A stretch of DNA of 64,000 nucleotides from Dermatophilus congolensis (GTDB lineage: Bacteria; Actinomycetota; Actinomycetes; Actinomycetales; Dermatophilaceae): contig JAUNUP010000003.1 of assembly GCA_030538115.1 (NCBI GenBank), forward strand, positions 91,779 through 155,778. Reading direction: 5' to 3'. Every line of letters begins with the position of its first letter. Positions within the stretch are counted from its first letter, which is position 1. The translations under genes and the position numbers were made by a program. Of the stretch, positions 1 to 64,000 are shown one piece after another. Below the pieces are notes generated by a model that was not told the origin of the DNA, did not search any database, and saw only the letters and a program-made list of their open reading frames with translations.

Positions 1-356
1 GCCGCACCCGGCCACCACCTTCCGTGCCGTGGCACTCCTGCTGGTAGACGACCGAGCAGGACTCATGTGCCACGGCACCCCACCGGGCAGGGCGCCAGCC
101 TGACGGCCTCACCCGGCGACCACCTTCTGTGCCGTGGCACTCCTGCTGGTAGACGACCGAGCAGGACTCATGTGCCGCGGCACCCCCACCGGGCAGGGCG
201 CCAGCCTGATGGCCGCACCCGGCCACCACCTTCCGTGCCGTGGCACTCCTGCTGGTAGACGACCGAACGGGAATCATGTGCCACGGCACCCCCATCGGGC
301 GTGGTGCCGTGGCATACGTACTCGCGCGCCTGCCCTTCCAGCACCCGTGCCACGGC
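1..356. repeat. Tandem hairpin repeats, about 105 bp period, 3 copies plus a degenerate fourth
   Basis: Each unit carries the 12-nt arm GTGCCGTGGCAC and, about 31 nt later, its complement GTGCCACGGCAC: arms at 24-35/67-78, 129-140/172-183 (one mismatch) and 235-246/278-289. In copies 1 and 2 an inner stem TCCTGCT/AGCAGGA extends the hairpin, leaving a 12-nt loop and a 5-nt bulge on one side. A fourth, diverged hairpin has arms at 304-314 and 347-356. The spacers between hairpins (GGGCAGGGCGCCAGCCTGA...) are also repeated, so the unit is a true tandem duplication. The array lies downstream of the monooxygenase stop at 443 and may continue beyond the left edge. No credible gene was seen in 1-442. 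The role is unknown; a terminator or REP-like function is inference. Confidence 0.9.
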
Positions 357-442
357 CCGGGGCCACCCGACCGCACCCGCGCCGCGGTACTCGCGCCCGA
401 TGATGCGGCCGCGGACACGGGTGACGCTCGGTTCGGCAAGCC

Positions 443-1567
443 CTACGCCTGGTCGGATTGGCTTGCCGATTTCTGGCCCGGGAAGACGTCGTTGACCTCG
501 TCTTCCGTCCAGCCCTGGCGGGAGATGCGCTGCAGTTCGTCGGTCACCGGCTTGCGGGTGTTCATGTACAGCTTGAGCGCCTCCGGCACCGACGGCGCCT
601 CGGCCAGCGCATCTGCGAGTGCGCCCGCGTCGAGGATCGCCGAGTTCGCGCCCTGGCCCTGGTGGTGGCACATGGAGTGGGCGGCATCGCCGAGCAGCGC
701 CACGCAGTCGGTGACCCAGTTGTCGACCGGGTCGATGTCGTGCACGGCGCGCACGTTGACCTTGTCGAAGTCGAGGTCGTTCGCCAGCGCGACGATCCGC
801 TCGTCGAATCCCTCCACCGTCTTGAGCATGTCGTCCTTGGTGACCTGCGGGCTCCACGTCGAGTCGGTGTTGAGGGCGGTGATGTCGAACGACATCTGGC
901 CGCGGTGGCGCAGCGGCAGCACGTACACCTTGGTGCCGCGGCCGAGGTACATGCGCAGGTTGTCGTCGGTGACGAGTCCGTGCGCGGCATCCGAGTCGAC
1001 GACGACGCGGTAGGCGTGCTCGCCCGCGAACACGGGCTGCTGGTCGCTGAACAACTGCGCGCGCACGGTCGACTTGATGCCGTCGGCTCCGATGACCACA
1101 TCGGCGTCGGTGACCAGGCCGTTCGTGAACGTGAGGGTGGCGTGGTCGCCCTTGTCCTCGATCCGCTCCAGCTTGTGGCCGACCTTCACCATGCCCTCAG
1201 GCAGCACGCCGAGCAGTGCCTGGATGAAGTCGTTGCGGTGCACGAGGTGCGTGTGGGTCTTGACCTCGTAGTCGTCCATGCCGGGCCACGAGTCCTTCAT
1301 GATCTCGTGGCCGTCGGCGGAGAGGATCTGAAAGTAGTCGCTCGCGGAGGTGACGTCGGCGATGGCGTCGAAGATGCCCCACTTGCGGAACTGGTCCATG
1401 GAGGAGGGGCGCAGGCCGATTCCGGCGCCCACCTCCCGGATCTGGCTGGCCTGCTCGTACACAGTCACGTCGGCACCGAGGAGGCTGAGCGCCTTGGCCG
1501 CACTGGCTCCGCCGTAGCCGCCGCCGATGATGGCGATCCTCAGTTTTGTCAGGTCTGCAGCGTTCAT
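443..1567 (-). CDS. FAD-dependent aromatic-ring-type monooxygenase
   Basis: 374 aa, a class A flavoprotein monooxygenase of the salicylate / 3-hydroxybenzoate 6-hydroxylase type (family-level). It shows the N-terminal FAD Rossmann motif GGGYGG (residues 15-20), the ADG motif (161-163) and the LLGDAAH motif (292-297) that binds the FAD ribityl chain. Such enzymes use NAD(P)H and O2 to hydroxylate an aromatic or similar ring; the substrate cannot be read here. The start is the ATG after GAGAAAGAGACC; a longer open frame upstream has no coding character. It lies 133 nt downstream of the phosphotriesterase-like gene on the same strand, so it is probably the last gene of that operon under the GntR regulator. 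Confidence 0.9.
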   Translation of the reverse strand: MNAADLTKLRIAIIGGGYGGASAAKALSLLGADVTVYEQASQIREVGAGIGLRPSSMDQFRKWGIFDAIADVTSASDYFQILSADGHEIMKDSWPGMDDYEVKTHTHLVHRNDFIQALLGVLPEGMVKVGHKLERIEDKGDHATLTFTNGLVTDADVVIGADGIKSTVRAQLFSDQQPVFAGEHAYRVVVDSDAAHGLVTDDNLRMYLGRGTKVYVLPLRHRGQMSFDITALNTDSTWSPQVTKDDMLKTVEGFDERIVALANDLDFDKVNVRAVHDIDPVDNWVTDCVALLGDAAHSMCHHQGQGANSAILDAGALADALAEAPSVPEALKLYMNTRKPVTDELQRISRQGWTEDEVNDVFPGQKSASQSDQA

Positions 1568-1700
1568 GATGGTCTCTTTCTCGTATCGGGCTTCGTTGCC
1601 TGATCTGCGGTTTCGTGTGACCGCGGAGGGACGGTCGGTAGTACGTGGCGTCGGTTCGGAACCGCTCCGCACAGTGCGGGGCAGTTGATGGAGAGCGGAG

Positions 1701-2714
1701 TCAGTTCTGGATGGTGAAGAACTCGGCCGGGAGGCGTTCGAACAGGTCGGTGACCGTGGTCTCGTCCACTCCGTTGGCTCGGAGGTCTGGGATGAGGTCT
1801 TCGAACAGGTAGTTGACGGTGTGGCCCTTGACGCCTGGCCAGCCGAGGGGGCTGCAGTTGGCGTCGACTCCCGCGAGTGCGCGGCCCGGGTGGGCTGCGA
1901 TGAACCGCAGGAAGTGGTCGAGCCGTTCCTTGCGGGGGCGAGCCCAGAAGGGCGGGTCGGGTAATTCGGTCTCGTAGCCGAAGGTGTCGAAGCCGACGCG
2001 CCCGCCCTGGGCGGCGATCCAGTTGTCGTCGGTCTTTGGGGCGTTGACGCCGTCGTCGGCGTGGCCGAACAGCACCCGGTCGAGGGGTAGGCCCTCGTCG
2101 TTGAAGATCTCGACCGCCGGCTCCGCGTCGATGGCCAGGTGCGTGAGAATCGGCACGCCCGTGGCCTTCGCAGCCCGACCGGCGGCGCGGTAAATGCGCT
2201 TGTCGAGCTCCGTCATCCGGCCGCCGCGGCTCACGCCGACCTTGATGACGCCCGCCTTGGCCTTGGTGTTGCCGATGCCGACGGTGATCTCGTGCACGAA
2301 AACCTCGGCGAGGTACTCCACCGACGCGCGGGCGAAGTGCGCGAGCGCGGTGTCGCCGCCGACGAATCCGGTGCAGGCGACGATGTGCACGCCGGTCTTC
2401 TCCGAAAGCGTCTGGTAGTAGGGGATGTCGCGGCCGTTGCAGATGCCCGTCGCGTCGACGAACGTGCCTCCCCCGTACTCGTGGAACGCCCGCAGCTTCG
2501 GCACGGTCTCCTGCCACCGCTGCTCCGGCGACTTCCACCACAACGCGTCGAGCTCACTGCCCGGCATGCCGTAGCCGATGTGCTCGTGGATGGCGACGAC
2601 GCCCAGCTCCTTGTTGGAGACCGACCCCAGCACCGTGTTCACTCGTCCGTTCGACACGTCTCTCACCTGTTCGCTCGTGTTCGCGTCTGTCACGTGTGTC
2701 ATGGCGGCGTTCAC
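1701..2714 (-). CDS. Phosphotriesterase-family metal-dependent hydrolase (intact site)
   Basis: 337 aa, amidohydrolase-superfamily (beta/alpha)8 barrel of the phosphotriesterase / lactonase type. All expected metal ligands are present: H43 and H45 (HEH), K158 in AGVIKVG (the lysine carboxylated in this family), H192 in ILTH, H218 in LFGH and D284 in GVDAN. The family hydrolyses phosphotriesters, lactones or similar esters with a binuclear metal centre; with a neighbouring flavin monooxygenase a lactone or ester intermediate is plausible (inference). The GTG start overlaps the stop of the upstream paralogue (GTGA), so translation is coupled; an internal ATG at 2702 is an alternative. The N-terminal VNTVLG...ELGVVA segment is shared with the upstream gene, showing duplication. 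Confidence 0.92.
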   Translation of the reverse strand: MNAAMTHVTDANTSEQVRDVSNGRVNTVLGSVSNKELGVVAIHEHIGYGMPGSELDALWWKSPEQRWQETVPKLRAFHEYGGGTFVDATGICNGRDIPYYQTLSEKTGVHIVACTGFVGGDTALAHFARASVEYLAEVFVHEITVGIGNTKAKAGVIKVGVSRGGRMTELDKRIYRAAGRAAKATGVPILTHLAIDAEPAVEIFNDEGLPLDRVLFGHADDGVNAPKTDDNWIAAQGGRVGFDTFGYETELPDPPFWARPRKERLDHFLRFIAAHPGRALAGVDANCSPLGWPGVKGHTVNYLFEDLIPDLRANGVDETTVTDLFERLPAEFFTIQN

Positions 2715-3715
2715 CGAACCGTGAGCAGGGCTCGGGGGTTGTCCACGAGGATCCGCCGCGCGTCGTCCGGGCTCAGCCCCTTGGAGGTGAGCAGCGGCAC
2801 GAACGTGGTGAGCACGTGGCTGTACGGGAGGTCGTTCGCCGGCACTCCCTTGGCGACGCCGATCGCGTTGCTCGACAGGATGATCCGGTCACGGTGCCCC
2901 GCCTTGACGAGCGCGATCACGAGGTCGGCCCGCTCGTCGTCGGTGAGGAAGTCCTCCGCGCTGGAGCCGACGTTGTCGATGCCGACGTACGCACCCCGCT
3001 CCGCGACCGCGATCGCCTTGTCGGCGGCAGCGCGGCGGTCAAGGTCGCCGACGAGCACGCGGTCGGCGGCGACACCCTCGTCGAGCACGATGTCGAGGTC
3101 GGCCAGCACGTCGGCTCCGTACCGGATCGACACCGGCACGCCCGTGGCGGAGGCGGTGCGCGCGGCTCCGCGGAAGAGGCTCTCGTCGGTGGCGGTCATG
3201 CCGGCGCGGGTGGCGGTGGTCGTGACCAGGCCTGCAGCGCCGCGCCGCTCGATGCGCGGCACGACCATGCCCTCGATGACCTCCTTGGAGAAGAGGTCGG
3301 CGAACTTGTCGGCGGGCCAGGGCGTGGGCGGGTTCGTCTGGGGTGTGAGGAAGTAGCCGCCGAGCAGCTCCTCCGGCCCCATGCCCGTGGACGCGACGAT
3401 GTGTACGCCGGTCGCCCTCGACAGCGCCTCGTACAGACGCACGTCACGGCCGTGGAACATGCCGGTGCTGTCGACCACCGTGCCGCCTCCGGCCTCGCGG
3501 AAGTCGGTCAGCTTTGCCTCGAGGATGTCGAAGATCTCGGCTCGGTCGATGGTGATGTCGGGTGCGTATTGCGCACCCGGAAGCACGGAGAGCAGGGCCT
3601 CGTGCACTGCCACGACTCCGAGCTCGTCAGCGGAGACGGGACCGAGCACCGTATTGACGGTGCCGTTGTCCGTTCCGGTGTTCGTGGTGCCGTCGAGCGC
3701 GTGCGCGTCCGCCAT
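2711..3715 (-). CDS. Phosphotriesterase-like pseudoenzyme, paralogue of the adjacent gene
   Basis: 334 aa and clearly homologous to the downstream enzyme throughout (VNTVLG, GGGT.VD.TG, GRD, TGVHIVA.TG). Most metal ligands are replaced: HEH becomes HEA (H38 kept, A40), the carboxylated lysine becomes T165 in AGLVTTT, the next histidine R198, the next D224, and the catalytic aspartate N283. The frame is intact, with no stop or frameshift, so it is a maintained protein rather than a decaying gene. A binuclear hydrolase mechanism looks impossible; a structural or regulatory partner of the intact enzyme, or a new chemistry, is inferred. AAAGGT precedes the ATG by 8 nt. It is the first gene of the operon. 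Confidence 0.88.
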   Translation of the reverse strand: MADAHALDGTTNTGTDNGTVNTVLGPVSADELGVVAVHEALLSVLPGAQYAPDITIDRAEIFDILEAKLTDFREAGGGTVVDSTGMFHGRDVRLYEALSRATGVHIVASTGMGPEELLGGYFLTPQTNPPTPWPADKFADLFSKEVIEGMVVPRIERRGAAGLVTTTATRAGMTATDESLFRGAARTASATGVPVSIRYGADVLADLDIVLDEGVAADRVLVGDLDRRAAADKAIAVAERGAYVGIDNVGSSAEDFLTDDERADLVIALVKAGHRDRIILSSNAIGVAKGVPANDLPYSHVLTTFVPLLTSKGLSPDDARRILVDNPRALLTVR

Positions 3716-3910
3716 TGGGCACTACCTTTCGTCGGCGTCACGCCAGCGGCGTCACGCGATGTGCAAGGGAGCACCGCGCAACTCGACGCGCGCATGGCGG
3801 CCGGCGGCAGTGCAGGCGGTGGAGAGAACGGGCAGGTGCACCGGAGAGCCTTACGTCCACCCGACGGGCCGTAGTGCACTGCCTCGTGAAGAGGGATCGT
3901 CCCTCACGAC

Positions 3911-3946
3911 TGATACGAGATTGGCATATTGTGATACTAAAGTCAA
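3911..3946 (-). promoter_or_regulatory. Probable promoter/operator of the monooxygenase-phosphotriesterase operon
   Basis: Within the 367-nt gap 3716-4082 the stretch 3905-3965 is strikingly A+T-rich. On the minus strand TTGACT (3946-3941) is a good -35; a weak CAATCT lies 17 nt downstream. Two direct GTATCA repeats (3937-3932 and 3916-3911) are 21 bp apart, two helical turns, and could bind the adjacent GntR protein. The rest of the gap shows nothing recognisable. The promoter assignment is inference from motif fit. Confidence 0.4.
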
Positions 3947-4082
3947 TGCCTCGTGTGACCACTGTACGAGGTTTGCCGAAGCGGTTTCTAGCGCCGTGAC
4001 CACGGGATACATGCGCAAGCACAGGGTTGCGCGGCAATCGCGTCGGTGAGCAACAGGATTCGCGTGCGCGCTAGCCCCGTGT

Positions 4083-4835
4083 TCAGCCGTCGGTGACGAA
4101 GCGATACTTGAACTCGTCTGCGAGGTGGTGAGCCACGCGCCAACCGGAGGGGACGCCTCCGGTGGTGAAGAAGATCGTTTCGATCACCAGCAGAGGGCTG
4201 CCCACCGGCACGCCGAGTACCTCCGCGTGCGAAGCCGAGGCGGCAGTGGCCCAGGCCTCGTGTTCGGCGCGGTCGAGGGTGATGCCGTAGTCGCGTTCGA
4301 GCAACTCGAACGCCGACCCTTGCGACTCCAGGTCGGAGGCCTTCGGCGCGAAGCCCTCGGGCCCGCGCACGTAGACGTCGGCCTCCACCAGCGGAGACCC
4401 GTCGAGGCTGATGAGGCGCCTGAAATGAGTGACACTCTCGCCCGGCTCCATGCGGAGCCGCTCGCGGATGTGATCCGGCGGCACGACCCGCGCGAGGCCG
4501 GTGACCTGCGCTGTCGGGTTGAGGCCCCGCTCCGCGAGGTACTGGTACAGGGTGCCGGCTCGCAGCTCCGGGGGCCGATCGACGCGCGCCCCGGGCACCG
4601 GAAACGTGCCTTTGCCCTGCTTGCGGTAGACGTACCCCTCGTTGGTCAGCTCACGCAGCGCCTGCCGGATGGGCGCGCGGCTCACGTCGAACCGGTCGAG
4701 CAGCTGCGCCTCGGTCATCGGCTTCTGCGGATCTGCGACGCCACCCATGATCTCGCCGCGCAGGATGTCTTTGATCTGCCGGTACAGCGGCACCCCGGAG
4801 GAGAGGTCGAGCTCGCCGTCAGCCACGCCCGTCAC
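4083..4835 (-). CDS. GntR-family (HutC subfamily) transcriptional regulator
   Basis: 250 aa. An N-terminal winged helix (about residues 15-80, with LYRQIKDILRGEI and FDVSRAPIRQALRELTNEG) is followed by a UTRA-type effector domain (about 95-245, with YVRGPEGFAP and the C-terminal YRF). HutC-type regulators usually repress catabolic operons until they bind a small acid or sugar-like ligand. It lies 367 nt upstream of the phosphotriesterase-pair operon on the same strand and is divergent from the TIGR00300-type gene, so it plausibly controls both. The GTG at 4835 has GGAGG only 2 nt away; the in-frame GTG at 4826 has better spacing and is an equally likely start. Confidence 0.9.
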   Translation of the reverse strand: MTGVADGELDLSSGVPLYRQIKDILRGEIMGGVADPQKPMTEAQLLDRFDVSRAPIRQALRELTNEGYVYRKQGKGTFPVPGARVDRPPELRAGTLYQYLAERGLNPTAQVTGLARVVPPDHIRERLRMEPGESVTHFRRLISLDGSPLVEADVYVRGPEGFAPKASDLESQGSAFELLERDYGITLDRAEHEAWATAASASHAEVLGVPVGSPLLVIETIFFTTGGVPSGWRVAHHLADEFKYRFVTDG

Positions 4836-4920
4836 TCCCTCCGTGCTTTGTCGTGCTCTGTCGCGCCGTGATGTCCCGAGATACGCAGTGCCGCCAGCGT
4901 GTCCCCGACTCGGCTGTTGT

Positions 4921-4937
4921 GACTAACCACCATAGTC
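4921..4937. promoter_or_regulatory. Inverted repeat between divergent GntR and TIGR00300-type genes
   Basis: GACTA-ACCACCA-TAGTC, a 5-bp-arm inverted repeat in the 269-nt divergent intergenic region. It is a candidate operator for the GntR protein by position only; it does not match the GTATCA repeats in front of the catabolic operon. Confidence 0.35.
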
Positions 4938-5104
4938 GCGTCCCCCACCGGCCCTGTCGCCCACCGAAACACGCGCGCCGAGTGAGCTGCCACACCCCGC
5001 ACGCCGCACCGTCCGGAGCCTGCGCGGCGACGGTCTGCCTGGTCAGTAGGCTTGTGGATCGGGCTCATTCGCGGCCCTGTGGCTCGAAGGTGGAGGTTGA
5101 CACG

Positions 5105-6334
5105 GTGCAGCAGGCAGATCTCACACTGGTCGGCCACCTTCTCAGCCAGGGGCTTCTCGACAAGACCCTCGCCACCATTCACGCAGCCGGTGCCAGCGCC
5201 GAGATCACCAGCCTCGTGCCGGGCAAGTCGTCACAGGAGCATTCCGAGGCGACGCTGCGAGTCACCGGGTTCACGGCCGCGCTGCAGGCCGAGCTCGAGA
5301 CCTCGCCCACGGTCGCCGGGATCACTCTGGGCAGCGTGCCTGCCGACGTAGCCCTCGCGACAGTAGAGATCGACGGCGCAGCGCCGCACGACTTCTACCC
5401 CACCACGATCTTTCCGACCCATGTGCGGGTGAACGGCACCTGGGTACTCGTCGAGAAGCAGCGCATGGACGCGAGCATCGTTGTGGAGGGCGACAACACC
5501 GACCACCCGACCGCCTACTGCTGCCTGGGCCGCGACCTGCGCGTCGGCCAGCGGGTCGTCACCGGCCACGACCAGGGCATACACCTCACGCTCCCCTCCG
5601 TCGGCGGTGACAGCGGCACATTCGCGTTCATGAGCTCCACCGTCTCCAGCGAGCGTCGCGTCGAGTCGCAGGTCGAAAAGCTCGCCGACTTCATGCGCGA
5701 GGTCAAGGCTCGCGACGGCAAGATCGTGGTGGTCGCGGGCCCGGTGGTCATCCACACCGGAGGTCGGGAGGCACTGGCTCGCATCATCCGCGGCGGCTGG
5801 GTGCAGTCGTTCCTCGCTGGCAACGCCATCGCCGCGCACGACATCGAGGCCGACATCTACGGCACCTCCCTCGGCGTCGACCTGACCAGCGGCGAGGTCG
5901 TCGGAGGCGGCCACAGCCACCACATCCGCGCGATCAACCGCGTGCGTCGTCACGGCGGCATCCGCGCCTCCGTCGAGCAGGGCATCGTCACAGACGGAGT
6001 CATGAAGGCACTGATCGACACGGATGTGCCGTTCGTGCTCGCAGGGTCGATCCGCGACGACGGGCCGCTGACCGAGACGATCATGGACCTCATCGAGGCC
6101 CAACGTCAGTACCAAGAACAGATCCGCGGAGCCGACCTCATCCTCATGCTCTCGACCATGCTGCACGCCATCGGAGTCGGAAACATGACGCCGTCAGGCG
6201 TGAAAATGGTGTGCGTCGACATCAGCCCCGCCGTCGCAACCAAACTCGCCGACCGCGGCTCGCTCGAGTCGATCGGCATCGTCACCGACGTCGGCCTGTT
6301 CCTGCGCCTCCTCGCCGAGAAGCTCGGCGTCTGA
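5105..6334 (+). CDS. LOR/SDH-domain protein, TIGR00300 type (putative ornithine cyclodeaminase)
   Basis: 409 aa. The N-terminal part (about 1-185) resembles the LOR/SDH bifunctional-enzyme conserved domain, with ILDFYPTTIFPTHVRV-type text (PHDFYPTTIFPTHVRVNG) and the YCCLGRDLRVGQRVV segment. The C-terminal half resembles the Rossmann-like domain with VVAGPVVIHTGG, AGNAIAAHDIE, VLAGSIRDDGPL and MLSTMLHAIGVGN. Proteins of this class are annotated as TIGR00300 ornithine cyclodeaminases and form the C-terminal part of ArgZ/AgrE-type enzymes; the reaction here is inferred from family. The GTG at 5105 is chosen because GGAGG lies 8 nt upstream. It is divergent from the GntR gene, so the substrate may belong to the same pathway. 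Confidence 0.75.
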   Translation: MQQADLTLVGHLLSQGLLDKTLATIHAAGASAEITSLVPGKSSQEHSEATLRVTGFTAALQAELETSPTVAGITLGSVPADVALATVEIDGAAPHDFYPTTIFPTHVRVNGTWVLVEKQRMDASIVVEGDNTDHPTAYCCLGRDLRVGQRVVTGHDQGIHLTLPSVGGDSGTFAFMSSTVSSERRVESQVEKLADFMREVKARDGKIVVVAGPVVIHTGGREALARIIRGGWVQSFLAGNAIAAHDIEADIYGTSLGVDLTSGEVVGGGHSHHIRAINRVRRHGGIRASVEQGIVTDGVMKALIDTDVPFVLAGSIRDDGPLTETIMDLIEAQRQYQEQIRGADLILMLSTMLHAIGVGNMTPSGVKMVCVDISPAVATKLADRGSLESIGIVTDVGLFLRLLAEKLGV

Positions 6335-6350
6335 GCCGCGCCGCGCTCAG
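6331..6350. terminator. Convergent hairpin spanning two stop codons
   Basis: CTGAGC...GCTCAG, a 6-bp-arm inverted repeat. It contains the TGA of the upstream plus-strand gene (6332-6334) and the stop of the facing gene (6347-6349). There is no T tract; a bidirectional terminator role is inferred from position. Confidence 0.45.
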
Positions 6351-6736
6351 GAGGTCGGGGCGAACGCCTCCGGAGTCGCGCCCAGCGCGCTCGCGAGGGC
6401 TTGCTCGAGTTCTTCTCCTGCCACGGGATAGAGGGGGTCGAGGGTCTCTTCGATCTGCTCCAGGTCGGCGGCGCCGGCCACACCCTCGGCGACCTGGGGC
6501 CTCGACTCCGAGATGAGGCGGGCGGTCAGCGACATACCGAGAAAGGCGAAGCCCTCGACGACCCGGTCGAGGGGGAACTCCTCGTCGGTTTCGTACATCT
6601 CGATCGCGTTCGTGAGGCCACCGTTCTGCGCGCTGCCGTCGAAGGTCAATGCATCTCGCAGGGCGATGTCCCCCGGGGCTGTCAACGTCACGTCGTAGTC
6701 GAGAGCTCGGTTCCAGACGGCGATCGGGTCACTCAT
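6347..6736 (-). CDS. Small acidic hypothetical protein
   Basis: 129 aa, soluble, acidic. It contains DGSAQNGGLTNAIEMY, reminiscent of the NGG motif of DMP19/DUF4375-like proteins, but the similarity is too weak for assignment. TAGGTT lies 6 nt upstream of the ATG with no ribosome binding site, which suggests a leaderless transcript. It is convergent with the TIGR00300-type gene and divergent from the P450. No function is proposed. Confidence 0.75.
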   Translation of the reverse strand: MSDPIAVWNRALDYDVTLTAPGDIALRDALTFDGSAQNGGLTNAIEMYETDEEFPLDRVVEGFAFLGMSLTARLISESRPQVAEGVAGAADLEQIEETLDPLYPVAGEELEQALASALGATPEAFAPTS

Positions 6737-6864
6737 GAGGCCAACCTACGCGGCGCATCACCGTCGGATTACGCGCCCTGCCGTGAACCGGCAGCCGTGC
6801 CAGGGATTCTCGCCATGATTCTCAACCGGCCGCTTCCGGGGAAATTCATGGCCAGGATGGGGGC

Positions 6865-8058
6865 ATGTCCGGCCCGATCCCCGACTGGGAACCTCTCTCC
6901 GACACCGCCCAAGCCGACCAGGTGGCCACCTACGACGCACACCGCGAGGCCTGCCCCGTCGCGCGCTCGCCGCGAGGGGTCACCGTGTTCAGGCACGCCG
7001 ACGTCGTGGCCGTGGCCGCCGACCCCCTGACGTTCTCCTCCGGCGCTTCGGAGTTTCGGCAGGTGCCCAACACCCTCGATCCGCCCGAGCACGCCGCCTA
7101 CCGGGCGGTGATCGACCCGTTCTTCAGCGCCGACAGGATGGCCGCCCTCGAACCCGAGATTCGACGGATCGCTCGCAACCTCCTGGCCGACCTGGCACAC
7201 CTGAGAGAGCCGAGCACCGCACCGTCCGTCGGAGACTCGGGCGGCGCCACGGTCGACGCCGTGCACGACATCGGGTACCCGTTCGCCGTGCGTGCCACAG
7301 CCACGTGGCTCGGCTGGGAGGGATCGGAGGCCCGGCTCCTCACCTGGATGGGCGACAACCACGCGGCCACCCGCTCCGCCGACCGCACCCGCACCGCGGC
7401 GGTCGCGGCGGCGTTCGACGCGATCGTCTCCGACCAGGTGCAACGCCGTCGGTCGCTCGGTGCCGACGCCTCCGACGACCCAACCACCGAACTCACCCGA
7501 CTCACCGTGGAGGGGCGGCCCCTCACCGACGACGAGATCGTCTCGGTGCTGCGCAACTGGACCGCGGGCGACCTCGGCTCCATCGCCGCCTGCATCGGCG
7601 TCGTGGCCCACCACCTCGCCGCGCACCCCGACCTGCAGAGCGAACTGCGCGAGGACCCGACGCGACTGGCCGGGCCGATCGACGAGATCCTGCGCATCGA
7701 CAACCCGTTCCTCGTCAACCGCCGCGTCACGACCCGTGTCGCTGACATCGCCGGTCACACCGTGGAAGCGGGCGCGCGGGTGTACCTCAACTGGACGGCC
7801 GCCAACCGAGACCCCCGCGTCTTCGGCGATCCCGACGATTACCGTCCTCGCGAGAACGCACCACACAACCTCGTGTACGGCACAGGCATCCACATCTGCC
7901 CCGGCAGGCCGCTGGCGACGATGGAACTCGTCTCGATGACACGCGAACTGCTCGCGGCCACAACCTCATTCACACTTGACGCCGACCGGCCCGCCCGACG
8001 CGAGACCTACCCCGTCGGCGGCTGGGCCGAGGTGCCGCTCCGTCTGGTGGGCAGGTAG
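6865..8058 (+). CDS. Cytochrome P450
   Basis: 397 aa, the usual size of a soluble bacterial P450 monooxygenase. The heme-binding loop VYGTGIHICPGRPLA has the thiolate ligand C345, and the K-helix ExxR is E274-R277. The I-helix reads AGDLGS (234-239) instead of the common AGxxT acid-alcohol pair, so oxygen activation may differ. No ferredoxin or reductase gene lies nearby, so redox partners must be encoded elsewhere. The start ATG follows AGGATGGGGGC. It is a single gene, with the 90-bp repeat and the convergent metal ATPase downstream. Confidence 0.95.
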   Translation: MSGPIPDWEPLSDTAQADQVATYDAHREACPVARSPRGVTVFRHADVVAVAADPLTFSSGASEFRQVPNTLDPPEHAAYRAVIDPFFSADRMAALEPEIRRIARNLLADLAHLREPSTAPSVGDSGGATVDAVHDIGYPFAVRATATWLGWEGSEARLLTWMGDNHAATRSADRTRTAAVAAAFDAIVSDQVQRRRSLGADASDDPTTELTRLTVEGRPLTDDEIVSVLRNWTAGDLGSIAACIGVVAHHLAAHPDLQSELREDPTRLAGPIDEILRIDNPFLVNRRVTTRVADIAGHTVEAGARVYLNWTAANRDPRVFGDPDDYRPRENAPHNLVYGTGIHICPGRPLATMELVSMTRELLAATTSFTLDADRPARRETYPVGGWAEVPLRLVGR

Positions 8059-8123
8059 CCGCCCCGGGCAAGCGTCGCATCGAGCCTTGACGCGCTCGAT
8101 AGCGCCGAGATGCCCCGGACGTT

Positions 8124-8213
8124 ACGACACGAGGGATGCACTTCAGAGCTGCCCGCGCACGTTTACCTACGTTGATTCGGCCACGAGCTCGCGAACTGCA
8201 TCCCTCGTGTTGT
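8124..8213. repeat. 90-bp palindromic element, copy 1 (overlaps the ATPase 3' end)
   Basis: The left arm ACGACACGAGGGATGCA (8124-8140) and right arm TGCATCCCTCGTGTTGT (8197-8213) pair at 16 of 17 positions. The centre carries ACGTTTACCTA. Copies of identical length are at 33583-33672 and 48679-48768, with a half copy at 39665. The right half is translated as the last 15 residues of the metal ATPase, whose TAG stop is element position 44-46. Confidence 0.93.
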
Positions 8214-10395
8214 CTCCTCCGAGCGGAGGCAGTACTGCGGGCCTGGTTCGCGCTGCGCGCAGGCCGTTGAGGATGACGATCACCTCTGCGACCTCGTGTA
8301 CGAGCACCACAGCGGCGAGGCCCAGCACACCCGTGATCGCCAGCGGCGGCAGCACCGCGATGATCAGCAGCGACAGGGCGATGTTCTGGTCGATGATCCG
8401 GCGCCCGCGCTGAGCGTGGTCGAGCGCCTGCGGGATGAGCCGCAGATCGTGGCCGGTGAAGGCGATGTCGGCCGACTCGATCGCCGCATCCGATCCGTGC
8501 GCGCCCATCGCGATACCCACATCGGAGGCAGCGAGCGCGGGGGCATCGTTGATGCCGTCACCGATCATCGCCGTCGTGGCTCGGGCACCGAGTTCGGTTA
8601 CCGCCGAGGCTTTCTCCTCCGGGCGGAGAGCGGCCCGCACGTCGCTGATACCCGCCTGCGCCGCGAGGGCACGAGCGGTGCGCTCGTTGTCGCCGGTGAG
8701 CATCGTCACGCCGATGCCCTTCTCGGAGAGGGTGCGCACGACCTCCGAAACCTCGGGTCGCAGCTCGTCGCGCACACCGATGATCCCGGCGACGCCGCCG
8801 TCACGCTGCACGACCACGACCGTCATGCCCTGCTCTTCGAGCATCGCGACTTCGTCTGCGAGCACGCCCGCTTCGACCCAGCGCGGGCTCCCGACCCGCA
8901 CCTCGCCGCCTTCGACCCGACCGCGGATGCCGTGCCCGGCCTCCTCGACGATGCCGTCGCCTGCACCCGTAGACACGGGCGCGGACGCTTCTTCGGCACC
9001 GCACGACCCGGCCGCCGTGACTGCCTCGCCACAGCCGTCGTCGCAACCGCACGCTGCGCCGGCAGAACAGCCGTCATCGCAGCCGTTCCCGGTACCGGGA
9101 GTCCAGCCGTCATCGCAGCCGTTCGGGGTACCGGAAGTACAGCCGTCGCCACAGCCGCAGGTACTCGCGGGCTCTGTGCTCGGAGCCGCGACCGGGGCGA
9201 CGAGTTCGCCCGCTTCGTCTGCGGCCTGCACGATGGCCGACGCCAGGGGGTGGGTGCTGACGCGTTCGAGCGCCGCCGCCCAGCGGAGTACGTCGCCCTC
9301 GCCGACGCCCGGGGCACTGATCACGGACGAGACCGTGGGGCGGCCGCGCGTGAGGGTGCCGGTCTTGTCGACCGCCAGGTGACGTACGGCTCCGAGCCGT
9401 TCGAACGCCGCACCGGAAGTGACGACGACACCGAACGTGCTGGCCGCCCCGACCCCCGAGACGACCGTGATCGGAACCGCGATCGCGATCGCGCACGGTG
9501 AGGCCGCGACCAGCACGACGAGGGCGCGGGTGATCCAGACGCCGGAGTCACCGAGCAGAGACCCGATGACGGCGACGAGCAAGGCCACCACGAGCACGCC
9601 CGGCACCAGAGGCTTCGCGATGCGGTCGGCAATGCGGGCCCGCTCGCCCTTGCGTGTCTGCGCGGCCTGAACCAGCCGCACGATCGTGGTGAGCGAGTTG
9701 TCGGTACCGGCCGCGGTGACCTCGACCTCGAGCACACCGGCGGAGTTGATCGAGCCGGCGAGCACCTCGTCACCCACGCCGACCTCGACGGGGATCGACT
9801 CGCCTGTGATCGCCGACGTGTCGAGGCTGCTCCTCCCGGAGTGGACCACACCGTCCGTCGCCACCCGATCGCCGGGCCGCACGAGCATGACCTGCCCCGC
9901 GACCAGCTGACGTGCGGGGATCTCGCGCCTCACGCCTCCGTCGAGCACCGCGGCGGTCTCGGGCACCAGCCGAAGCAGAGCCCGGAGTCCGTTCCGGGCG
10001 CGGTCCATGGCCTTGTCTTCGAGCGCCTCCGCGATGGAGTAGAGAAACGCGAGTGCCGCAGCCTCGCCGACGTAGCCGAGAATGACCGCACCGGCCGCGC
10101 TGATCGTCATGAGCAGCGCAATCCCTAGCCGCCCCGATCCCGCCGTGACCAGGCGGCGCAGCGCCCCGGGCACGAACGTGGAGGCGCCGAGCAGCAGACC
10201 GATCCAGTAGAGCCCGAGCGACACAGCTTCGGCGCCCGCCAGGTCTGCGGCCCACCCGGAGGCGAGCGCCACCCCGGAGGCGACCGGCACCATCACCTCG
10301 CGGTCGCGCCACCACGGGCTTTCGTCGTCGTCATCTTGGTCGAGATCGAAGTCGAGTTCGGTCTCGTCGACGGGCCCGGAACATGAGCAGCTCAC
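8167..10395 (-). CDS. P1B-type heavy-metal ATPase (CmtA/CtpG-like) with Cys-rich insertion
   Basis: 742 aa metal-exporting P-type ATPase. It has membrane helices before and after the actuator TGES (197-200), the intramembrane SPC motif (299-301), the phosphorylation site DKTGT (343-347), the HP motif (H382-P383) and a terminal helix with HEVAEV. SPC and a terminal HE resemble the P1B-4 group. Between residues 402 and 480 the nucleotide-binding domain carries an insertion with ten cysteines in 53 residues and GCDDG repeats, probably metal-binding. The N-terminus adds CSC and an Asp-rich tract. Start: GTG overlapping the stop of the CmtR-type gene (GTGA), with GAAGGAG upstream; longer frames are read-through. 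The last 15 residues come from the 90-bp element. Confidence 0.93.
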   Translation of the reverse strand: MSCSCSGPVDETELDFDLDQDDDDESPWWRDREVMVPVASGVALASGWAADLAGAEAVSLGLYWIGLLLGASTFVPGALRRLVTAGSGRLGIALLMTISAAGAVILGYVGEAAALAFLYSIAEALEDKAMDRARNGLRALLRLVPETAAVLDGGVRREIPARQLVAGQVMLVRPGDRVATDGVVHSGRSSLDTSAITGESIPVEVGVGDEVLAGSINSAGVLEVEVTAAGTDNSLTTIVRLVQAAQTRKGERARIADRIAKPLVPGVLVVALLVAVIGSLLGDSGVWITRALVVLVAASPCAIAIAVPITVVSGVGAASTFGVVVTSGAAFERLGAVRHLAVDKTGTLTRGRPTVSSVISAPGVGEGDVLRWAAALERVSTHPLASAIVQAADEAGELVAPVAAPSTEPASTCGCGDGCTSGTPNGCDDGWTPGTGNGCDDGCSAGAACGCDDGCGEAVTAAGSCGAEEASAPVSTGAGDGIVEEAGHGIRGRVEGGEVRVGSPRWVEAGVLADEVAMLEEQGMTVVVVQRDGGVAGIIGVRDELRPEVSEVVRTLSEKGIGVTMLTGDNERTARALAAQAGISDVRAALRPEEKASAVTELGARATTAMIGDGINDAPALAASDVGIAMGAHGSDAAIESADIAFTGHDLRLIPQALDHAQRGRRIIDQNIALSLLIIAVLPPLAITGVLGLAAVVLVHEVAEVIVILNGLRAARTRPAVLPPLGGDNTRDAVRELVAEST

Positions 10396-10769
10396 CGAGG
10401 CTCCTTCGCGTTGTCGCCTGTGTCGTCCGAGTCGCAACAGTCGAGCGAACAGGCCGGGTCTATGCAGGAGGCGTTCTCGTCGACGGCCAGCGTCACGTCG
10501 ACGAGGGCGTTGAGGGCGCCTGCCAAGTGCGGGTCGGCCATCTCGTACCGGGTCGCACGCCCCTCCGGTTCGGCGACGACGATGCCGCAATCACGCAGGC
10601 ACGTGAGGTGATTCGAGACATTGGAGCGGGTCAGCTCTAGTTCGCGCGCGAGCACCGCCGGGTAGGAGGGCCCGTCGAGCAGCATCATGAGGATGCGCGA
10701 GCGGGTGGGGTCGGCCATGGCCCGACCGAGCCGGTTCATCACATCGAGCCGCGCGGCAATGGTCAGCAT
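10392..10769 (-). CDS. cmtR: CmtR-type ArsR-family Cd/Pb sensor repressor
   Basis: 125 aa winged-helix metal sensor. With the ATG at 10769 the cysteines fall at 57, 61 and 102 (LTCLRDCG and ENASC), the positions used by mycobacterial CmtR for Cd(II)/Pb(II). The recognition region LTRSNVSNHL and the family text RLGRAMADPTRSRIL also match. The tail adds C107, C111 and C112. Metal binding should release DNA and induce the coupled ATPase gene (4-nt overlap). No ribosome binding site precedes 10769, but TATGGT ends 6 nt before it, so the transcript is probably leaderless. A longer frame from 10805 would add 12 residues and is less likely. Confidence 0.9.
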   Translation of the reverse strand: MLTIAARLDVMNRLGRAMADPTRSRILMMLLDGPSYPAVLARELELTRSNVSNHLTCLRDCGIVVAEPEGRATRYEMADPHLAGALNALVDVTLAVDENASCIDPACSLDCCDSDDTGDNAKEPR

Positions 10770-10781
10770 GCACTGACCATA
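10759..10781 (-). promoter_or_regulatory. CmtR-type promoter with operator over the start codon
   Basis: ATGGTCAG-N6-CTGACCAT (10759-10780) is an 8-bp-arm inverted repeat centred on the start codon at 10769. A -10-like TATGGT (10781-10776) overlaps one arm and ends 6 nt before the ATG. A further TGGTCAGT copy lies just upstream (about 10790-10797). Bound repressor would cover both -10 and +1; autoregulation is inference from geometry. Confidence 0.6.
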
Positions 10782-10805
10782 CAGCGACGACTGACCAATT
10801 GCCAC

Positions 10806-11116
10806 GAGTGGCCTTCAGCAGTCCACCCGGCCTGAATGGCCACCGATCAACGCGCCGTCTGTGGAACTCGGCCACACGCTGACCTAACATCGATCGAAGG
10901 GGACAGATCGTTCACGAGTAACGCTGTGAGCGAACCTGATTCGTGCACTGCGCCCACGTGACGGGCGCGGGCGGCCGGGGGCCGGGGGAAGGCCGCGTTC
11001 ACGTGCCTCGTCAGTGGTGGCACCTCACGACGTGCAGAGAGCCGAATCGGCGTCTGCGAAGCGCTGGGTGGGCCGCCGCTCGACGGGTCGCGCATCCGAT
11101 TGGGGGGCCGATCACC
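10806..11116. other. Intergenic region, no gene seen
   Basis: About 310 nt between the divergent cmtR-type gene and the heparinase-like gene. I see a GTGGCC/GGCCAC inverted repeat near 10808-10843 and nothing else I can support; the open frames here lack coding character. Confidence 0.6.
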
Positions 11117-11127
11117 GGAGCCTCACC

Positions 11128-12939
11128 ATGCCGACGCCGCCGCCCAGCCGTATCGCCGCCGCCCTCGTGGGCGTGGCCCTCACGTTGACCGCGGCAGCCG
11201 CCAGCGAGGCCCCCGCCTCCGCTCGCCCCACGTATCCGTGCGCTGACCTGGACCTCATGGCCGCCGGAAACCCCCGCGAGGCCGTGCTGGCCGACAAATT
11301 CGCATATGGCCCCTACAAGGCCACGACCGTCGGCGACGGCACCGGAAACATCGACTGGGATACCGACCCGTACAACCGTGTCAGTTGGCGCATGTGGCTC
11401 AACGCGTTCCGCTGGCTCGGGTCGATCGTCTCCGCGGCGGGAGACGGGGATGTCGAGGCCCGCGATCATGCCCTCGCGATCGTCGCCGACTGGATGCGCG
11501 ATCACCCGACCGACTGGGTCGACAACGTCACGGCCCGCGAGTCGACCATGCACCGCACGAACATGATCCTCTGCCTGCGGGAGGCGATCGACGACCCGGG
11601 CAGCGGCCGGTTGCCCACTCAGTTCGCGTGGCTCGACCAAGCTCTCGAAACCCATGCGGAGTTTCTCGCGAAGCACTACTCCGGGCACGGAAACCACGGG
11701 GTCAACGAGTCGGTGGGGCTTGTCGGCGCGGGCGTCGTGCTCGATAGGCCCGACCTCGTCGAGGTGGCCGTCGGCCGTCTGCGTGAAGTGCTACCCATCG
11801 CCATCGATAGCCAGGGTGCCAACAACGAGCAGACCACCGGCTACGTGCTTCTCAACTACGACCTGTGGAAACGCGCATCGGAGACCCTCGCCGCAGGCCA
11901 GGTGGCTCCCGAGTTGGAGGCCGAGATCGACGCGCGTCTGTACGGCCTGGCGACGTTTCTCGCCCACGCGACCAATTCCCTCGGCTACCACCACCAGATC
12001 GGAGACAGCGAGCGCCGCGCCTTCGAGCCGTACATCGGCACCCCGCACGAGTACATCGCGACCGGCGGCACCTCGGGACGCCCGCCGGAGGCTCGCGTCG
12101 CCGTGTACGACAAGGGCTACGTGTTCGGCCGCTCCGGATGGGGGCTGGGCGCCCGGCCGCTGACGCAGGAGACCTCGTACTCGCTGCGTTTCGGCCCCGG
12201 TCGCGCCATGCACGGGCACGACGACAAGACGTCGATCACCTTCGTCGCCCGCGGCCGCGACGTGCTCATCGACCCCGGAGTCGGCGAGACCACCCGCGAC
12301 GCCTGGGACACCTTCTTCAAGGGCCCCGAGGCGCACAACGCGCTGGTCATGGACGGTATGACGAACTTCGCGACACGGCTCGACAGGGTCAACACCGATA
12401 CGCCTGGCGCCGATGTCTTCCGGGTCGTCGACCGGCCCGCCTGCGGGGTGCTGCGAACCCGCGACGCGGTCTTCCTCTCCGACCCGGACCTGGTGCTCGT
12501 CGTGGACAAGGCGACCTCCGCGACTCCGCGAGACTTCCGCCAGCTCTGGCACCTGCCGGTCGGGGAGAAGGTCTCCCTGGCCGGTGACACGCAGGCGAGG
12601 GCGGTGAACGGAACGCGCACGACCACCGTCGTGCCGCTGCGGGTCGCCGGCGCCGACCCGCAAGGCTCGCTGCGTACCGTGACCGGCGCCACCGATCCCG
12701 TACAGGGCTGGCACTGGCGAACCGTGTTCAAGAAGGACCCCGCCCCGGTCGTGTGGCGCGAACACCGCGGTGCGGGAACGACGCTGGCGACGGCCGTGAT
12801 CCCCTCCGTGGCCGGTGAGCGGGTACAGGTGCGCGCCGATGACGCACCGAACGGAGGCACCCGCTGGGTGATCACGGTCGGCGCCCAGACCGCGGTCGTC
12901 TACCGCGACGGCAACGGCACCCTCACCCGAACCCGCTGA
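11128..12939 (+). CDS. Secreted heparinase II/III-like polysaccharide lyase
   Basis: 603 aa. The N-terminal signal peptide has a hydrophobic core (AAALVGVALTLTAAAA) and probably cleaves after ASA near residue 32. An alpha/alpha-toroid region (about 60-330, with NHGVNES and NNEQTTGYVLLNYDLW) precedes a beta-sandwich region with HGHDDKTSITF, the analogue of the family's HGH/HxD motif, and DPGVGE. Such lyases cleave uronate-containing polysaccharides by beta-elimination outside the cell; the exact polymer is not readable. GGAG lies 7 nt before the ATG at 11128; the longer open frame from 11014 is upstream DNA. No sugar-transport genes adjoin it, so uptake of the products must use other loci. Confidence 0.85.
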   Translation: MPTPPPSRIAAALVGVALTLTAAAASEAPASARPTYPCADLDLMAAGNPREAVLADKFAYGPYKATTVGDGTGNIDWDTDPYNRVSWRMWLNAFRWLGSIVSAAGDGDVEARDHALAIVADWMRDHPTDWVDNVTARESTMHRTNMILCLREAIDDPGSGRLPTQFAWLDQALETHAEFLAKHYSGHGNHGVNESVGLVGAGVVLDRPDLVEVAVGRLREVLPIAIDSQGANNEQTTGYVLLNYDLWKRASETLAAGQVAPELEAEIDARLYGLATFLAHATNSLGYHHQIGDSERRAFEPYIGTPHEYIATGGTSGRPPEARVAVYDKGYVFGRSGWGLGARPLTQETSYSLRFGPGRAMHGHDDKTSITFVARGRDVLIDPGVGETTRDAWDTFFKGPEAHNALVMDGMTNFATRLDRVNTDTPGADVFRVVDRPACGVLRTRDAVFLSDPDLVLVVDKATSATPRDFRQLWHLPVGEKVSLAGDTQARAVNGTRTTTVVPLRVAGADPQGSLRTVTGATDPVQGWHWRTVFKKDPAPVVWREHRGAGTTLATAVIPSVAGERVQVRADDAPNGGTRWVITVGAQTAVVYRDGNGTLTRTR

Positions 12940-13043
12940 CGCGGATCCCCTCGACCTCGTCGAGCTGGCGGGTCGCCCACGCAAGCGAGGCTGAGGCTCA
13001 CTGCCAGCTGGCGGCGGGCTGCGTCGGGTCGCCCAGTCGCCGC

Positions 13044-13478
13044 TCACTCCTCGGGGGCAGCTCTGCGGACCTCGTGCACGGTCAGGCCTTCGATGCCCTC
13101 GAAATCCCGCGTGTTCGCGGTGTACACAGGAAGGTTCCCGGCCAGGGCGGTCGCAGCGATGAGGGCGTCGTACGCCCTGGCCTTGGGCTTGCGACCGGAT
13201 GCACGCAGCGACGAAGCCACGCGTCCGAAGGCCCTCGCCGCGGCGGCATCGAAGGGCAGAGGGTCGAAATCCGCCTCGGCCTGCTGGAGGTGCGCCTGCC
13301 GCGCCGCGCGTTCGCGCTCGGATGTGGCGACGTGCGGGCCGACCGACAGCTCGGCGAGCGTGATCGCCGTGATGAGCGCTTCGTCGGGCAGCGAGGCCGG
13401 GTCGAGATCGGCCAGGTCGATGAGGGCCGACGTGTCGAGCACTCCCTGCACCACGGACTGCACCACGGTCTCGCTCAC
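13044..13478 (-). CDS. VapC-like PIN-domain toxin
   Basis: 144 aa PIN-domain ribonuclease. The expected acidic residues are seen: D in VLDTSALID, E in LAELSVG, D in AYDALIAATAL and the TANTRDFEG segment. VapC toxins cut tRNA or rRNA and are held by the partner antitoxin. The ATG overlaps the antitoxin stop by 4 nt, the typical coupled arrangement. Confidence 0.92.
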   Translation of the reverse strand: MSETVVQSVVQGVLDTSALIDLADLDPASLPDEALITAITLAELSVGPHVATSERERAARQAHLQQAEADFDPLPFDAAAARAFGRVASSLRASGRKPKARAYDALIAATALAGNLPVYTANTRDFEGIEGLTVHEVRRAAPEE

Positions 13479-13711
13479 AACGCTGCGTCCAGGATCTCGT
13501 CGATGTCTCGCCGCAGGTCGTCGGGATTCACGCGCGGCAAGCCCGCCCGGCGCGCGATGAGTTCGCGGGTGCCGAGGGCTCGGCGCGGTAGCGGAACAAC
13601 GGCAGCGACAGGCTCTCCATCGCGCGTGACAGTGAGCGCCTCCCCTCGCGCGACACGCGCAAGAACGTCAGCACTGCGGTTTCGCAGGTCGCGCACGGTC
13701 ACTGCACTCAT
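13475..13711 (-). CDS. Phd/YefM-type antitoxin partner of the PIN toxin
   Basis: 78 aa. The N-terminal Phd/YefM fold (VTVRDLRNRSADVLARVARGEALTVTRDGEPVAAVVP) should bind DNA, and a charged C-terminal tail (NPDDLRRDIDEILDAAL) probably wraps the toxin. TACGCT ends 6 nt before the ATG with no ribosome binding site, so the mRNA may be leaderless; the operator palindrome overlaps this hexamer. Confidence 0.92.
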   Translation of the reverse strand: MSAVTVRDLRNRSADVLARVARGEALTVTRDGEPVAAVVPLPRRALGTRELIARRAGLPRVNPDDLRRDIDEILDAAL

Positions 13712-13720
13712 GTACCCAGC

Positions 13721-13736
13721 GTATCACCGGTGATAC
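13721..13736. promoter_or_regulatory. Operator of the toxin-antitoxin operon
   Basis: GTATCACCGGTGATAC is a perfect 16-bp palindrome 9 nt upstream of the antitoxin ATG, overlapping the -10-like TACGCT (13723-13718). Autorepression by the antitoxin complex is the family rule and fits the position. Confidence 0.8.
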
Positions 13737-13949
13737 ATGTCGCCTAGGGGAGGCGCAACGTCCACAGCTGAGCGCGCCCGGCAGGAACCGACGCTGTTCA
13801 CCCACAGGATGTTGACCCCTGAGTAATAACGCCTCACCCTGGCTGTCACGGCTGCACGGGTGCGGTCTTGCGGAGTACTCGGTGCGCGCCCGACGGAGTC
13901 GATGAGCCGTAGACGACCGCCACGCTCACGCACGACCCCGGAGGCCGCC

Positions 13950-15476
13950 ATGCACCCATCCGCCGACATCGACGTGCTCATCATCGGAGCGGGCATCTCG
14001 GGCATCAACGCCGCGTACCGCATCCAGGAGCGCTGCCCCGACCTCACCTATGCCGTGCTCGAGGGGCGCGACGCCATCGGCGGCACGTGGGACCTGTTCC
14101 GCTACCCGGGTATCCGCTCCGACTCCGACATCTACACGCTGTCGCTGCCGTTCTACCCGTGGAAGGGCGAGGACTCGATCGTCGACGGCGACGAGATCCT
14201 CGCCTACATCACGGAGGCGACCCGGCGGTTCGGCATCGACCGGCACATCCGGCTGCGACACCACGTACGGGCGGCGGAGTGGTCGTCGCAGGCGCAGCGC
14301 TGGAGCGTCACTGTGGACACTGCCGACACCCCCGACGGAGCCGCGACGTACTCCGCCCGCTTCGTCGTCGTGTGCACCGGCTACTACGACTACGAATCCC
14401 CGCACGACCCGGGCTTCGAGGGAGTCGAGTCGTTCGGCGGCACCGTCGTGCACCCGCAGTTCTGGCCCGACGACCTCGACGTGAGCGGCAAACGCGTCGC
14501 CGTGATCGGCTCCGGCGCGACCGCGATCACGCTGGTGCCCGCGCTGGCCGACCTCGGTGCGTCGGTGACGATGGTGCAGCGCACCCCCACCTACGTGCTC
14601 GCCCAGCCGCGGCACGACCCCCTCGCCGACGTGCTCCGCCGTGCCCTCCCCGCCAAGGCCGCGCACCAGGTGATGCGGGTCAAGAACACGGCCCTCCAAT
14701 GGGGCCTGTACCAGGCCTGTCAGCGGGCACCGGGGGCGATGAAGGCTCTGCTCCGCAAGGGCGCGATCCACGGAGTCGGCTCGGAGCGGATCGTCGACGA
14801 ACACCTCACCCCGCCCTACGACCCCTGGGACCAGCGCCTCTGCATCGCCCCGCACGGCGACTTCTTCACGGCCGTGCGCGACGGCTCCGCCTCGATCATG
14901 ACGGGGCGGATCGAGCGGTTCGTGCCGGAGGGGATTCGCCTGGTCGACGGCACGGTGGTCGAGGCGGACGTCATCGTCACGGCGACCGGGCTGCGGATCA
15001 AGCTGCTCGGAGGCGTCGACGTGCGCATCGACGGTGAGCCTGTCGACCTCGCGGCGGCGTACGCCTACAACGGCGCCATGCTCAGCGGCGTACCCAACCT
15101 CGCGTTCAGCGTCGGGTACATCAACCTCTCGTGGACGATGCGCTCCGACCTCACGGCCCGCTTCGTGGCGCGGGTGCTGCGGCGGTTCGTCGACTCCGGC
15201 AGCGCGGTCGTGACGCCGCGACTGCCCGATCGCGTCGCTCGCCGGGAGAGCGGACCGCTGCTCGACATGCAGTCGGGCTACCTCGCGCGCGCCGCCTCCA
15301 CGATGCCGCGCGCCACCAAGCGGTACCCGTGGGCGCTGGCGCAGAACATCGTCCGCGACGCGTGGGCCACCAACCGCGCAGACCTCGACGACGGCCTCGA
15401 GTGGAAACCCTCGCGTCACACGTCTTCGGAAGCACTCACTTCAGCGATCGAGAGCACGAGCGGAGGCTCGCGATGA
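13950..15476 (+). CDS. EthA-like flavin-containing (Baeyer-Villiger) monooxygenase
   Basis: 508 aa. It has an FAD motif GAGISG near residue 13, the Baeyer-Villiger fingerprint FGGTVVHPQFW at about 162-172 (FxGxxxHxxxW), and the NADPH motif GSGATA near 187. The late segment FSVGYINLSWTMRSDL resembles mycobacterial EthA. Such enzymes turn ketones into esters or lactones and can oxidise sulfur drugs; the substrate is not known. GGAGG lies 5 nt before the ATG. It is followed by a 34-codon ORF and a zinc-type alcohol dehydrogenase with overlapping stops and starts, so oxidation of an alcohol to a ketone and then to an ester is a reasonable pathway (inference). Confidence 0.92.
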   Translation: MHPSADIDVLIIGAGISGINAAYRIQERCPDLTYAVLEGRDAIGGTWDLFRYPGIRSDSDIYTLSLPFYPWKGEDSIVDGDEILAYITEATRRFGIDRHIRLRHHVRAAEWSSQAQRWSVTVDTADTPDGAATYSARFVVVCTGYYDYESPHDPGFEGVESFGGTVVHPQFWPDDLDVSGKRVAVIGSGATAITLVPALADLGASVTMVQRTPTYVLAQPRHDPLADVLRRALPAKAAHQVMRVKNTALQWGLYQACQRAPGAMKALLRKGAIHGVGSERIVDEHLTPPYDPWDQRLCIAPHGDFFTAVRDGSASIMTGRIERFVPEGIRLVDGTVVEADVIVTATGLRIKLLGGVDVRIDGEPVDLAAAYAYNGAMLSGVPNLAFSVGYINLSWTMRSDLTARFVARVLRRFVDSGSAVVTPRLPDRVARRESGPLLDMQSGYLARAASTMPRATKRYPWALAQNIVRDAWATNRADLDDGLEWKPSRHTSSEALTSAIESTSGGSR

Positions 15477-15581
15477 GGGCGCTGTCCAGCCGAAACGGCG
15501 GGCCGATAGTCGAGGACCGAACCGGCTCGGAGCCCACGCGGGCTGCGTCGGCATACGCGCACGGAGGCTCGCGATGAGGGC
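15461..15581 (+). repeat. 20-bp direct repeat carrying a ribosome binding site and start
   Basis: CGGAGGCTCGCGATGAGGGC occurs exactly at 15461-15480 and 15562-15581, 101 bp apart. Each copy holds a GGAGG, an ATG, and the stop of the preceding frame (ATGA). It looks like duplication of the original monooxygenase-dehydrogenase junction, which created the small ORF between them. Confidence 0.9.
15473..15577 (+). CDS. 34-residue coupling ORF between monooxygenase and dehydrogenase
   Basis: Starts MRALSSRNGG and ends AYAHGGSR. It has GGAGG 7 nt upstream and overlaps both neighbours by 4 nt (ATGA at 15473-15476 and 15574-15577). It is hydrophilic with no domain. It probably arose when the junction was duplicated and may serve only to carry ribosomes to the dehydrogenase start; whether the peptide has its own role is unknown. 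Confidence 0.5.
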   Translation: MRALSSRNGGPIVEDRTGSEPTRAASAYAHGGSR

Positions 15582-16719
15582 CGTCACCTGCCGGGGCGGC
15601 GAGCTGACGGTGGAGGAGGTGCCGCGCCCGACACCGGGCAAAGGCCAGGTGCTCCTGAAGGTGACACGGGTCGGCATCTGCGGCTCCGACCTGCACGCGC
15701 GGCACAGTTGCGATGCGAGTGCCGACGTCGCCGCCGAGACCGGGTACGAGCACTTCATGCGCTCCACCGATTCGGTGGTTATGGGGCACGAGTTCTCCGG
15801 TGAGGTGGCCGAATACGGGCCGGGGTGCCGTCAGGAGTGGCCGGTCGGAACGCCCGTGGTGGCGCCTCCGCTGCTGCGACACGGCGAGGACATGCACATG
15901 GTCGGGTTCACGACCTTCGCGCCGGGTGCCTACGCCGAGTACGTGGTGGTCGCCGAAGACATGGCCATGCCCGTGCCCGTGCCGCTGCCAACGGAATTGG
16001 CGGCGCTGACCGAGCCGCTCAGCGTCGCCCTCCACGCCGTGCGCCGCAGCGAGATCGGTCGCCGCGACACGGCCGTCGTCATCGGCTGCGGGCCGGTGGG
16101 GCTCGCGGTGATCCTCATGCTCAAGGCCCGCGGGGTGCGCACGGTGGTCGCCTCCGACTACTCGCCATCTCGTCGGGCGGTGGCGCGCCAGTGCGGGGCC
16201 GATGTCGTAGTCGACCCCGCCACCGCATCCGTGTGGGACGCCTACACGCCGCCCAAGCGGGAGGTCCGCACGGTCACCGACCGGTACACGCGCGGCCTCG
16301 ACGCGATGGCCGCGCTCCGCAAAGTGCCGAAGCTGCCGTGGTGGCGGGTCGTGCGTGCCGCCGACAACGCCGGGATGATGGCCGGCCCGGTGGTCTACGA
16401 ATGCGTCGGGGTGCCGGGCGTGATCGAGCAGATCGTCACGGAGGCACCGTTTCTCGCCCGTGTCGTCGTGGTCGGGGTGTGCATGGCCCCCGACACCTTC
16501 CGGCCCACGATGGCGATCAACAAAGAGATCACGATGCGGTTCGTGTTCAACTTCGACACCGCGGAGTTCCGCGAGGCGCTCATGCTCATGGCGAAGGGCA
16601 CCGTCGATCCGCGGCCGTTGGTGACCAGCACGATCGGCCTCGCCGACGTGCCCGCGGCGTTCGACGACCTGGCCCGCGCACCCGAACAGGTCAAGGTGCT
16701 GGTCGACCCGTCGCGCTGA
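15574..16719 (+). CDS. Zinc-type alcohol dehydrogenase (MDR family)
   Basis: 381 aa medium-chain dehydrogenase. The catalytic zinc ligands C36 (GICGSD) and H72-E73 (MGHEFSG) are seen, then the nucleotide-binding GCGPVGLAV. The four-cysteine lobe for a structural zinc is absent, as in some subfamilies. It would oxidise a secondary or primary alcohol with NAD(P)+, plausibly feeding the adjacent Baeyer-Villiger enzyme. The ATG overlaps the small ORF stop by 4 nt and has GGAGG upstream. It is the last gene of the operon, convergent with the glycosyltransferase. Confidence 0.9.
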   Translation: MRAVTCRGGELTVEEVPRPTPGKGQVLLKVTRVGICGSDLHARHSCDASADVAAETGYEHFMRSTDSVVMGHEFSGEVAEYGPGCRQEWPVGTPVVAPPLLRHGEDMHMVGFTTFAPGAYAEYVVVAEDMAMPVPVPLPTELAALTEPLSVALHAVRRSEIGRRDTAVVIGCGPVGLAVILMLKARGVRTVVASDYSPSRRAVARQCGADVVVDPATASVWDAYTPPKREVRTVTDRYTRGLDAMAALRKVPKLPWWRVVRAADNAGMMAGPVVYECVGVPGVIEQIVTEAPFLARVVVVGVCMAPDTFRPTMAINKEITMRFVFNFDTAEFREALMLMAKGTVDPRPLVTSTIGLADVPAAFDDLARAPEQVKVLVDPSR

Positions 16720-16767
16720 GCCCGCCCGCCGACATGCCCGGTGACTGCGGCAGCCCGCCGGAGACGG

Positions 16768-18042
16768 TCAGGGCAGCAGGCCGAGGCGATCGAGGAGGTC
16801 GACCGTGCGCCCCGCTCCGTCCTCGGCACCCACGACGGCGGCGACCTCCTGCGCCCTGATCCGGTATCCGGCGGCGCGAGGCGATTCGAGCATCTCGTGG
16901 ATCAGCCCGGCCAGCCCCTCGGCGTCTGCCCGGCGGCGGGGCAGCGGACCCGGGCCTAGGCCGAGGGCGTGTAGGCGCAGGGCGTGGTAGGGCTGATCCG
17001 TGCCGATGGGTGTGACGACCGAGGGCACGCCGCTGCGCAGGGCTTCGTGAATCGTGCCCGCGCCACCGTGATGGATCGTGGCCGCCACCCGCGGGAACAG
17101 CCACTCCAACGGCACCGACCGCGCCGCGAACAGGTTCGGAGCGATGAGCCCCTCGGGCGTGTGGGCGGGGGCGAGCGTCACGACCGGGCGGTCGGCCAGC
17201 CGTGCGACAGCGGCCAGTTCGTCGACATCGCGCCTGGTCGCGAACTGGGTGAAGCTGCCGAACCCCACGTATACCGGCCTGGGGCCTCGCGAACCCGGCC
17301 GGGCGAGAAAGTCCGCCAGCACCGGGTCGGGGCTGTACTCCCGCAGCGGAATTGCCGGGTATCCGCTCTGATGCACGCGTTCGGGCCAGTCGGCGGCGGG
17401 CGGCACGAGAACGGGGCTGGCGGCGACGATCGTCGGATGCCGGTCGGCCTGACGGGTGACGGCACGAGCGCTGATCCTCGGCAACCCGAGCCCGTCGCAC
17501 GCCTTGTCCGTGAGCACGCCCCCGATGGCGGTCGCGAGGTGCCATGCGTAGCGGGTTCCCCACGTGTCGTATGGTCGCCATCCGGTGAAGTACTGGGGAA
17601 AGAGGTAGCTCTCCCGCTGCATCGTCGGAGGCTGGGCCGTATAGACGATCGTGGCCGCGCGGCATCCGCGGGCCGAGGCCAACGCCGCCGCCACCCCGCG
17701 CGAGAGCACCCCCGACACGATGGTGTCCCCCGGCGTGACCTCGAGCAGCGCAGCCTCGACGAAGCTGTCGGCCAGCCCCGCGACCCATTTCTTAAGCAGC
17801 GTCAGCTGACCGAAGGGGGTCGAGCCGAGCACGTCTTTGAGACCGCCGCGGCGCACCGCGCTCGCGAGGTCGGCCTCGATCGGCACGAAACGCGCTCCCT
17901 CACCCAGGTCGTCGACGATGCCGGCGTACTCGGCGAGCCCGATCACCGACACGTCCACGCCTCGCCGCCGCAACCGCCCGGCCACGCAGGCCAACGGCTG
18001 CACATCGCCACGCGAACCCACGGCGAACAACACCACGCCCAT
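16768..18042 (-). CDS. GT-B glycosyltransferase (sterol/macrolide glucosyltransferase-like)
   Basis: 424 aa, GT1/GT28-like with two Rossmann domains. The N-terminal GSRGDVQPL is typical of sterol 3-beta-glucosyltransferase-like and rhamnosyltransferase-like enzymes; the C-terminal donor site reads HHGGAGTIHEALRSGVP and GTDQPYHA. It transfers a sugar from a nucleotide donor to a lipid or natural product. It is alone on its strand, divergent from gnd, and no acceptor pathway adjoins. Confidence 0.9.
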   Translation of the reverse strand: MGVVLFAVGSRGDVQPLACVAGRLRRRGVDVSVIGLAEYAGIVDDLGEGARFVPIEADLASAVRRGGLKDVLGSTPFGQLTLLKKWVAGLADSFVEAALLEVTPGDTIVSGVLSRGVAAALASARGCRAATIVYTAQPPTMQRESYLFPQYFTGWRPYDTWGTRYAWHLATAIGGVLTDKACDGLGLPRISARAVTRQADRHPTIVAASPVLVPPAADWPERVHQSGYPAIPLREYSPDPVLADFLARPGSRGPRPVYVGFGSFTQFATRRDVDELAAVARLADRPVVTLAPAHTPEGLIAPNLFAARSVPLEWLFPRVAATIHHGGAGTIHEALRSGVPSVVTPIGTDQPYHALRLHALGLGPGPLPRRRADAEGLAGLIHEMLESPRAAGYRIRAQEVAAVVGAEDGAGRTVDLLDRLGLLP

Positions 18043-18157
18043 GCCCTGGCACCTCCTGGATCAGCACATTCAGGTTGCCCCATACGCCGCCGCGCGTCAC
18101 AGTTTTCGAGGGCGGGCTACGCAAGAGCCCCCGACAACGCGACGGATGGAGTCGACC

Positions 18158-19111
18158 GTGCAACTCGGATTCATCGGCATGGGCCGCATGGGCAAGGGGA
18201 TGATCCAGCGGCTGCGGAACGCGGGCCACGAGGTCGTCGGCTACGACGTGAACCCCGACGTCTCGGAGGTCGCCTCGCTCGAAGAACTGGTGCAGCGCCT
18301 GGAGGCGCCGCGGACCCTGTGGGTGATGGTGCCCTCCGGTGATCCCGTGCACGCGACGATCGACGCGCTCACCGGGCTGCTCGACTCCGGTGACGTGGTC
18401 GTCGAGGGCGGCAACTCGCGCTGGACCGACGACCAGCCCCACGCCGACCAGCTCGCCGAGAAGGGCATCGGCTATGTCGACTGCGGCGTCTCCGGAGGGG
18501 TGTGGGGCCTCGAGCAGGGGTACGCGCTCATGGCCGGCGGCAGCAAGGACGACGTCGAGCGTCTCCAGCCGGTCTTCGATGCGCTCAAGCCCCCTGGTGA
18601 GTCGGGTTTCGTGCACGCGGGCCCGGTGGGCGCGGGGCACTTCTCGAAGATGGTGCACAACGGCATCGAATACGGCCTCATGCAGTCGTACGCCGAGGGT
18701 TACGAGCTCATGTGCGCGGCCGATGTGGTGGAAGACGTGCGCGGCGTGATGGCCTCGTGGACCGAGGGCACGGTCATCCGCTCCTGGCTGCTCGACCTGG
18801 CGGTGCGGGCACTCGACGCCGACGACGACCTCAGCGAACTGCGCGGCTACGTCGAGGATTCCGGAGAGGGCCGCTGGACCATCGAGGCCGCCATCGACCA
18901 CGATGTGCCGACCCCGGCCATCACGGCAGCCCTGTACGCACGTTTCGCGAGCCGTCAGGACGACTCTCCCGCGATGAAACTGGTCGCGGCGCTGCGCAAC
19001 CAGTTCGGCGGCCACGCGGTGACGTCCTCGGCTGCGAAGTCGGAAGAGGCCGCGGACGAGCCGGTCCCGGGAGCCACCCCGGAGTCAGGCGACGCGCCGC
19101 CCAAGGCGTAG
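18158..19111 (+). CDS. gnd: 6-phosphogluconate dehydrogenase, short (NAD-type) form
   Basis: 317 aa, the short bacterial class (about 300-335 aa). The N-terminal GFIGMGRMG binds the nicotinamide cofactor, GVSGGVWGLEQGYALMAGG is the phosphogluconate signature, and FSKMVHNGIEYGLMQ holds the catalytic lysine. It oxidatively decarboxylates 6-phosphogluconate to ribulose 5-phosphate. The GTG at 18158 is chosen for the GGAG 6 nt upstream and the usual start next to QLGFIG; an ATG at 18146 is possible. The C-terminal 30 residues are a low-complexity Ala/Glu/Pro tail. Confidence 0.93.
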   Translation: MQLGFIGMGRMGKGMIQRLRNAGHEVVGYDVNPDVSEVASLEELVQRLEAPRTLWVMVPSGDPVHATIDALTGLLDSGDVVVEGGNSRWTDDQPHADQLAEKGIGYVDCGVSGGVWGLEQGYALMAGGSKDDVERLQPVFDALKPPGESGFVHAGPVGAGHFSKMVHNGIEYGLMQSYAEGYELMCAADVVEDVRGVMASWTEGTVIRSWLLDLAVRALDADDDLSELRGYVEDSGEGRWTIEAAIDHDVPTPAITAALYARFASRQDDSPAMKLVAALRNQFGGHAVTSSAAKSEEAADEPVPGATPESGDAPPKA

Positions 19112-19194
19112 GCGGTCCCGCACGAAAGCTCGCTGGGTGTTGTCCCGGGCACTCCCGGTGAGGGTTCCGCAGTCATGCGGGTGAGCCGTGCGGG

Positions 19195-19305
19195 TCAGGC
19201 GCGCGTGTCCACACTCACCGGGCGGCCGACGTGGCTGACCTCGACGTTCACCGGTTCGCGCATGGCCTTGTCGTAGGCCTCCTGGCCGCGCTGGGCGAAT
19301 AGTGG
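19195..19305 (-). pseudogene. 3' remnant of an unidentified gene
   Basis: About 37 codons ending at TGA (19197-19195) read like protein, including AYDKAMREPVNVEVSHVGRP. There is no plausible start or ribosome binding site upstream, and the frame abuts the stop of the next gene. I do not recognise the parent family. It is the left bracket of the Wadjet-containing segment. Confidence 0.4.
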
Positions 19306-19318
19306 ACCTACGGCTGCG

Positions 19319-19534
19319 TCAGCGCGCGAGGGCTCGTCTCACCATCGGCACTACGAGGAAGATCAGGAACATCACTCCGACCACTGCGGCGCCTCCGTAG
19401 AGCCACCAATCCTTCAGCGTGCCCAGGCTTTCGGGGAGGAAGGCCACCCCCATGCCGTAGATGAAGCCCGCTATGCCGGTGGCTGCGGCCCCTGGGGTGC
19501 CCGTGATGGCATGCGAATCGTTCGTCTGGCTCAC
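19319..19534 (-). CDS. Tiny membrane protein, second of a pair
   Basis: 71 aa with two predicted membrane helices (GIAGFIYGMGVAFL and WWLYGGAAVVGVMFLIFLVV) and a basic C-terminus (RRALAR). The GTG start overlaps the stop of the upstream tiny gene (GTGA). Not recognised; it resembles holin-like or accessory membrane peptides only in size and topology. Confidence 0.65.
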   Translation of the reverse strand: MSQTNDSHAITGTPGAAATGIAGFIYGMGVAFLPESLGTLKDWWLYGGAAVVGVMFLIFLVVPMVRRALAR

Positions 19535-19710
19535 CACGAGGCTCCCATCAGCCAAGGAACGACGATCAGACCGATCGCCAAGACCAGCAGCGCGACTGCG
19601 CCGATGGCCCCGATGCGTCCACCGTGCGGCCGTTTCGACCACCACGGCGCCGAGATGCCGTAAGCGAATCCGAGCACGCCCACGAGAACGGCTCCCGTCG
19701 ATATGTCCAT
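19531..19710 (-). CDS. Tiny membrane protein, first of a pair
   Basis: 59 aa with two hydrophobic segments (AVLVGVLGFAYGI and AIGAVALLVLAIGLIVVPWL) joined by a basic loop WWSKRPHGG. The ATG follows a G-rich TCGGGGG 8 nt upstream. Coupled to the next small gene. FIYG/FAYG motifs in both suggest they are related to each other. Function unknown; they lie divergent from the AlkD-like and Wadjet genes. Confidence 0.65.
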   Translation of the reverse strand: MDISTGAVLVGVLGFAYGISAPWWSKRPHGGRIGAIGAVALLVLAIGLIVVPWLMGASW

Positions 19711-20001
19711 GCGAGCAACCCCCGAGTTTCTCGATGTGGATGTGATGCAGTACACACCATGGGGTCGAGGGGTGTCAGAGGGAAAGCCCTCACGCCATCG
19801 ACTGTTCACGCGCGCGACTCGGCGACAAACCCGTCGGAGGCTTCACGCCGAAAGGTCAAGCAAAGTCCCGGGCGTTCGAAGAAACCTCTTGGTCCACGTT
19901 GAACCGTGCCGCGAACAGCTTGTGGTTACGGCGCGAGCTCCCGGCGCGATGATCTTGGTGCCCCTCGGGTCACACTGGGGTTCCGCGACGGCTCGAACAC
20001 G
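19711..20001. other. Divergent intergenic region, no gene seen
   Basis: About 290 nt between the tiny membrane genes and the AlkD-like gene. I checked for tRNA-like folds and found none; promoters for both directions presumably lie here but none is clear. Confidence 0.5.
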
Positions 20002-20010
20002 GGAGGTGCC

Positions 20011-20676
20011 GTGAGCAGTGCAGTAGTGAACGAGGTGATGGCCGAGCTGGCCTCGCTTGAAGACGCCAAGATCCGGGCGGTCAACGCCCGGCACGGTGAC
20101 GACCACGGGGTGAACCTCACGAAGCTGCGGGCGGTGGCGAAGCGGCTCAAGACGCAGCAGCCGCTGGCCGAGGAGCTGTGGGCAACAGGCGATTCCGCGG
20201 CTCGGCTGCTGGCGCTGCTCATCTGCCGCCCCAAGGAGTTCGACCGCGACGCGCTCGACGCCATGCTCCGCGACTCCCGCACACCGAAGGTGCACGACTG
20301 GCTCGTCAACTACGTCGTGAAGAAAAGCCCGCATGTCGAGGAGCTGCGGCTCGCCTGGTTCGACGACCCCGACCCCGTGGTCGCGAGCGCGGGCTGGGCC
20401 CTGACCAGCGACCGAGTGGTCAAGAAGCCCGCCGGGCTCGACCTGCCCGGGCTGCTCGACATCATCGAACGCGACATGGCCGCCGCGCCCGAGCGCCTGC
20501 AGTGGGCGATGAACAACTGCCTCGCCCAGATCGGCATCGAACACCCGGAACACCGCGCCAGGGCTCTCGCCATCGGCGAGCGCCTCGAGGTGCTCAAGGA
20601 CTACCCGACTCCCCCGAACTGCACCTCGCCGTACGCGCCGATCTGGATCGAAGAGATGGTCCGCCGCAAGGGCTGA
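20011..20676 (+). CDS. AlkD-like HEAT-repeat DNA alkylation repair protein
   Basis: 221 aa made of helical HEAT-like repeats. KLRAVAKRL, AEELWATGDSAARLLALLI, DWLVNYVVKKSPHV, DPVVASAGWALTSD and WAMNNCLAQIGI are typical of the AlkD/AlkC-related family, which excises alkylated bases without base flipping. GGGAGG precedes the GTG. It lies 45 nt upstream of jetA on the same strand; this may be chance or shared acquisition, as AlkD is not a known Wadjet component. Confidence 0.75.
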   Translation: MSSAVVNEVMAELASLEDAKIRAVNARHGDDHGVNLTKLRAVAKRLKTQQPLAEELWATGDSAARLLALLICRPKEFDRDALDAMLRDSRTPKVHDWLVNYVVKKSPHVEELRLAWFDDPDPVVASAGWALTSDRVVKKPAGLDLPGLLDIIERDMAAAPERLQWAMNNCLAQIGIEHPEHRARALAIGERLEVLKDYPTPPNCTSPYAPIWIEEMVRRKG

Positions 20677-20721
20677 GCGACGGCGCTGCACTCTGTCGGT
20701 GGGGGCGTGCAGGATGAGGGC

Positions 20722-22176
20722 ATGTCCGCATTGGCCGCCGCGCTGACCTATCGGCGCCTCGTTCGTGAGAGTTCGACGCTGCGGCTGCTGCGCGCCGATC
20801 ACCTCGCGGTGGCGGGGGCGTTGCTGGCCACGCACCTCGGTGCGCCCGGGCGGCGGATACCGGCCGACGACCTGCACGAACTGCTCGACGCCGACCTCGA
20901 CGAGTTGCGCGACCACTTCGACCTCGGCGCCAAGTCGGCCAAGGCGTACTGCGACGACTGGCGGGCGGCAGGCTTTCTCGTGCGGCGGCCGGCGGCCGAA
21001 TCGCGCGGCGAGACGTACGAGCTCTCCCCGGAGGCGATCGACGGCCTCAGGGTTCTCACGCAACTCGCCCAGCCGGTCTCCACGGTGACGGAGTCGCGGC
21101 TGGCGGGGCTCATGAGCGCGATCCACCAACTCGCCATCGACACCGACAGCGACGTGGCGCGGCGCGTGGAGGCGCTGCAGGCCGAACGCGATCGCATCGA
21201 CACGGAGATCGACCGCCTCGTGCGCGGCGACGTTGACCCCCTCGACGCACGGCAGGCCGTCGAACGCGTCACCGACGTGCTGTTGCAGGCCCGCGATCTG
21301 CCGGGTGACTTCGCGCGGGTGCGGGCGCGGTTCGAGCAGCTCAACCACGACCTACGGGCGCAGATCGTCGACTCCGAAACGACCCAGAGCGCGGTGCTCG
21401 ACGACGTCTTCCGCGGAGTCGACCTCATCGAATCCTCCGACGAGGGGCGCACGTTCACGGCTTTCTCCGCGCTCATCCGTGACGCGGAGCGGTCGGCGAC
21501 CTTTGACGCCGACGTCTCCGACATCCTCGACCGCGACTTCGCCCGCGGGCTCGACCCCGAATCGCGGCGCATTCTGCGGTCTCTCATGCGGCAACTCAAG
21601 ACGGGCAGCCGCGAAGTGCACGGTGTGCTGACCGAGTTCGCGCGCGGGTTGCGGCGGTACGTGCACTCGCAGGAGTTCGCCCGCGACCGGGCCATGCGCG
21701 GCGCGTTGCAGGATGCGCTGGCGGCCGCGATCCCGGCGAGCCGCGGGGCGCGGCCGCACCATGACGTCGGTCTCGAGCTGGAGCTGTCGGCGATGCGTCT
21801 GACCAGCGTCGGAGAGGTGGTTCCTCATGACCCGGCGGAGTACGACACGGGCGTCACGCTGCTCGACGCGGTAGCCGGCACGATCGACCTCGAAGCGCTC
21901 GCCGCGTTGGCGCGCGCCACCGAGATCGACTTCGCCGAGCTGGTGGGTGCCGTCAACGATGTGCTCACGCGGTCCGCCTCCGCGACGGTGGCCGACGTGC
22001 TCGCCGAACACCCGGCGACCCAGGGCGTGGCCAGCGTTGTAGGCCTGTTGTCGCTGGCCACGCGCTACGGCCGCGTGCTGGAGGGCGAGGATCTCGTCGG
22101 CTGGCGCGGCACCGACGGTATCGACCGCTCTGCGCACGTACGCACCCACGAATTCACGGAACCGGTGGACGCATGA
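20722..22176 (+). CDS. jetA: Wadjet type I subunit JetA (DUF3375)
   Basis: 484 aa, the kleisin-like subunit of the type I Wadjet anti-plasmid complex (MksF-like). It is helical, with winged-helix-type ends and a coiled segment (about 125-240, rich in ALQAERDRIDTEIDRL and heptad leucines). It bridges the two JetC heads. AGGATGAGGG precedes the ATG at 20722. It is the first gene of a four-gene operon and overlaps jetB by 4 nt (ATGA). Assignment rests on gene order and the sizes of all four products together. Confidence 0.92.
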   Translation: MSALAAALTYRRLVRESSTLRLLRADHLAVAGALLATHLGAPGRRIPADDLHELLDADLDELRDHFDLGAKSAKAYCDDWRAAGFLVRRPAAESRGETYELSPEAIDGLRVLTQLAQPVSTVTESRLAGLMSAIHQLAIDTDSDVARRVEALQAERDRIDTEIDRLVRGDVDPLDARQAVERVTDVLLQARDLPGDFARVRARFEQLNHDLRAQIVDSETTQSAVLDDVFRGVDLIESSDEGRTFTAFSALIRDAERSATFDADVSDILDRDFARGLDPESRRILRSLMRQLKTGSREVHGVLTEFARGLRRYVHSQEFARDRAMRGALQDALAAAIPASRGARPHHDVGLELELSAMRLTSVGEVVPHDPAEYDTGVTLLDAVAGTIDLEALAALARATEIDFAELVGAVNDVLTRSASATVADVLAEHPATQGVASVVGLLSLATRYGRVLEGEDLVGWRGTDGIDRSAHVRTHEFTEPVDA

Positions 22177-23015
22177 AGCTTGACCCGCGGATGTTCGATT
22201 CCGCTGCTGCAGACGGTGACTGGGCCGGCAGACCCACAGGCGCCTCCGAGGCCACCGACACCGGTCACATCTCGGAGCCCGGGGACACGGCTGAGGCGAG
22301 TGCACCGGCCGAGGTTGGTGCCGGGGCGGGTCTGTGGCGCGGTGACACCGGGCTGCTGCACGAGCTGTCGCGGCGCGCCCTGCTGCGTCTGCTGCAAGGG
22401 CCGTACCTGTCGGGGGCGGCGAACCCGCAGTTGTGGGCGGCGCTCGTCGCCGACGAGCGAGTCATCCGCTCGCGCCTGCACGACCTGTACCTCGAACTCG
22501 TCATCGACCATGTCGACGAGTTCGCGTTCACCCGCAAGGTGCGCACGACCGAGGTCGACGTACCGCAGGCGCTGCGCAGCGAGCGGCTCTCGTTCGCCGA
22601 CACCGTGATGCTGCTCGTGCTGCGGCAACTACTGCTCTCGGCGGCCGGCGAGCGGCGCGTGATCGTCGGTCAGGAGGAGGTTTTCGAACGCCTCGCCGTG
22701 TACCGCGACGGCGATGAGGTCACGTACCAGCGCGGCCTCAACGCCGCGTGGAACCGCATGAAGAACCGGTTCCGGGTGCTGCACGACGTGGGGGACGAGC
22801 GCGTGGAAATCTCACCCATCGTCAAGTTCCTCGTCGACGAAGACCAGGTCAGGGCCCTGACCGAGGTCTTCTCTCGCCTGGCCGAGAGCGATGATTCAGG
22901 CGGTGTCGCCACGGGCACCGAGCACGACCCCGACAGCCCGGAGGTCACCGAGACGGATTCGACCGGTGCCGTCGGGAACCGCCCCGAGGCAACCGACGCC
23001 GAGGAGGATCAGTGA
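22173..23015 (+). CDS. jetB: Wadjet type I subunit JetB (DUF4194)
   Basis: 280 aa, the KITE-like (MksE-like) subunit. A disordered, acidic N-terminus precedes the winged-helix core with LLHELSRRALLRLLQGPYLSG, LVIDHVDEFAFTRKV and WNRMKNRFRVLHDVGDERVEISPIVKFL. The acidic C-terminal tail (about 235-280) is longer than I would expect and is probably disordered. It binds JetA in the loop-extruding complex. Start and stop overlap both neighbours by 4 nt. Confidence 0.92.
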   Translation: MKLDPRMFDSAAADGDWAGRPTGASEATDTGHISEPGDTAEASAPAEVGAGAGLWRGDTGLLHELSRRALLRLLQGPYLSGAANPQLWAALVADERVIRSRLHDLYLELVIDHVDEFAFTRKVRTTEVDVPQALRSERLSFADTVMLLVLRQLLLSAAGERRVIVGQEEVFERLAVYRDGDEVTYQRGLNAAWNRMKNRFRVLHDVGDERVEISPIVKFLVDEDQVRALTEVFSRLAESDDSGGVATGTEHDPDSPEVTETDSTGAVGNRPEATDAEEDQ

Positions 23016-26000
23016 GCGACACCCTGCCCCTCGACCTCCCCGGTCTCGATCTCTCCGGCCCCGACGCAGCAGGCCTCGACACCCCGGCAGAGCAGCAGCA
23101 CGGCGATACCGGCCAGTGGCGCCTCGCGGAGATCCAGGTCGCGAACTGGGGCACGTTCGACGGTGCGATCTACCGCATTCCCGTCGCCCGAGCGGGTCAC
23201 CTCATCACGGGTCCCTCCGGCTCGGGCAAGTCGTCGTTGCTCGACGGCATCGCGGCGGTTCTCACGCCCGACAAGTGGCTGCGCTTCAACGAGGCGGCCC
23301 AGGGCAGCGGGGCGCGTAGCGACCGGCGCACCACGGTGAGCTACGTGCGTGGCGCGTGGTCGCGTACGACAGACGACCTCGAAGATCGCGTGGTCTCGGC
23401 GTTCCTGCGCACCGGCGCCACGTGGGGAGGGGTGCTGCTGCGTTTCGAGAACGGCACAGACGCGCCGCTGACGCTGGGGAGGCTGTTCTTCGTCAAGGGC
23501 ACCTCGACGTCTGCCTCCGATGTCAACGACCTGTGCCTCATCGAGCGCTCCGCGATCGACCTGCGCGACCTGGAGCCGTACGCCCGCACGGGTTTGGAGA
23601 CGCGGAGGCTCAAGGCCGACTGGCCCGCGATGGTGGTCACGAGCAACGGTGCGCACGCCCGTTTCTACGCCCGCATGCGGTCGCTGCTCGGCATCGCGCA
23701 CGAGAGCGCGCTGCAGTTGCTGCACAAGACCCAGTCGGCGAAGAGCCTCGACAGCCTCGACCAGCTGTTCCGCGAGTACATGCTCGAGCGGCCGGCGACG
23801 TTCGCGGTGGCCGACGAGGCCGTCAAGCAGTTCGACGAGCTCAAGGACGCTCACGACCACGTGGTGCAGCTGCGGCTGCAGCGCGACCTGCTCTTCCGAC
23901 TCCGCGACGCGGCGCAGCGGTTCGACCGGGCGGGCGACGCGGCCGAGGCGGCCAGGGTGCTGTCGGAGGCGTTGGGCCCGTACAGAGTCCGCCGCGGGCT
24001 GACGCTCACACGCGAGGAGATGGCCACCCTCTCCGAGAGCATCGCGGGCCTCACCCTCGATGCCGATCGGGCCGACGAAACGGCGGTCAGGGCCGAGGAA
24101 GACCTCGACCGTGCCCAGCGCCGGGCTCGCGACTTGGGCGGCGCCGAGGCCGAGCATCTTCAGGAGCGCATCCGCACAGCCCGCGAGACCGAGGCGGCCA
24201 CCCTGCGGCGGCGCGACGACCTGGCCAGGCGCCTGGTCGAGGTCGGCATCCCGCATCTGCCGGCGACCGCCGCCGAGTTCGCCGAACTGCTGGCCCAGAT
24301 CGATGCCACACCCCCGCAGGCCGCAGCCGGGCCCACCCACGAGCAGCTCGACCGGCATGCGCTGACCCGCCGTGAGAAGGAGCGCGTCGAAGCCGAGATC
24401 CGGTCGCTGCGTGAGAGCGGGTCCACGGTGCCCGATCGGCTCGTCTCCGTGCGCCGCCTCATCGCCGAGAGCACGGGCCTGCCCGAGAGCGCGCTGCCGT
24501 TCGCGGCCGAACTCATCGATGTGAGAGAAGAGTTCGCCCAGTGGGCGGGAGCGATCGAACGCGTGCTGCGGCCGTTCGCCCTCACGATGCTCGTGCGCAG
24601 CGAGCACCTGCCGGCCGTGCGGCGGTGGGTCGACGAGCACCGCATCCCGGTTCGGCTCGTGTACGAAGAGGTGCACGCCGACGCCCCACCTCCGCGACCG
24701 GCGGGCAGCGATATCTCGCTCGTGCACCGCGTGCGCGTCGCCGGTGGCCCGTTCGCCGTGTGGGTGTCGGGGCGGTTGTCGGAACGGTTCGACGTGGCCT
24801 GTGTCGATCACCCCGACCAGCTCGACGATCACCCGCGGGCGGTGACGATACGCGGGCAGATCAAGCAGCGCTCGCGGTACGAGAAGGACGACCGGGTACG
24901 CATCGACGACCGGGCGCACTGGGTACTCGGCGACCGCGAGGGCAAGCTCGAGGCGCTCGTCGAACGGCTCAAGGCCGCGCAGGCGGAGTTCGACTCCGCG
25001 AACCGCGAGGTCACGAGGGCCGAACAGGCACAGCGGGCCGCGGCCCTGCGGCAGGCGACTCTGCTCGCGATACGGGGGCAGGCCTGGGAAGACCTCGACC
25101 ACGAGGCCGCGGCCCGTCGCGTGCAGGCGCTCGCCGAGAGCCTCTCGCGATTGACCGCGCACGACGGTGACCTCAGCGCGGCGATCCGCGAGGCCGACGA
25201 GGCGCGAGCGGCCCGTGACGACGCCGCGAAACTGCGGCTCGATGCGCGGGTGGCACTCAATCAGGCCGAGTCGAAGCGCCGCGAGCTGGCCGACGAGGCC
25301 GCCGAAGCGGAGGCACAGATCGCCTCGGGGTCGGTGCCGGAGGTCGACGAGGCGACATGGTCGGCGCTCGACACGCGCCTGCGTGCGGTGCAGCGCCGCA
25401 TCACCCGCACGACCATCGCCGACGTCACCGCCGACGTGATGCGTCGCCTGCAACGCGAACGCGACAAGGCGCTCGACGACGTCCGTGAAGCGTCCAGCGC
25501 GGTGACCGGATTCGCGACCGAGTTCAGGAGCGCATGGCCCTCCGCCTCCGCCGACCTCACCAGCGACGTGAAAGACCGCGGCGGCTACATCGAGATACTC
25601 GACGGCATCGTCGCGCACGGCCTTCCCGAGCACGAGGCCACGTTCCTGCGACTGCTGCGCGAGCGGTCGCGCGACATGATCGGCGAGCTGGTCAGCGACA
25701 TCCTCGCCGCCCCGAGGGAGATAGAAGACCGGGTCGTGCCCGTCAACGCCTCACTGCGCCGGTCGCCGTTCGACGACGACCGGTGGCTGCGGCTCAGCGT
25801 CAAGACCCGCCGCAGCGAGACCGTCACCCAGTTCATCGCCGACCTCCGCTCGATCGCCGAAGGCGGTTGGGGCGATGAGGATCTCGAGGCGGCCGAGCGC
25901 AAGTTCGCCACGCTGGCCGAGCTGATGCGCCGGTTCGGCTCGAGCGACCACGTCGACCGGGTGTGGCGTAACCAGTGCCTCGACACGCGGCTGCACGTGA

Positions 26001-26395
26001 CGTTCCGGGCCGAGGAGGTCGACGCGCACGGCCGCGCGCACGCGACCTACGACTCCGGGGCAGCGATGTCGGGCGGTCAGCAGCAGAAACTCGTCGTTTT
26101 CTGCCTCGCCGCGGCCCTGCGGTATCAGCTCGCCGACCCCGACGAGCTGTACCCCCGCTACGGCACCGTGGTGCTCGACGAGGCCTTCGACAAGGCCGAC
26201 ACCCGCTACACCCGCATGGCCCTCGACGTGTTCCGCGAGTTCGGCTTCCACCTCGTGCTCGCGACCCCACAGAAGCTGCTGCAGACCATCGAGCCCTACG
26301 TCGGTGGCGTGACGTCGATCGAGAACCCCACCAAGCGACGCTCGCAGGTGGCGAACCTCTCCTGGGAGGGCGACGGGCCGGGCGAGAACCCGTGA
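23012..26395 (+). CDS. jetC: Wadjet type I SMC-like ATPase JetC
   Basis: 1127 aa SMC/MksB-like motor. Walker A is GPSGSGKSS (67-75). Long coiled-coil arms run through about 270-400 and 640-860 around a hinge-like centre (about 440-620). The ABC signature is SGGQQQKL near 1020, and Walker B VVLDEAFDKAD near 1055. ATP-driven loop extrusion on small circular DNA leads to cleavage by JetD. The GTG start overlaps jetB. A long antisense frame over this gene is a composition artefact. Confidence 0.95.
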   Translation: MSDTLPLDLPGLDLSGPDAAGLDTPAEQQHGDTGQWRLAEIQVANWGTFDGAIYRIPVARAGHLITGPSGSGKSSLLDGIAAVLTPDKWLRFNEAAQGSGARSDRRTTVSYVRGAWSRTTDDLEDRVVSAFLRTGATWGGVLLRFENGTDAPLTLGRLFFVKGTSTSASDVNDLCLIERSAIDLRDLEPYARTGLETRRLKADWPAMVVTSNGAHARFYARMRSLLGIAHESALQLLHKTQSAKSLDSLDQLFREYMLERPATFAVADEAVKQFDELKDAHDHVVQLRLQRDLLFRLRDAAQRFDRAGDAAEAARVLSEALGPYRVRRGLTLTREEMATLSESIAGLTLDADRADETAVRAEEDLDRAQRRARDLGGAEAEHLQERIRTARETEAATLRRRDDLARRLVEVGIPHLPATAAEFAELLAQIDATPPQAAAGPTHEQLDRHALTRREKERVEAEIRSLRESGSTVPDRLVSVRRLIAESTGLPESALPFAAELIDVREEFAQWAGAIERVLRPFALTMLVRSEHLPAVRRWVDEHRIPVRLVYEEVHADAPPPRPAGSDISLVHRVRVAGGPFAVWVSGRLSERFDVACVDHPDQLDDHPRAVTIRGQIKQRSRYEKDDRVRIDDRAHWVLGDREGKLEALVERLKAAQAEFDSANREVTRAEQAQRAAALRQATLLAIRGQAWEDLDHEAAARRVQALAESLSRLTAHDGDLSAAIREADEARAARDDAAKLRLDARVALNQAESKRRELADEAAEAEAQIASGSVPEVDEATWSALDTRLRAVQRRITRTTIADVTADVMRRLQRERDKALDDVREASSAVTGFATEFRSAWPSASADLTSDVKDRGGYIEILDGIVAHGLPEHEATFLRLLRERSRDMIGELVSDILAAPREIEDRVVPVNASLRRSPFDDDRWLRLSVKTRRSETVTQFIADLRSIAEGGWGDEDLEAAERKFATLAELMRRFGSSDHVDRVWRNQCLDTRLHVTFRAEEVDAHGRAHATYDSGAAMSGGQQQKLVVFCLAAALRYQLADPDELYPRYGTVVLDEAFDKADTRYTRMALDVFREFGFHLVLATPQKLLQTIEPYVGGVTSIENPTKRRSQVANLSWEGDGPGENP

Positions 26396-27606
26396 TCGGC
26401 GTGGCGGCCGCCCGCGCCACGGCACGGAAGCGGCTCGTCTCCAAGCTCGGGGCGTGGGCTGCCGAGGTCGTGCTGCCCGTCTCGTCTCTCTCGTCTCCGC
26501 CGGCGGCCGACGAGGCCGACGTGGCCGAGCCGCGCCCAGACGTGCTCGCGATCGCGCTCAGGCCCCCGACCGAGACGGAGATGCTCACCGACGAACGTGC
26601 TGCCGAGGGGTGGGCGCGGGAGTGGGCGTCGCTTCCGGCGTTGGAGGGTGTCGAGGCCGACTGGGAGCAGCGTGCCTGGCGCAGTATCGGGCGGCAGCGG
26701 GTGCCCGTGCGGTTACGGCTGCGCGATGCCGACGCCGTGGCACGTTTCGTGGGCGGTGGCCCGGCCTCCGACTGGAGGCGGCTACGTGAGCGGACCGGTC
26801 ACCTCGCCTCGACGTTCGGTGCGACGCCCGAGTTGGCCCGCGTGGTGAGGCGACACGCAGCCTCGTTGGTCTCGTTCGACGACGCGCGCTTCGAACAGGT
26901 TCTCCACGTGGCCGCTTGGGCGGTGGCGAACCCGATGTCGGGGTACCGGCCCCGCCAAGTGCCGGTGCGGGGTGTCGACTCGAAGTGGCTGGGATCGCAC
27001 CGGAAACTCGTCACCGACCTCGTGGGCGCCGCAACCGGCTCCACCGACCTGGGCCTGGTCGACTCCGATCCCCTCGTCCGGGTTCGCGTTCTCGACCCCG
27101 GCATGGCCGCGGAGGCGTTCGGCGGTTTGCGCGACGTGGCAGCGCCGGTCTCCGAGCTCGCGGCGGTCTCGACGGCGATGTCGTCGCTGCGGGTCGTGTT
27201 CGTCATGGAGAATCTCGAGTCCGTGCTCGCAATGCCGAACTGGCCCGGGGCATGTGCGGTGCACGGGTCGGGCTATGCGGTGAGGGTGATCGGTCGGTTG
27301 CCGTGGCTGCGTGAGGCACGCGTCGTGTACTGGGGTGACCTCGACTCCAACGGGTTCGCGATCCTCCACGGGCTGCGCATGCACCTGCCCCGCGTCGAGT
27401 CGGTGCTCATGGACGAGCCGACCCTGCTCGCCCACCGTGACCTGTGGGTTCGCGAACCCGCGCCGAACCGAGGCGTCTTCGGCACGCTCACCGAGGGCGA
27501 ACTCCGCGCCCTGCACGCCCTGCGCCGTGAGGGCGACGTTCGCCTGGAGCAGGAACGCATCCCCTGGGAGACGGCCCTCGAAACCCTCCGTCGCTTCAGC
27601 CCCTGA
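26392..27606 (+). CDS. jetD: Wadjet type I nuclease subunit JetD (DUF3322/DUF2220)
   Basis: 404 aa. The N-terminal DUF3322-like part is followed by a C-terminal Toprim-type DUF2220 domain with the acidic set E in VFVMENLESV (about 272) and DxD in YWGDLDSNGF (about 318-320). It is the topoisomerase-VI-like endonuclease that cuts the trapped plasmid. The GTG start overlaps the jetC stop (GTGA), so all four genes are coupled. The operon appears intact, with every key motif present. Confidence 0.93.
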   Translation: MIGVAAARATARKRLVSKLGAWAAEVVLPVSSLSSPPAADEADVAEPRPDVLAIALRPPTETEMLTDERAAEGWAREWASLPALEGVEADWEQRAWRSIGRQRVPVRLRLRDADAVARFVGGGPASDWRRLRERTGHLASTFGATPELARVVRRHAASLVSFDDARFEQVLHVAAWAVANPMSGYRPRQVPVRGVDSKWLGSHRKLVTDLVGAATGSTDLGLVDSDPLVRVRVLDPGMAAEAFGGLRDVAAPVSELAAVSTAMSSLRVVFVMENLESVLAMPNWPGACAVHGSGYAVRVIGRLPWLREARVVYWGDLDSNGFAILHGLRMHLPRVESVLMDEPTLLAHRDLWVREPAPNRGVFGTLTEGELRALHALRREGDVRLEQERIPWETALETLRRFSP

Positions 27607-27618
27607 GGGTCGCGTCGG

Positions 27619-27740
27619 TCAGCCCTTGACCGCGCCCTGGGTCACGCCCGACATCACCCAGCGTTGCGTGAACAGGTACACGAGAATCGCGGGCGCCATC
27701 GCCATGAGGTACGACGCGAAAGACACGTTGTTGCCTATGC
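27619..27740 (-). pseudogene. 3' remnant of a MalG-type sugar ABC transporter permease
   Basis: The minus frame ending at TGA (27621-27619) reads NNVSFASYLMAMAPAILVYL and then FTQRWVMSGVTQGAVKG, the typical last helix and tail of a carbohydrate ABC permease. The rest of the gene is missing: upstream codons (27741-27804) no longer resemble a permease and there is no start. It lies 12 nt beyond the jetD stop, marking a deletion or insertion junction on the right side of the Wadjet operon. Confidence 0.75.
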
Positions 27741-27892
27741 CGCGAAGATCGGCAACCGGAGCGGATGCTCCCGGCGGGATGTGACGGAATACACGCACCG
27801 CTCATGGACGCACTTGACTCGGCGCTGAGTGCGATGACCTTCAGGGGTTTGGCGACACCGTGCGGAAAGTCGCCTACTGCAGGGGATTCGTC

Positions 27893-28291
27893 TCAGTTGT
27901 GGGGATTCACGGCTCGACGGAGTATCCCTCCTACTTCCGGTACAGCGAGTCTGAGGCCCTCCGCTTCCGCGGGGGTGAACCAGCCGAGCGCGTCGTGCTC
28001 CTCGGGCACGAGGTTGGCCGGCTCCCCCTCCCATCTGCGGGCCATGAAGACATGCGTCTCTGCGGGGGTGTGTACCTCGACGTTCACGGGCACCAGCTCG
28101 GTGACGTGCACGCCTGTCTCCTCGGCCAGTTCGCGTCTCGCCGCGTCGGCCGGTGATTCGCCGGGCTCGATGTGGCCGCCAGGGATATCCCAGACGTCCG
28201 GGTACACGGCCCGCCGGGGGTTGCGGTGGGCGAGCAGCCCCCGCCCGTCCCGCACCAGCAGGCAGAACGCGACTCGCGGCACCTCAGACAT
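27893..28291 (-). CDS. Nudix hydrolase
   Basis: 132 aa. The Nudix box is complete: [20 protein letters not shown] followed by ETGV (Gx5Ex7REUxEExGU). It hydrolyses a nucleoside diphosphate linked to another group; the substrate class is not readable. The ATG at 28291 begins [10 protein letters not shown]; an upstream in-frame start would add 7 residues. It is followed upstream by a GNAT gene in the same direction, 24 nt away. Confidence 0.9.
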
Positions 28292-28315
28292 GGCCGGATC
28301 GTCGCACGCCAAGCC

Positions 28316-28780
28316 CTACGTGAGCAGCTTGTCGGCCGGGTAGTAGTCGAGGGTCTCGCCCTCTCCGACATCGAGGGAGGCCCGGTCGTGCAGGGTGTAG
28401 CCGCGGTGCACGTAGAACTGGGTCGCGGGCAGGGACGAGTCGAGGGTGATCCGCGCGTGGCCGGCGGCCCAGGCGCGCTCCTCCAGCGTGTCCATCACGA
28501 CGGCACCCAAGCCCTCGCCCTGCCGATCGGGTGAGACGAACACGGCGAAGACCTCGCTGCCGACGAGGGCCCCGGTGGCGACGACCTCGCCGGCCTCCTC
28601 CACCACGACCACAGATCCGGAGGCGATACGGTCGGCGACACGATGCGGTGCGTGGTAGCGGTGGAACGCCGCCAGCGCACGCGGCGAATAGACGTGCGAA
28701 TAGCTGGTGTCGACAGTGCGGATGATGAGGCGCAGCACGGCCTCTGCGTCGCCCTCACCGGCGATCCGAATGCGCCTCAT
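28316..28780 (-). CDS. GNAT-family N-acetyltransferase
   Basis: 154 aa with the acetyl-CoA binding segment VSPDRQGEGLGAVVMDTLEE (Q/RxxGxG/A) and the late strand ARITLDSSLPATQFYVHRGY. The acceptor is unknown. TAACCT lies 8 nt before the ATG and no ribosome binding site is visible. Confidence 0.9.
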   Translation of the reverse strand: MRRIRIAGEGDAEAVLRLIIRTVDTSYSHVYSPRALAAFHRYHAPHRVADRIASGSVVVVEEAGEVVATGALVGSEVFAVFVSPDRQGEGLGAVVMDTLEERAWAAGHARITLDSSLPATQFYVHRGYTLHDRASLDVGEGETLDYYPADKLLT

Positions 28781-28840
28781 GAACCCGCAGGTTAGTCCCG
28801 CGGGCTACCGACTCTCGTGCACGAGCGCGAGACTGAGGGC

Positions 28841-29209
28841 ATGCCCAACGTCAACGGAATGATCCTCGCGCTCTTGAACTCGCCGCTTGGGCGCCTCGGA
28901 GGCGGCACCACGGTGATTCTGCGCTACACCGGCCCGAAGTCGGGTAAGCACGTCGAGCTGCCCGTCTGGGCGGCGCGCGACGGGGACCGCTGGCTCGTGG
29001 CTGTCGGGTGGGCCGAGAAGAAGCGCTGGTACAAGGCATTCCGAAACCCGACCCCCGCCACCATCACGTGGAAGGGCATCGAACACGACGTCATCGGACA
29101 CCTCGCCTCCGAGGCGGAGCAGCCCGAGGCCATGCGTGCCTACCTCTCGCGGATACGAGCAGCCCGCCGCTCGATGAAGGGCACAGAGCCGATCGTGGTG
29201 TTCACCTGA
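28841..29209 (+). CDS. DDN-like deazaflavin (F420)-dependent nitroreductase family protein
   Basis: 122 aa split-barrel protein of the DDN/DUF385 family, with LGRLGGGTTVILRYTGPKSGK, VGWAEKKRWYKAFRNP and WKGIEHDVIG. Members bind F420 and reduce quinones or nitro compounds. An in-frame GTG at 28817 would add 8 residues; neither start has a well-spaced ribosome binding site (GAGGG is only 1 nt from 28841). A single gene. Confidence 0.8.
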   Translation: MPNVNGMILALLNSPLGRLGGGTTVILRYTGPKSGKHVELPVWAARDGDRWLVAVGWAEKKRWYKAFRNPTPATITWKGIEHDVIGHLASEAEQPEAMRAYLSRIRAARRSMKGTEPIVVFT

Positions 29210-29279
29210 CCCGGACCGTTCCCGCCCGCGAAGACCCCGCGCGCTCTCGGGGCTTCCCGACGCACCTAGAGTGGCCCGC

Positions 29280-30809
29280 ATGACCTCGGACGAGACGGCC
29301 ATCTCCGACCTCCGCGGTGAGAACGGTCACGCCGGGCTCGGCGAGTTCGCCGCTGCCGCGCTCGTGTTCTTCGCCTCCGCGGCCGTGCTCGTGGTCGAAC
29401 TCGTGGCCCTGCGGCTGCTCGCCCCCTACCTCGGACTCACCCTCGAGACGAACACCCTCGTCATCGGCATCGCGCTGGCCGCCATCGCACTCGGCTCGTG
29501 GGGAGGAGGTCGCGCCGCCGACCGCGTCGACCCGCGCCGGGCCCTGGCTCCCCTGCTCGCTCTCTCCGGAGTTACGGTCGCGGCCACTCCGTTCGTGGTG
29601 CGGCTCGCGGCGGCGAGCGCGGACGGCGCGTTCTTGCTCACCGCCTCCGCGCTGACGATCATCGTGCCGGGCGCGCTGCTATCAGCCGTGACGCCGATGG
29701 TCACCAAGCTGCGCCTGACCAGCCTTTCGGCGACCGGCACCGTGGTCGGCACGCTCTCCGGCATCAGCACCGCCGGAGCGATCGTCGGCACGGTGATCAC
29801 CGGGTTCGTGCTGATCTCGGCCGTGCCGGTCACGTGGATCATGGTCGGGCTCGGCGTGCTGCTCGTCGTGTCGGCGGCGGCTGTCGAGATCGGCATCCGC
29901 CGCGTCGGGGCGATGGGCAGCGCCGCGCTCGGCAGCATCGGGCTGCTCGCGGCCGCCGGTCTGGGCTCCGCGCTCATGCCCGAGGATTGCGACGTCGAGA
30001 CGATCTACCACTGCGCGTCGATCGTCGCCGACCCGTCGCGTGAGGGCGGCCGCACGCTGATTCTCGACGGTCTGCACCACTCCTATGTCGACGTCAGCGA
30101 CCCCACGCACCTGGAGTTCAGCTACCTCCGGTCGTTTGCGGCCGCCATCGACGCGCGCTTCGCCGACGCGCAGCCCCTGCGCGCGCACCACATCGGAGGC
30201 GGAGGCATGACCCTGCCTCGCTACCTCGCCCACACCCGGCCCGGTACGCGCAGCACCGTCTCCGAGATCGACCCCGGCGTCGTGCGGATCGACCGCGAAC
30301 TGCTCGGCTTGGTCGAGAGCGACGACCTGCAGGTGCGCGTCGAAGACGCGCGGGTGGGGCTGCATGCGATCGACTCCGCCAGCGTCGACCTCGTGGTCGG
30401 CGACGCCTTCGGAGGGGTCAGCGTGCCCTGGCACCTGACGACCCTGGAGACGACGCAGGAGATCGAACGCGTCCTCGCCCCGAACGGGCTGTACACCCTC
30501 AACGTCATCGACCGCGGCCCCCTCGACTTCGCCCGCGCCGAGGTCGCGACCCTGCAACAGACCTTCGACCACGTCGCCCTGGCCACCGCCCCCGACATCG
30601 CCGAGGGCAGACGCGGCGGCAATCTCGTCGTTCTCGCCTCGAATTCGCCCATCGACACGGGCGCCTGGCGCGCGCAGCAGACCGAGCAGGACGTGGACCA
30701 CCGGATCATCGCGGGCGACGACCTGCGCGAATGGGCCGGTGACGCACCGGTACTCACCGACGACTACGCCCCGGTCGACCAGCTCCTCACGCCCTACGAA
30801 CAGGCCTGA
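29280..30809 (+). CDS. Membrane-fused spermidine synthase-like protein
   Basis: 509 aa. An N-terminal membrane half with about 7 helices (residues 20-235) is fused to a soluble spermidine-synthase-like methyltransferase fold (about 250-505). The fold has HHIGGGGMTLPRYLAH, SEIDPGVVRIDRELLG, VEDARVGL and LVVGDAFGGVSVPWHL. Such fusions are common in actinobacteria and proteobacteria; polyamine synthesis is unproven for them. TAGAGT ends 7 nt before the ATG with no ribosome binding site (probable leaderless transcript). A strong hairpin follows at 30822. Confidence 0.85.
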   Translation: MTSDETAISDLRGENGHAGLGEFAAAALVFFASAAVLVVELVALRLLAPYLGLTLETNTLVIGIALAAIALGSWGGGRAADRVDPRRALAPLLALSGVTVAATPFVVRLAAASADGAFLLTASALTIIVPGALLSAVTPMVTKLRLTSLSATGTVVGTLSGISTAGAIVGTVITGFVLISAVPVTWIMVGLGVLLVVSAAAVEIGIRRVGAMGSAALGSIGLLAAAGLGSALMPEDCDVETIYHCASIVADPSREGGRTLILDGLHHSYVDVSDPTHLEFSYLRSFAAAIDARFADAQPLRAHHIGGGGMTLPRYLAHTRPGTRSTVSEIDPGVVRIDRELLGLVESDDLQVRVEDARVGLHAIDSASVDLVVGDAFGGVSVPWHLTTLETTQEIERVLAPNGLYTLNVIDRGPLDFARAEVATLQQTFDHVALATAPDIAEGRRGGNLVVLASNSPIDTGAWRAQQTEQDVDHRIIAGDDLREWAGDAPVLTDDYAPVDQLLTPYEQA

Positions 30810-30821
30810 CCTCGCCCTACC

Positions 30822-30852
30822 TGCGCCGATCAGACCCACCTTCTTCGGCGCA
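30822..30852. terminator. Hairpin after the spermidine-synthase-like gene
   Basis: TGCGCCGA (30822-30829) and TCGGCGCA (30845-30852) form a perfect 8-bp stem with a 15-nt loop, 12 nt after the stop codon. A short TTCG follows. Terminator role inferred. Confidence 0.65.
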
Positions 30853-30873
30853 TTCGTCGGAGTCGTCACTTCT

Positions 30874-30899
30874 GGAACCGGTGAGTGTCACCTAACGTT
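30874..30899 (+). promoter_or_regulatory. ECF-sigma-type promoter of the CNNM/CBS operon
   Basis: GGAAC (30874-30878), 17 nt, CGTT (30896-30899) fits the GGAAC-N16/17-CGTT form used by SigE-like ECF sigma factors. It sits 43 nt upstream of the leader ORF start. Envelope-stress control of the transporter-like pair is inferred. Confidence 0.6.
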
Positions 30900-30941
30900 G
30901 GGAGAAGGACCGTCATCACATTCATCAGGAGAGTTACTTCG

Positions 30942-31013
30942 ATGTCCCAATCGGACGCAGATTCGTCCGGACATAGACCCGTTCCGTCGGCGCGAGGGGC
31001 GTGGTCGGCGTGA
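30942..31013 (+). CDS. 23-residue leader ORF before the CNNM gene
   Basis: MSQSDADSSGHRPVP, then SARGAWSA and stop. It has the best ribosome binding site of the region (AGGAGAG, 8 nt before the ATG). Its TGA overlaps the GTG of the downstream gene (GTGA at 31010-31013), which itself lacks a good site. The product is hydrophilic with no domain. It most likely loads ribosomes by coupling; a sensing leader is possible. Confidence 0.6.
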   Translation: MSQSDADSSGHRPVPSARGAWSA

Positions 31014-32410
31014 GCGTCGCACTCTCCTTGCTGATCGGTGTTCTGGTCGTGCTGGCCATCACTGCTGCCACCGGCTACTTCGTCGCCCAGGAGTTCGCCT
31101 ACATGGCGGTCGACCGGTCGCGGCTCAACGCCCGCGCCGAGGCAGGTGACGAAGTAGCAGCCCGCGCGCTCAAGGTGACGAAGCGAACCTCGTTCATGCT
31201 TTCGGGCGCCCAGCTCGGCATCACCGTGACCGGACTTCTCGTCGGTTACGTCGCCGAACCCCTCATCGGAGCCGCGTTCGGCGCGATGCTCGGCGGAGTC
31301 GGGGTGCCGCAGGGCATCGGCATCGCCATCGGCACCGTGCTCGCGCTCGTGTTCGCGACGCTCGTGCAGATGCTGTTCGGCGAGCTGTTCCCCAAGAACC
31401 TCGCGATCGCCCGACCGGAGCCGCTGGCCCGGTGGCTGTCCCGCTCCACGCTCATCTACCTCAAGATCTTCGGCTGGCTCATCTGGATCTTCGACCAGGC
31501 CTCGAACCTGCTGCTCAAGACCCTCGGCATCGAGCCGGTCCACGACGTGGAGCACTCCGCCTCCGCGAAAGATCTGGAGCACATCGTCGCCGACTCCCGC
31601 GAGAGCGGTGAGCTGCCCGACGAGCTCTCGGACATGCTCGACCGCATCCTCGACTTTCCGACCCGCGATGTCGGGCACGCGATGATCCCCCGCTCCCGTG
31701 TCGACACGGTGCGCGAGGCCGATTCGCTCGCCCACGTGCGCGGCCTCATGGCCACCGGCCACTCGCGCTACCCCGTGCTCTCGGAAGACGGCGAAGAGGT
31801 CGTCGGCATGGTGCACATCCACGAGGTGATGCAGGCGGGCAACGCCGACGTCACCGTCGCCGAGCTGATGCGCCCCGCCATCGTCGTGCCGGAGGTCGTG
31901 CCGCTGCCCGTCGCGCTGCGCGACCTCGCGGAGTCGAAGAACCAGATGGCGTGCGTCATCGACGAATACGGCGGATTCACCGGCATCCTCACGCTCGAGG
32001 ACCTGGCCGAGGAGATCGTCGGCGAGATCACCGACGAACACGACCCCGAGACTCCCGAGCTGCTGCCCGTGCCTGACGACGGCATCTGGGTCATGGCCGG
32101 TGACGTGCACATCGACGAGATCGAGCGCTCGATGAACCGCGACTTGCCCCGCGGCGACTACGAGACCATCGCCGGCCTCGTCATCGCCACCCACGGCGAC
32201 CTGCCCGAGCCCGGCGAAACCGTGGCCATCGAGTTGCCGCCCGACCCGGCCGACCTCGTACACGAGGACGAACCGATCGTGCGGCACATCGACGTCGACG
32301 TACTGGAGGTCGAGCGGCACGTGCCCTCGCTCGTGCGCCTCACCCTCCGCGAGGACCAGCCCGGCGACGACTCCGACGAAGACAACAACGCGACGGAGGC
32401 CCGCCGATGA
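31010..32410 (+). CDS. CNNM/CBS/CorC-domain membrane protein (hemolysin C family)
   Basis: 466 aa. A CNNM (DUF21) membrane domain (about 1-185, with [16 protein letters not shown] and [15 protein letters not shown]) is followed by a CBS pair (about 205-335, with [15 protein letters not shown] and [11 protein letters not shown]) and a CorC_HlyC domain (about 350-440). The family is tied to Mg2+/Co2+ homeostasis. The start at 31010 is chosen because it overlaps the leader ORF stop; 31001 is in frame. Overlaps the next CNNM gene by 4 nt. Confidence 0.88.
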
Positions 32411-33420
32411 GCAACCCCTGGGTCGTCACGGCCGCAACCGTCGCGCTCATCGCGTTGAGCGCCTTCTTCGTCGCCGCCGAGTTCGCGCTCATCTCGGCGA
32501 AACGTCACCGGCTCGAAGACGAGGCCCCGAAGAGCCGCTCGGCCCGGGCGGCGCTCCGTTCAGCCTCCGAGGTCACGCTTCTGCTCGCCGGATCGCAGCT
32601 CGGCATCACGATCTGCACGCTGGCGCTCGGTGCCATCACCAAGCCGGCCGTGCACCACGCACTGACGCCGCTGCTTGCCGGATTCGGTATCCCGCTCGTG
32701 GCCGCCGATGCCGCTGCGTTCGTGCTGGCGCTGGTGATCGTCACGTTCTTGCACCTCGTCGTGGGCGAGATGGCTCCGAAGTCGTGGGCCATCGCGCACC
32801 CCGAGAAGTCGGCGACGATGCTGGCGATTCCGATGCGGGCCTTCATGTGGGCGTTCCGGCCGCTGCTTTCCGCACTCAACGAGTCGGCGAACTGGCTGCT
32901 GCGGAGGGCCGGGGTCGAGCCGGTCAGCCACGTGGGCAGCGGCGCGAACCCCGATGATCTGCGCCACCTGGTCGAGCACTCGATCAACGTCGGCGCCCTC
33001 GACATGGCGTACGCCGATCAGCTCTCCGGGGCGCTCGAATTGCAGGCGCTCAAGGTGCGCGAGCTCGTGCCCCCGGGCGTGCAGCCCGTGGCCGTGCAGC
33101 CGGACGCCACGGCGGTTGACGTGCGCCAGGCCGCGCTCGACTCCGGGCACCGGCGGATTCTCGTCGGCTCGGGCAAGAGCGTGCTCGGCGTGGTGCACGT
33201 GCGCGACACCCTCGAGGTGCCCGACGGCACTCCGGTGCGACAGGTGATGCGCCAACCGTTCCGCGTCACAGCCGACACGGCCGTGTACACGGCTGTGTCG
33301 CGGATGCGGGAGTCGGGCAATCAACTCGCTTTGGTGACCGAGGGCGCCAGGGTGATCGGCGTCGTGACGCTGGCCGACCTGCTGGGCCGACTGCTCCCGA
33401 CGGTGGAAAACACCCTCTGA
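32407..33420 (+). CDS. Second CNNM/CBS membrane protein
   Basis: 337 aa. A CNNM membrane domain (about 1-170, FVAAEFALISAKRHRLED, VGEMAPKSWAIAHPEKS) and a CBS pair (about 200-330) are present, but the C-terminal CorC_HlyC domain of its neighbour is missing. Paired genes of this type are common and may form a heteromer. Overlap with the upstream gene by ATGA implies equal production. A clear terminator follows. Confidence 0.88.
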   Translation: MSNPWVVTAATVALIALSAFFVAAEFALISAKRHRLEDEAPKSRSARAALRSASEVTLLLAGSQLGITICTLALGAITKPAVHHALTPLLAGFGIPLVAADAAAFVLALVIVTFLHLVVGEMAPKSWAIAHPEKSATMLAIPMRAFMWAFRPLLSALNESANWLLRRAGVEPVSHVGSGANPDDLRHLVEHSINVGALDMAYADQLSGALELQALKVRELVPPGVQPVAVQPDATAVDVRQAALDSGHRRILVGSGKSVLGVVHVRDTLEVPDGTPVRQVMRQPFRVTADTAVYTAVSRMRESGNQLALVTEGARVIGVVTLADLLGRLLPTVENTL

Positions 33421-33442
33421 CCTGGCGCGACAAGCCAACACC

Positions 33443-33480
33443 GAAGGCCCGGACCCTCCACAAGGAGAGACCGGGCCTTC
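33443..33480. terminator. Rho-independent-like hairpin after the CNNM operon
   Basis: GAAGGCCCGG (33443-33452) and CCGGGCCTTC (33471-33480), a perfect 10-bp stem with an 18-nt loop, 22 nt after the stop. It lies before a convergent gene, and actinobacterial terminators often lack a T tract. Confidence 0.8.
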
Positions 33481-33582
33481 GTACACCAGGCAACATCGGC
33501 GAACCCGACCCCCGGGACACCCACGCGCGGGGACGGCCGACGGGGTTCTGGCGCCCCCACCCGGGTGCCTCAGCGCGAGGTT

Positions 33583-33672
33583 GCGACATCAGGGATGCAC
33601 TTCGCCGACCCCGAGCCACGTTTACCTAGTTCGATGCGTACGCAGCCTCGCCGACTGCATCCCTCGTGTCGT
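33583..33672. repeat. 90-bp palindromic element, copy 2 (overlaps the CPBP protease 3' end)
   Basis: Left arm GCGACATCAGGGATGCA (33583-33599), right arm TGCATCCCTCGTGTCGT (33656-33672), central ACGTTTACCTA. The right half encodes the last 15 residues of the CPBP protein; its TAG stop (33628-33626) is again element position 44-46, the same as in the ATPase. Confidence 0.93.
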
Positions 33673-34510
33673 TTCCCTTCGGGAACACCGCGTGCAGCGC
33701 CCGCGCACAGAGGTAGGTCCAGAGCGGGCAGCCGAGGGCGATGATCCAGATGATCGGCGAGACGTAGTCGTCACCGCGGCCGAAGATGAGGATCTGGGCA
33801 TAGACGAAGAAGCTCTGTAGCGAATGCGACACCATCGCGGCGGTCATCGACCCGGTGATGACGTACACGAGACCGAACGCGATACCCGTGATGAGGTAGC
33901 TCCCCGCCTCCGCGCCGGTGAGGGACCCGCCGAGGTGCGGCATCGCGAACGCCGCCGCGGAGGCGAGGATGCCCGCGACCACGCCGAGGCCGGCACGCCC
34001 GTGGCGCGCCAGGTGGTCGTGAATCGGTCGCAGGATCGCGCCACGGTAGAGCAGTTCCTCGCATACGGGCGCGAGAATGGCGCTGGCGACGATCGACGCC
34101 GCGGCGACCGCGACCGGGCCGGCGAGGTCCATCTCCAGGAAGTACCGACGCGCCTGGCCAGGGTCGGCGGCGGCGGTCTTCGACAGAAGCCAGAAGAGCA
34201 CGTGCGAGACGACGAAGACGATGGCCAGCAGCCCCATCTCCCGGCCGGTGATCTTGGTTCGGAGGCCGAGGTCGCGGGTCGTCGGCCACCTGCGGGCGAC
34301 GATGGCCAGAAATCCCACCGCGAGCAGAGCGATCACGATGAACTGCGCCGGCACGAGCAGAGCGTTGATGAGCTCGCGGGTCGCTGCGTCCTCGGCCGGG
34401 ATGAAGCTGCCGAGCACCGCTACCGAAGAGGCCAGCACGATCGCGAAGAACGCCGGAATCGCGTACCAGGCCTTCCAGGTCGTGAGTCGGGTGGCGAGTC
34501 TGTTGGTCAT
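33626..34510 (-). CDS. CPBP-family intramembrane metalloprotease
   Basis: 294 aa with about 8 hydrophobic helices. The CPBP/Abi motifs are present: EELLYRG (EExxxR), FAMPHL (FxxxH) and a late VSHSLQSFF. The family covers Rce1-like proteases and bacteriocin-immunity-type proteins; the substrate is unknown. The ATG at 34510 begins MTNRLATRL; the longer frame to 34774 reads non-protein. The C-terminal NDTRDAVGEAAYASN is supplied by the 90-bp element. Confidence 0.87.
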   Translation of the reverse strand: MTNRLATRLTTWKAWYAIPAFFAIVLASSVAVLGSFIPAEDAATRELINALLVPAQFIVIALLAVGFLAIVARRWPTTRDLGLRTKITGREMGLLAIVFVVSHVLFWLLSKTAAADPGQARRYFLEMDLAGPVAVAAASIVASAILAPVCEELLYRGAILRPIHDHLARHGRAGLGVVAGILASAAAFAMPHLGGSLTGAEAGSYLITGIAFGLVYVITGSMTAAMVSHSLQSFFVYAQILIFGRGDDYVSPIIWIIALGCPLWTYLCARALHAVFPKGNDTRDAVGEAAYASN

Positions 34511-34806
34511 GGCCGGTGTGGTCCCCCTCGGTCGTTGCGGCCTCGATCGTGGCTGCTCAGGGGCACCAGCATGGGACAGCTGTTGGAGAATCCCGAGACG
34601 AGATCCATACGGGCGCATCACAGGGTCGTGACAAATCCCGAACAAGAATCGCCTGGTGGGGCCGATGAGTGGAGTGTGGCCGGCCCCCCTTCGGGCGCCT
34701 CGACACGCCAGGCAAGAAAGTGGCGGGCTTACCGTGAAGTCGGGCCGACGCCCCTCATCCGTGACGATCGACAACGGCGCTGCAGCTGCGGGCCCAGCGC
34801 CTGCTC
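34511..34806. other. Divergent intergenic region, no gene seen
   Basis: About 296 nt between the CPBP and PIG-L genes. Overlapping frames in both directions are extensions of the neighbours without coding character. No promoter or fold I can support. Confidence 0.5.
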
Positions 34807-34819
34807 AGGAGGAATGACG

Positions 34820-35485
34820 TTGAGCGACAACCTGCCCCGCTGGAGGCGCGCGCTCGTCGTGGTGGCGCACCCCGACGACGAGTCGTTCGGCCTGGGAGCG
34901 CTGGTCAGCACTTTCACGCAGGCCAGCGCGGAGGTCGACGTGCTCTGCTTCACGCAGGGCGAGGCCTCGACACTCGGCGCCTCGGACGACCTGGCGGGGA
35001 TCCGCGCCGGCGAACTCGAACGCGCCGCACAGGCGCTGGGGGTACGGCGGGCGCTGCTCCGCAATCATCCCGACGGCGGGCTGGCCGATGTGCGGCACGA
35101 CATCCTGGACTCCGATGTGCTGGCGACCGCCCGTGAACTGGGCGCTGACGGACTGCTCGCTATCGACTGGACCGGCGTCACCCGCCACCCCGACCACATC
35201 GCGGCCACCGCCGCAGCAGCGCGGGTCGGCGAGGCCGAGGGCCTACCGGTGCTGGGGTGGGGCCTCCCGGAGGCGGTCGCCCAGCAACTCCGCACCGAGA
35301 CCGGAGCGCCGTTCGCGGGCCTGGCGCCGGAGGAGGTCGAGCTGAGCGTGGAGGTCGACCGCACCGCCCAGCACGCCGCGATCGTCTGTCACGCGACCCA
35401 GGCCACCCCCGACTCGGTGCTCTGGCGCCGCCTAGAACTGCAGGGTTCGACTGAAACGCTGCGCTGGCTGCACCGGGTGGACTGA
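34820..35485 (+). CDS. PIG-L family N-acetylglucosaminyl deacetylase-like protein
   Basis: 221 aa. Zinc-binding AHPDDESFG near the N-terminus and TRHPDH later are the PIG-L/MshB signature. The substrate could be a GlcNAc-containing compound or a mycothiol conjugate; a MshB or Mca identity is not supported. A TTG start at 34820 is chosen because AGGAGG lies 7 nt before it, whereas the in-frame ATG at 34814 is 1 nt from that site. Confidence 0.88.
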   Translation: MSDNLPRWRRALVVVAHPDDESFGLGALVSTFTQASAEVDVLCFTQGEASTLGASDDLAGIRAGELERAAQALGVRRALLRNHPDGGLADVRHDILDSDVLATARELGADGLLAIDWTGVTRHPDHIAATAAAARVGEAEGLPVLGWGLPEAVAQQLRTETGAPFAGLAPEEVELSVEVDRTAQHAAIVCHATQATPDSVLWRRLELQGSTETLRWLHRVD

Positions 35486-35489
35486 GCCA

Positions 35490-35578
35490 GGTGGCGGCGA
35501 CCGTGCCTGAGTCCGTTGGCCCGTGCTGGGGGTTCCTGCTCGACGAGCAGGCTAAGTCCGACTGGCAGGCTCGCCACC
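35490..35578 (+). other. Structured intergenic segment with nested stems
   Basis: An outer stem GGTGGCG (35490-35496) / CGCCACC (35572-35578) encloses CCTGCTCG-A-CGAGCAGG (35535-35551), an almost perfect palindrome. The motif CTgAGTCCGaCTGG recurs at about 35507, 35552 and 35593. It could be a terminator complex for the PIG-L gene or a small structured RNA before the lipoprotein gene. Confidence 0.4.
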
Positions 35579-35651
35579 GACCGGCGGCCCGGCTGAGTCT
35601 GACTGTGCTGCAATGCACTATCGAACGATCCGACGTTCGCGAGGAGTTCAG

Positions 35652-36230
35652 ATGACGTCGCTTCGAGGCATCGCCGCCCTTACCTGCGTGGCTGCGTTGG
35701 GTGGCGTTGCCGCCTGCACGTCGGGCGAACCGAGGCAGGATGCAGCCACAACAATCGCAACGTCTCCTGCGATGCCCCCTGTGACATCTGCACCCGCTGT
35801 GCCCTCTGAGCCCAGCGCCGCCACGGGCAGTCTGAAGGAGCCGACGATGACGGTGCCGACCGGCGCCGCAGACACGTCGAGCCTCCCGGTAGCCGGAGTT
35901 GCGTTGCCCGCCAACGGAGCAGCCGTTGACGCGGCCACCTTCGCCGCGGCGATGCAGGTCCCGGGCACCGTCATCCTCGACGTGAGGACGCCGCAGGAGT
36001 TCGCCCAAGGTCACATCGAAGGCGCTTTCAACATCGACATCGAATCGGGCAACTTCGCAGACAAAGTCGCCGAACTCGACACCCGAGTCCCCTACGCCAT
36101 CTACTGCAGAAGCGGAAACCGCTCAGCCGTAGCAGTGCAACAGATGAACTCCATAGGCTTCACCCAGACATACCACCTAGAAGGCGGAATAACAGCCTGG
36201 CAATCCTCGGGCCACCCGGTCGTGAAATAG
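35652..36230 (+). CDS. Rhodanese-domain lipoprotein
   Basis: 192 aa. A lipoprotein signal peptide with lipobox VAAC (C22) is followed by a Thr/Ser/Pro-rich linker (about 25-95) and a rhodanese domain (about 100-190) with VILDVRTPQEFAQGHIEGA and the active-site loop YCRSGNRSA. It would act on the outer face of the membrane in sulfur transfer or redox. GAGGAG precedes the ATG. The last 130 nt (from about 36100) use noticeably more A-ending codons (AGA, ATA, CTA, GGA) than the neighbours. Confidence 0.92.
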   Translation: MTSLRGIAALTCVAALGGVAACTSGEPRQDAATTIATSPAMPPVTSAPAVPSEPSAATGSLKEPTMTVPTGAADTSSLPVAGVALPANGAAVDAATFAAAMQVPGTVILDVRTPQEFAQGHIEGAFNIDIESGNFADKVAELDTRVPYAIYCRSGNRSAVAVQQMNSIGFTQTYHLEGGITAWQSSGHPVVK

Positions 36231-36310
36231 GGCTAGGGCACGTCGCTGAAATAGAACACCCGCGAATTGCTACGACCGTCCATGTTGCGGGATTGCCCTG
36301 GGGCGCAGGC

Positions 36311-36904
36311 TCACCCCGTCGGCTGGGGCGGGTAGGTCACCACTCCGTCATTCACCTCGGCGGGAGCGCCCCAGCGGCCGAGTTCGTGTTGTCGGGGCTT
36401 GGCCGTGCTGCTCAGGTGCCAGACCGTCCAGCCGCGGGCGACGAAGGTGTTGGAGATGAGGGAGCGGTGGCAGCGCCAGGGCATCGGCTCGCCACACATC
36501 ACTGCGACGCGTTGCTCGCGGGCCAGGGCCATGAGGCGGTCGATGCCCTCCTCGTACGCGGGCGTGAGTGTGTAGTCGGCGTAGTTCTTGAAGCTGTCGT
36601 TCTCCCAGCCGGCGTTGATGAGCGGATCGACGTCGAGCTGCTTGCGGCGCCGGCCGCCCAGCTCGGGCATCTGCATGTACCCGATGCCGGCGTCGTCGAG
36701 CCACGAGCCCATCACCTCGCCTCCGAACTGCGGGCTTCGCCGCGAGCCAGGAAACGACCGCACATCCACTACGACCTGGATGTTCGCCTCCTGCAACGCG
36801 GCGACGAAGACGGATTCGGGGCAGGTCCAGTGCCCGATGGTCCACAACTCACCGGCGGTGGCTTTGTCCGGAAGGGGGTCTGCGGAGGCGGTGCGTCTGG
36901 TCAT
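36311..36904 (-). CDS. DUF488 family protein
   Basis: 197 aa. It has the family segments TIGHWT, VVDVRSFPGSRRSPQFG and the conserved CGEPMPWRCHRSLIS (CxE...CHR). Biochemical function is not established; the Cys/His motif suggests a nucleic acid or metal role. It lies 29 nt downstream of the MurB-like gene on the same strand. Confidence 0.9.
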   Translation of the reverse strand: MTRRTASADPLPDKATAGELWTIGHWTCPESVFVAALQEANIQVVVDVRSFPGSRRSPQFGGEVMGSWLDDAGIGYMQMPELGGRRRKQLDVDPLINAGWENDSFKNYADYTLTPAYEEGIDRLMALAREQRVAVMCGEPMPWRCHRSLISNTFVARGWTVWHLSSTAKPRQHELGRWGAPAEVNDGVVTYPPQPTG

Positions 36905-36933
36905 CGCTCGTGCCTATCGATCGATGTTTGCGG

Positions 36934-37575
36934 TCAGTTGTTGGAGCCGAGGGCGATGTCGCGCACTCGGGCGAGCGGAACTCGCTCTCCGGGAGCGATT
37001 CCCAGCGCCTCCACCAACTCGGGGTCGTCGATCGGAGACGTGATGTCGGCCTGCTTGAGCAGTAGAGACGCCTCGACAACGACGTACCGGGGTGTCCCGT
37101 CAGGGAGCAGTTCGCGGCTGAATCGCGAAGAACCAGGCTCGAATTCGCACTCCACCATCGCGAAGGTCTTCTGGGAGTCGGTGGCGCGATCCCAGGTGCG
37201 AACCGACGAGACCGTATCGGCGATCGACCGACCGAAGCGCACCTCGTTCGCCGTGACCACGCTGCCCACCGTTCCGGGCAGGCCGGCGAGAGCCTCGACT
37301 CCGGCCCAGCCGCCCTTCACGGCGAGTTCGATGACATCGGCCCACGGCTCCCCGGCCGCCAGCGTCAGGGTGCCGCCTCCGCAGAACACCAGGTCATCGA
37401 CGTGACACCCCTCGGTGTTGAGGTCGATGCCGCGCGTCGCAACGTCGATGACCAGGCTCTCCACACCCGCAGGCGGCTCCGCGCCTCCCGCTACGACGAC
37501 CGCGGTCTCGGTCACGAAGGCGTCGTGCAGACCCGCCCGAAGCTCGTTTTCGCTGGTCACGGTGATGCGTCTCAT
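36934..37575 (-). CDS. Truncated MurB-like protein without the catalytic C-terminus
   Basis: 213 aa against about 340-370 for actinobacterial MurB. The middle of MurB is recognisable: DVATRGI, LTLAAGEPW, GGWAGVEALAGLPGTVGS, DTVSSVRTWDR and APGERVPLARVRDIALG. It ends where MurB continues into the catalytic RxGKGM...GSFF region, and the IQNVGAYGQ segment is replaced by VTANEVRFGRS. Only 29 nt separate its stop from DUF488, so no frameshifted remainder exists. It is probably a non-enzymatic MurB paralogue; FAD binding is uncertain. Confidence 0.75.
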   Translation of the reverse strand: MRRITVTSENELRAGLHDAFVTETAVVVAGGAEPPAGVESLVIDVATRGIDLNTEGCHVDDLVFCGGGTLTLAAGEPWADVIELAVKGGWAGVEALAGLPGTVGSVVTANEVRFGRSIADTVSSVRTWDRATDSQKTFAMVECEFEPGSSRFSRELLPDGTPRYVVVEASLLLKQADITSPIDDPELVEALGIAPGERVPLARVRDIALGSNN

Positions 37576-37707
37576 GTCCCAGGCCTACGCGACCGCAGGG
37601 AGCTCCGCAACTGGGAGCCGACGTCCGCGCACTCGGTGACGTCGGCGCCCCGCGGCCCCGGGTCGAGGCGGGACTTTCGTCGCGGCATCCCTGACAGACT
37701 CGGTTGC

Positions 37708-38388
37708 ATGCGAGCTGTTCACGTGGCGATTCCCGATGTTCCGGCCCGGCCCGACTGCCCGGTGGTCGTGGTCGACGTGATCCGGGCATTCACCACCGCC
37801 GCCTGGGTATTCGACGGAGGCGCCCGCCTCCTCGCATTGGCCGCCACCGACGACGACGCCCTCGCCGTGAAAGCCCGCCTCGGAGCCGATGCCCTCGCGA
37901 TCAAGGACTACCCCCAGACCGAGGGGTTCGACCTCGGCAACTCCCCCGGCACGATCCGCGAGACCGACCTGACCGGTCGGCCGGTCGTGCAGCGCACCAA
38001 CAACGGCACAGTGGGCGTGCACGCGGCCCGCCACGCGCCCCTCGTGCTGTGCGGAGCGCTGGTCAACGCCTCCGCAACCGCCCGCACACTGCGCGAAACC
38101 GGCGCCGACGAGGTGCTGTACGTCATCACCGGCCGCGGCGGCGAGGCGGAGGAAGACATCGCGGGCGCCGACCTCATCCACGCGCTCGTCACCGAAGGTG
38201 TTGCGCCACCCGGCATTTCGGAGCGGGTACGCGAGTCGCACAACGCCCACCGCCTGCGCGGTCGGCTGGCCGACGGCTACCCCGGCTATCACGCCGACGA
38301 CATCGACCTCTCGGCCACGATCGACTCCTTCGACTTCACGATGGTCGCCGTCGAACGCGACGGCCTCATCGTCGTCGACCGCGTGTGA
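37708..38388 (+). CDS. ComB-type 2-phosphosulfolactate phosphatase family protein
   Basis: 226 aa. VVVVDVIRAFTTAAWVFDGG, DLGNSPG, QRTNNGTVGV and LCGALVNASATA are typical of ComB, named for a coenzyme M pathway step in archaea. Bacterial members are common without coenzyme M, so the true substrate is open. No ribosome binding site; CAGACT ends 7 nt before the ATG, in a block shared with the ABC gene at 49815. Confidence 0.85.
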   Translation: MRAVHVAIPDVPARPDCPVVVVDVIRAFTTAAWVFDGGARLLALAATDDDALAVKARLGADALAIKDYPQTEGFDLGNSPGTIRETDLTGRPVVQRTNNGTVGVHAARHAPLVLCGALVNASATARTLRETGADEVLYVITGRGGEAEEDIAGADLIHALVTEGVAPPGISERVRESHNAHRLRGRLADGYPGYHADDIDLSATIDSFDFTMVAVERDGLIVVDRV

Positions 38389-38409
38389 GTCGTCGACCGC
38401 CCGTGAGCC

Positions 38410-39594
38410 TCAGGGCAGGCGCTCGCCCTTCATCTGTTGCGACTTGTAGACCGAGCTGATCACCACGCCGTCCAGGAATGCGGTGAGGCGGTCGGCCTCC
38501 GCATCGAGGCGTTTGCGGTCGCGGGCCTTGAGTTTCTCGGTCGGAACGACCCGCACACGAGCGTCGTCATCTTGCACCCAGCAGCCGACGATCCGGCCGT
38601 CGAGCCAGGCGGTGGTGCCGCCGTTGCCGTTGGAGTCGAACAGGTACGGCACGTGGGCGGGGTCGAGGTAGAAGTCGCGGGCCTTCCAGCCCATCGTCGT
38701 CGGATCGAGAACTGGCAGGAGCGCGGTCCACTCGCCCACGTCGGGATCCTCCGTCTCGTCGCCGGGCAGAACGAATCCCGTGACCCTCGAATCCAACTGA
38801 ACGGCCATGGCCTCGACATCCGCAAGTGCCGACCGCACCGCACTCTTCGTCGTGCCGAACCACCAGACGATGTCGTCTTCGGTGGCCGGGCCGAACGACG
38901 CCAGGTACCGCCTCACTAGCTCGGCGTACCCGGCTCGCGCCTCCAGCGGCGCGGGCACCTCGCCCAACCACGTCGACATGAGGGTCCAGGTGGGCCGTGA
39001 CGTGCTCCAATGCCCTTCGTTGGCGCCGCGCACGAGGCGGCCTTCGGCTCCAAGGAGCGTGAGGATGCGTGGGGCGAATGTGCTCGGCACATCCCAGCTC
39101 TTCGCCCCCGGCGCGGGAGTCGTGCGGCCCTCCAATTCCGGCAGCTGTTCACGAAGTTGCCTGGCGCTCAACGCGGATCCGTCGGAGAGGCGATCGAGCA
39201 CGGCGGCCGTGGCGCGGGCGATCCATGCAGCGCCGTCGGGGGTAATGCCGTGCTTTTCGAGGTCCTTCGCGATGACGTTGCGCTGCTGAAGTGCGACCCG
39301 TGCGGAGGAACTCCCGAGCAGAGCCGGCAACAACTCGCGCGGGGCCGCGAAGAGCGTGCGTCGCATCGCGAGTTGCTTGACGAGCGAACGGTCTTCGTAC
39401 ATCACCCGCTCGACGGAGGCGACGTCGGCACCATTCATACGTGCCGCGATCGACAGGTGCACGCTCGGCGGCTCCGTCGCGTGCAGAACCGTCATCGCGC
39501 GCGCCGCGGCCAGCGGGTCGGCGACGCGATGCTCGGGATGGAGGGCGTGACGCCTGGCCAGACGCGCTCGCCGCGCGTCGTCACTGAACCGCAT
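38410..39594 (-). CDS. Winged-helix DNA-binding protein, AlkZ/YcaQ-like (HTH_42)
   Basis: 394 aa of the family that includes the crosslink glycosylases AlkZ and AlkX. Typical text: LARRHAL, SIAARM, VRRYLASFGPATEDDIVWWFG, LLPVLDPTTMGWKARDFYLD and GTTAWLDGRIVG. At the place where AlkZ enzymes have a QxQ or QxD catalytic pair, this protein reads HATEPP, so glycosylase activity is not assured. The ATG at 39594 is chosen; the frame open to 39792 runs through repeat DNA. Confidence 0.82.
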   Translation of the reverse strand: MRFSDDARRARLARRHALHPEHRVADPLAAARAMTVLHATEPPSVHLSIAARMNGADVASVERVMYEDRSLVKQLAMRRTLFAAPRELLPALLGSSSARVALQQRNVIAKDLEKHGITPDGAAWIARATAAVLDRLSDGSALSARQLREQLPELEGRTTPAPGAKSWDVPSTFAPRILTLLGAEGRLVRGANEGHWSTSRPTWTLMSTWLGEVPAPLEARAGYAELVRRYLASFGPATEDDIVWWFGTTKSAVRSALADVEAMAVQLDSRVTGFVLPGDETEDPDVGEWTALLPVLDPTTMGWKARDFYLDPAHVPYLFDSNGNGGTTAWLDGRIVGCWVQDDDARVRVVPTEKLKARDRKRLDAEADRLTAFLDGVVISSVYKSQQMKGERLP

Positions 39595-39664
39595 GCCCGC
39601 CATCCTGCCCGAACAGCGCCGAACCGCGCCCCAACAGTGCCTGGAGGCCGGTGCGCCGATCGTT

Positions 39665-39720
39665 GCGACACGAGGGATGCAGTTCTCGGGCGCTCGCGCG
39701 CATCGACCTAGGTGAATGCG
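39665..39720. repeat. Half copy of the 90-bp palindromic element
   Basis: The left arm GCGACACGAGGGATGCA (39665-39681) and the centre with ACCTAGGTGAATGC (39706-39719) are present. The right arm is missing and is replaced by sequence leading into a poly-C tract. It lies between the winged-helix gene start and the CDF exporter stop. Confidence 0.85.
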
Positions 39721-39741
39721 AGCAGTCCTAGTTGGTACCTG

Positions 39742-39778
39742 CCCCCCACCGCGTTCCCCGCCCCCCCCCGCCCCCCCC
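39742..39778. repeat. Poly-C tract, G-quadruplex-capable on the minus strand
   Basis: Runs of 6, 4, 9 and 8 C (39742-39747, 39756-39759, 39761-39769, 39771-39778). The minus strand therefore carries four G-runs with 1-, 1- and 8-nt loops. It starts 33 nt past the CDF exporter stop, next to the broken end of the half element. Run lengths should be treated with caution, as homopolymers are error-prone. Confidence 0.85.
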
Positions 39779-39810
39779 AACGTCGGCGCCACCCCATCCG
39801 AGCCGGGGGT

Positions 39811-40752
39811 CTAGGCGTGCCGCACGGACGTCGGTTCGTTCTTCTGCACCGCGGCCGTCTCGAGCTGAAAAGTCGAATGCTCCACGGAGACAGGGAAATG
39901 CTCGCGAACGCACCTCTGGATCGCCATCAAGGTCTCGACGGCGTGGCCCGTGGTGAAGCACTGATCGTCGACCACCACGTGCGCGGTGATCGTCGGCAGC
40001 CCCGTCGCGACCGTCGAGGCATGTACGTCGTGCACTTCTCGCACGTGGTCGAGTGCGAGGATGTGTCGTCGCACCTCGTCGAGGTCGAGCCCGTCGGGCG
40101 TGAACTCCATGAGGACGCGCGCCGTGTCGCGCAGGAGCGTGATCGCCCGGGGCAGGATCAGCGCCGCGATGAACAGGCCCGCCACCGCGTCGGCCTGCTG
40201 GAAGCCGGTAGTGGCGATGACCACGGCCGCGACGATCACCCCGAGCGAGCCGAGTGCGTCGTTGAGCACCTCCAGAAACGCGGCGCGCATGTTGAAGTTC
40301 GCGCTACGGCTGGAGGCGAGCACCGCCATCGCGATGAGATTGGCGACGAGGCCGATCACACCGAAGACGAGCAGTTCGGTGGCGGGCACATGGGGCGGCT
40401 CGAACAGGCGCCGCACCCCTTCGATCGCGGCGTATATCCCCACAACGAGCAGCAACGACGCCTGCCCCAGGGCGGCGATCACCTCGATGCGGCGAAACCC
40501 CCAGGTGCGCCGCGGGTCAGCCGGCCGAAGCATGAGGGTCGCCGCGATCAGTGCGACGAACAGGCCGGAGGCGTCGACGATCGCGTGCGCGGTGTCGGTG
40601 AGCAGCGCGAGGCTTCCGGTGATCCAGGCACCGACCGCCTGGGCCACCACGATCGTCGCGGTGATCCCGAACGCGAACCAGAGTCGCCCGCGGTGGTCAC
40701 CGGGCTGCCCGGCCGTGTCGGAGCCGTGGGCGTGACTGTGGTTGTGCCCCAT
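39811..40752 (-). CDS. Cation diffusion facilitator (CzcD/ZitB-like)
   Basis: 313 aa, six membrane helices. A His-rich start (MGHNHSHAHG) precedes the transport-site motifs ALLTDTAHAIVD (helix II) and EVLNDALGSLG (helix V), and a C-terminal cytoplasmic domain (about 220-310) with a metal-binding histidine set. It exports Zn2+ or similar ions in exchange for protons. The start shares one nucleotide with the stop of the ArsR-type repressor (TGATG), indicating an operon. Confidence 0.92.
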   Translation of the reverse strand: MGHNHSHAHGSDTAGQPGDHRGRLWFAFGITATIVVAQAVGAWITGSLALLTDTAHAIVDASGLFVALIAATLMLRPADPRRTWGFRRIEVIAALGQASLLLVVGIYAAIEGVRRLFEPPHVPATELLVFGVIGLVANLIAMAVLASSRSANFNMRAAFLEVLNDALGSLGVIVAAVVIATTGFQQADAVAGLFIAALILPRAITLLRDTARVLMEFTPDGLDLDEVRRHILALDHVREVHDVHASTVATGLPTITAHVVVDDQCFTTGHAVETLMAIQRCVREHFPVSVEHSTFQLETAAVQKNEPTSVRHA

Positions 40753-41240
40753 CAGGCCCCCTCTGGCAGCGCGGCACCCGGGCCGCGGCTCCCGACTGTC
40801 GGCGAGAGCGGCGGCTGCTCGCCGCCGAGCGGAGGGGCTGCACCGCCGTCAGTCGGGCTCGACGCTCCCTCGCCGGGCGCGGCAACGCCGGGGTGACGCA
40901 GGTGGGCGCACAGAACCGCGCGCTTACCGGTCGACTCGAGCAGTGCCTCTGCGGCGGCGATGAACGCGCTCAGACGCACGGGGTCGGCGAGCGAGTACCA
41001 CGAGGAGCGTCCGTGCGGCCGCAACTCGACGAGCCCGCACTCCAAGAGGTACGCAAGATGCCTGCTCACAGTGGATTGGGCCAACCCGATGTGCTCGACG
41101 AGGTCGCGCACGCGATGCTCCCCGGAGGCGAGGTGCTGCAACACCGCTAACCGCGTCGGATCGGCGACGGCAGAGAACAAGTGGGCGTAGGCGGCGGTCG
41201 CTGCCTCGTCGAGTTCACCGTCCCCCAGATTCATCGTCAT
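40752..41240 (-). CDS. ArsR/SmtB-family metal repressor
   Basis: 162 aa. The winged helix has LFSAVADPTRLAVLQHLA and the recognition segment LAQSTVSRHLAYL. A long Gly/Pro-rich tail (about 125-162) follows. It probably senses the ion exported by the coupled CDF protein; an alpha5-type site (DPVRLSAFIAAAEALLE, then CAHLRHPG) is possible. TATCAT ends 6 nt before the ATG at 41240, a leaderless layout; the frame open to 41486 is antisense to the Crp gene. Confidence 0.9.
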   Translation of the reverse strand: MTMNLGDGELDEAATAAYAHLFSAVADPTRLAVLQHLASGEHRVRDLVEHIGLAQSTVSRHLAYLLECGLVELRPHGRSSWYSLADPVRLSAFIAAAEALLESTGKRAVLCAHLRHPGVAAPGEGASSPTDGGAAPPLGGEQPPLSPTVGSRGPGAALPEGA

Positions 41241-41246
41241 TGAGCG

Positions 41247-41262
41247 ATGATATGCCTGATAT
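41247..41262. promoter_or_regulatory. Operator/promoter between ArsR-type and Crp-type genes
   Basis: The A+T-rich ATGATATGCCTGATAT holds two TGATAT repeats 9 bp apart; ATAT-GCCTG-ATAT is symmetric in spacing. It overlaps the minus-strand -10 TATCAT (41252-41247). Likely the metal-repressor site. Confidence 0.5.
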
Positions 41263-41292
41263 TCGATTTGGGCCACGGCGTAGCCTGGCTGC

Positions 41293-41958
41293 ATGTCAGA
41301 TCTGTGCGTCTCCCGCGTGCCGATCTTCGCCGAGCTTGCACGCGCTGACCAGGAACGGGTAGCCGGCCTGGCACAGCCGGTGCGGTTCACCTCAGGTGAC
41401 CTGGTGGCCGACGAGCGCTCAGCTCCTCGCCTCCTCGTTGTACACAGGGGGCGCCTCAAGACCTCCCGCCTGACGCGCGAGGGCACCGATCAGTTGTTGC
41501 GCGTCATCGGGCCGGGCGATTTCGTCGGAGAGAGCGGCGTGCTCTCGGGCGCACCGTCGAACAAGCGTGTCTCCGCCGTCGAGGAGGGCGAGGCGTGCGC
41601 CTTCACCCACGACGCCTTGCGAGGGTTGCTTCAGGCCCGGCCGCAGGTGGCTCTGAAGATGCTGGCCACGGTGAGCAGTCAACTCGAGGATGCCGAAGAC
41701 CGCTTGGCCGCCCTCACGACCACCGACGTGGCGACGCGGCTCGCGGGCTACCTCATCGACCTCCCGGCCACGTTCTCGGACGGGATTGCCGAGGTCACGC
41801 TGCCGCTACCGAAGAAGGACATCGCCTCCCTGCTCGGCACCACCCCGGAGTCGCTCAGCCGCGGCTTCGCACGTTTGATGCGCGACACGATGATCGAGAC
41901 GAAGGGTGCGAAGGTGCGGCTCGTCGACTTCGAAGCACTGGACGCGCTCACCTCCTGA
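41293..41958 (+). CDS. Crp/Fnr-family transcriptional regulator
   Basis: 221 aa. A cyclic-nucleotide-binding-type beta-barrel (about 10-120, GDLVADE, GPGDFVGESGVLSG) is followed by a winged helix (about 145-215, LPKKDIASLLGTTPESLSRGFARL). The N-terminal LCVSRVPIF carries a single cysteine, so a four-Cys Fnr iron-sulfur cluster is absent. TAGCCT ends 6 nt before the ATG (leaderless layout). Divergent from the ArsR/CDF operon. Confidence 0.9.
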   Translation: MSDLCVSRVPIFAELARADQERVAGLAQPVRFTSGDLVADERSAPRLLVVHRGRLKTSRLTREGTDQLLRVIGPGDFVGESGVLSGAPSNKRVSAVEEGEACAFTHDALRGLLQARPQVALKMLATVSSQLEDAEDRLAALTTTDVATRLAGYLIDLPATFSDGIAEVTLPLPKKDIASLLGTTPESLSRGFARLMRDTMIETKGAKVRLVDFEALDALTS

Positions 41959-42090
41959 ACCGACAACCAGAGCGGCAAGCCGCGCGAACCTGACGATCCC
42001 GTTGGTCGGAGTCTCAGCCCAGCGAACACGTCTCCGCCAGACGCAGACGGCTTGTAAGCCGGAAGCGACCAAACCCGGGCGACTCGGTCA

Positions 42091-42306
42091 TCAGCGGTTT
42101 CTGGGGTGGTCACGGGCTTGGCGTTCGTTGCCTCGCTTGTAGTTGCCGGTGAGGCGGGCCATGAGGTGTTGCGGGTCGTCTGTTGTCACGTCGTCGAGAA
42201 AGTCGGCGGCGCGTTGCCCCCGGAGGGTGGTGACAGGGCGTCCGCGATGGCGGATCACGACCTCGTCGCCACGCACCTCGTACTCGAATCCCTCTGGCCC
42301 TGGCAT
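42091..42306 (-). CDS. Small hypothetical protein
   Basis: 71 aa, charged. It reads EYEVRGDEVVIRHRGRPVTT and then RGQRAADFLDDVTTDDPQ, a beta-rich start with a basic tail (GNYKRGNERQARDHPRNR). TACGGT ends 6 nt before the ATG, supporting this start over the longer frame. Unrecognised family. Confidence 0.7.
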   Translation of the reverse strand: MPGPEGFEYEVRGDEVVIRHRGRPVTTLRGQRAADFLDDVTTDDPQHLMARLTGNYKRGNERQARDHPRNR

Positions 42307-42349
42307 GTGTTCACCGTACGGCCCAGCACCCGGCCCGCCTTGGAGATGC

Positions 42350-42997
42350 TCAGGGCGTTGCGATGCCTGTGCCTGTGCCGGAACGGCTCGACTCGATCCA
42401 GTCGGTGAGGTCGTCGAGGGATCCGGCGTCTGGGCCGATCTCGAAGGCCGCGGCGCCGGCGGCGCGCGCGGACGCCAGGCCGGTTTCGCTGTCCTCCACC
42501 GCGATACACCGGGTGACGTCGACGCCCAGGCGGCGCGCGGCCTCCTCGTAGGCGTCGGGAGCGGGCTTGCCCGCCGCCACGTCGTCGAGCCCGACCAGCA
42601 TCGGCGGATGGATGCCGGCCGCACCCATGCGAGCGGTCGCCAGCTCGCGCGAAGCGTTCGTCACCACCGCCCACGGGATGCCCGCCGCGGCGATGGCCTC
42701 GATGAGCCGCAACGCGCCCGGAGCTGCGACGACACCCTCGAGGTCGACGGTCTCGCGCCGCAGGTGCTCGGCGACCTGCCGGTCGACCTCCGCCGCGTCG
42801 AGGTCGGGCCTGAACCTGCGGATCGTCGCCCCCGGAGCCACGCCGTGACACACCGCAAGCACGTCGGCGGCAGGCGCCCCCTGCTCCTGCGCCCACTGTG
42901 ACCAGCCACGTTCGACCGCAGCATGGGAGTCGACGATCGTGCCGTCCATGTCGAGCAGCAGCGCCTCCACGGAGCCGCGGGGTGGGAATTCAAACAC
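42350..42997 (-). CDS. HAD-superfamily phosphatase (beta-phosphoglucomutase-like)
   Basis: 215 aa. Motif I LLLDMDGTIVDS, motif II VVTNAS, the lysine in AAGKPAPDAYEEAA and motif IV AVEDSETGLASARAAG are all present, so catalysis is expected. A sugar phosphate is the likely substrate by family. The GTG at 42997 has AGAAGGA 6 nt upstream. It is followed by the HAD-like gene upstream at 43125, 127 nt apart on the same strand. Confidence 0.9.
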   Translation of the reverse strand: MFEFPPRGSVEALLLDMDGTIVDSHAAVERGWSQWAQEQGAPAADVLAVCHGVAPGATIRRFRPDLDAAEVDRQVAEHLRRETVDLEGVVAAPGALRLIEAIAAAGIPWAVVTNASRELATARMGAAGIHPPMLVGLDDVAAGKPAPDAYEEAARRLGVDVTRCIAVEDSETGLASARAAGAAAFEIGPDAGSLDDLTDWIESSRSGTGTGIATP

Positions 42998-43124
42998 GTG
43001 AAGTCCTTCTGACGTCGGGAACCACGGACCGCCGCACCACGGCGGCGCGGCCTCTTGGTCTGTCTGCCTCATCGTGCGCCACGCTCGCCGCTCACACGAG
43101 TCACGCGCCTCGGCCCATCGCTGA

Positions 43125-43730
43125 TCAGGCGTGGGCCAGAAAGTCGTGCGTCACCCTCAGCCCGGAGGCGAGAAAGGCGTCGGCCACATTGCGGAGCCGC
43201 TGGGCCCCGTCGGCCGAACGACGCAGCGACTCCCACAGGGCGGTCAGGGGTTGCGCACCGTCTCCGCGCAACTCGGCGAGGAGGCCGTCGATCTCGGAGG
43301 GGTGCACGCACCGGCATCCGGCAGCCGCGGCAGCCCACTGGGCTTCTTCCGAGAACGTCACGGCGACAACCTGACTCGGCGCCACGCCGAGGGCTTGCGC
43401 GGCCGCCGCCCACTGCTCGCGGGCCAGTGCCATGTCTCGCCCACCCGTCGAAACAACCGTGTCGGCGAACGTGCACAAACCGGCCAGGTCGTCGGCGACC
43501 TGCGCCTCCGTGCGCTCCGTGATCACGCCGAACGGCAGGCGGTTCTCCTCCAGGTGCCGCACAAGAGGCTCCGTGCCGGCCTGAAGCTCCGGCTCCCGAG
43601 CACCGAAGCGCCCGAGGCGAACGCCCTTGACCCGCATCAAGGTCCGCTCCTCGAAGAGCACCGCGCCGATGATCGAGCCGTCCGACATTTCCGCCTCCAC
43701 GCACTCATCGCTCAGCGGAACAAATATCAT
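43125..43730 (-). CDS. HAD-like pseudophosphatase
   Basis: 201 aa. The order of a small HAD protein can be traced: IIGAVLFEERTLM where DxDGT should be, FGVITERTEAQV for motif II, then ALGVAPSQVVAVTFSEEAQW with AAAAAG for motif IV. The nucleophile aspartates and the motif IV acidic pair are gone, so phosphatase activity is unlikely. The frame is intact. It is divergent from the ROK regulator across a shared operator and upstream of an intact HAD gene. The HAD assignment is by pattern and is moderate. Confidence 0.6.
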   Translation of the reverse strand: MIFVPLSDECVEAEMSDGSIIGAVLFEERTLMRVKGVRLGRFGAREPELQAGTEPLVRHLEENRLPFGVITERTEAQVADDLAGLCTFADTVVSTGGRDMALAREQWAAAAQALGVAPSQVVAVTFSEEAQWAAAAAGCRCVHPSEIDGLLAELRGDGAQPLTALWESLRRSADGAQRLRNVADAFLASGLRVTHDFLAHA

Positions 43731-43732
43731 TT

Positions 43733-43770
43733 ACTCGCTGAACGAGTTTATTTCTGACTTCGAGGATAAT
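43733..43770. promoter_or_regulatory. Divergent promoter/operator of the ROK regulator and HAD-like gene
   Basis: ACTCG-CTGAA-CGAGT (43733-43747) is an inverted repeat in an A+T-rich patch. GATAAT (43765-43770) ends 6 nt before the ROK ATG, and the repeat lies at its -35 position; it also abuts the HAD-like start at 43730. A single ROK site could repress both directions. Confidence 0.55.
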
Positions 43771-43776
43771 GGGCCG

Positions 43777-44958
43777 ATGCGGCCGAATCAATACCGAGGG
43801 CGAGCCCGATCCCGCACCCAGTGGGCGTTGGCGATCGACGTGCTCACGCGCCTGCGGGGCCGCGAGCTGCCCCTCCGCTCCGAGCTGGCCAAAGAGGCCG
43901 GTATCGGCACGGGCACGATGACCGACCTCGTGACGCGCCTGGCCGGGCTGCGCCTGGTGGCCGAGCGACCCGCACCGGTGACCGGGCGCGGGCGGCCATC
44001 GACCCTGCTCACAGTGCATCCGCAGGGTCCACTCGTGGCCCTCGCGGACATCGGAGCCGAACGGTGGCGCACCGCCATGACCGGGGTGGACGGCCGCGCC
44101 GAGATCACCGCCTCCGGCACCGTTCGCCGGGACAACGCCGCCGCCACGCTGGTCGGAATCCGGGCCGCCGTTCGCGCCATCGCCGACGAGCACGGCGGTC
44201 GGGTCGTGGGGGTGGCGGCCTCCGTCGCCGGGCCGTTGCGCGGTAACACGGTGGTGCCGTCGTCATCGCTTTTCTGGGACGAGGTCGATCTCGCCGAGAT
44301 CGCCTGTGGACTACCACTGACCTGCGGTAACGACGCCACCCTTGCGGGTCTCGCCGAGGTGCGCCGGGGTGCGGCGCGCGATGCGGCCACCGCGGTTCAC
44401 GTACTGCTCCTCACCGGCGCCGGCGGTGCGTTGTGTATCGACGGCGTACCTGCCGTCGGCGCCACCGGTGCCGGAGGCGAGTTCGGCCACCTGCCTTTCG
44501 GCGCCCCCGAGGCGCTGTGCGCGTGCGGCGCCCTCGGCTGCTGGAACACGGTGATCGGCTCGACTCCTCTCTCACGTGACGACGCGAGCGAGGAGACGGG
44601 ACTGGCTGAGGTCGAGCGCGTACGGACCCGACTGTCGGCTTTGGTCGGAGTCGACGAGCCGCCGGCCGATGTGCTCGCTGCCCTGACTTCGCTGGCCAGG
44701 GGTTCGGCGGGGCTGGTGAACGCCCTCGATCCCACCGTGCTCACGATCGGCGGCATCGCGATCGAGCTGCGCGCCGTGAACCCCGCCCTGTTCGACGAGG
44801 TCTACACCGCTGGCCTCATGCGCCATCGCCGCGCGGCCCCGCCTCCGGTACTCGACGCGACGTTCGGCGCCGACGGCCCCCTCGTCGGCCTCATCGAACT
44901 CGCCCTCGACGCGGCGCTCACACCACCGGTGCTCGACGCCTGGGCCCACGCATCGTGA
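43777..44958 (+). CDS. ROK-family transcriptional regulator
   Basis: 393 aa. An N-terminal winged helix (about 15-75, LRSELAKEAGIGTGTMTDLVTRL) joins a ROK domain (about 85-385) with DIGAERWRTAMTG, a GAGG-type glycine loop, and the zinc motif CACGALGCW. The kinase DxGGT motif is not conserved, as in regulators. It should respond to a sugar or sugar phosphate. The leaderless-type GATAAT hexamer supports the ATG at 43777. Confidence 0.9.
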   Translation: MRPNQYRGRARSRTQWALAIDVLTRLRGRELPLRSELAKEAGIGTGTMTDLVTRLAGLRLVAERPAPVTGRGRPSTLLTVHPQGPLVALADIGAERWRTAMTGVDGRAEITASGTVRRDNAAATLVGIRAAVRAIADEHGGRVVGVAASVAGPLRGNTVVPSSSLFWDEVDLAEIACGLPLTCGNDATLAGLAEVRRGAARDAATAVHVLLLTGAGGALCIDGVPAVGATGAGGEFGHLPFGAPEALCACGALGCWNTVIGSTPLSRDDASEETGLAEVERVRTRLSALVGVDEPPADVLAALTSLARGSAGLVNALDPTVLTIGGIAIELRAVNPALFDEVYTAGLMRHRRAAPPPVLDATFGADGPLVGLIELALDAALTPPVLDAWAHAS

Positions 44959-44988
44959 CAGCCGGAATCCCACCGGCCGCGGCCGTCG

Positions 44989-46350
44989 TCAGAGGCCGAG
45001 GATTCGGTTCAGGTGGGGGCTCGCCATAGTGCGGGCCGGGTCGAGGCGGTCGCGGATGGCCTTGAAGTCGGCCAGGCGCGGGTGCACCTCTTCGAGGCGG
45101 GCCGCTTCGAGGGCGTGCATCTTGCCCCAGTGAGGACGTCCACCGTGACCTGCGACGACGCGCTCGAACTGGCCGAACAGCGTGTCGTACGGCGCGCGCC
45201 AGTACTGGTGCACGGCGATGTAGGCCGTGTCCCGCTCGTACGCTCCCGAGAGCCACACGTCGTCGCCCGCGAGAAAGCGCACCTCCAGCGGAAAGCTCAC
45301 GGGCGCCCGAGTGGCGGCGAACCATTCCGCCATCTGCCCGAGCACATCGGCGGTGGCCTCGCGGGGCACGGCGTACTCGGTCTCCACGAAACGCACGCCG
45401 CGCACCGAGCAGAACACGCGGTGGGAGGCGTCGGCGTAGGTGCGGTTGCCCATCATCGAGGCGCTCAGGCGGTTGAGGCGCGGCACCAGCTTCGGGCGCG
45501 CCGACCCGAGCCTGTTGACCAGCTCGTACGCGCCGTTGGAGAGCAGCCGGTCTTCGGCGACGGCCCGCCAGCGCGGCAACGGCCGACCCCCGCGGGAGCC
45601 GATGCGCTGGTTGCGCCGCGTGGAGGCGACTTTCGTGTGCGGAAACCAGAAGAACTCGGCGTGGTCGGCGGAGTCGACGAATCCGTCGAGGTCGGCGAGC
45701 ACCTCGTCCAGCGGCACCGGCCCCTCCGTGGCCTGCAGCCGGAACGTCGGGACCGCGTCGATCTCGACCTCCGTGACGATGCCCAGCGCACCCAGGTTGA
45801 TGCGGGCGGCGTCGAAGAGATCGTCGCCCGCGCGCAGGTCGTGGATCGTGCCGTCCGGCGTGACCAGCGTGAGACCCCGCACCGCGGAGGCGACCCCATG
45901 CAACCGCCCGCCCGTTCCGTGGGTTCCGGTGGCGAGCGCGCCGGTGATCGTCTGCGCGTCGATGTCGCCGAGGTTCGGCATCGCCAGGCCGATCGCCTCC
46001 AGCGTCGTGTTGAGCTCGTGCAACGTGATGCCGCCGCCGACCCGCACGCGGGCGTTCTCGCCTCCGGGGTCGACCTCGACCTTGGTCAGCCGGGTCAGGC
46101 GCGTGAGGTCGACTGCCACGTCGACGGGCTGCCCGATCGCGCTGAACGAGTGCCCGGAGCCCAGCGGACGCACCCTGCGCCCCTGCCGCGCCGCCTCCGT
46201 GAGCAGCTCGGCCACGTGCTCGGAGTCGTGCGCCTGCACGACCTCGGCCCGCACCTCGCCGCCGTCGAACCCGGGCTCCGGCGTGACCACCCCCGACCAG
46301 GGGCTCCAGGTCTGCATCGTTCCGCCGAGGCTGCTGCGCCGATCACTCAT
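44989..46350 (-). CDS. FAD-linked sugar 1,4-lactone oxidase (ALO/GulDH-like)
   Basis: 453 aa VAO-family flavoprotein. The FAD-binding half shows RPLGSGHSFSAIG, LDIDAQTITGALATGTHGTG and GALGIVTEVEI; the substrate domain ends with GGRPHWGKMH and a C-terminal NRILG, typical of D-arabinono- and L-gulono-1,4-lactone oxidases/dehydrogenases. The exact sugar and whether O2 is used are not readable. The ATG overlaps the upstream PLP gene by 4 nt with AGGA before it. Confidence 0.9.
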   Translation of the reverse strand: MSDRRSSLGGTMQTWSPWSGVVTPEPGFDGGEVRAEVVQAHDSEHVAELLTEAARQGRRVRPLGSGHSFSAIGQPVDVAVDLTRLTRLTKVEVDPGGENARVRVGGGITLHELNTTLEAIGLAMPNLGDIDAQTITGALATGTHGTGGRLHGVASAVRGLTLVTPDGTIHDLRAGDDLFDAARINLGALGIVTEVEIDAVPTFRLQATEGPVPLDEVLADLDGFVDSADHAEFFWFPHTKVASTRRNQRIGSRGGRPLPRWRAVAEDRLLSNGAYELVNRLGSARPKLVPRLNRLSASMMGNRTYADASHRVFCSVRGVRFVETEYAVPREATADVLGQMAEWFAATRAPVSFPLEVRFLAGDDVWLSGAYERDTAYIAVHQYWRAPYDTLFGQFERVVAGHGGRPHWGKMHALEAARLEEVHPRLADFKAIRDRLDPARTMASPHLNRILGL

Positions 46351-47537
46351 CCGAAATTCCTGCCTTCGCCTCGATATGTCGGAACCTGCCCCACCACGCG
46401 CCCGCCGCTGACGAGATGCACGGTGTCGAACCGCTCCAGCGGCTCCCCCGCCTTGGCCGGGCGCATGAGCACCCAGTCACCGATCGCCAGTTCGGCCGCC
46501 CGCGGGCCGCGGAGCGGAGTCTGCACCTCGCCCGCCCCCTCGGAGCCGAGCAGCTTCAATCCCCTGTCGACCGGCCGCGGCAAACGTGAAGGCCCAGGCA
46601 CGCCCGACGCCACGTAGCCGCCGGAGAACACCGTGACGTGCCGGGAGTCGGGACGCCGCACCACCGGAAACGCGAACTGCAGCGCCGGTCGGGGCGTGAA
46701 CCGGTGGTAGAGGTCGAACAGATGCGAACCATAGAGGCCCGAACCGGCCGCGACCTCGGTGATCACGTCTGCTTCGGGGCCGGTTGCGCCGGACGCTCTG
46801 GTCACGCCGCTTGCTCCGGCTGGACCGAATCGATCGACGCTGCCGGTGCCGCCGACGTTGACGAACTCCAACTCGGTCACACCTCGGAGCGCCTGCACGA
46901 TCACGCGCCGACGCACGGCCAGCTCGGCCAGCGACCTCGCCTTCACGAGCCGCACGAGGGGGCCCCCGTCGGGGATGCCCGCCACCTGGGCGTCGTAGAA
47001 CATCACCCCGACCACGCTCAATCCTGCAGCCGCGCAGGCTCGTTGGGCGGCGAGCGCCTGCTCGACCGTGCGGAGGGGTGAGCGGCGCGCCCCGAGGTGC
47101 ATCGGCCCGAGCCGCAGGGAGGCGTCGACGTCGAGGGCGACCCGTACTCCGCTCCCTGGGCCGACGGCCTCCGCGAGAAACGCTGCGGTCTCCGCGGAGT
47201 CGATCGTCACCGTGATCTGGGCGCGCAGCTCGGGGTCGGCGGCGACCTCTGCGAGGGCACTGCGGTCGGCGGAGGGATAGGCCACGAAGACGTCGCGAAT
47301 CCCGCAGCGCACCAACCAGATCGCCTCGCGCACGGCGTACGACATCACGCCCGAGAACCCGTCGCGGGCGAGCACCCGCTCGATCAACGGACGGCAGCGG
47401 AGCGATTTCGACGCCACCCGGATGGGCCGCCCTCCGGCACGCCGCACGAGCGCGTCGGCGTTCTCGTCGAAGGCGTCGAGGTCGAGCAGCGCGCACGGTG
47501 CGTCGAGACCGGCCGCGGCCTGCGCCATCGCGTTCAT
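46347..47537 (-). CDS. Alanine racemase-fold PLP enzyme (amino acid aldolase/deaminase type)
   Basis: 396 aa, fold type III. The PLP lysine is in RVASKSLRC, and the barrel and C-terminal domain match D-threonine aldolase / D-serine dehydratase-like proteins (VGGTGS, EVAAGSGLYG, FSGGYVASG). It acts on a D-amino or hydroxy-amino acid by family. TACCGT ends 6 nt before the ATG at 47537 (leaderless layout). It forms a tight operon with the lactone oxidase, a pairing I have no mechanistic explanation for. Confidence 0.88.
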   Translation of the reverse strand: MNAMAQAAAGLDAPCALLDLDAFDENADALVRRAGGRPIRVASKSLRCRPLIERVLARDGFSGVMSYAVREAIWLVRCGIRDVFVAYPSADRSALAEVAADPELRAQITVTIDSAETAAFLAEAVGPGSGVRVALDVDASLRLGPMHLGARRSPLRTVEQALAAQRACAAAGLSVVGVMFYDAQVAGIPDGGPLVRLVKARSLAELAVRRRVIVQALRGVTELEFVNVGGTGSVDRFGPAGASGVTRASGATGPEADVITEVAAGSGLYGSHLFDLYHRFTPRPALQFAFPVVRRPDSRHVTVFSGGYVASGVPGPSRLPRPVDRGLKLLGSEGAGEVQTPLRGPRAAELAIGDWVLMRPAKAGEPLERFDTVHLVSGGRVVGQVPTYRGEGRNFG

Positions 47538-47602
47538 TTCTCGACGGTAACTTGGCCGGGAGCCGATCACGCGGCCGTGGGACACAACCTCGCGGAGTCG
47601 TC

Positions 47603-47926
47603 TCAGCCCGGCTGGGTGATCGCCGTCATGCCTTCGTCGAGGGCCTGCCGGTCGGTGGGGCGCACGACCCGTGACACTTCGGCTCCGTCGCGCAGGAAGA
47701 TCACCGTGGGCCAGAGCTTCACTCCGTACGAGCGGCCGAGCACGCGGCCAGGCCCGTCTTCGACTCCGTACACCGGCACGTCGGGATGCTCGCCAAGCGC
47801 GGGGCTGATGTACCGGTCGGCCGAGATGCAGTAGCCGCACCACTCCGTGCCGAAGATCACCACGGCCGGGCCGCTCGTCGCGTCGAGGTCAGCGCGCTGC
47901 GGCTGCTCGGGGCTGTAGTCGGTCAT
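47603..47926 (-). CDS. Thioredoxin-fold protein
   Basis: 107 aa, with WCGYC as the redox-active pair near residues 29-33 and the cis-proline strand KLWPTVIFLRDG. No signal peptide, so cytoplasmic. It lies just upstream of the PLP-enzyme operon in the same direction (65 nt gap) but probably has its own promoter. Confidence 0.9.
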   Translation of the reverse strand: MTDYSPEQPQRADLDATSGPAVVIFGTEWCGYCISADRYISPALGEHPDVPVYGVEDGPGRVLGRSYGVKLWPTVIFLRDGAEVSRVVRPTDRQALDEGMTAITQPG

Positions 47927-48114
47927 GGCCCCAGGATGCCCGCACGACCGCGGCGCCGCCAGGTGGTGCGGCGGCTCAACGCGCAGCGTCTTCACGCGCC
48001 TTGCCGACCGGCTGAGTCGCCGGGGCACGCGGCTCCCCAACGCGCACCGAGCTTCCCAGGCCTAGCGGATCTGCGGAGTCGCCGGGCGCGCGGCGGCCTG
48101 CGGTGGGAGCGACG

Positions 48115-48519
48115 TCAGGAGGCGTGCCCCTCGGCGCCGTAGGCGGGGCGCATTTCCAGCCACTCACCCACAGGCTCACCGCCGTAGCCGGGGGCGGCCG
48201 AGAGTTCACCTGCGAGTTCGACGGCCCGCTCCCTCGATGCGACGTCGATGACCATCCATCCGGCGACGTGGTCGACCTTGTCGGCGAACGATTCGTCCGT
48301 CACCGGGGGCCGGCCGTCACCGTCGGAGCGCACCCACAGGCCGCCCTCGTCGAGGGCCTGCTCGCCGACGAACTCTCCGGTCTCACGCAAGCGGTCGGCG
48401 AAGTCGCGCATGTATGCGACGTGCGCCTCGACCTCCGCGGGCGACCACTGCGACATCGGCACGTCGTTGACCATGCCTTTTCCGCCGCGGTAGTGCTTGA
48501 TCAGCAGGTACTTCGCCAT
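48115..48519 (-). CDS. YCII-related (DGPF-type) protein
   Basis: 134 aa ferredoxin-like-fold protein of the YCII/DGPF group: MAKYLLIKHYRGG, then MRDFADRLRETGEFVGEQAL and a late VIDVASRERAVELAGELSAAPG. These small proteins often accompany ECF sigma genes, but none is here. AAGGAG lies 6 nt before the ATG. Confidence 0.85.
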   Translation of the reverse strand: MAKYLLIKHYRGGKGMVNDVPMSQWSPAEVEAHVAYMRDFADRLRETGEFVGEQALDEGGLWVRSDGDGRPPVTDESFADKVDHVAGWMVIDVASRERAVELAGELSAAPGYGGEPVGEWLEMRPAYGAEGHAS

Positions 48520-48678
48520 CAGCGTCTCCTTAGTACTCGCTTGGGCCAATCATGGCGCCACTCAGCCGCGGGGGAAACCGGGCAGGTCCCGCTCGGGCTG
48601 CGGGTGACCGACCCCACGTGAGAAATGGGCCACGCCTCACGGATTCAGCGCACGGCGCGGGCCGGTTGGCTGATCGTT

Positions 48679-48768
48679 ACGACATGAGAGATGCACTTCT
48701 CGAGCTGTCACGCACGTTCACCTAGGTGAATGCCGCGCACGGGCCGTGAAGTGCATCTCTCAGGTCGC
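48679..48768. repeat. 90-bp palindromic element, copy 3 (intergenic)
   Basis: Left arm ACGACATGAGAGATGCA (48679-48695) and right arm TGCATCTCTCAGGTCGC (48752-48768). The centre contains the perfect palindrome TTCACCTAGGTGAA (48717-48730). It lies in the 365-nt gap 48520-48884, with no reading frame passing through it; the rest of that gap holds the operator at 48816. Confidence 0.93.
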
Positions 48769-48808
48769 ATCATCGACGCAAAAGGCGCCGATCCAGGAGA
48801 CACAGGAC

Positions 48809-48836
48809 TGGAAAGATACCCACAGGGGTATTTTAT
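48809..48836 (+). promoter_or_regulatory. CsoR/CstR-like operator in a promoter
   Basis: ATACCC-ACAG-GGGTAT (48816-48831) matches the A/T-flanked C-tract/G-tract operators of CsoR-family copper or persulfide sensors. TGGAAA (48809-48814) and TTTTAT (48831-48836), 16 nt apart, form a plausible promoter around it. No CsoR gene is in the window. A persulfide sensor would fit the downstream rhodanese. Confidence 0.65.
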
Positions 48837-48884
48837 CGCGCGTACCCGCCCTCGCCACCGCCACACCGAACAGAAGGAAGCCAC

Positions 48885-49592
48885 ATGGCCACCCGAGACC
48901 TCACCGAGGCCGACTTCGAAACGACCCTTTCCGAGAACGACATCGTTCTCGTCGACTTCTGGGCCGAGTGGTGCGGGCCGTGCCGCCAGTTCGCGCCGGT
49001 CTTCGAGGATGCCTCCGAGAAGCACTCCGACGTCGTCTTCGGCAAGATCGACACGGAAGCCGAACGGGGCCTCGCCGCGGCCGCGCAGGTCAGCTCGATC
49101 CCCACGCTCATGGCCTTCCGCGAGGGCGTTCTCGTGTTCAACCAGCCCGGCGCGCTGCCCGCGACGACGTTGGACCAGGTCATCGAGGCCGTCAAGGCGC
49201 TCGACATGACCGAGGTACACGCGCAGGTCGCCAACCAGCGCGCGATGGCCGACAAGCCGCGCGAGGTGAGCCAGGAGGACTTCGTCGAGATCCACGCCTC
49301 CGGCGCGAAGGTCATCGACGTGCGCGAGGCCGGCGAGTACGCGACAGCCCACGTGCCGGGTGCCGTGCTGGTGCCACTCAGCGTCATCTCGCAGCGCTTC
49401 CAAGACGACGTTCCTGCCGCAGGTGAGGGCCCCGTCTACGTCATCTGCGCCTCCGGCAACCGCAGCCTGCAGGCCACAGATTTCCTCCGCTCCCACGGCA
49501 TCGAGGCGTACTCGGTGGCGGGCGGCACCAACGCGTGGCGACTCGCGGGCCGCGACGTCGTCACAGGCACGGAACCGACCGCCACGGCCTGA
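48885..49592 (+). CDS. Thioredoxin-rhodanese fusion protein
   Basis: 235 aa. A thioredoxin domain (1-105) with WCGPC (C30, C33) is joined to a rhodanese domain (about 130-228) with VIDVREAGEYATAHVPGA and the active-site loop CASGNRS. The fusion could receive persulfide sulfur on the rhodanese cysteine and release it by thiol exchange. The CsoR/CstR-like site upstream supports a role in sulfane-sulfur or copper stress (inference). Confidence 0.92.
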   Translation: MATRDLTEADFETTLSENDIVLVDFWAEWCGPCRQFAPVFEDASEKHSDVVFGKIDTEAERGLAAAAQVSSIPTLMAFREGVLVFNQPGALPATTLDQVIEAVKALDMTEVHAQVANQRAMADKPREVSQEDFVEIHASGAKVIDVREAGEYATAHVPGAVLVPLSVISQRFQDDVPAAGEGPVYVICASGNRSLQATDFLRSHGIEAYSVAGGTNAWRLAGRDVVTGTEPTATA

Positions 49593-49814
49593 ACCCCGCG
49601 GCCGCCCTGCGCGATAGCGACCGCGAAACAGCCCCGACCCCGGCAGGGGACCAACCGACCAGACGCGGAAGCCGCCCTACGTGACAAGGCAATCGCCACA
49701 GTCCCATGGCTCACTGCCCCGAGCAGGTGATCCCGCCTGAGAAGTATGGGCCGTGGGACCTCCCCGCGATCGGCGGAGCGCATCCATCAGGGCAGCCCTG
49801 ACAGACTGGGATTC

Positions 49815-50456
49815 ATGCGTGTCACCGCCGAGTCAGTGTCGAAGGTCATCGGGCCCACCACCCTGCTCGCACCGGTGAGCATGTCCGTGCAGTCGGGACA
49901 GTGCGCGGTGGTGCGCGGCGTGAACGGCTCGGGCAAGACGACTCTGCTGCGAATCCTCGCCGGTCTCATCGAGCCGACGACCGGCACCGCCACCATCGAC
50001 GGCGAGCCGGTCGACGAACGGAACGCCGCCACCCGGGCCGGCGTCGCGGCCCTGCTCGGTGCACCGACTGCCTACCGCGACCTCACTTTGGCCGACCACC
50101 TCACGCTCATCGACGCCTCCTGGGGACGCGACCCCGACACGTGCGACGACCGTGTCGACGCGGGGCTCGCGATGTTCGAGATCGGTCACCTTGACTCGCG
50201 CTTTCCGCACGAACTCTCGTCGGGGCAGGGGCAGTTGTTCCGCCTTGCGCTGACGTTCTTCCGTCCGAGCCGGCTGCTCATCCTCGATGAACCCGAACAG
50301 CGCCTCGACACCGACAAACGCGAACTCCTCGCCCGCCTCATCCTCGAGCGCACGGCGGCCGGCACCACCGTGGTGATGGCTTCCCACGACCCTGCCCTCA
50401 CGGAGGCGGTTGCCGACCAGGTCGTCCACCTCCTCCCGGCGGAGGCGGGCCGATGA
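49815..50456 (+). CDS. ABC transporter ATP-binding protein
   Basis: 213 aa. Walker A GVNGSGKTT, signature LSSGQGQLFRLAL, Walker B LLILDEPEQ and the switch histidine in MASHDPA are present. It drives the membrane partner encoded next (4-nt overlap). CAGACT ends 7 nt before the ATG, in a block 21/25 identical to that before 37708. Confidence 0.9.
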   Translation: MRVTAESVSKVIGPTTLLAPVSMSVQSGQCAVVRGVNGSGKTTLLRILAGLIEPTTGTATIDGEPVDERNAATRAGVAALLGAPTAYRDLTLADHLTLIDASWGRDPDTCDDRVDAGLAMFEIGHLDSRFPHELSSGQGQLFRLALTFFRPSRLLILDEPEQRLDTDKRELLARLILERTAAGTTVVMASHDPALTEAVADQVVHLLPAEAGR

Positions 50457-51961
50457 GAGGCTCCCCGAACCCCGGCGAGTCGGACGCGGGACGCGCGAGC
50501 CACACGCCCGGACGCAGCGCGGCACAGGAGCCGCCCGTCACCGATGCAGGACGCGCCAGCCACGCGCCCGAGCAGAGCGCGACACAAGGCCCGCCCGTCA
50601 CTGCCGCCGACGAGAAGGCTCGCCTCGACGACACAGCTCACGTCGTCTATGGCGGGAGCGACGCCTCCGTCGGAAAGGTGCTCTACGGGCTCTACGTCGC
50701 GGCGTTGCTGCTGCTCATGTATGGCGTGACGGCTGCGCAGGCGTTCTTCGCCACCCAGGATCCGGAGAGGCTGCGAGGGCAGTTGCTGTCATGGCAGGGA
50801 GCCGTTGTCGTGGCGGTGGCAGCGGGTATCGGACTCGCGGTCGCATGGAGGTCGGGGCGCGTGCGCGGACCTGCCCTGCCCCCTCTCCCGTGGATCGACC
50901 ACGTCGTTTCCGGCCCCCTCGACCGCGCATCGACGTTGCGGCGGTGGTGGCTCATGGCCGCGGCGTTCACGGTGACCGGAGCGGCCATGGTCGGCGCGGT
51001 TATCGGTGGGGGCACCTGGATCGCCCGCGTCGGCGACGTGACGTGGCTGCTCATCGGCACCGTCTCGGCCACGGGCTTCGGCATCGCTCTGCTAGTGGTC
51101 TGGCTCGCCGGGCAGGTCTCGGTGAGCGCGCCCGCTCGCTGCGCGATGCGCCCTCGCGAGGCGCTGCGTTCGCTGCGGCTCGAAGACCTGCGCACGCAGG
51201 CCGCGCGGGCGACCCGCATGGGCGGATCCGTGCTGCTCGGCGATCTGCGCGCCCTCCGCCTGGAGACGGCCACCCCCATCACGCGCGCCCGCGATCGGCG
51301 ACTGCGCCCGGGCCGCGCGCGGACCATCACCCCGCGCCGCGACCTTCTCGGACTGCGGCGCCAGCCCGGGTCGGCGATCATCGCCGCTCTCGCATCGGCG
51401 CTCGGTGCCGGCGGGCTGACCTGGGCGTTGGTCGATGCCGCCGTGCCGAGGGTCGTGGCGATCCTCTCCGGGCTCGTGTTGCACCTCGGCTTCTCGACCG
51501 CCGCCGAAGGGCTGCGGTTGCAGGGCGACAACGCGGGCACGCCTCCGCTGCTCGGTCTGAGCTTTCGCACCGAGGCGGTCGGGCACCTGGCCGTACCGCT
51601 GCTCGTCTCCGGAGGGAGTGCGCTGCTCACAGCGACCGCGGCGCTCGCCACTTCAGGAGCGAGCCTCGGCCTCCTGGCGTGGGTCGCGGTGATGGTCGTC
51701 ATCGTCACCGGCACGACCATGGCCTCGGCGTTCCGCGGCAGCACCCCGGAGGCTGTGTTCATGCCCCAGACGGGCCCGACCTCCCTGCTGCTCTGGGTGA
51801 GCCGCCAGGCTCTTACGGCCGCGGGGGCAGGCGGTGCACTCGCAGCGGCGACCCGCATGGACACGGCGCCTGCCGTCGCCATGGCGACGCTGATGGCAGG
51901 GTCGGCCCTGTGGTGGGGCTTCGCCCGCTGCAAGGCGGTCACCCTGGAACACCGAATCTGA
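50453..51961 (+). CDS. ABC exporter membrane subunit with N-terminal duplication
   Basis: 502 aa. A hydrophilic N-terminus (about 1-65) contains a 20-residue unit repeated in tandem (DAGRASHTPGRSAAQ... and DAGRASHAPEQSATQ..., each ending PPVT). About ten to twelve membrane helices follow, with a cytoplasmic basic loop at about 225-305. No family motif is recognised beyond its coupling to the ATPase. Substrate unknown. Confidence 0.8.
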   Translation: MRGSPNPGESDAGRASHTPGRSAAQEPPVTDAGRASHAPEQSATQGPPVTAADEKARLDDTAHVVYGGSDASVGKVLYGLYVAALLLLMYGVTAAQAFFATQDPERLRGQLLSWQGAVVVAVAAGIGLAVAWRSGRVRGPALPPLPWIDHVVSGPLDRASTLRRWWLMAAAFTVTGAAMVGAVIGGGTWIARVGDVTWLLIGTVSATGFGIALLVVWLAGQVSVSAPARCAMRPREALRSLRLEDLRTQAARATRMGGSVLLGDLRALRLETATPITRARDRRLRPGRARTITPRRDLLGLRRQPGSAIIAALASALGAGGLTWALVDAAVPRVVAILSGLVLHLGFSTAAEGLRLQGDNAGTPPLLGLSFRTEAVGHLAVPLLVSGGSALLTATAALATSGASLGLLAWVAVMVVIVTGTTMASAFRGSTPEAVFMPQTGPTSLLLWVSRQALTAAGAGGALAAATRMDTAPAVAMATLMAGSALWWGFARCKAVTLEHRI

Positions 51962-52055
51962 CCAGCCCGAATCGCAGCTGAACTCGACCGTCGCTTGGAG
52001 AACCTCGGCGAGGAGATAGGCCGACTCGACACTGATCCGGCCTAGGCCCAACCGT

Positions 52056-52301
52056 TCACTCCCCGACCTGAGTCGTCGGAACCGGCGGGCGACGAAAGTA
52101 CTGACTAAGGCGATCTACGCGTGCCAATGCCCGTAGGTCGGCCAGGACATCCTCAAGGTCATGCACACGACCGGCTGCGATATCGGCCTCTCCCTCCTGA
52201 ACGGCGGAGCGTTCGGCCTCGTCCGAAAGAAGCAGCACCGTTTCGTGCATGCCCACCTCGCGTGCCTCAGGAGCCGTTGACTCTGCCTCGTTGCGCGTCA
52301 C
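52056..52301 (-). CDS. Orphan antitoxin-like protein
   Basis: 81 aa from a GTG overlapping the acyl-CoA synthetase stop (GTGA); an ATG at 52250 would give 64 aa. The core LSDEAERSAVQEGEADIAAG with RVHDLEDVLADLRA resembles RelB/Phd-type antitoxins (EGxADxxAGRVxxxEEV). No RelE/ParE-like or PIN toxin lies on either side, so it is solitary. Confidence is limited by its size. Confidence 0.6.
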   Translation of the reverse strand: MTRNEAESTAPEAREVGMHETVLLLSDEAERSAVQEGEADIAAGRVHDLEDVLADLRALARVDRLSQYFRRPPVPTTQVGE

Positions 52302-53866
52302 TGCTGCGCGTAGTCGGCTCGTAGGGAGCGTTTGAGGATCTTGCCGCTCGGGTTCTTCGGGAGGGCGTGGGTGATGAAGATCGTCTTCGGCACCTTGTAG
52401 GCGGCCATGCGTTCGGCCAGGTAGGCGCGGATGTCCTCGCCCGTCGTCGTCGCACCCTCGCGGAGCACCACCGCGGCCGTGACCGCCTCGACCCACTTGG
52501 CATCCGGGAGGCCGAAGACCGCGACCTCGGCCACGTCGGGGTGCTCGTAGATCGCCTCCTCGACCTCGCGGCTGGCGACGTTCTCGCCTCCGGACTTGAT
52601 CATGTCTTTCTTGCGGTCGACGATCGTCAGCCGCCCGTCTTCACCCATGACGCCCAGGTCACCGGAGTGGAACCAGCCGTTCGCGAACGCGTCCGCGGTC
52701 TTCTCGGGGTCGTTGTAGTACCCGAGCGTGGCGTGGGGGCTGCGGTGTACGACCTCCCCGACGACGCCGGGCGGCACGGGCTGGTCGAAGTCGTCGACGA
52801 CGCGGGTCTCTACGTTGAGGGCCGGGCGCCCCGCGGAGCCGGCGTGCTCGATCTGGTCTTCGGGCGGCAGGATCGTCGCGACCGGGGCCATCTCGGTCTG
52901 GCCGTAGAAGTTCCACAGCCGCAGGTTCGGAAGCCGCTGCTGGATCTCGCGCAGCACCTCCACCGGCATAGGCGAAGCGCCGTAATAGCCCTTGACCAGT
53001 GACGAGAGGTCGAAGGAATCGAACTCGGGGTGGCGCAGCAGCCCGATCCACACCGTCGGGGGCGCGAAGTACTTGGTGACCTTGTACATCTCGATCGTGC
53101 GCAGCACCGTGCCCGGATCGGGTGCTGGCAGAAGGATGTTCGTCGCGCCGAGGTAGATGTCGGGACCGAGGAAACAGTCGAGTTGCGCGCAGTGATACAG
53201 CGGCAGGGTGTGCAGGTCGATGTCGTCGGCCGTCATGCCGCCGTCGACGATCGACGTGACGTACTCGGCGATGAGCGACCGGCTCGACAGCAGCGCCCCC
53301 TTCGGGCGCGACTCCGTACCGGAGGTGTACATGATCCGCAGCGGATCGTCGTCGGCGATGACGACATCGATCTCGCGGTCGATCTCACCCTCCGTCTCGA
53401 CCCAGGAGGCGACCGCCTCCCACCCCTCCGGCGCGCTATCCTCGCCGGTCACCGCGCGCACGACAGGCTCGACTCCCGCGATCTGCAGCGCCTCGACCAT
53501 GGTGGAGTGCAGGGCTCCGGCGTCAGCGACCACCGCCGTGGCTCCCGAGTGGCCGAGGATGAACGCCACCTCGTCGGCCTTGAGCATGAAGTTCACGGGC
53601 ACGAGTACAAGCCCGGCGCGGGCGGTTGCATACGCCAGCACGACGAACTGCCACGAGTTGCGGGCCAGCAGGGCGACCCGGTCGCCCTTGGCGAGGCCAC
53701 GGTCGAGCAGTGCCCCGGCCACCGCGCTCACGGCGGTGTCGAGTTGCGCGTACGTGAGCGACGTGGCGTTGTCGATCACGGCGGTCTTGTCGGGATACCG
53801 CGCGGCGGTACGCCGGAGCAGATCCGCCAAGCTGTGCGAGCGCGCTACGGAAACAATGTCGTTCAC
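52298..53866 (-). CDS. Acyl-CoA synthetase (AMP-forming)
   Basis: 522 aa ANL-superfamily ligase. It shows MYTSGTESRPKGALLS (P-loop-like A3), NFYGQTEMAPV (A5), SGDLGVMGEDGRLTIVDRKKDMIKSGGENV (A7/A8; parts SGDLG, DRKKDMIKSGG) and the catalytic C-terminal lysine in NPSGKILKRSLR. It activates a fatty or aromatic acid to its CoA thioester. The GTG start has GGAGG 7 nt upstream. The gene stands alone apart from the coupled antitoxin-like ORF. Confidence 0.93.
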   Translation of the reverse strand: MNDIVSVARSHSLADLLRRTAARYPDKTAVIDNATSLTYAQLDTAVSAVAGALLDRGLAKGDRVALLARNSWQFVVLAYATARAGLVLVPVNFMLKADEVAFILGHSGATAVVADAGALHSTMVEALQIAGVEPVVRAVTGEDSAPEGWEAVASWVETEGEIDREIDVVIADDDPLRIMYTSGTESRPKGALLSSRSLIAEYVTSIVDGGMTADDIDLHTLPLYHCAQLDCFLGPDIYLGATNILLPAPDPGTVLRTIEMYKVTKYFAPPTVWIGLLRHPEFDSFDLSSLVKGYYGASPMPVEVLREIQQRLPNLRLWNFYGQTEMAPVATILPPEDQIEHAGSAGRPALNVETRVVDDFDQPVPPGVVGEVVHRSPHATLGYYNDPEKTADAFANGWFHSGDLGVMGEDGRLTIVDRKKDMIKSGGENVASREVEEAIYEHPDVAEVAVFGLPDAKWVEAVTAAVVLREGATTTGEDIRAYLAERMAAYKVPKTIFITHALPKNPSGKILKRSLRADYAQQ

Positions 53867-54151
53867 GAGACACCTCCAGGGTGATCGGCGCGGGCGACCC
53901 CACTCCAGTCGAGCCGCTGCGTGCGCCGGCGGACCGGGCGCCGTGGGTTGCAGCGCGAGACGACAAGGCTAGGCGAGCACGGCCGCGGAGCGCACGGGTA
54001 GCGCCGCGCGAGATTCCGCGATCGGAGCCGGTCAGCGGGTCTGGGGCAGGCCGACTGCTCGCGATGGCTGGGTTGACCTGCGATCCTGGTGTGATCAGAG
54101 GTCAAACACGCCCAGCGGGGGCAGGGGGACTCACCGAAGGAGGACGACGTG

Positions 54152-54634
54152 ATGGCGCACTACGGCAGCCGAGGTTGGCGCCTCAACCCGACCCGCCTGC
54201 GCTGGGAACTCGTCGTCGGACTGTGGCTCATCACGTTCGCCGCCGCGGTCGGCGCACTGGCGGCCCTGAACACTCTCGTGTGGCAATACACCATCGGGGT
54301 CGGCGGCTACGCGGTTCTCGCCATGTCGTCGCTGGTAGTGGGCGCTCTCCTCGTCGGCGACGTGGCCCTGTCGGTGCGTCGCGGCGCACGCCTCGGCGGC
54401 CGGATCACCGGATGGCGTTGGGTGAGCGCCGCTCTCGGCGCGGCGATCCTCGCCTGGGGCACTTTCGTCACCGGCAACGCACTGTGGTTCGACCTGACGT
54501 TCATCGAATCCGGGCGCATCGGAGCCAGTCTCGCGGTTCTCGGCGTGTGGCTTGCGATGTTCCTCGCGCTGCCACTCGGGGCGATCCTGCTGGCTGCGGC
54601 TCCCCGATCGGAGCACGCGCCGCAGACTGCGTGA
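54152..54634 (+). CDS. Four-helix membrane protein, unknown
   Basis: 160 aa with four hydrophobic helices (about 22-43, 50-72, 90-112, 125-150) and a basic loop RRGARLGGRITGWRW between helices 2 and 3. AAGGAGG lies 8 nt before the ATG at 54152 (a GTG at 54149 is closer). Not recognised. Confidence 0.8.
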   Translation: MAHYGSRGWRLNPTRLRWELVVGLWLITFAAAVGALAALNTLVWQYTIGVGGYAVLAMSSLVVGALLVGDVALSVRRGARLGGRITGWRWVSAALGAAILAWGTFVTGNALWFDLTFIESGRIGASLAVLGVWLAMFLALPLGAILLAAAPRSEHAPQTA

Positions 54635-54800
54635 TCGCCCGGTTGCCTAATTGCGGCGCCATCCCCGCCGATGCACCCCGCCAACGCGCCCTCACCGGCC
54701 CCGTGCCGATTCATGGGATTCGGAGCGGTAAGGGCCCACGGACCGAGCACGAAGGCCGGCGCCGCAGCGCAGCTTCAATACCGGCAACCCGGCAACCCGG

Positions 54801-55559
54801 TCACGCCGAGCGGATCGCTCCCCCATCGATGAGGTGATCGGAGCCGGTGATGTTGCTCGCGCGGGGCGAGAGCAGGAATGCGATGAGGTCGGCGACCTCG
54901 CTCGGCTCCGACATGCGACCGGTCACCATGCCGAGCTGTTGCGGGATACCGGCCACCACCGCCTCGAGCGGAGCACCGGTGAGCTGCGACATCTGCTCCC
55001 ACATCGCGGTGCGGGTCGGCCCCGGGGTCACGGTGAGCACTCGCACGCCCTGCGGCCCCAGCTCGGTCGCGAGACCCCGGCCGAACGCCTTGAGCGCGGC
55101 CTTGGCCACGTTGTACGCGAGCGGCGGCCCCTCGGGCTTCCACGCCCCGATCGACGACACGTTGATCACGACCCCACCCCGTTCGACGAGTGACGGCAGC
55201 GCCTCGCGGGTCACGCGCACCGCGGCGAAGAGGTTGAGGTCGAAGGTGCGGCTCCACTCGGAGTCGGAGAGGTCGGCGAATCCGTTGAGCGTCATGTCGC
55301 CTCCTCCCGCGTTGTTGACGAGGAGGTCGATGCCGCCGAGTTCGTCCGCCGCGGCGGCCACCAGGTCGGCGGCGCCCGTGGGGTGGCTCAGGTCGACGGG
55401 CACGGCCGTGGCGCCAGTGACACGCAGCTCGTCGGTTGCGTGACGGGCGGCGCCCACGACCGCGACTCCCTCCGCGATGAGCGCTCGGACCACCGCCAGG
55501 CCGATGCCGCGGCTCGCGCCGGTGACCAGGGCCGTCTTGCCTGCCAGATTCAGGTCCAT
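54801..55559 (-). CDS. Short-chain dehydrogenase/reductase
   Basis: 252 aa classical SDR. TGASRGIG (cofactor), NNAGG, the catalytic set S in INVSSIG and YNVAK (YxxxK) are present. It oxidises or reduces a hydroxyl/keto group with NAD(P). AAGGAG lies 6 nt before the ATG at 55559. It is divergent from a TetR gene with two operator copies between, so its substrate is probably the TetR ligand. Confidence 0.93.
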   Translation of the reverse strand: MDLNLAGKTALVTGASRGIGLAVVRALIAEGVAVVGAARHATDELRVTGATAVPVDLSHPTGAADLVAAAADELGGIDLLVNNAGGGDMTLNGFADLSDSEWSRTFDLNLFAAVRVTREALPSLVERGGVVINVSSIGAWKPEGPPLAYNVAKAALKAFGRGLATELGPQGVRVLTVTPGPTRTAMWEQMSQLTGAPLEAVVAGIPQQLGMVTGRMSEPSEVADLIAFLLSPRASNITGSDHLIDGGAIRSA

Positions 55560-55577
55560 CACCATCTCCTTCATTAA

Positions 55578-55637
55578 TGCAACGTCTTGTAGCGGTAACG
55601 TAACGACATTCACGGCCGGATGCAACAGTTCGTTGCG
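55578..55637. promoter_or_regulatory. Twin TetR operators between SDR and TetR genes
   Basis: TGCAAC-GTCTT-GTAGCG (55578-55594) and TGCAAC-AGTTC-GTTGCG (55621-55637) share a TGCAAC-N5-GTwGCG form and are 43 bp apart. The region is A+T-rich relative to its surroundings. Autoregulated TetR binding is inferred. Confidence 0.65.
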
Positions 55638-55662
55638 TTAATCTGAGAGGGAGGAGGGCATC

Positions 55663-56268
55663 GTGAGCATCGAACCGACCGATCAGGCCACTCGGCGGCC
55701 AGGGGGCCGAACCGCCCGCACCCGCGCCGCCGTACAGGAGGCGAGCCTGCGCCTGCTCGCCGAACGGGGCTTCACGTTCGGCATGGAGGAGTTGGCCGGC
55801 GCGGCCGGCGTGCACAAGACGACGCTCTACCGGCGCTGGCCGTCGATGGGGGCACTGCTCGCAGACGTGACCGGAGAGCTGATCAGCAGCGACGTACCGA
55901 TCCCCGACACCGGCTCACTCGAAGGCGATCTTCGAGCAGTCGCCGGCTCCATCAGGCAACTCATGAGCCACCCGATTCACGGACCGGCACTCACCGCATT
56001 GAGCGCAGCTCCGGCCGCGATCACCGAAGTGACCGAGGTGCTCACAACGTTCTGGGCGTCCCGCCTCAAGGCGCTCGAACCACTCGTCGCTCGCGCCCGC
56101 GCCCGCGGCGAAGTGCCTGCGCAGATCGACACCGCCCTCATCTTCGAAACCCTGGGCGCCCCGCTCTACTACCGACTGCTCATCACCCGTCGCGCCATCG
56201 ACGACGACGCCATCGAGCGGGCGGTCGCCGTCACGATGGCCTCGATTCGCGCGGATCTTCTCCACTGA
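55663..56268 (+). CDS. TetR-family regulator
   Basis: 201 aa. The N-terminal HTH (AAVQEASLRLLAERG, MEELAGAAGVHKTTLYRRWPS) is followed by a ligand domain similar to the TetR_C_11 type (LRAVAGSIRQLM, EPLVARARARGEV, GAPLYYRLLITRR). It starts at GTG. Probably represses the divergent SDR and itself. Confidence 0.92.
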   Translation: MSIEPTDQATRRPGGRTARTRAAVQEASLRLLAERGFTFGMEELAGAAGVHKTTLYRRWPSMGALLADVTGELISSDVPIPDTGSLEGDLRAVAGSIRQLMSHPIHGPALTALSAAPAAITEVTEVLTTFWASRLKALEPLVARARARGEVPAQIDTALIFETLGAPLYYRLLITRRAIDDDAIERAVAVTMASIRADLLH

Positions 56269-56305
56269 GGTTGCATCACCTCCACTTTTCTGTAATTTTG
56301 GAATT

Positions 56306-56815
56306 GTGGATTCCAGTGTGGACGTGGACGAACGGTTGGCCGCCCTCGAAGCCCGAGTGGCGAAGCTCGAGGGCGCTGGCGGCGACAGCGAGACGTCGCA
56401 GCCCGTCGACCCGCAGCGCTTGTGGATCCTCGAGGGACTGCGGCAATCGCTTCCCGGAGACGGGGGCGTTGCCTTCGCGGGCACCGTGACCACGGGAGTC
56501 GGTCTCGCCCAGTACCAGTGGACGCGGCCGACCTCCACGCTCACCGAGCATCCGTGGGATGACCAGCTCGAACGCATCGCAGCCGTCGCCCACCCGGTGC
56601 GTGGCGCGATCCTCCGGCGCCTGCTCGACGGCCCCGCAACCGTCGCCGATCTCGTGGAGGCCGGTGTCGTCACCTCGACCGGCACCGCCTACCACCACGT
56701 CGCGGCCCTCACGGCCGCCGGCTGGCTCACCAAACAACCCGGCGGGCGACTCGCCGTGCCTGTCGGCCGCATCGTTCCCCTGCTCACGCTCATCACCTGT
56801 GGAGAGGATCACTGA
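56306..56815 (+). CDS. ArsR-like winged-helix regulator with coiled-coil start
   Basis: 169 aa. A heptad helix (DERLAALEARVAKLEG) precedes a winged helix (about 90-160: RIAAVAHPVRGAILRRLL, STGTAYHHVAALTAAGWL). It begins at a GTG with TAATTT ending 7 nt upstream and TTGCAT 16 nt before that, a good leaderless promoter. It shares one nucleotide with the serine hydrolase start (TGATG), so it probably regulates that operon. Confidence 0.85.
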   Translation: MDSSVDVDERLAALEARVAKLEGAGGDSETSQPVDPQRLWILEGLRQSLPGDGGVAFAGTVTTGVGLAQYQWTRPTSTLTEHPWDDQLERIAAVAHPVRGAILRRLLDGPATVADLVEAGVVTSTGTAYHHVAALTAAGWLTKQPGGRLAVPVGRIVPLLTLITCGEDH

Positions 56816-57846
56816 TGACCACGACCACGACCCGCGCGAGAATCGCCGGTGCCGTGTCCGCCGCCATCGTTCTCGCACTTCTGATCACCCTCGGCCCGCG
56901 ACCCGTCGCGGTGCCCGACGAACCCACCGGCGACGCCGAACTCGCCGCCTTTCTCAAAGACCGCGCTCCCCGCGGGGCGGGTCGGATCACCGCCTTCGTC
57001 ATCCAGGACGACCAGGTACGTTACGCCGGACTCGGCGCCGACGAGCACCTCGAGCACGAGATCGGGTCGATCTCCAAAACGATGGTCGGCGAGCTTCTGC
57101 ACGACGCGACGGAGGGCGGCTCGCTCGCGCTGACGACCACCGTGGGCGACCTCGTGCCCGCCTCCGGAGCCCCTGTCGCCGACGTGACCCTGCGGGAGCT
57201 CGCTACACACACCTCCGGTCTGCCTCGCCTCGGCCCCACCGGGATCATGGGGTGGGTGCGCGCCGTCGTCGGCTCCGACCCCTACACCGGCATCACCCCC
57301 GACGATGTCATCGCGCACTCCCTCGACGCGGAGCTGACCGACCGTGGGCAAGACGAATACTCGAACCTCGGGTACGCGCTGCTCGGGCACCTGCTCGCCC
57401 AGTCGGCGCAGGTGCCGTTTCCGACGCTGATGCAGGAGAAGGTGCTGACCCCGCTCGGGATGCAGGCCTCCTACGTCGCGGCCGACGGCACCGTCGCCGC
57501 CGACGCGCCTCGCGGCCGCGCCGTCACCGGGCGCCTCGCGGAGCCGTGGGATTCGGAGGGGTACGGGCCCGCAGGCAGCGTGCGCTCGACATCCCACGAC
57601 ATGGCTCTGTACGCCCGGCACGTGCTGAGCTCGCAGCGGGAGCCGCTCAGCTGGGCCGACACCACCGTGGGCGAGCACCAGGTGATGTGGCACAACGGCG
57701 GCACCGGCGGGTACAGCACGATGCTCGTGCTCCATCGCCCCACCGGCACCGCTGCCTACGTGGCCACCGACTCCACGGCCTCCGTCGACGACCTCGGCCT
57801 CGACCTGTTCGCCCACCTGCACGGCATCGCCCCGAAGGGAGCCTGA
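56815..57846 (+). CDS. Membrane-anchored serine hydrolase (beta-lactamase/PBP fold)
   Basis: 343 aa. One N-terminal helix (about 10-27) acts as anchor or uncleaved signal. Class C-like catalytic motifs: S85-x-x-K88 (SISK), Y182-S-N184 and H293-N-G295. It acts outside the membrane on a peptide, ester or lactam. Coupled to the winged-helix regulator and followed 1 nt later by a small membrane gene. Confidence 0.9.
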   Translation: MTTTTTRARIAGAVSAAIVLALLITLGPRPVAVPDEPTGDAELAAFLKDRAPRGAGRITAFVIQDDQVRYAGLGADEHLEHEIGSISKTMVGELLHDATEGGSLALTTTVGDLVPASGAPVADVTLRELATHTSGLPRLGPTGIMGWVRAVVGSDPYTGITPDDVIAHSLDAELTDRGQDEYSNLGYALLGHLLAQSAQVPFPTLMQEKVLTPLGMQASYVAADGTVAADAPRGRAVTGRLAEPWDSEGYGPAGSVRSTSHDMALYARHVLSSQREPLSWADTTVGEHQVMWHNGGTGGYSTMLVLHRPTGTAAYVATDSTASVDDLGLDLFAHLHGIAPKGA

Positions 57847-57847
57847 C

Positions 57848-58138
57848 ATGGGCACCATCGATATCGTCAGTTGGATCCTGCTCGCGCTGATTCTGGTCGA
57901 GGCCGCCGTCACGATCCGCTCGCACCTCACGGGGCGGTCGAAGAAGACCCCGAGGCGCGCGATCCTGTCGGCCGTCGGCCTCGTTGTCACGGCGCTGTTC
58001 TTCGCGTATGTGATCCGATGGAACGAGGTCGTGCCCGTCGCGCTGTGGTGGCTGGCGTCTGCGCTGGTCGCAGTGGCTGTCGGGGTCGCGGTTGCACGCC
58101 CCGGGGTCGCCCCTGAGTCGCACCCGAACGCCCCCTGA
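57848..58138 (+). CDS. Small three-helix membrane protein
   Basis: 96 aa with helices at about 5-22, 38-58 and 65-85 and a basic loop HLTGRSKKTPRRA. It begins 1 nt after the hydrolase stop and is 53 nt before a second serine hydrolase. Unrecognised; by context an accessory of the hydrolase module. Confidence 0.8.
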   Translation: MGTIDIVSWILLALILVEAAVTIRSHLTGRSKKTPRRAILSAVGLVVTALFFAYVIRWNEVVPVALWWLASALVAVAVGVAVARPGVAPESHPNAP

Positions 58139-58191
58139 GATTCGGCTGCGGCTCTTTCTCAGGTGCGCTGACGTCGGCTCTCCTGGGAGGT

Positions 58192-60258
58192 ATGAGCCTC
58201 ACCTCACCCGCCCCGCCACGGTCGTCCGTCGCGTTCGCTCGAGTCTTCGCCGCCGTGCTGGCCCTGCTGATCGCGGTCGCGACGATGGCACCCGGCGCCG
58301 CCCAGGCCGCAGTTTCGACCCAACCCGCCCCGCCTCCAGTGACCACTGCCGATGTCGAGGCGTGGCTCGACGGTCTCGTCCCCGGCCTCATCGACAGCAC
58401 GGACGCCGCGGGAGGCGTGGTGGTCTCGGTCGTCGAAGGAGGCGAGCTCGTCACGGCGCGCGGCTACGGCGCCGCCCACGCCGACGAACTCACCCGCGAG
58501 GCCACACCCCTCGACCCGCGCGAACACCTCGTGCGTATCGGCTCGATCACCAAGACCTTCACCGCCCTCGCCGTGCTCCAGCTCGTCGAGCAGGGCTCAC
58601 TCGACCTCGACGCCGACGTGCAGACCTACCTCGACTTCACCCTCCCCACCCCGCGCGGCGCCGTGACGCTGCGGCACCTGCTCAGCCACACCGCCGGCTT
58701 CGAGGAGCGGCTCGGCGGCCTCGACGCCACCCGCGCCGAAGACATGCGGAGCCTGCGTGACGTGGTGAGCACCGACCCTCCGGTGCAGATCTTCGACCCC
58801 GGCAACCTGCCCGCGTACTCGAACTACAGCTACGACCTCGCCGGGTACGTCGTCGAGCGCGTCTCCGGGATGCCGTTCGAGGAGTACGTGCAGACCCGCG
58901 TGATCGACCCGATCGGACTGTCCTCGACCACTGTTCACCAACCTGTGCCTGACGCGCTCGAGGGCAGGCTCGCCTCCGGCTTCAGGGAGCGCGGCAGCGA
59001 GGCCGGCTCGTTCGAGTTCATCAACTCACGCCCCGCCGGCGCGATCACCTCCAACGCCACCGACATGGCCGCGTACATGAACGCCCTGCTCGGACACGGT
59101 TCCGCGATCGCTCCGACGGTGCGGGAACGGGTCCTGGCCGCCGAGCCGATGCCCGGCATCGGCACGCTAGCCGGCGCCGGGTACGTCTCGCTCGGCTTTC
59201 TCCACGAACGCGTCGGCGGACGACAGGTCATCGGACACGGCGGCGACACCATGTACTTCCATTCGCAGATGACGCTCGTACCCGACTCCGACGTGGGCAT
59301 CTTCGTCGCGATGACCGGAGGAGCGAAGGCCGACGTGCGCGCCGACGTCGTCGAGGCGTTCCTGCGCCGGTATGTCTCCCCTACCCAGGCCTGGCCGCAG
59401 CGCCCGGAGGGGAGCGCCGCCCGCGCCGAGGCGGTCTCCGGCAACTGGACGCTGGCACGCCGCACCGAATCGAACTTCCTCGCCCTCGCGAACGCCACGA
59501 TGCCCGCGCACGCCGACGCGTCCGGCGACCTGATGTTCCTCGGCGAGACGTGGCGGGAGGTCGAGCCGTGGGTCTGGGAGAGCGAGTCCGGGGTGCAGCG
59601 CATCGCCGCCCGTGCGGGGGCCGACGGCACCGTCGACGCGGTCGCCCCGGCCGGGTACTTCGCCGCCACTCCCGGCGGGCCACTCGACTCCATGCAGCAG
59701 GCCGTGGTTCTCGTGGCCGCGCTCATCGTGCTCGTCGTCTCCACTGTGACCAGCGCGTTCATCGCGGTACGTAGGCGCCGGGCACGGCGTCGCCTCGTGA
59801 AGGGGACGTCGACTCACGCACGCGGAGGCGCCGAGTGGGAGATCGCCACCGACGTCGACAGTGACGTCGATGCCGGCTCGGCCCCGGCCGGGGAATCCCG
59901 CGGGCTCGACGCCACCGGCGTCGCTGGGCCCGCTAGATGGGCTTCGCGGTTCTCGCGCCTGGCCCCTTGGGTACCGGTGGCGATCATCGCTGCACTCGCC
60001 TCCGTGGTGGCGCTGATGTGGCCCCTGCTGCAGAGCGACCTGGCCACGCCGCTGTCGATCCCGCTCCTGCGGCTGGCGCAGGTGCTGCTCGCCGCGGCCG
60101 GAGCGGGCGTGCTCGCTGTGATCACGCGCGCGGCCCTCTCCGCCAGATCGCGTCGCTGGTGGCCTGTCGCCGGCTGGGTTCTCGTGACCCTCAGCACGGT
60201 GACGGTGCTCGCCCTCGCCGCGAACGCGGGGCTCTTCCTCCTCGACGCGACCTACTGA
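58192..60258 (+). CDS. Serine hydrolase with C-terminal membrane domain
   Basis: 688 aa. A signal peptide (hydrophobic AAVLALLIAVATMA, cleavage near AQA, residue 39) precedes a beta-lactamase/PBP-like domain (about 50-400) with S118-x-x-K121, Y209-S-N211 and H349-G-G351. A beta region follows, then four helices (about 503-525, 595-618, 627-650, 660-685). The hydrolase therefore sits outside, tied to a membrane domain that may bind a partner. Its 3' end overlaps the convergent gene by 7 nt. Confidence 0.9.
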   Translation: MSLTSPAPPRSSVAFARVFAAVLALLIAVATMAPGAAQAAVSTQPAPPPVTTADVEAWLDGLVPGLIDSTDAAGGVVVSVVEGGELVTARGYGAAHADELTREATPLDPREHLVRIGSITKTFTALAVLQLVEQGSLDLDADVQTYLDFTLPTPRGAVTLRHLLSHTAGFEERLGGLDATRAEDMRSLRDVVSTDPPVQIFDPGNLPAYSNYSYDLAGYVVERVSGMPFEEYVQTRVIDPIGLSSTTVHQPVPDALEGRLASGFRERGSEAGSFEFINSRPAGAITSNATDMAAYMNALLGHGSAIAPTVRERVLAAEPMPGIGTLAGAGYVSLGFLHERVGGRQVIGHGGDTMYFHSQMTLVPDSDVGIFVAMTGGAKADVRADVVEAFLRRYVSPTQAWPQRPEGSAARAEAVSGNWTLARRTESNFLALANATMPAHADASGDLMFLGETWREVEPWVWESESGVQRIAARAGADGTVDAVAPAGYFAATPGGPLDSMQQAVVLVAALIVLVVSTVTSAFIAVRRRRARRRLVKGTSTHARGGAEWEIATDVDSDVDAGSAPAGESRGLDATGVAGPARWASRFSRLAPWVPVAIIAALASVVALMWPLLQSDLATPLSIPLLRLAQVLLAAAGAGVLAVITRAALSARSRRWWPVAGWVLVTLSTVTVLALAANAGLFLLDATY

Positions 60259-61361
60259 GGCGACGCGCCGACGGCGCCGGGCGGGGCGCCGCGGCGGCGG
60301 AGTTCGGCCTCCGCGCGGGCCAGGCCGCCGTGTTCGAGCCCCGCCACGGTGGAGGTGCCTTGCCAGACGAGCCGGCTGCCGTGCCTGACCCGCACGGACA
60401 GCCGGCCGCTGAGGTGTTCGATCGCACCGGCTGTGTTGCGGTGTTCGCTCGGCAGCGGCACGGGGAGCACGTGCGCGGCTCGCAGCGGCGCCTCGGCATC
60501 GACGTCGAGGCGCCAGCGGCCCGTGCGTCCGCGTAGGCGCCACCGCTCATCGGTGACCGCGGCCCGCACCGGGGAGACGACGGGGTTACCCGCACGCACG
60601 ACCGTGCCGTCGGGCAGGCGCACAACGAGGGCGGTCACCTCCGTCGCGAATGGGCCGGCCGTCACCTGGCCGCCGGCGAACGCCACACACGCACCCTCGT
60701 CGTCGAAGCCGTGGGCCTGGCCCCACCACCACGCATCCGGGAATCCTTCGGCGCCCCAGTTCTTCTCGGCGTAGACCTCGCACCCGTCGAGGTCCCAGGT
60801 CTCGCCTCCGACAACGGCCGTGCCGTGCGCGCACCCGCCGAGCAGCCACGGGTGCCAGTACTGGTTGAGCGCGGGGATCGCGTGGAACACACTCGAGCCC
60901 CCGAATCTGCGCCTTGGCCAGGGCTTCGGTTCGGTGACACGGAGATCGAGCCGCGCCCCCTCCCCGAGGTCGACGTGAACCCGGTCGCGCGACGCCACGA
61001 ACGCCTCACCAGCGCGAGCGCCGAGACGCCGCGGGTCTGCCCAGGCTCCGGGGTGTGCGTCGAGCGCGAGCACACTGGAGGGATCTCCCCCGTTCGACGC
61101 GCACTCGACGTGAGCCCTCGCTGTAGGCGCTGTCTCGCTTGACGCCGCGGAACCAGTCGAGTGGGCTGCGAAACCGAGTGTCGCCCAAGTTCCGCGCGGG
61201 CCGCGGTTGACGCCGATGAGCGCGATGATCGATCGCTGCCGACGCCGATCGGTGACCCGCCAGAAGTACCCCTCCATCGCGACCCCGTGCGCACGGAGAG
61301 GGTCACCGAACGGGAGATCGGCGCCGGTGGCTCGGTACTGCGAGTGCAGGCGGGAGAGCAT
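60252..61361 (-). CDS. Tocopherol cyclase-like protein
   Basis: 369 aa. AMEGYFWRVTD, the HAIPALNQYWHPWLLGG segment and YAEKNWGAEGFPDAWWWGQA are hallmarks of the tocopherol cyclase family. In plants and cyanobacteria that enzyme closes the chromanol ring; actinobacterial members have unknown substrates, and no tocopherol genes are nearby. The stop lies inside the 3' end of the convergent hydrolase gene. Confidence 0.85.
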   Translation of the reverse strand: MLSRLHSQYRATGADLPFGDPLRAHGVAMEGYFWRVTDRRRQRSIIALIGVNRGPRGTWATLGFAAHSTGSAASSETAPTARAHVECASNGGDPSSVLALDAHPGAWADPRRLGARAGEAFVASRDRVHVDLGEGARLDLRVTEPKPWPRRRFGGSSVFHAIPALNQYWHPWLLGGCAHGTAVVGGETWDLDGCEVYAEKNWGAEGFPDAWWWGQAHGFDDEGACVAFAGGQVTAGPFATEVTALVVRLPDGTVVRAGNPVVSPVRAAVTDERWRLRGRTGRWRLDVDAEAPLRAAHVLPVPLPSEHRNTAGAIEHLSGRLSVRVRHGSRLVWQGTSTVAGLEHGGLARAEAELRRRGAPPGAVGASPQ

Positions 61362-61708
61362 CGCCCCAGGCTATGCGCCTGTCGAGTCGGCGTCGTGCCG
61401 AGATGCCCGCGAAGCGATGGGGGCCCTCCGTCGGAGTTCCTCCCCTGAGCTGCAGCGGGCCTACCCCGTCACCCGTCGCGGCCCCAGCAGGGCGGGCCAG
61501 CCACTGACCTCGCTCCGAGCACAGCCGCTCGCTCCGTGCGCTCCTGCGCGGGCCAGGACGCGGCATCCACTCTCCAAGCGAGGTCAACAGCACACGGCAG
61601 CCGCGATCCGGCATGCGAAGGGGCCGACACCGCGCGTTTGCGTTCACGAACGGTGTCGACCCCTCTTGCAAGAACGGGCTGACCCGAGGCCTGCCCCTGG
61701 TAGACGGC
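61362..61708. other. Intergenic region, no gene seen
   Basis: About 347 nt between the tocopherol-cyclase-like start and the VOC stop. Open frames on both strands lack coding character. No hairpin, tRNA or repeat that I can support. Confidence 0.6.
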
Positions 61709-62065
61709 TTACGAGCGCGGCAGGGGGCTGTAGAAGACGATGCCGTTGCCCTGCGCGTCGTAGACGACGGCACGGCGCTCGTGGGCGTCGTTGTAGGCGG
61801 CCTTGACGATGCCGCCGCCGTGCTCCTCGACGGCCTTCGCGGCGGCGTCGACATCGGCGGTCTTGATGCCCACGACGACCTGACCCGGGATCGGGTGGTC
61901 GATGGCGGTCGCGAGCGCGATAGTCACGGATCCGCCGTCGATGGCGGCGAAGTGGTCGCCGTCGCGGAACTTCAGCGGCATGCCCAGCGCCTCGTTGTAG
62001 AAACGGATCGACGCGTCGAGGTCTTCGGTGGACAGCACGATCATTCGAACGTCGTGGTCTGACAT
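61709..62065 (-). CDS. VOC-family (glyoxalase-like) protein
   Basis: 118 aa with the paired beta-alpha-beta-beta-beta pattern: MIVLSTEDLDASIRFYNEAL and later AVVYDAQGNGIVFYSPL. Metal ligands are not obvious beyond the usual His/Glu positions, so it could be a glyoxalase, dioxygenase-like or binding protein. GAAGGAG lies 6 nt before the ATG. Confidence 0.88.
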   Translation of the reverse strand: MSDHDVRMIVLSTEDLDASIRFYNEALGMPLKFRDGDHFAAIDGGSVTIALATAIDHPIPGQVVVGIKTADVDAAAKAVEEHGGGIVKAAYNDAHERRAVVYDAQGNGIVFYSPLPRS

Positions 62066-62190
62066 GGCGCTCCTTCTCCGACCTGGCGCGAGGCGACAGG
62101 CCTTGGCGTGGCACACCGCTCTCGGCGGTGCCTTCCATTTCAGGCTATGCCGCAGGCGTGCACGTGGCCCGGAGTTGGCGCGATCCGCCT

Positions 62191-63423
62191 CTACACCGAC
62201 GCCGCCCGCCACAGAGACGTGACTGGAAGGGCCCACAACCGGTCTCCGGCTTGCTGGGGCGCGCCGAGATTGAGCACGATCCCGGCGAGGAATTCGCCCC
62301 CGAGCCGCTCTCGCAGAGTGATCAGGTGTTTGAAGTGCGAGCGCGTGGCACTGCCTGCCGCCTTGACCTCCACCGCGATGACCCCGCGGGCCGTCTCGAT
62401 GATGACGTCGACCTCGGCTCCGTTGCGGTCTCGGAAATGAGACAGGGTGAAATCGTGCGAAGACCAGCCTGCCTGCTTCGAAAGCTCCGCCACGACGAAA
62501 TTCTCCAGCAGCGGCCCCAGGTGGTCGGCACCGTGGGGGGAGGCGAGGTGTTCGCTGGTGAGCCCCGTCAACGCTGACGCCAAACCCGTGTCGGACAAGA
62601 ACGCCTTCGGTCGCTGAATCTGCCTCTTGGTCAGATTCCGTGACCAACTGGGCAGGATCTGGAGCAGGAACAGCGACTCGAGTATCTCGACGTACCGAGA
62701 CACCGTGCGACTCGCGACACCCAGCTCCTGCGCTAGGCGTTCCAAGACCAGTTCCTGCCCGGGCGCTGCTGCGATCAAGTGCAGCAGCCTCCGCAAGACC
62801 GGTACCTGGGCGGTGGCCAGATCAGCCGAGTCACGCTCGACTAGACGATTCGCGTAATCGGTCAACCAGGCGGTCCGCACGCGTCTGCTCATGCGCTGTA
62901 CAGGCGGATACCCGCCGATGGTGATCCGCCGTATGAGGTCGGCACGCTGCACCTCGTCGCCGGTCGTCGCACCTCTCAGCACGGCAGCGACCCAGTCCTC
63001 AGCGCGACCCACCAACTCTCCCTGACTGAACGGCAGCAGCCGGATCGTCATCGCCCGACCCGCCAGCGAGTCTTGCGCCCCGGGCACCCGCAGCAGGTTT
63101 GCCGAACCGGTCAACACAAAACGCCCCGCTCGTCGATCACGATCCACCTCCGCTTTGAGGGGCAGGACGATCTCGGGGCATCGCTGCACTTCATCGATCA
63201 CAAGCCGCCGCTCGCGCGCCGACTTGACGAAGCCGACGGGGTCGTCCTTCGCGAAGGCCCGAACGACCTCGTCGTCGAGCGAGACGTACTCGGCGTCATC
63301 GGAGCTGAGCATCTGCGCGAGGGTCGACTTGCCGACCTGTCGCGCACCCTCGATGACCAGCACCGGGGTTTCAGTTAGCAGCTCGGCAGCCCAACCGGCG
63401 ATGCTCCGCGGAACCAGCTCCAT
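62191..63423 (-). CDS. AAA-type ATPase with DUF4143
   Basis: 410 aa. Walker A GARQVGKSTLAQ, Walker B RLVIDEVQRCPE and the sensor LTGSANLL form the AAA_14 domain (about 1-170). A winged-helix-like middle (LAQELGVASRTVSRYVEIL) and a C-terminal DUF4143 domain with nuclease-like E-V-D...VEVKA follow. Members are very common and poorly understood, sometimes near defence genes. TATTCT ends 6 nt before the ATG, and four 22-bp-spaced repeats lie just upstream, suggesting tight control. Confidence 0.9.
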   Translation of the reverse strand: MELVPRSIAGWAAELLTETPVLVIEGARQVGKSTLAQMLSSDDAEYVSLDDEVVRAFAKDDPVGFVKSARERRLVIDEVQRCPEIVLPLKAEVDRDRRAGRFVLTGSANLLRVPGAQDSLAGRAMTIRLLPFSQGELVGRAEDWVAAVLRGATTGDEVQRADLIRRITIGGYPPVQRMSRRVRTAWLTDYANRLVERDSADLATAQVPVLRRLLHLIAAAPGQELVLERLAQELGVASRTVSRYVEILESLFLLQILPSWSRNLTKRQIQRPKAFLSDTGLASALTGLTSEHLASPHGADHLGPLLENFVVAELSKQAGWSSHDFTLSHFRDRNGAEVDVIIETARGVIAVEVKAAGSATRSHFKHLITLRERLGGEFLAGIVLNLGAPQQAGDRLWALPVTSLWRAASV

Positions 63424-63437
63424 GATGCGAGAATACC

Positions 63438-63525
63438 GATTCGCTGCTTGCCAAGTCCGGATTCGCTGGGCATCGATTCACGATTCGCTGGATCCCAAGT
63501 CCGGATTCGCTGCGCTTGTCGATGC
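63438..63525. repeat. 22-bp iterated repeat upstream of the DUF4143 gene
   Basis: GATTCGCTG occurs at 63438, 63460, 63482 and 63504, exactly 22 bp apart. The rest of the unit (GCCAAGTCCG or CCCAAGTCCG) is conserved in units 1 and 3. The first copy is 15 nt from the ATG, and the predicted -35 lies between copies 1 and 2, so bound protein would control the promoter on one DNA face. Confidence 0.9.
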
Positions 63526-63644
63526 CAACCTGGCGATGACCGCATCCGGATTAGCCTCTAGATCAATCACATCCGCGCCGCGCGCGAGGCGGCTTCCTGC
63601 GTTCGCACACGCGGGCATCGTTTCAGGCGCATGCGAGCGAACTG

Positions 63645-64000
63645 CTAACGCCTCATCGAGGTCGCGCTCCGAGGCTCCGTCGAGGCGGGTGTGACCGGGC
63701 AGGCCGCTTCGCCGCGGAGGCGGGTGCGCAGGGCCCACGCGAGCAGGACGATGCCGGCCGCTGCCAGCCAGGGCTGCATCGGAGCGAACCACTGAAGGGA
63801 TCCCGAGTAGCCGAGGGCGATGAGCGCGAGTTTGTTGCACACGGGGCAGCCGACCGCGAAGTACGCGAGGAGGCCACCGATGCCGCCGGTCCGTCCTGCG
63901 TTGTCTTCGGCGGTTGCGACACCCGGCTCCCGCACGTACGTGGCGACGAGCAGGCCGCTCAGCACAGCGGTGGCGAGCAGCACCGGCCACGCCCAAGGTG
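63645..64000 (-). CDS. Membrane protein with CPVC motif (5' end outside the window)
   Basis: At least 118 codons, open to the right edge; the visible part reads PWAWPVLLATAVLSGLLVAT, then helices with LLAYFAVGCPVCNKLALIAL and PWLAAAGIVLLAWAL. The CPVC pair inside a helix suggests a thiol-redox or metal role. An internal GTG at 63983 could start a shorter form. Family not recognised with confidence. Confidence 0.65.
   Translation of the reverse strand, partial: PWAWPVLLATAVLSGLLVATYVREPGVATAEDNAGRTGGIGGLLAYFAVGCPVCNKLALIALGYSGSLQWFAPMQPWLAAAGIVLLAWALRTRLRGEAACPVTPASTEPRSATSMRR

Follow-up and report, generated by a model that had tools for sequence, protein, structure and literature searches.

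A 90-bp palindromic repeat overlapping the 3′ ends of two unrelated genes in a high-GC actinobacterium

The 64-kb stretch of DNA analyzed here (the window; G+C content, 69.4%) contains three palindromes and a half copy, which together represent one repeated sequence. Comparison with homologous proteins indicates that two copies supply the C-terminal tails of a metal P-type ATPase and a CPBP protease. The repeat is, in our view, likely a REP/MITE-type short interspersed palindrome, restricted to a lineage and tolerated at gene ends; the family is apparently undescribed.

Copies of the repeat and their anatomy

The initial annotation had listed three copies of exactly 90 bp, and re-reading of the sequence bore out their places and their length. 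Copy 1 (8124..8213, plus strand) is flanked by convergent genes, a cytochrome P450-like gene that ends at 8058 on the plus strand and the ATPase ORF (8167-10590, minus strand). Copy 2 (33583..33672, plus strand) also lies between convergent genes, which encode a CNNM/CBS protein (plus strand, end at 33420) and the CPBP protease (33626-34774, minus strand). Copy 3 (48679..48768, plus strand; center TTCACCTAGGTGAA) shows the highest symmetry. To its left, a small ORF without domain matches (48115-48549) was called on the minus strand, and to its right, a thioredoxin/rhodanese gene (48885-49592) is located on the plus strand. If the small ORF is real, copy 3 probably lies between divergent genes. 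A repeat search added copy 4 (39665..39719, plus strand), a half copy with left arm, spacer and center CCTAGGTGAATGC, in which the right arm is lost. Its neighbors, an AlkZ-like gene and a cation efflux gene (39811-40752), are codirectional on the minus strand. Genes were called by G+C content at codon positions, plus domain scans.

Several local features lie near these copies. The AlkZ-like ORF is open through copy 4, but ATGs at 39603 and 39594 are downstream of the copy, and it is unlikely that the copy codes for the AlkZ-like N terminus. The likely start of this gene is at about 39603 on the minus strand, and its Pfam domain begins at residue 98. A long C-rich run (39745-39779) lies beside the broken copy 4 and may be a site of slippage or deletion. 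Upstream of the thioredoxin/rhodanese gene, 48816-48831 is an inverted repeat (ATACCCACAGGGGTAT), which we take to resemble sites of metal- or sulfide-responsive repressors. The window start (1-300 and 304-356) carries another palindromic repeat, unrelated to the first: about three tandem 106-bp units (92% matches), each with palindromic arms of the form GTGCCGTGGCAC...GTGCCACGGCAC, and one more arm pair, which has diverged, just downstream.

In the same orientation, 64/90 positions are identical between copies 1 and 2, 58/90 between copies 1 and 3, and 55/90 between copies 2 and 3, compared to a mean of 25.9 (standard deviation, 4.8) for random 90-mers of the window. A covariance model built from copies 1 to 3 scored those three at 94 to 102 bits on the plus strand, as follows from its construction, and copy 4 at 28.3 bits (E = 7e-5). 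A further row of this search (720-807; 13.5 bits, E = 0.37) is probably due to chance. In a position-weight scan, the seven half sites scored 48 to 62 bits, the same seven having built the matrix; the next best place in the window reached 6.8 bits, and five dinucleotide-matched random windows reached at most 8.7 bits. None of the four copies lies inside a gene body, and two of them overlap gene 3′ ends. Since about 89% of the window is coding (by a coarse count in which the two tailed genes end at the element border), avoidance of gene bodies by all four copies is unlikely by chance.

Read inward from either end, an arm of 21 nt (consensus RCGACAYGAGRGATGCASTTC) is followed by a spacer of 16 nt and by one half of the 16-bp core. 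The core of copy 3 is GTTCACCTAGGTGAAT, and in its best form the core is centered on CCTAGG. A 17-nt arm consensus had been proposed before. It is exact in three of the six arms and has one break in each of the others (G8C in the left arm of copy 2, G3A in the right arm of copy 1 and A6C in the right arm of copy 3), and the similarity extends beyond it to 21 nt. The conserved center ACGTTYACCTA, also described previously, was found again in all three whole copies.

Between copies, 32 to 36 of 42 nt are identical in the arms and 12 to 13 of 16 in the core, compared to only 11 to 15 of 32 in the spacers (arms versus spacers, Fisher p = 7.6e-4, 2.3e-4 and 3.9e-4 for the three copy pairs). The spacer length is constant in 7/7 half sites and the spacer sequence is weakly conserved, with an identity of 0.41 over the 21 pairs of the 7 half sites, where composition alone predicts 0.33. 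In the 21-nt arms, which correspond to the terminal inverted repeats expected of a MITE, standard pairs make up 20 of 21 positions in copy 1, 18 in copy 2 and 19 in copy 3 (57/63 cells overall; 90.5%). Furthermore, in each whole copy the predicted fold of either strand is more stable than that of any of 200 shuffles (z = −3.9 to −7.5). Slid controls pair at 31 to 46%, versus 88.5% for the structure, a difference that is expected since the structure derives from these sequences. Covariation at arm pairs 7/84 and 11/80, in which both sides changed, was within the range of shuffled alignments of the three sequences (198/500 shuffles reach the observed count).

The element may be longer on its left side. 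GTT adjoins the left border in all four copies, as CGTT in three of them and as GGTT in one. The 20 nt to the left of copy 3 (48659..48678; the last 3 nt are GTT) and of copy 4 (39645..39664) are identical at 16/20 positions, a value reached by 5e-6 of random pairs. The likeness is weaker for the left flank of copy 1 (8109..8123), which agrees with that of copy 4 at 11/15 nt (6e-4 of random pairs) and with that of copy 3 at 8/15 nt only; to the left of copy 2, apart from the GTT (33580..33582), the head is unrecognizable. This comparison took in six flank pairs and three lengths. The right flanks agree at 3 to 5 of 10 nt. Because the left flanks are shared and the right flanks are unlike, an asymmetric left head of up to approximately 20 bp probably belongs to the element.

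Origin of the protein tails at copies 1 and 2

The two genes to the right of copies 1 and 2 run 47 nt into the element on the minus strand and end at its central TAG. In copy 1, the coding right half (8167..8213, minus strand) comprises the last 14 whole codons of the ATPase gene (NTRDAVRELVAEST), part of a D codon and the TAG. Correspondingly, in copy 2 (33626..33672, minus strand) it comprises the last 14 whole codons of the CPBP gene (DTRDAVGEAAYASN), part of an N codon and the TAG. The stop had been placed at element nt 44-46 on the plus strand, which is the same TAG as nt 45-47 read on the minus strand. Domain scans agreed with the view that the two proteins are unrelated, one being a heavy-metal P-type ATPase and the other an Rce1-like (CPBP) protease.

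Among 56 CPBP homologues, a set that includes the window's own protein and some fragments, the tail motif RDA[VLIMA] was present in the last 30 residues of the own protein only (0/55 others). In four homologues (P0009, P0011, P0012 and P0013), FP[KR]G is the very C terminus, and others end soon after; in the CPBP gene of the window, this end point lies one base before the element begins. The closest other homologue (P0002; 67 to 69% identical) has a different C terminus. Among the best 120 of 6,515 ATPase homologues, the tail was found in P0059 alone, a protein that is 99% identical to the window's ATPase and whose gene lies on a different, 11,185-bp contig; none of its 15 tail residues differs. 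The RDA[VLIMA] match in a further ATPase homologue, P0093, is a chance match, since its tail is different. After the GLRAA motif, 3 to 52 residues follow in 119 ATPase rows (best of 6,515) and 27 in the window's protein. In view of this variable length, the length of the ATPase tail alone is not unusual, while its sequence is.

Thus, tails in distant orthologues, which would have spoken against an origin in the palindrome, were not found among the 56 CPBP and the best 120 of 6,515 ATPase homologues. Since the tails are missing from the homologues, the comparison argues that they come from the element, in line with the earlier proposal that the palindrome reaches into the gene ends and is the source of the tails. 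Among the matches listed, the named homologues nearest to the two proteins include those of Mobilicoccus, Nesterenkonia, Promicromonospora and Georgenia, with 55 to 70% identity in the aligned region.

An AlphaFold model of the CPBP protein (30 sequences) had a mean pLDDT of 93.7, with most of the fold at 93 or more. The last 14 residues had a pLDDT of 56 to 59 and were modeled as a short helix (residues 285-292), in keeping with a tail that is an appendage outside the predicted fold. Used as protein queries, the tail peptides matched 0/4018 candidates at E ≤ 10, a level that peptides of approximately 15 residues are hardly able to reach against a database of this size.

In the ATPase ORF we also observed a 36-bp tandem repeat (9031-9159, minus strand) encoding a Cys/Asp-rich insert with GCDDG units. 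No such insert was seen in the homologues P0060 to P0062.

Relation to known repeats and possible mode of spread

The way in which the repeat meets gene ends is already known from Coxiella QMITEs, enterobacterial RU-1 and GTAG-REPs. According to the available part of the Coxiella burnetii study, QMITE1 overlaps the ends of pntAA, nagZ and a transporter gene, with overlaps of 42, 49 and 50 bp among them, and in one strain 33 residues at the C terminus of EnhC presumably come from QMITE2 (PMC5896051). Like these, the repeat described here is a short inverted-repeat element overlapping the 3′ ends of unrelated genes. It differs in that the stop lies at the dyad center, whereas the EnhC stop is directly downstream of the element-coded part; moreover, QMITEs belong to another phylum and, as far as that part of the study reports, were mapped over whole genomes (PMC5896051), while the present copies are known from a 64-kb window.

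Enterobacterial RU-1/ERIC, RU-2 and RU-3 are likewise small repeats fused to gene 3′ ends, and in the sections available, RU-1 is described as having taken the place of an Erwinia amidase stop, adding a tail (PMC2759123, PMC2229807). Their lengths of 127, 168 and 103 bp, respectively, differ from the 90 bp found here, and ERIC/RU-1 is listed with TA termini and a target duplication (PMC2759123, PMC2229807), neither of which was seen at our copies. GTAG-REPs, in the available text, often give a TAG stop to the adjoining ORF, are mostly located between convergent or codirectional genes and, when within ORFs, lie at the coding end in slightly more than 10% of cases (PMC3733652). The present repeat resembles the GTAG/CGTC-tagged REPs as a palindrome with an unpaired motif at one end only, but their stems, as given there, measure 6 to 13 bp, in contrast to its 21-nt arm and central stop (PMC3733652). 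REPs of this kind and REPINs carry a terminal GTAG or CGTC tag on a palindrome of 20 to 40 bp; here, the motif is SGTT and the dyad spans 90 bp. The word "Actinobacteria" was not found in the main text of the GTAG/CGTC-REP paper (PMC3733652), and a partly available study tables REP counts for some Actinomycetota genomes, there without sequences for comparison (PMC12306157). Rickettsia palindromic elements, to follow the available part of their description, are palindromes of 105 to 146 bp that are tolerated in protein genes, fused in frame inside them, whereas reading of our repeat stops at the center and only gene ends are affected (PMC2229807). Indeed, instead of in-frame read-through inside proteins, both frames stop at the center. 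In summary, the repeat works like QMITEs, RU-1 and GTAG-REPs but departs from features that define these families: it has no GTAG or CGTC tag, its dyad is too long, and no target duplication was found.

The statement that no described family matches therefore holds in part: Rfam has no family that reaches its threshold anywhere in the window, while the behavior at gene ends had been described for other repeat families (PMC5896051, PMC2759123, PMC3733652). Our literature search found no title describing the sequence of this repeat, papers not being searchable by sequence. In 84,980 species genomes, the exact arm pattern had two matches, neither with a partner arm, and both were taken as chance; in IMG/VR viral contigs, it had one match without a partner arm. 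A relaxed two-arm pattern also matched once in IMG/VR, in a phage-like coding region and without the core, and was rejected. A blastn search of plasmids and phages with copy 3 alone gave nothing. All of these searches were strict, so that distant relatives could be missed. That no other genome with the element was found is a point against the REP/MITE reading, since a mobile family might be expected in relatives.

The initial annotation had also suggested a mobile palindrome tolerated at gene ends. The overlap with gene ends supports this; on the other side, no target duplication, empty site or transposase was found. At the borders of copies 1 and 2, no exact duplication of at least 4 nt was present within 8 nt, and the duplication (usually TA at the termini) expected of a MITE is not seen there; the borders of copy 3 showed 4-nt matches only. 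In domain scans, 0/58 window ORFs matched a transposase family. The scanned ORFs were 54 of the 57 called plus 4 others, and eight were compared with NCBIfam only, at E ≤ 1e-20. As the copies are quite diverged (55 to 64 of 90 positions identical), they show no evident sign of recent movement. The right flanks of copies 1 to 3 had raised the suspicion of insertion beside small hairpins, and this idea was dropped on the flank energies. Over 27 nt, these energies fall in the 5 to 39% tail of random stretches, the 5% being one strand of copy 3; over 20 nt, copy 1 reaches 3% and the other copies are unremarkable.

We propose that the copies spread via a recombinase or transposase encoded elsewhere. 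The arms and core would stay alike since this machinery reads them, while the spacers would drift. Arrival at the last codons of a gene would remove the old stop, and translation would then pass through the first half of the palindrome and end at the dyad center, where CCTAGGTRAA offers two stops in different phases, TAG and TRA. The outcome would be a tolerated tail of approximately 15 residues outside the protein fold. Between convergent genes, the hairpin may in addition define where the mRNA ends. In E. coli, REPs near a stop codon can reportedly stall ribosomes. On this REP/MITE reading, the results would add a family of palindromic repeats, apparently undescribed, from an actinobacterium of high G+C content, along with two clean cases of a repeat rewriting a protein C terminus, a route for new protein tails, and the central stops would be a simple reason why gene ends tolerate the repeat.

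We also considered, as an unlikely alternative, that the palindrome is a DNA or RNA site held by selection, either bound by a protein or serving as a two-way transcription or RNA-end signal, and that the overlap with gene ends is a by-product. It would explain the much stronger conservation of arms and core compared with the spacers, whose length does not vary, and the strong hairpins on both strands and the location of two of the three whole copies between convergent genes are compatible with it. However, kept ends and drifting spacers are also shown by mobile REP families. Copy 3 probably lies between divergent genes and copy 4 between codirectional ones, three whole copies per 64 kb would be many for a specific operator, and the covariation stayed within the shuffles. 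In addition, the hairpins are not followed by a T run: by eye, no run of at least 4 T was present in the flanks of copies 1 to 3, and the hairpin plus U-tract of an intrinsic terminator was not seen there. A terminator scan of 33000-49500, which covered copies 2, 3 and 4 and loops of 3 to 8 only, had no terminator-like match on these copies and so lends no support to the previous suggestion of a portable terminator; a match at 33438-33417 (minus strand) lies approximately 145 nt beyond copy 2.

Central stops and the shared reading phase

Next to the REP/MITE reading, we assessed whether the center was shaped to end translation, so that a copy arriving at a gene end, whichever way round, would be able to close the frame at the tip of its hairpin. 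Among the 18 copy-orientation-phase readings of copies 1 to 3, the first stop is at nt 40-52 in 8/18 and elsewhere inside in 3/18, and 7/18 have no stop inside the element; for random 90-mers, 5.0% have their first stop at nt 40-52 in one frame. The best form of the core (copy 3, CACCTAGGTGAA) has stops in two of three phases on both strands because the core is a palindrome. Copies 1 and 2 have stops on the minus strand in phase 1 (nt 49) and phase 3 (nt 45), but on the plus strand their central stop is in one phase only, which counts against a center shaped for termination. With three copies, selection for central stops is inseparable from the palindrome itself. We consider such shaping very doubtful. 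If it had occurred, the repeat would be a mobile palindrome that has adapted so as to do no harm at gene ends, and a ribosome stop at the hairpin apex would couple termination to mRNA end formation. The repeat would matter more if further copies showed stops kept by selection.

Both the ATPase and the CPBP gene enter the right end of their copy in phase 3 on the minus strand. The initial annotation had judged the same phase, orientation and stop hard to explain by chance. This assessment does not hold, since for two copies at gene ends the chance is approximately 1/6 to 2/9: by arithmetic, two independent landings share orientation and phase with a probability of 1/6, or of 2/9 if only readings with a stop inside the element are counted. 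Similar peptides and the same stop necessarily follow when two homologous copies are translated in the same phase, and at such odds the phase argument adds little. A further idea is that the tails are useful and selected, for example for membrane-protein turnover, the element being a portable C-terminal tag. That two membrane proteins carry a similar peptide in the same phase, and that the tail is unchanged in the 99%-identical ATPase P0059, fit this idea, which we nevertheless find highly improbable: the similarity of the peptides follows automatically from the phase, the CPBP tail was modeled with low confidence, and an admittedly insensitive search found the tail in no further protein.

That the copies go back to a local duplication, or to gene conversion among these gene ends, and not to a dispersed family, is scarcely credible. 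Copies 1 and 2 are the most alike and share their orientation, which would fit, but the poor agreement of the right flanks and the quite different surroundings of copies 3 and 4 speak against it. Membership in the Rfam actinobacterial sRNA family Ms_IGR-7 has a negligible probability: the minus strand of copy 3 aligns over its full 118 positions (20.5 bits, E = 0.054), yet the gathering score of 45 is not reached, copies 1 and 2 had no Rfam match up to E = 5, and the microRNA family MIR1033 scores higher on the same hairpin (26.2 bits; gathering score, 70). We treated the Ms_IGR-7 likeness, like that to MIR1033, as a chance match of a long hairpin.

Three further loci of the window were recorded. 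Four plus-strand genes at 20707-27606 encode proteins with DUF3375, DUF4194, SbcC-like ATPase and JetD_C domains, presumably a Wadjet-type JetABCD system. A 213-amino-acid ORF (36934-37575, minus strand) has FAD_binding_4 as its sole Pfam match and is perhaps a truncated oxidase gene. Finally, a protein with a tocopherol cyclase-like domain is encoded at 60252-61361 on the minus strand.
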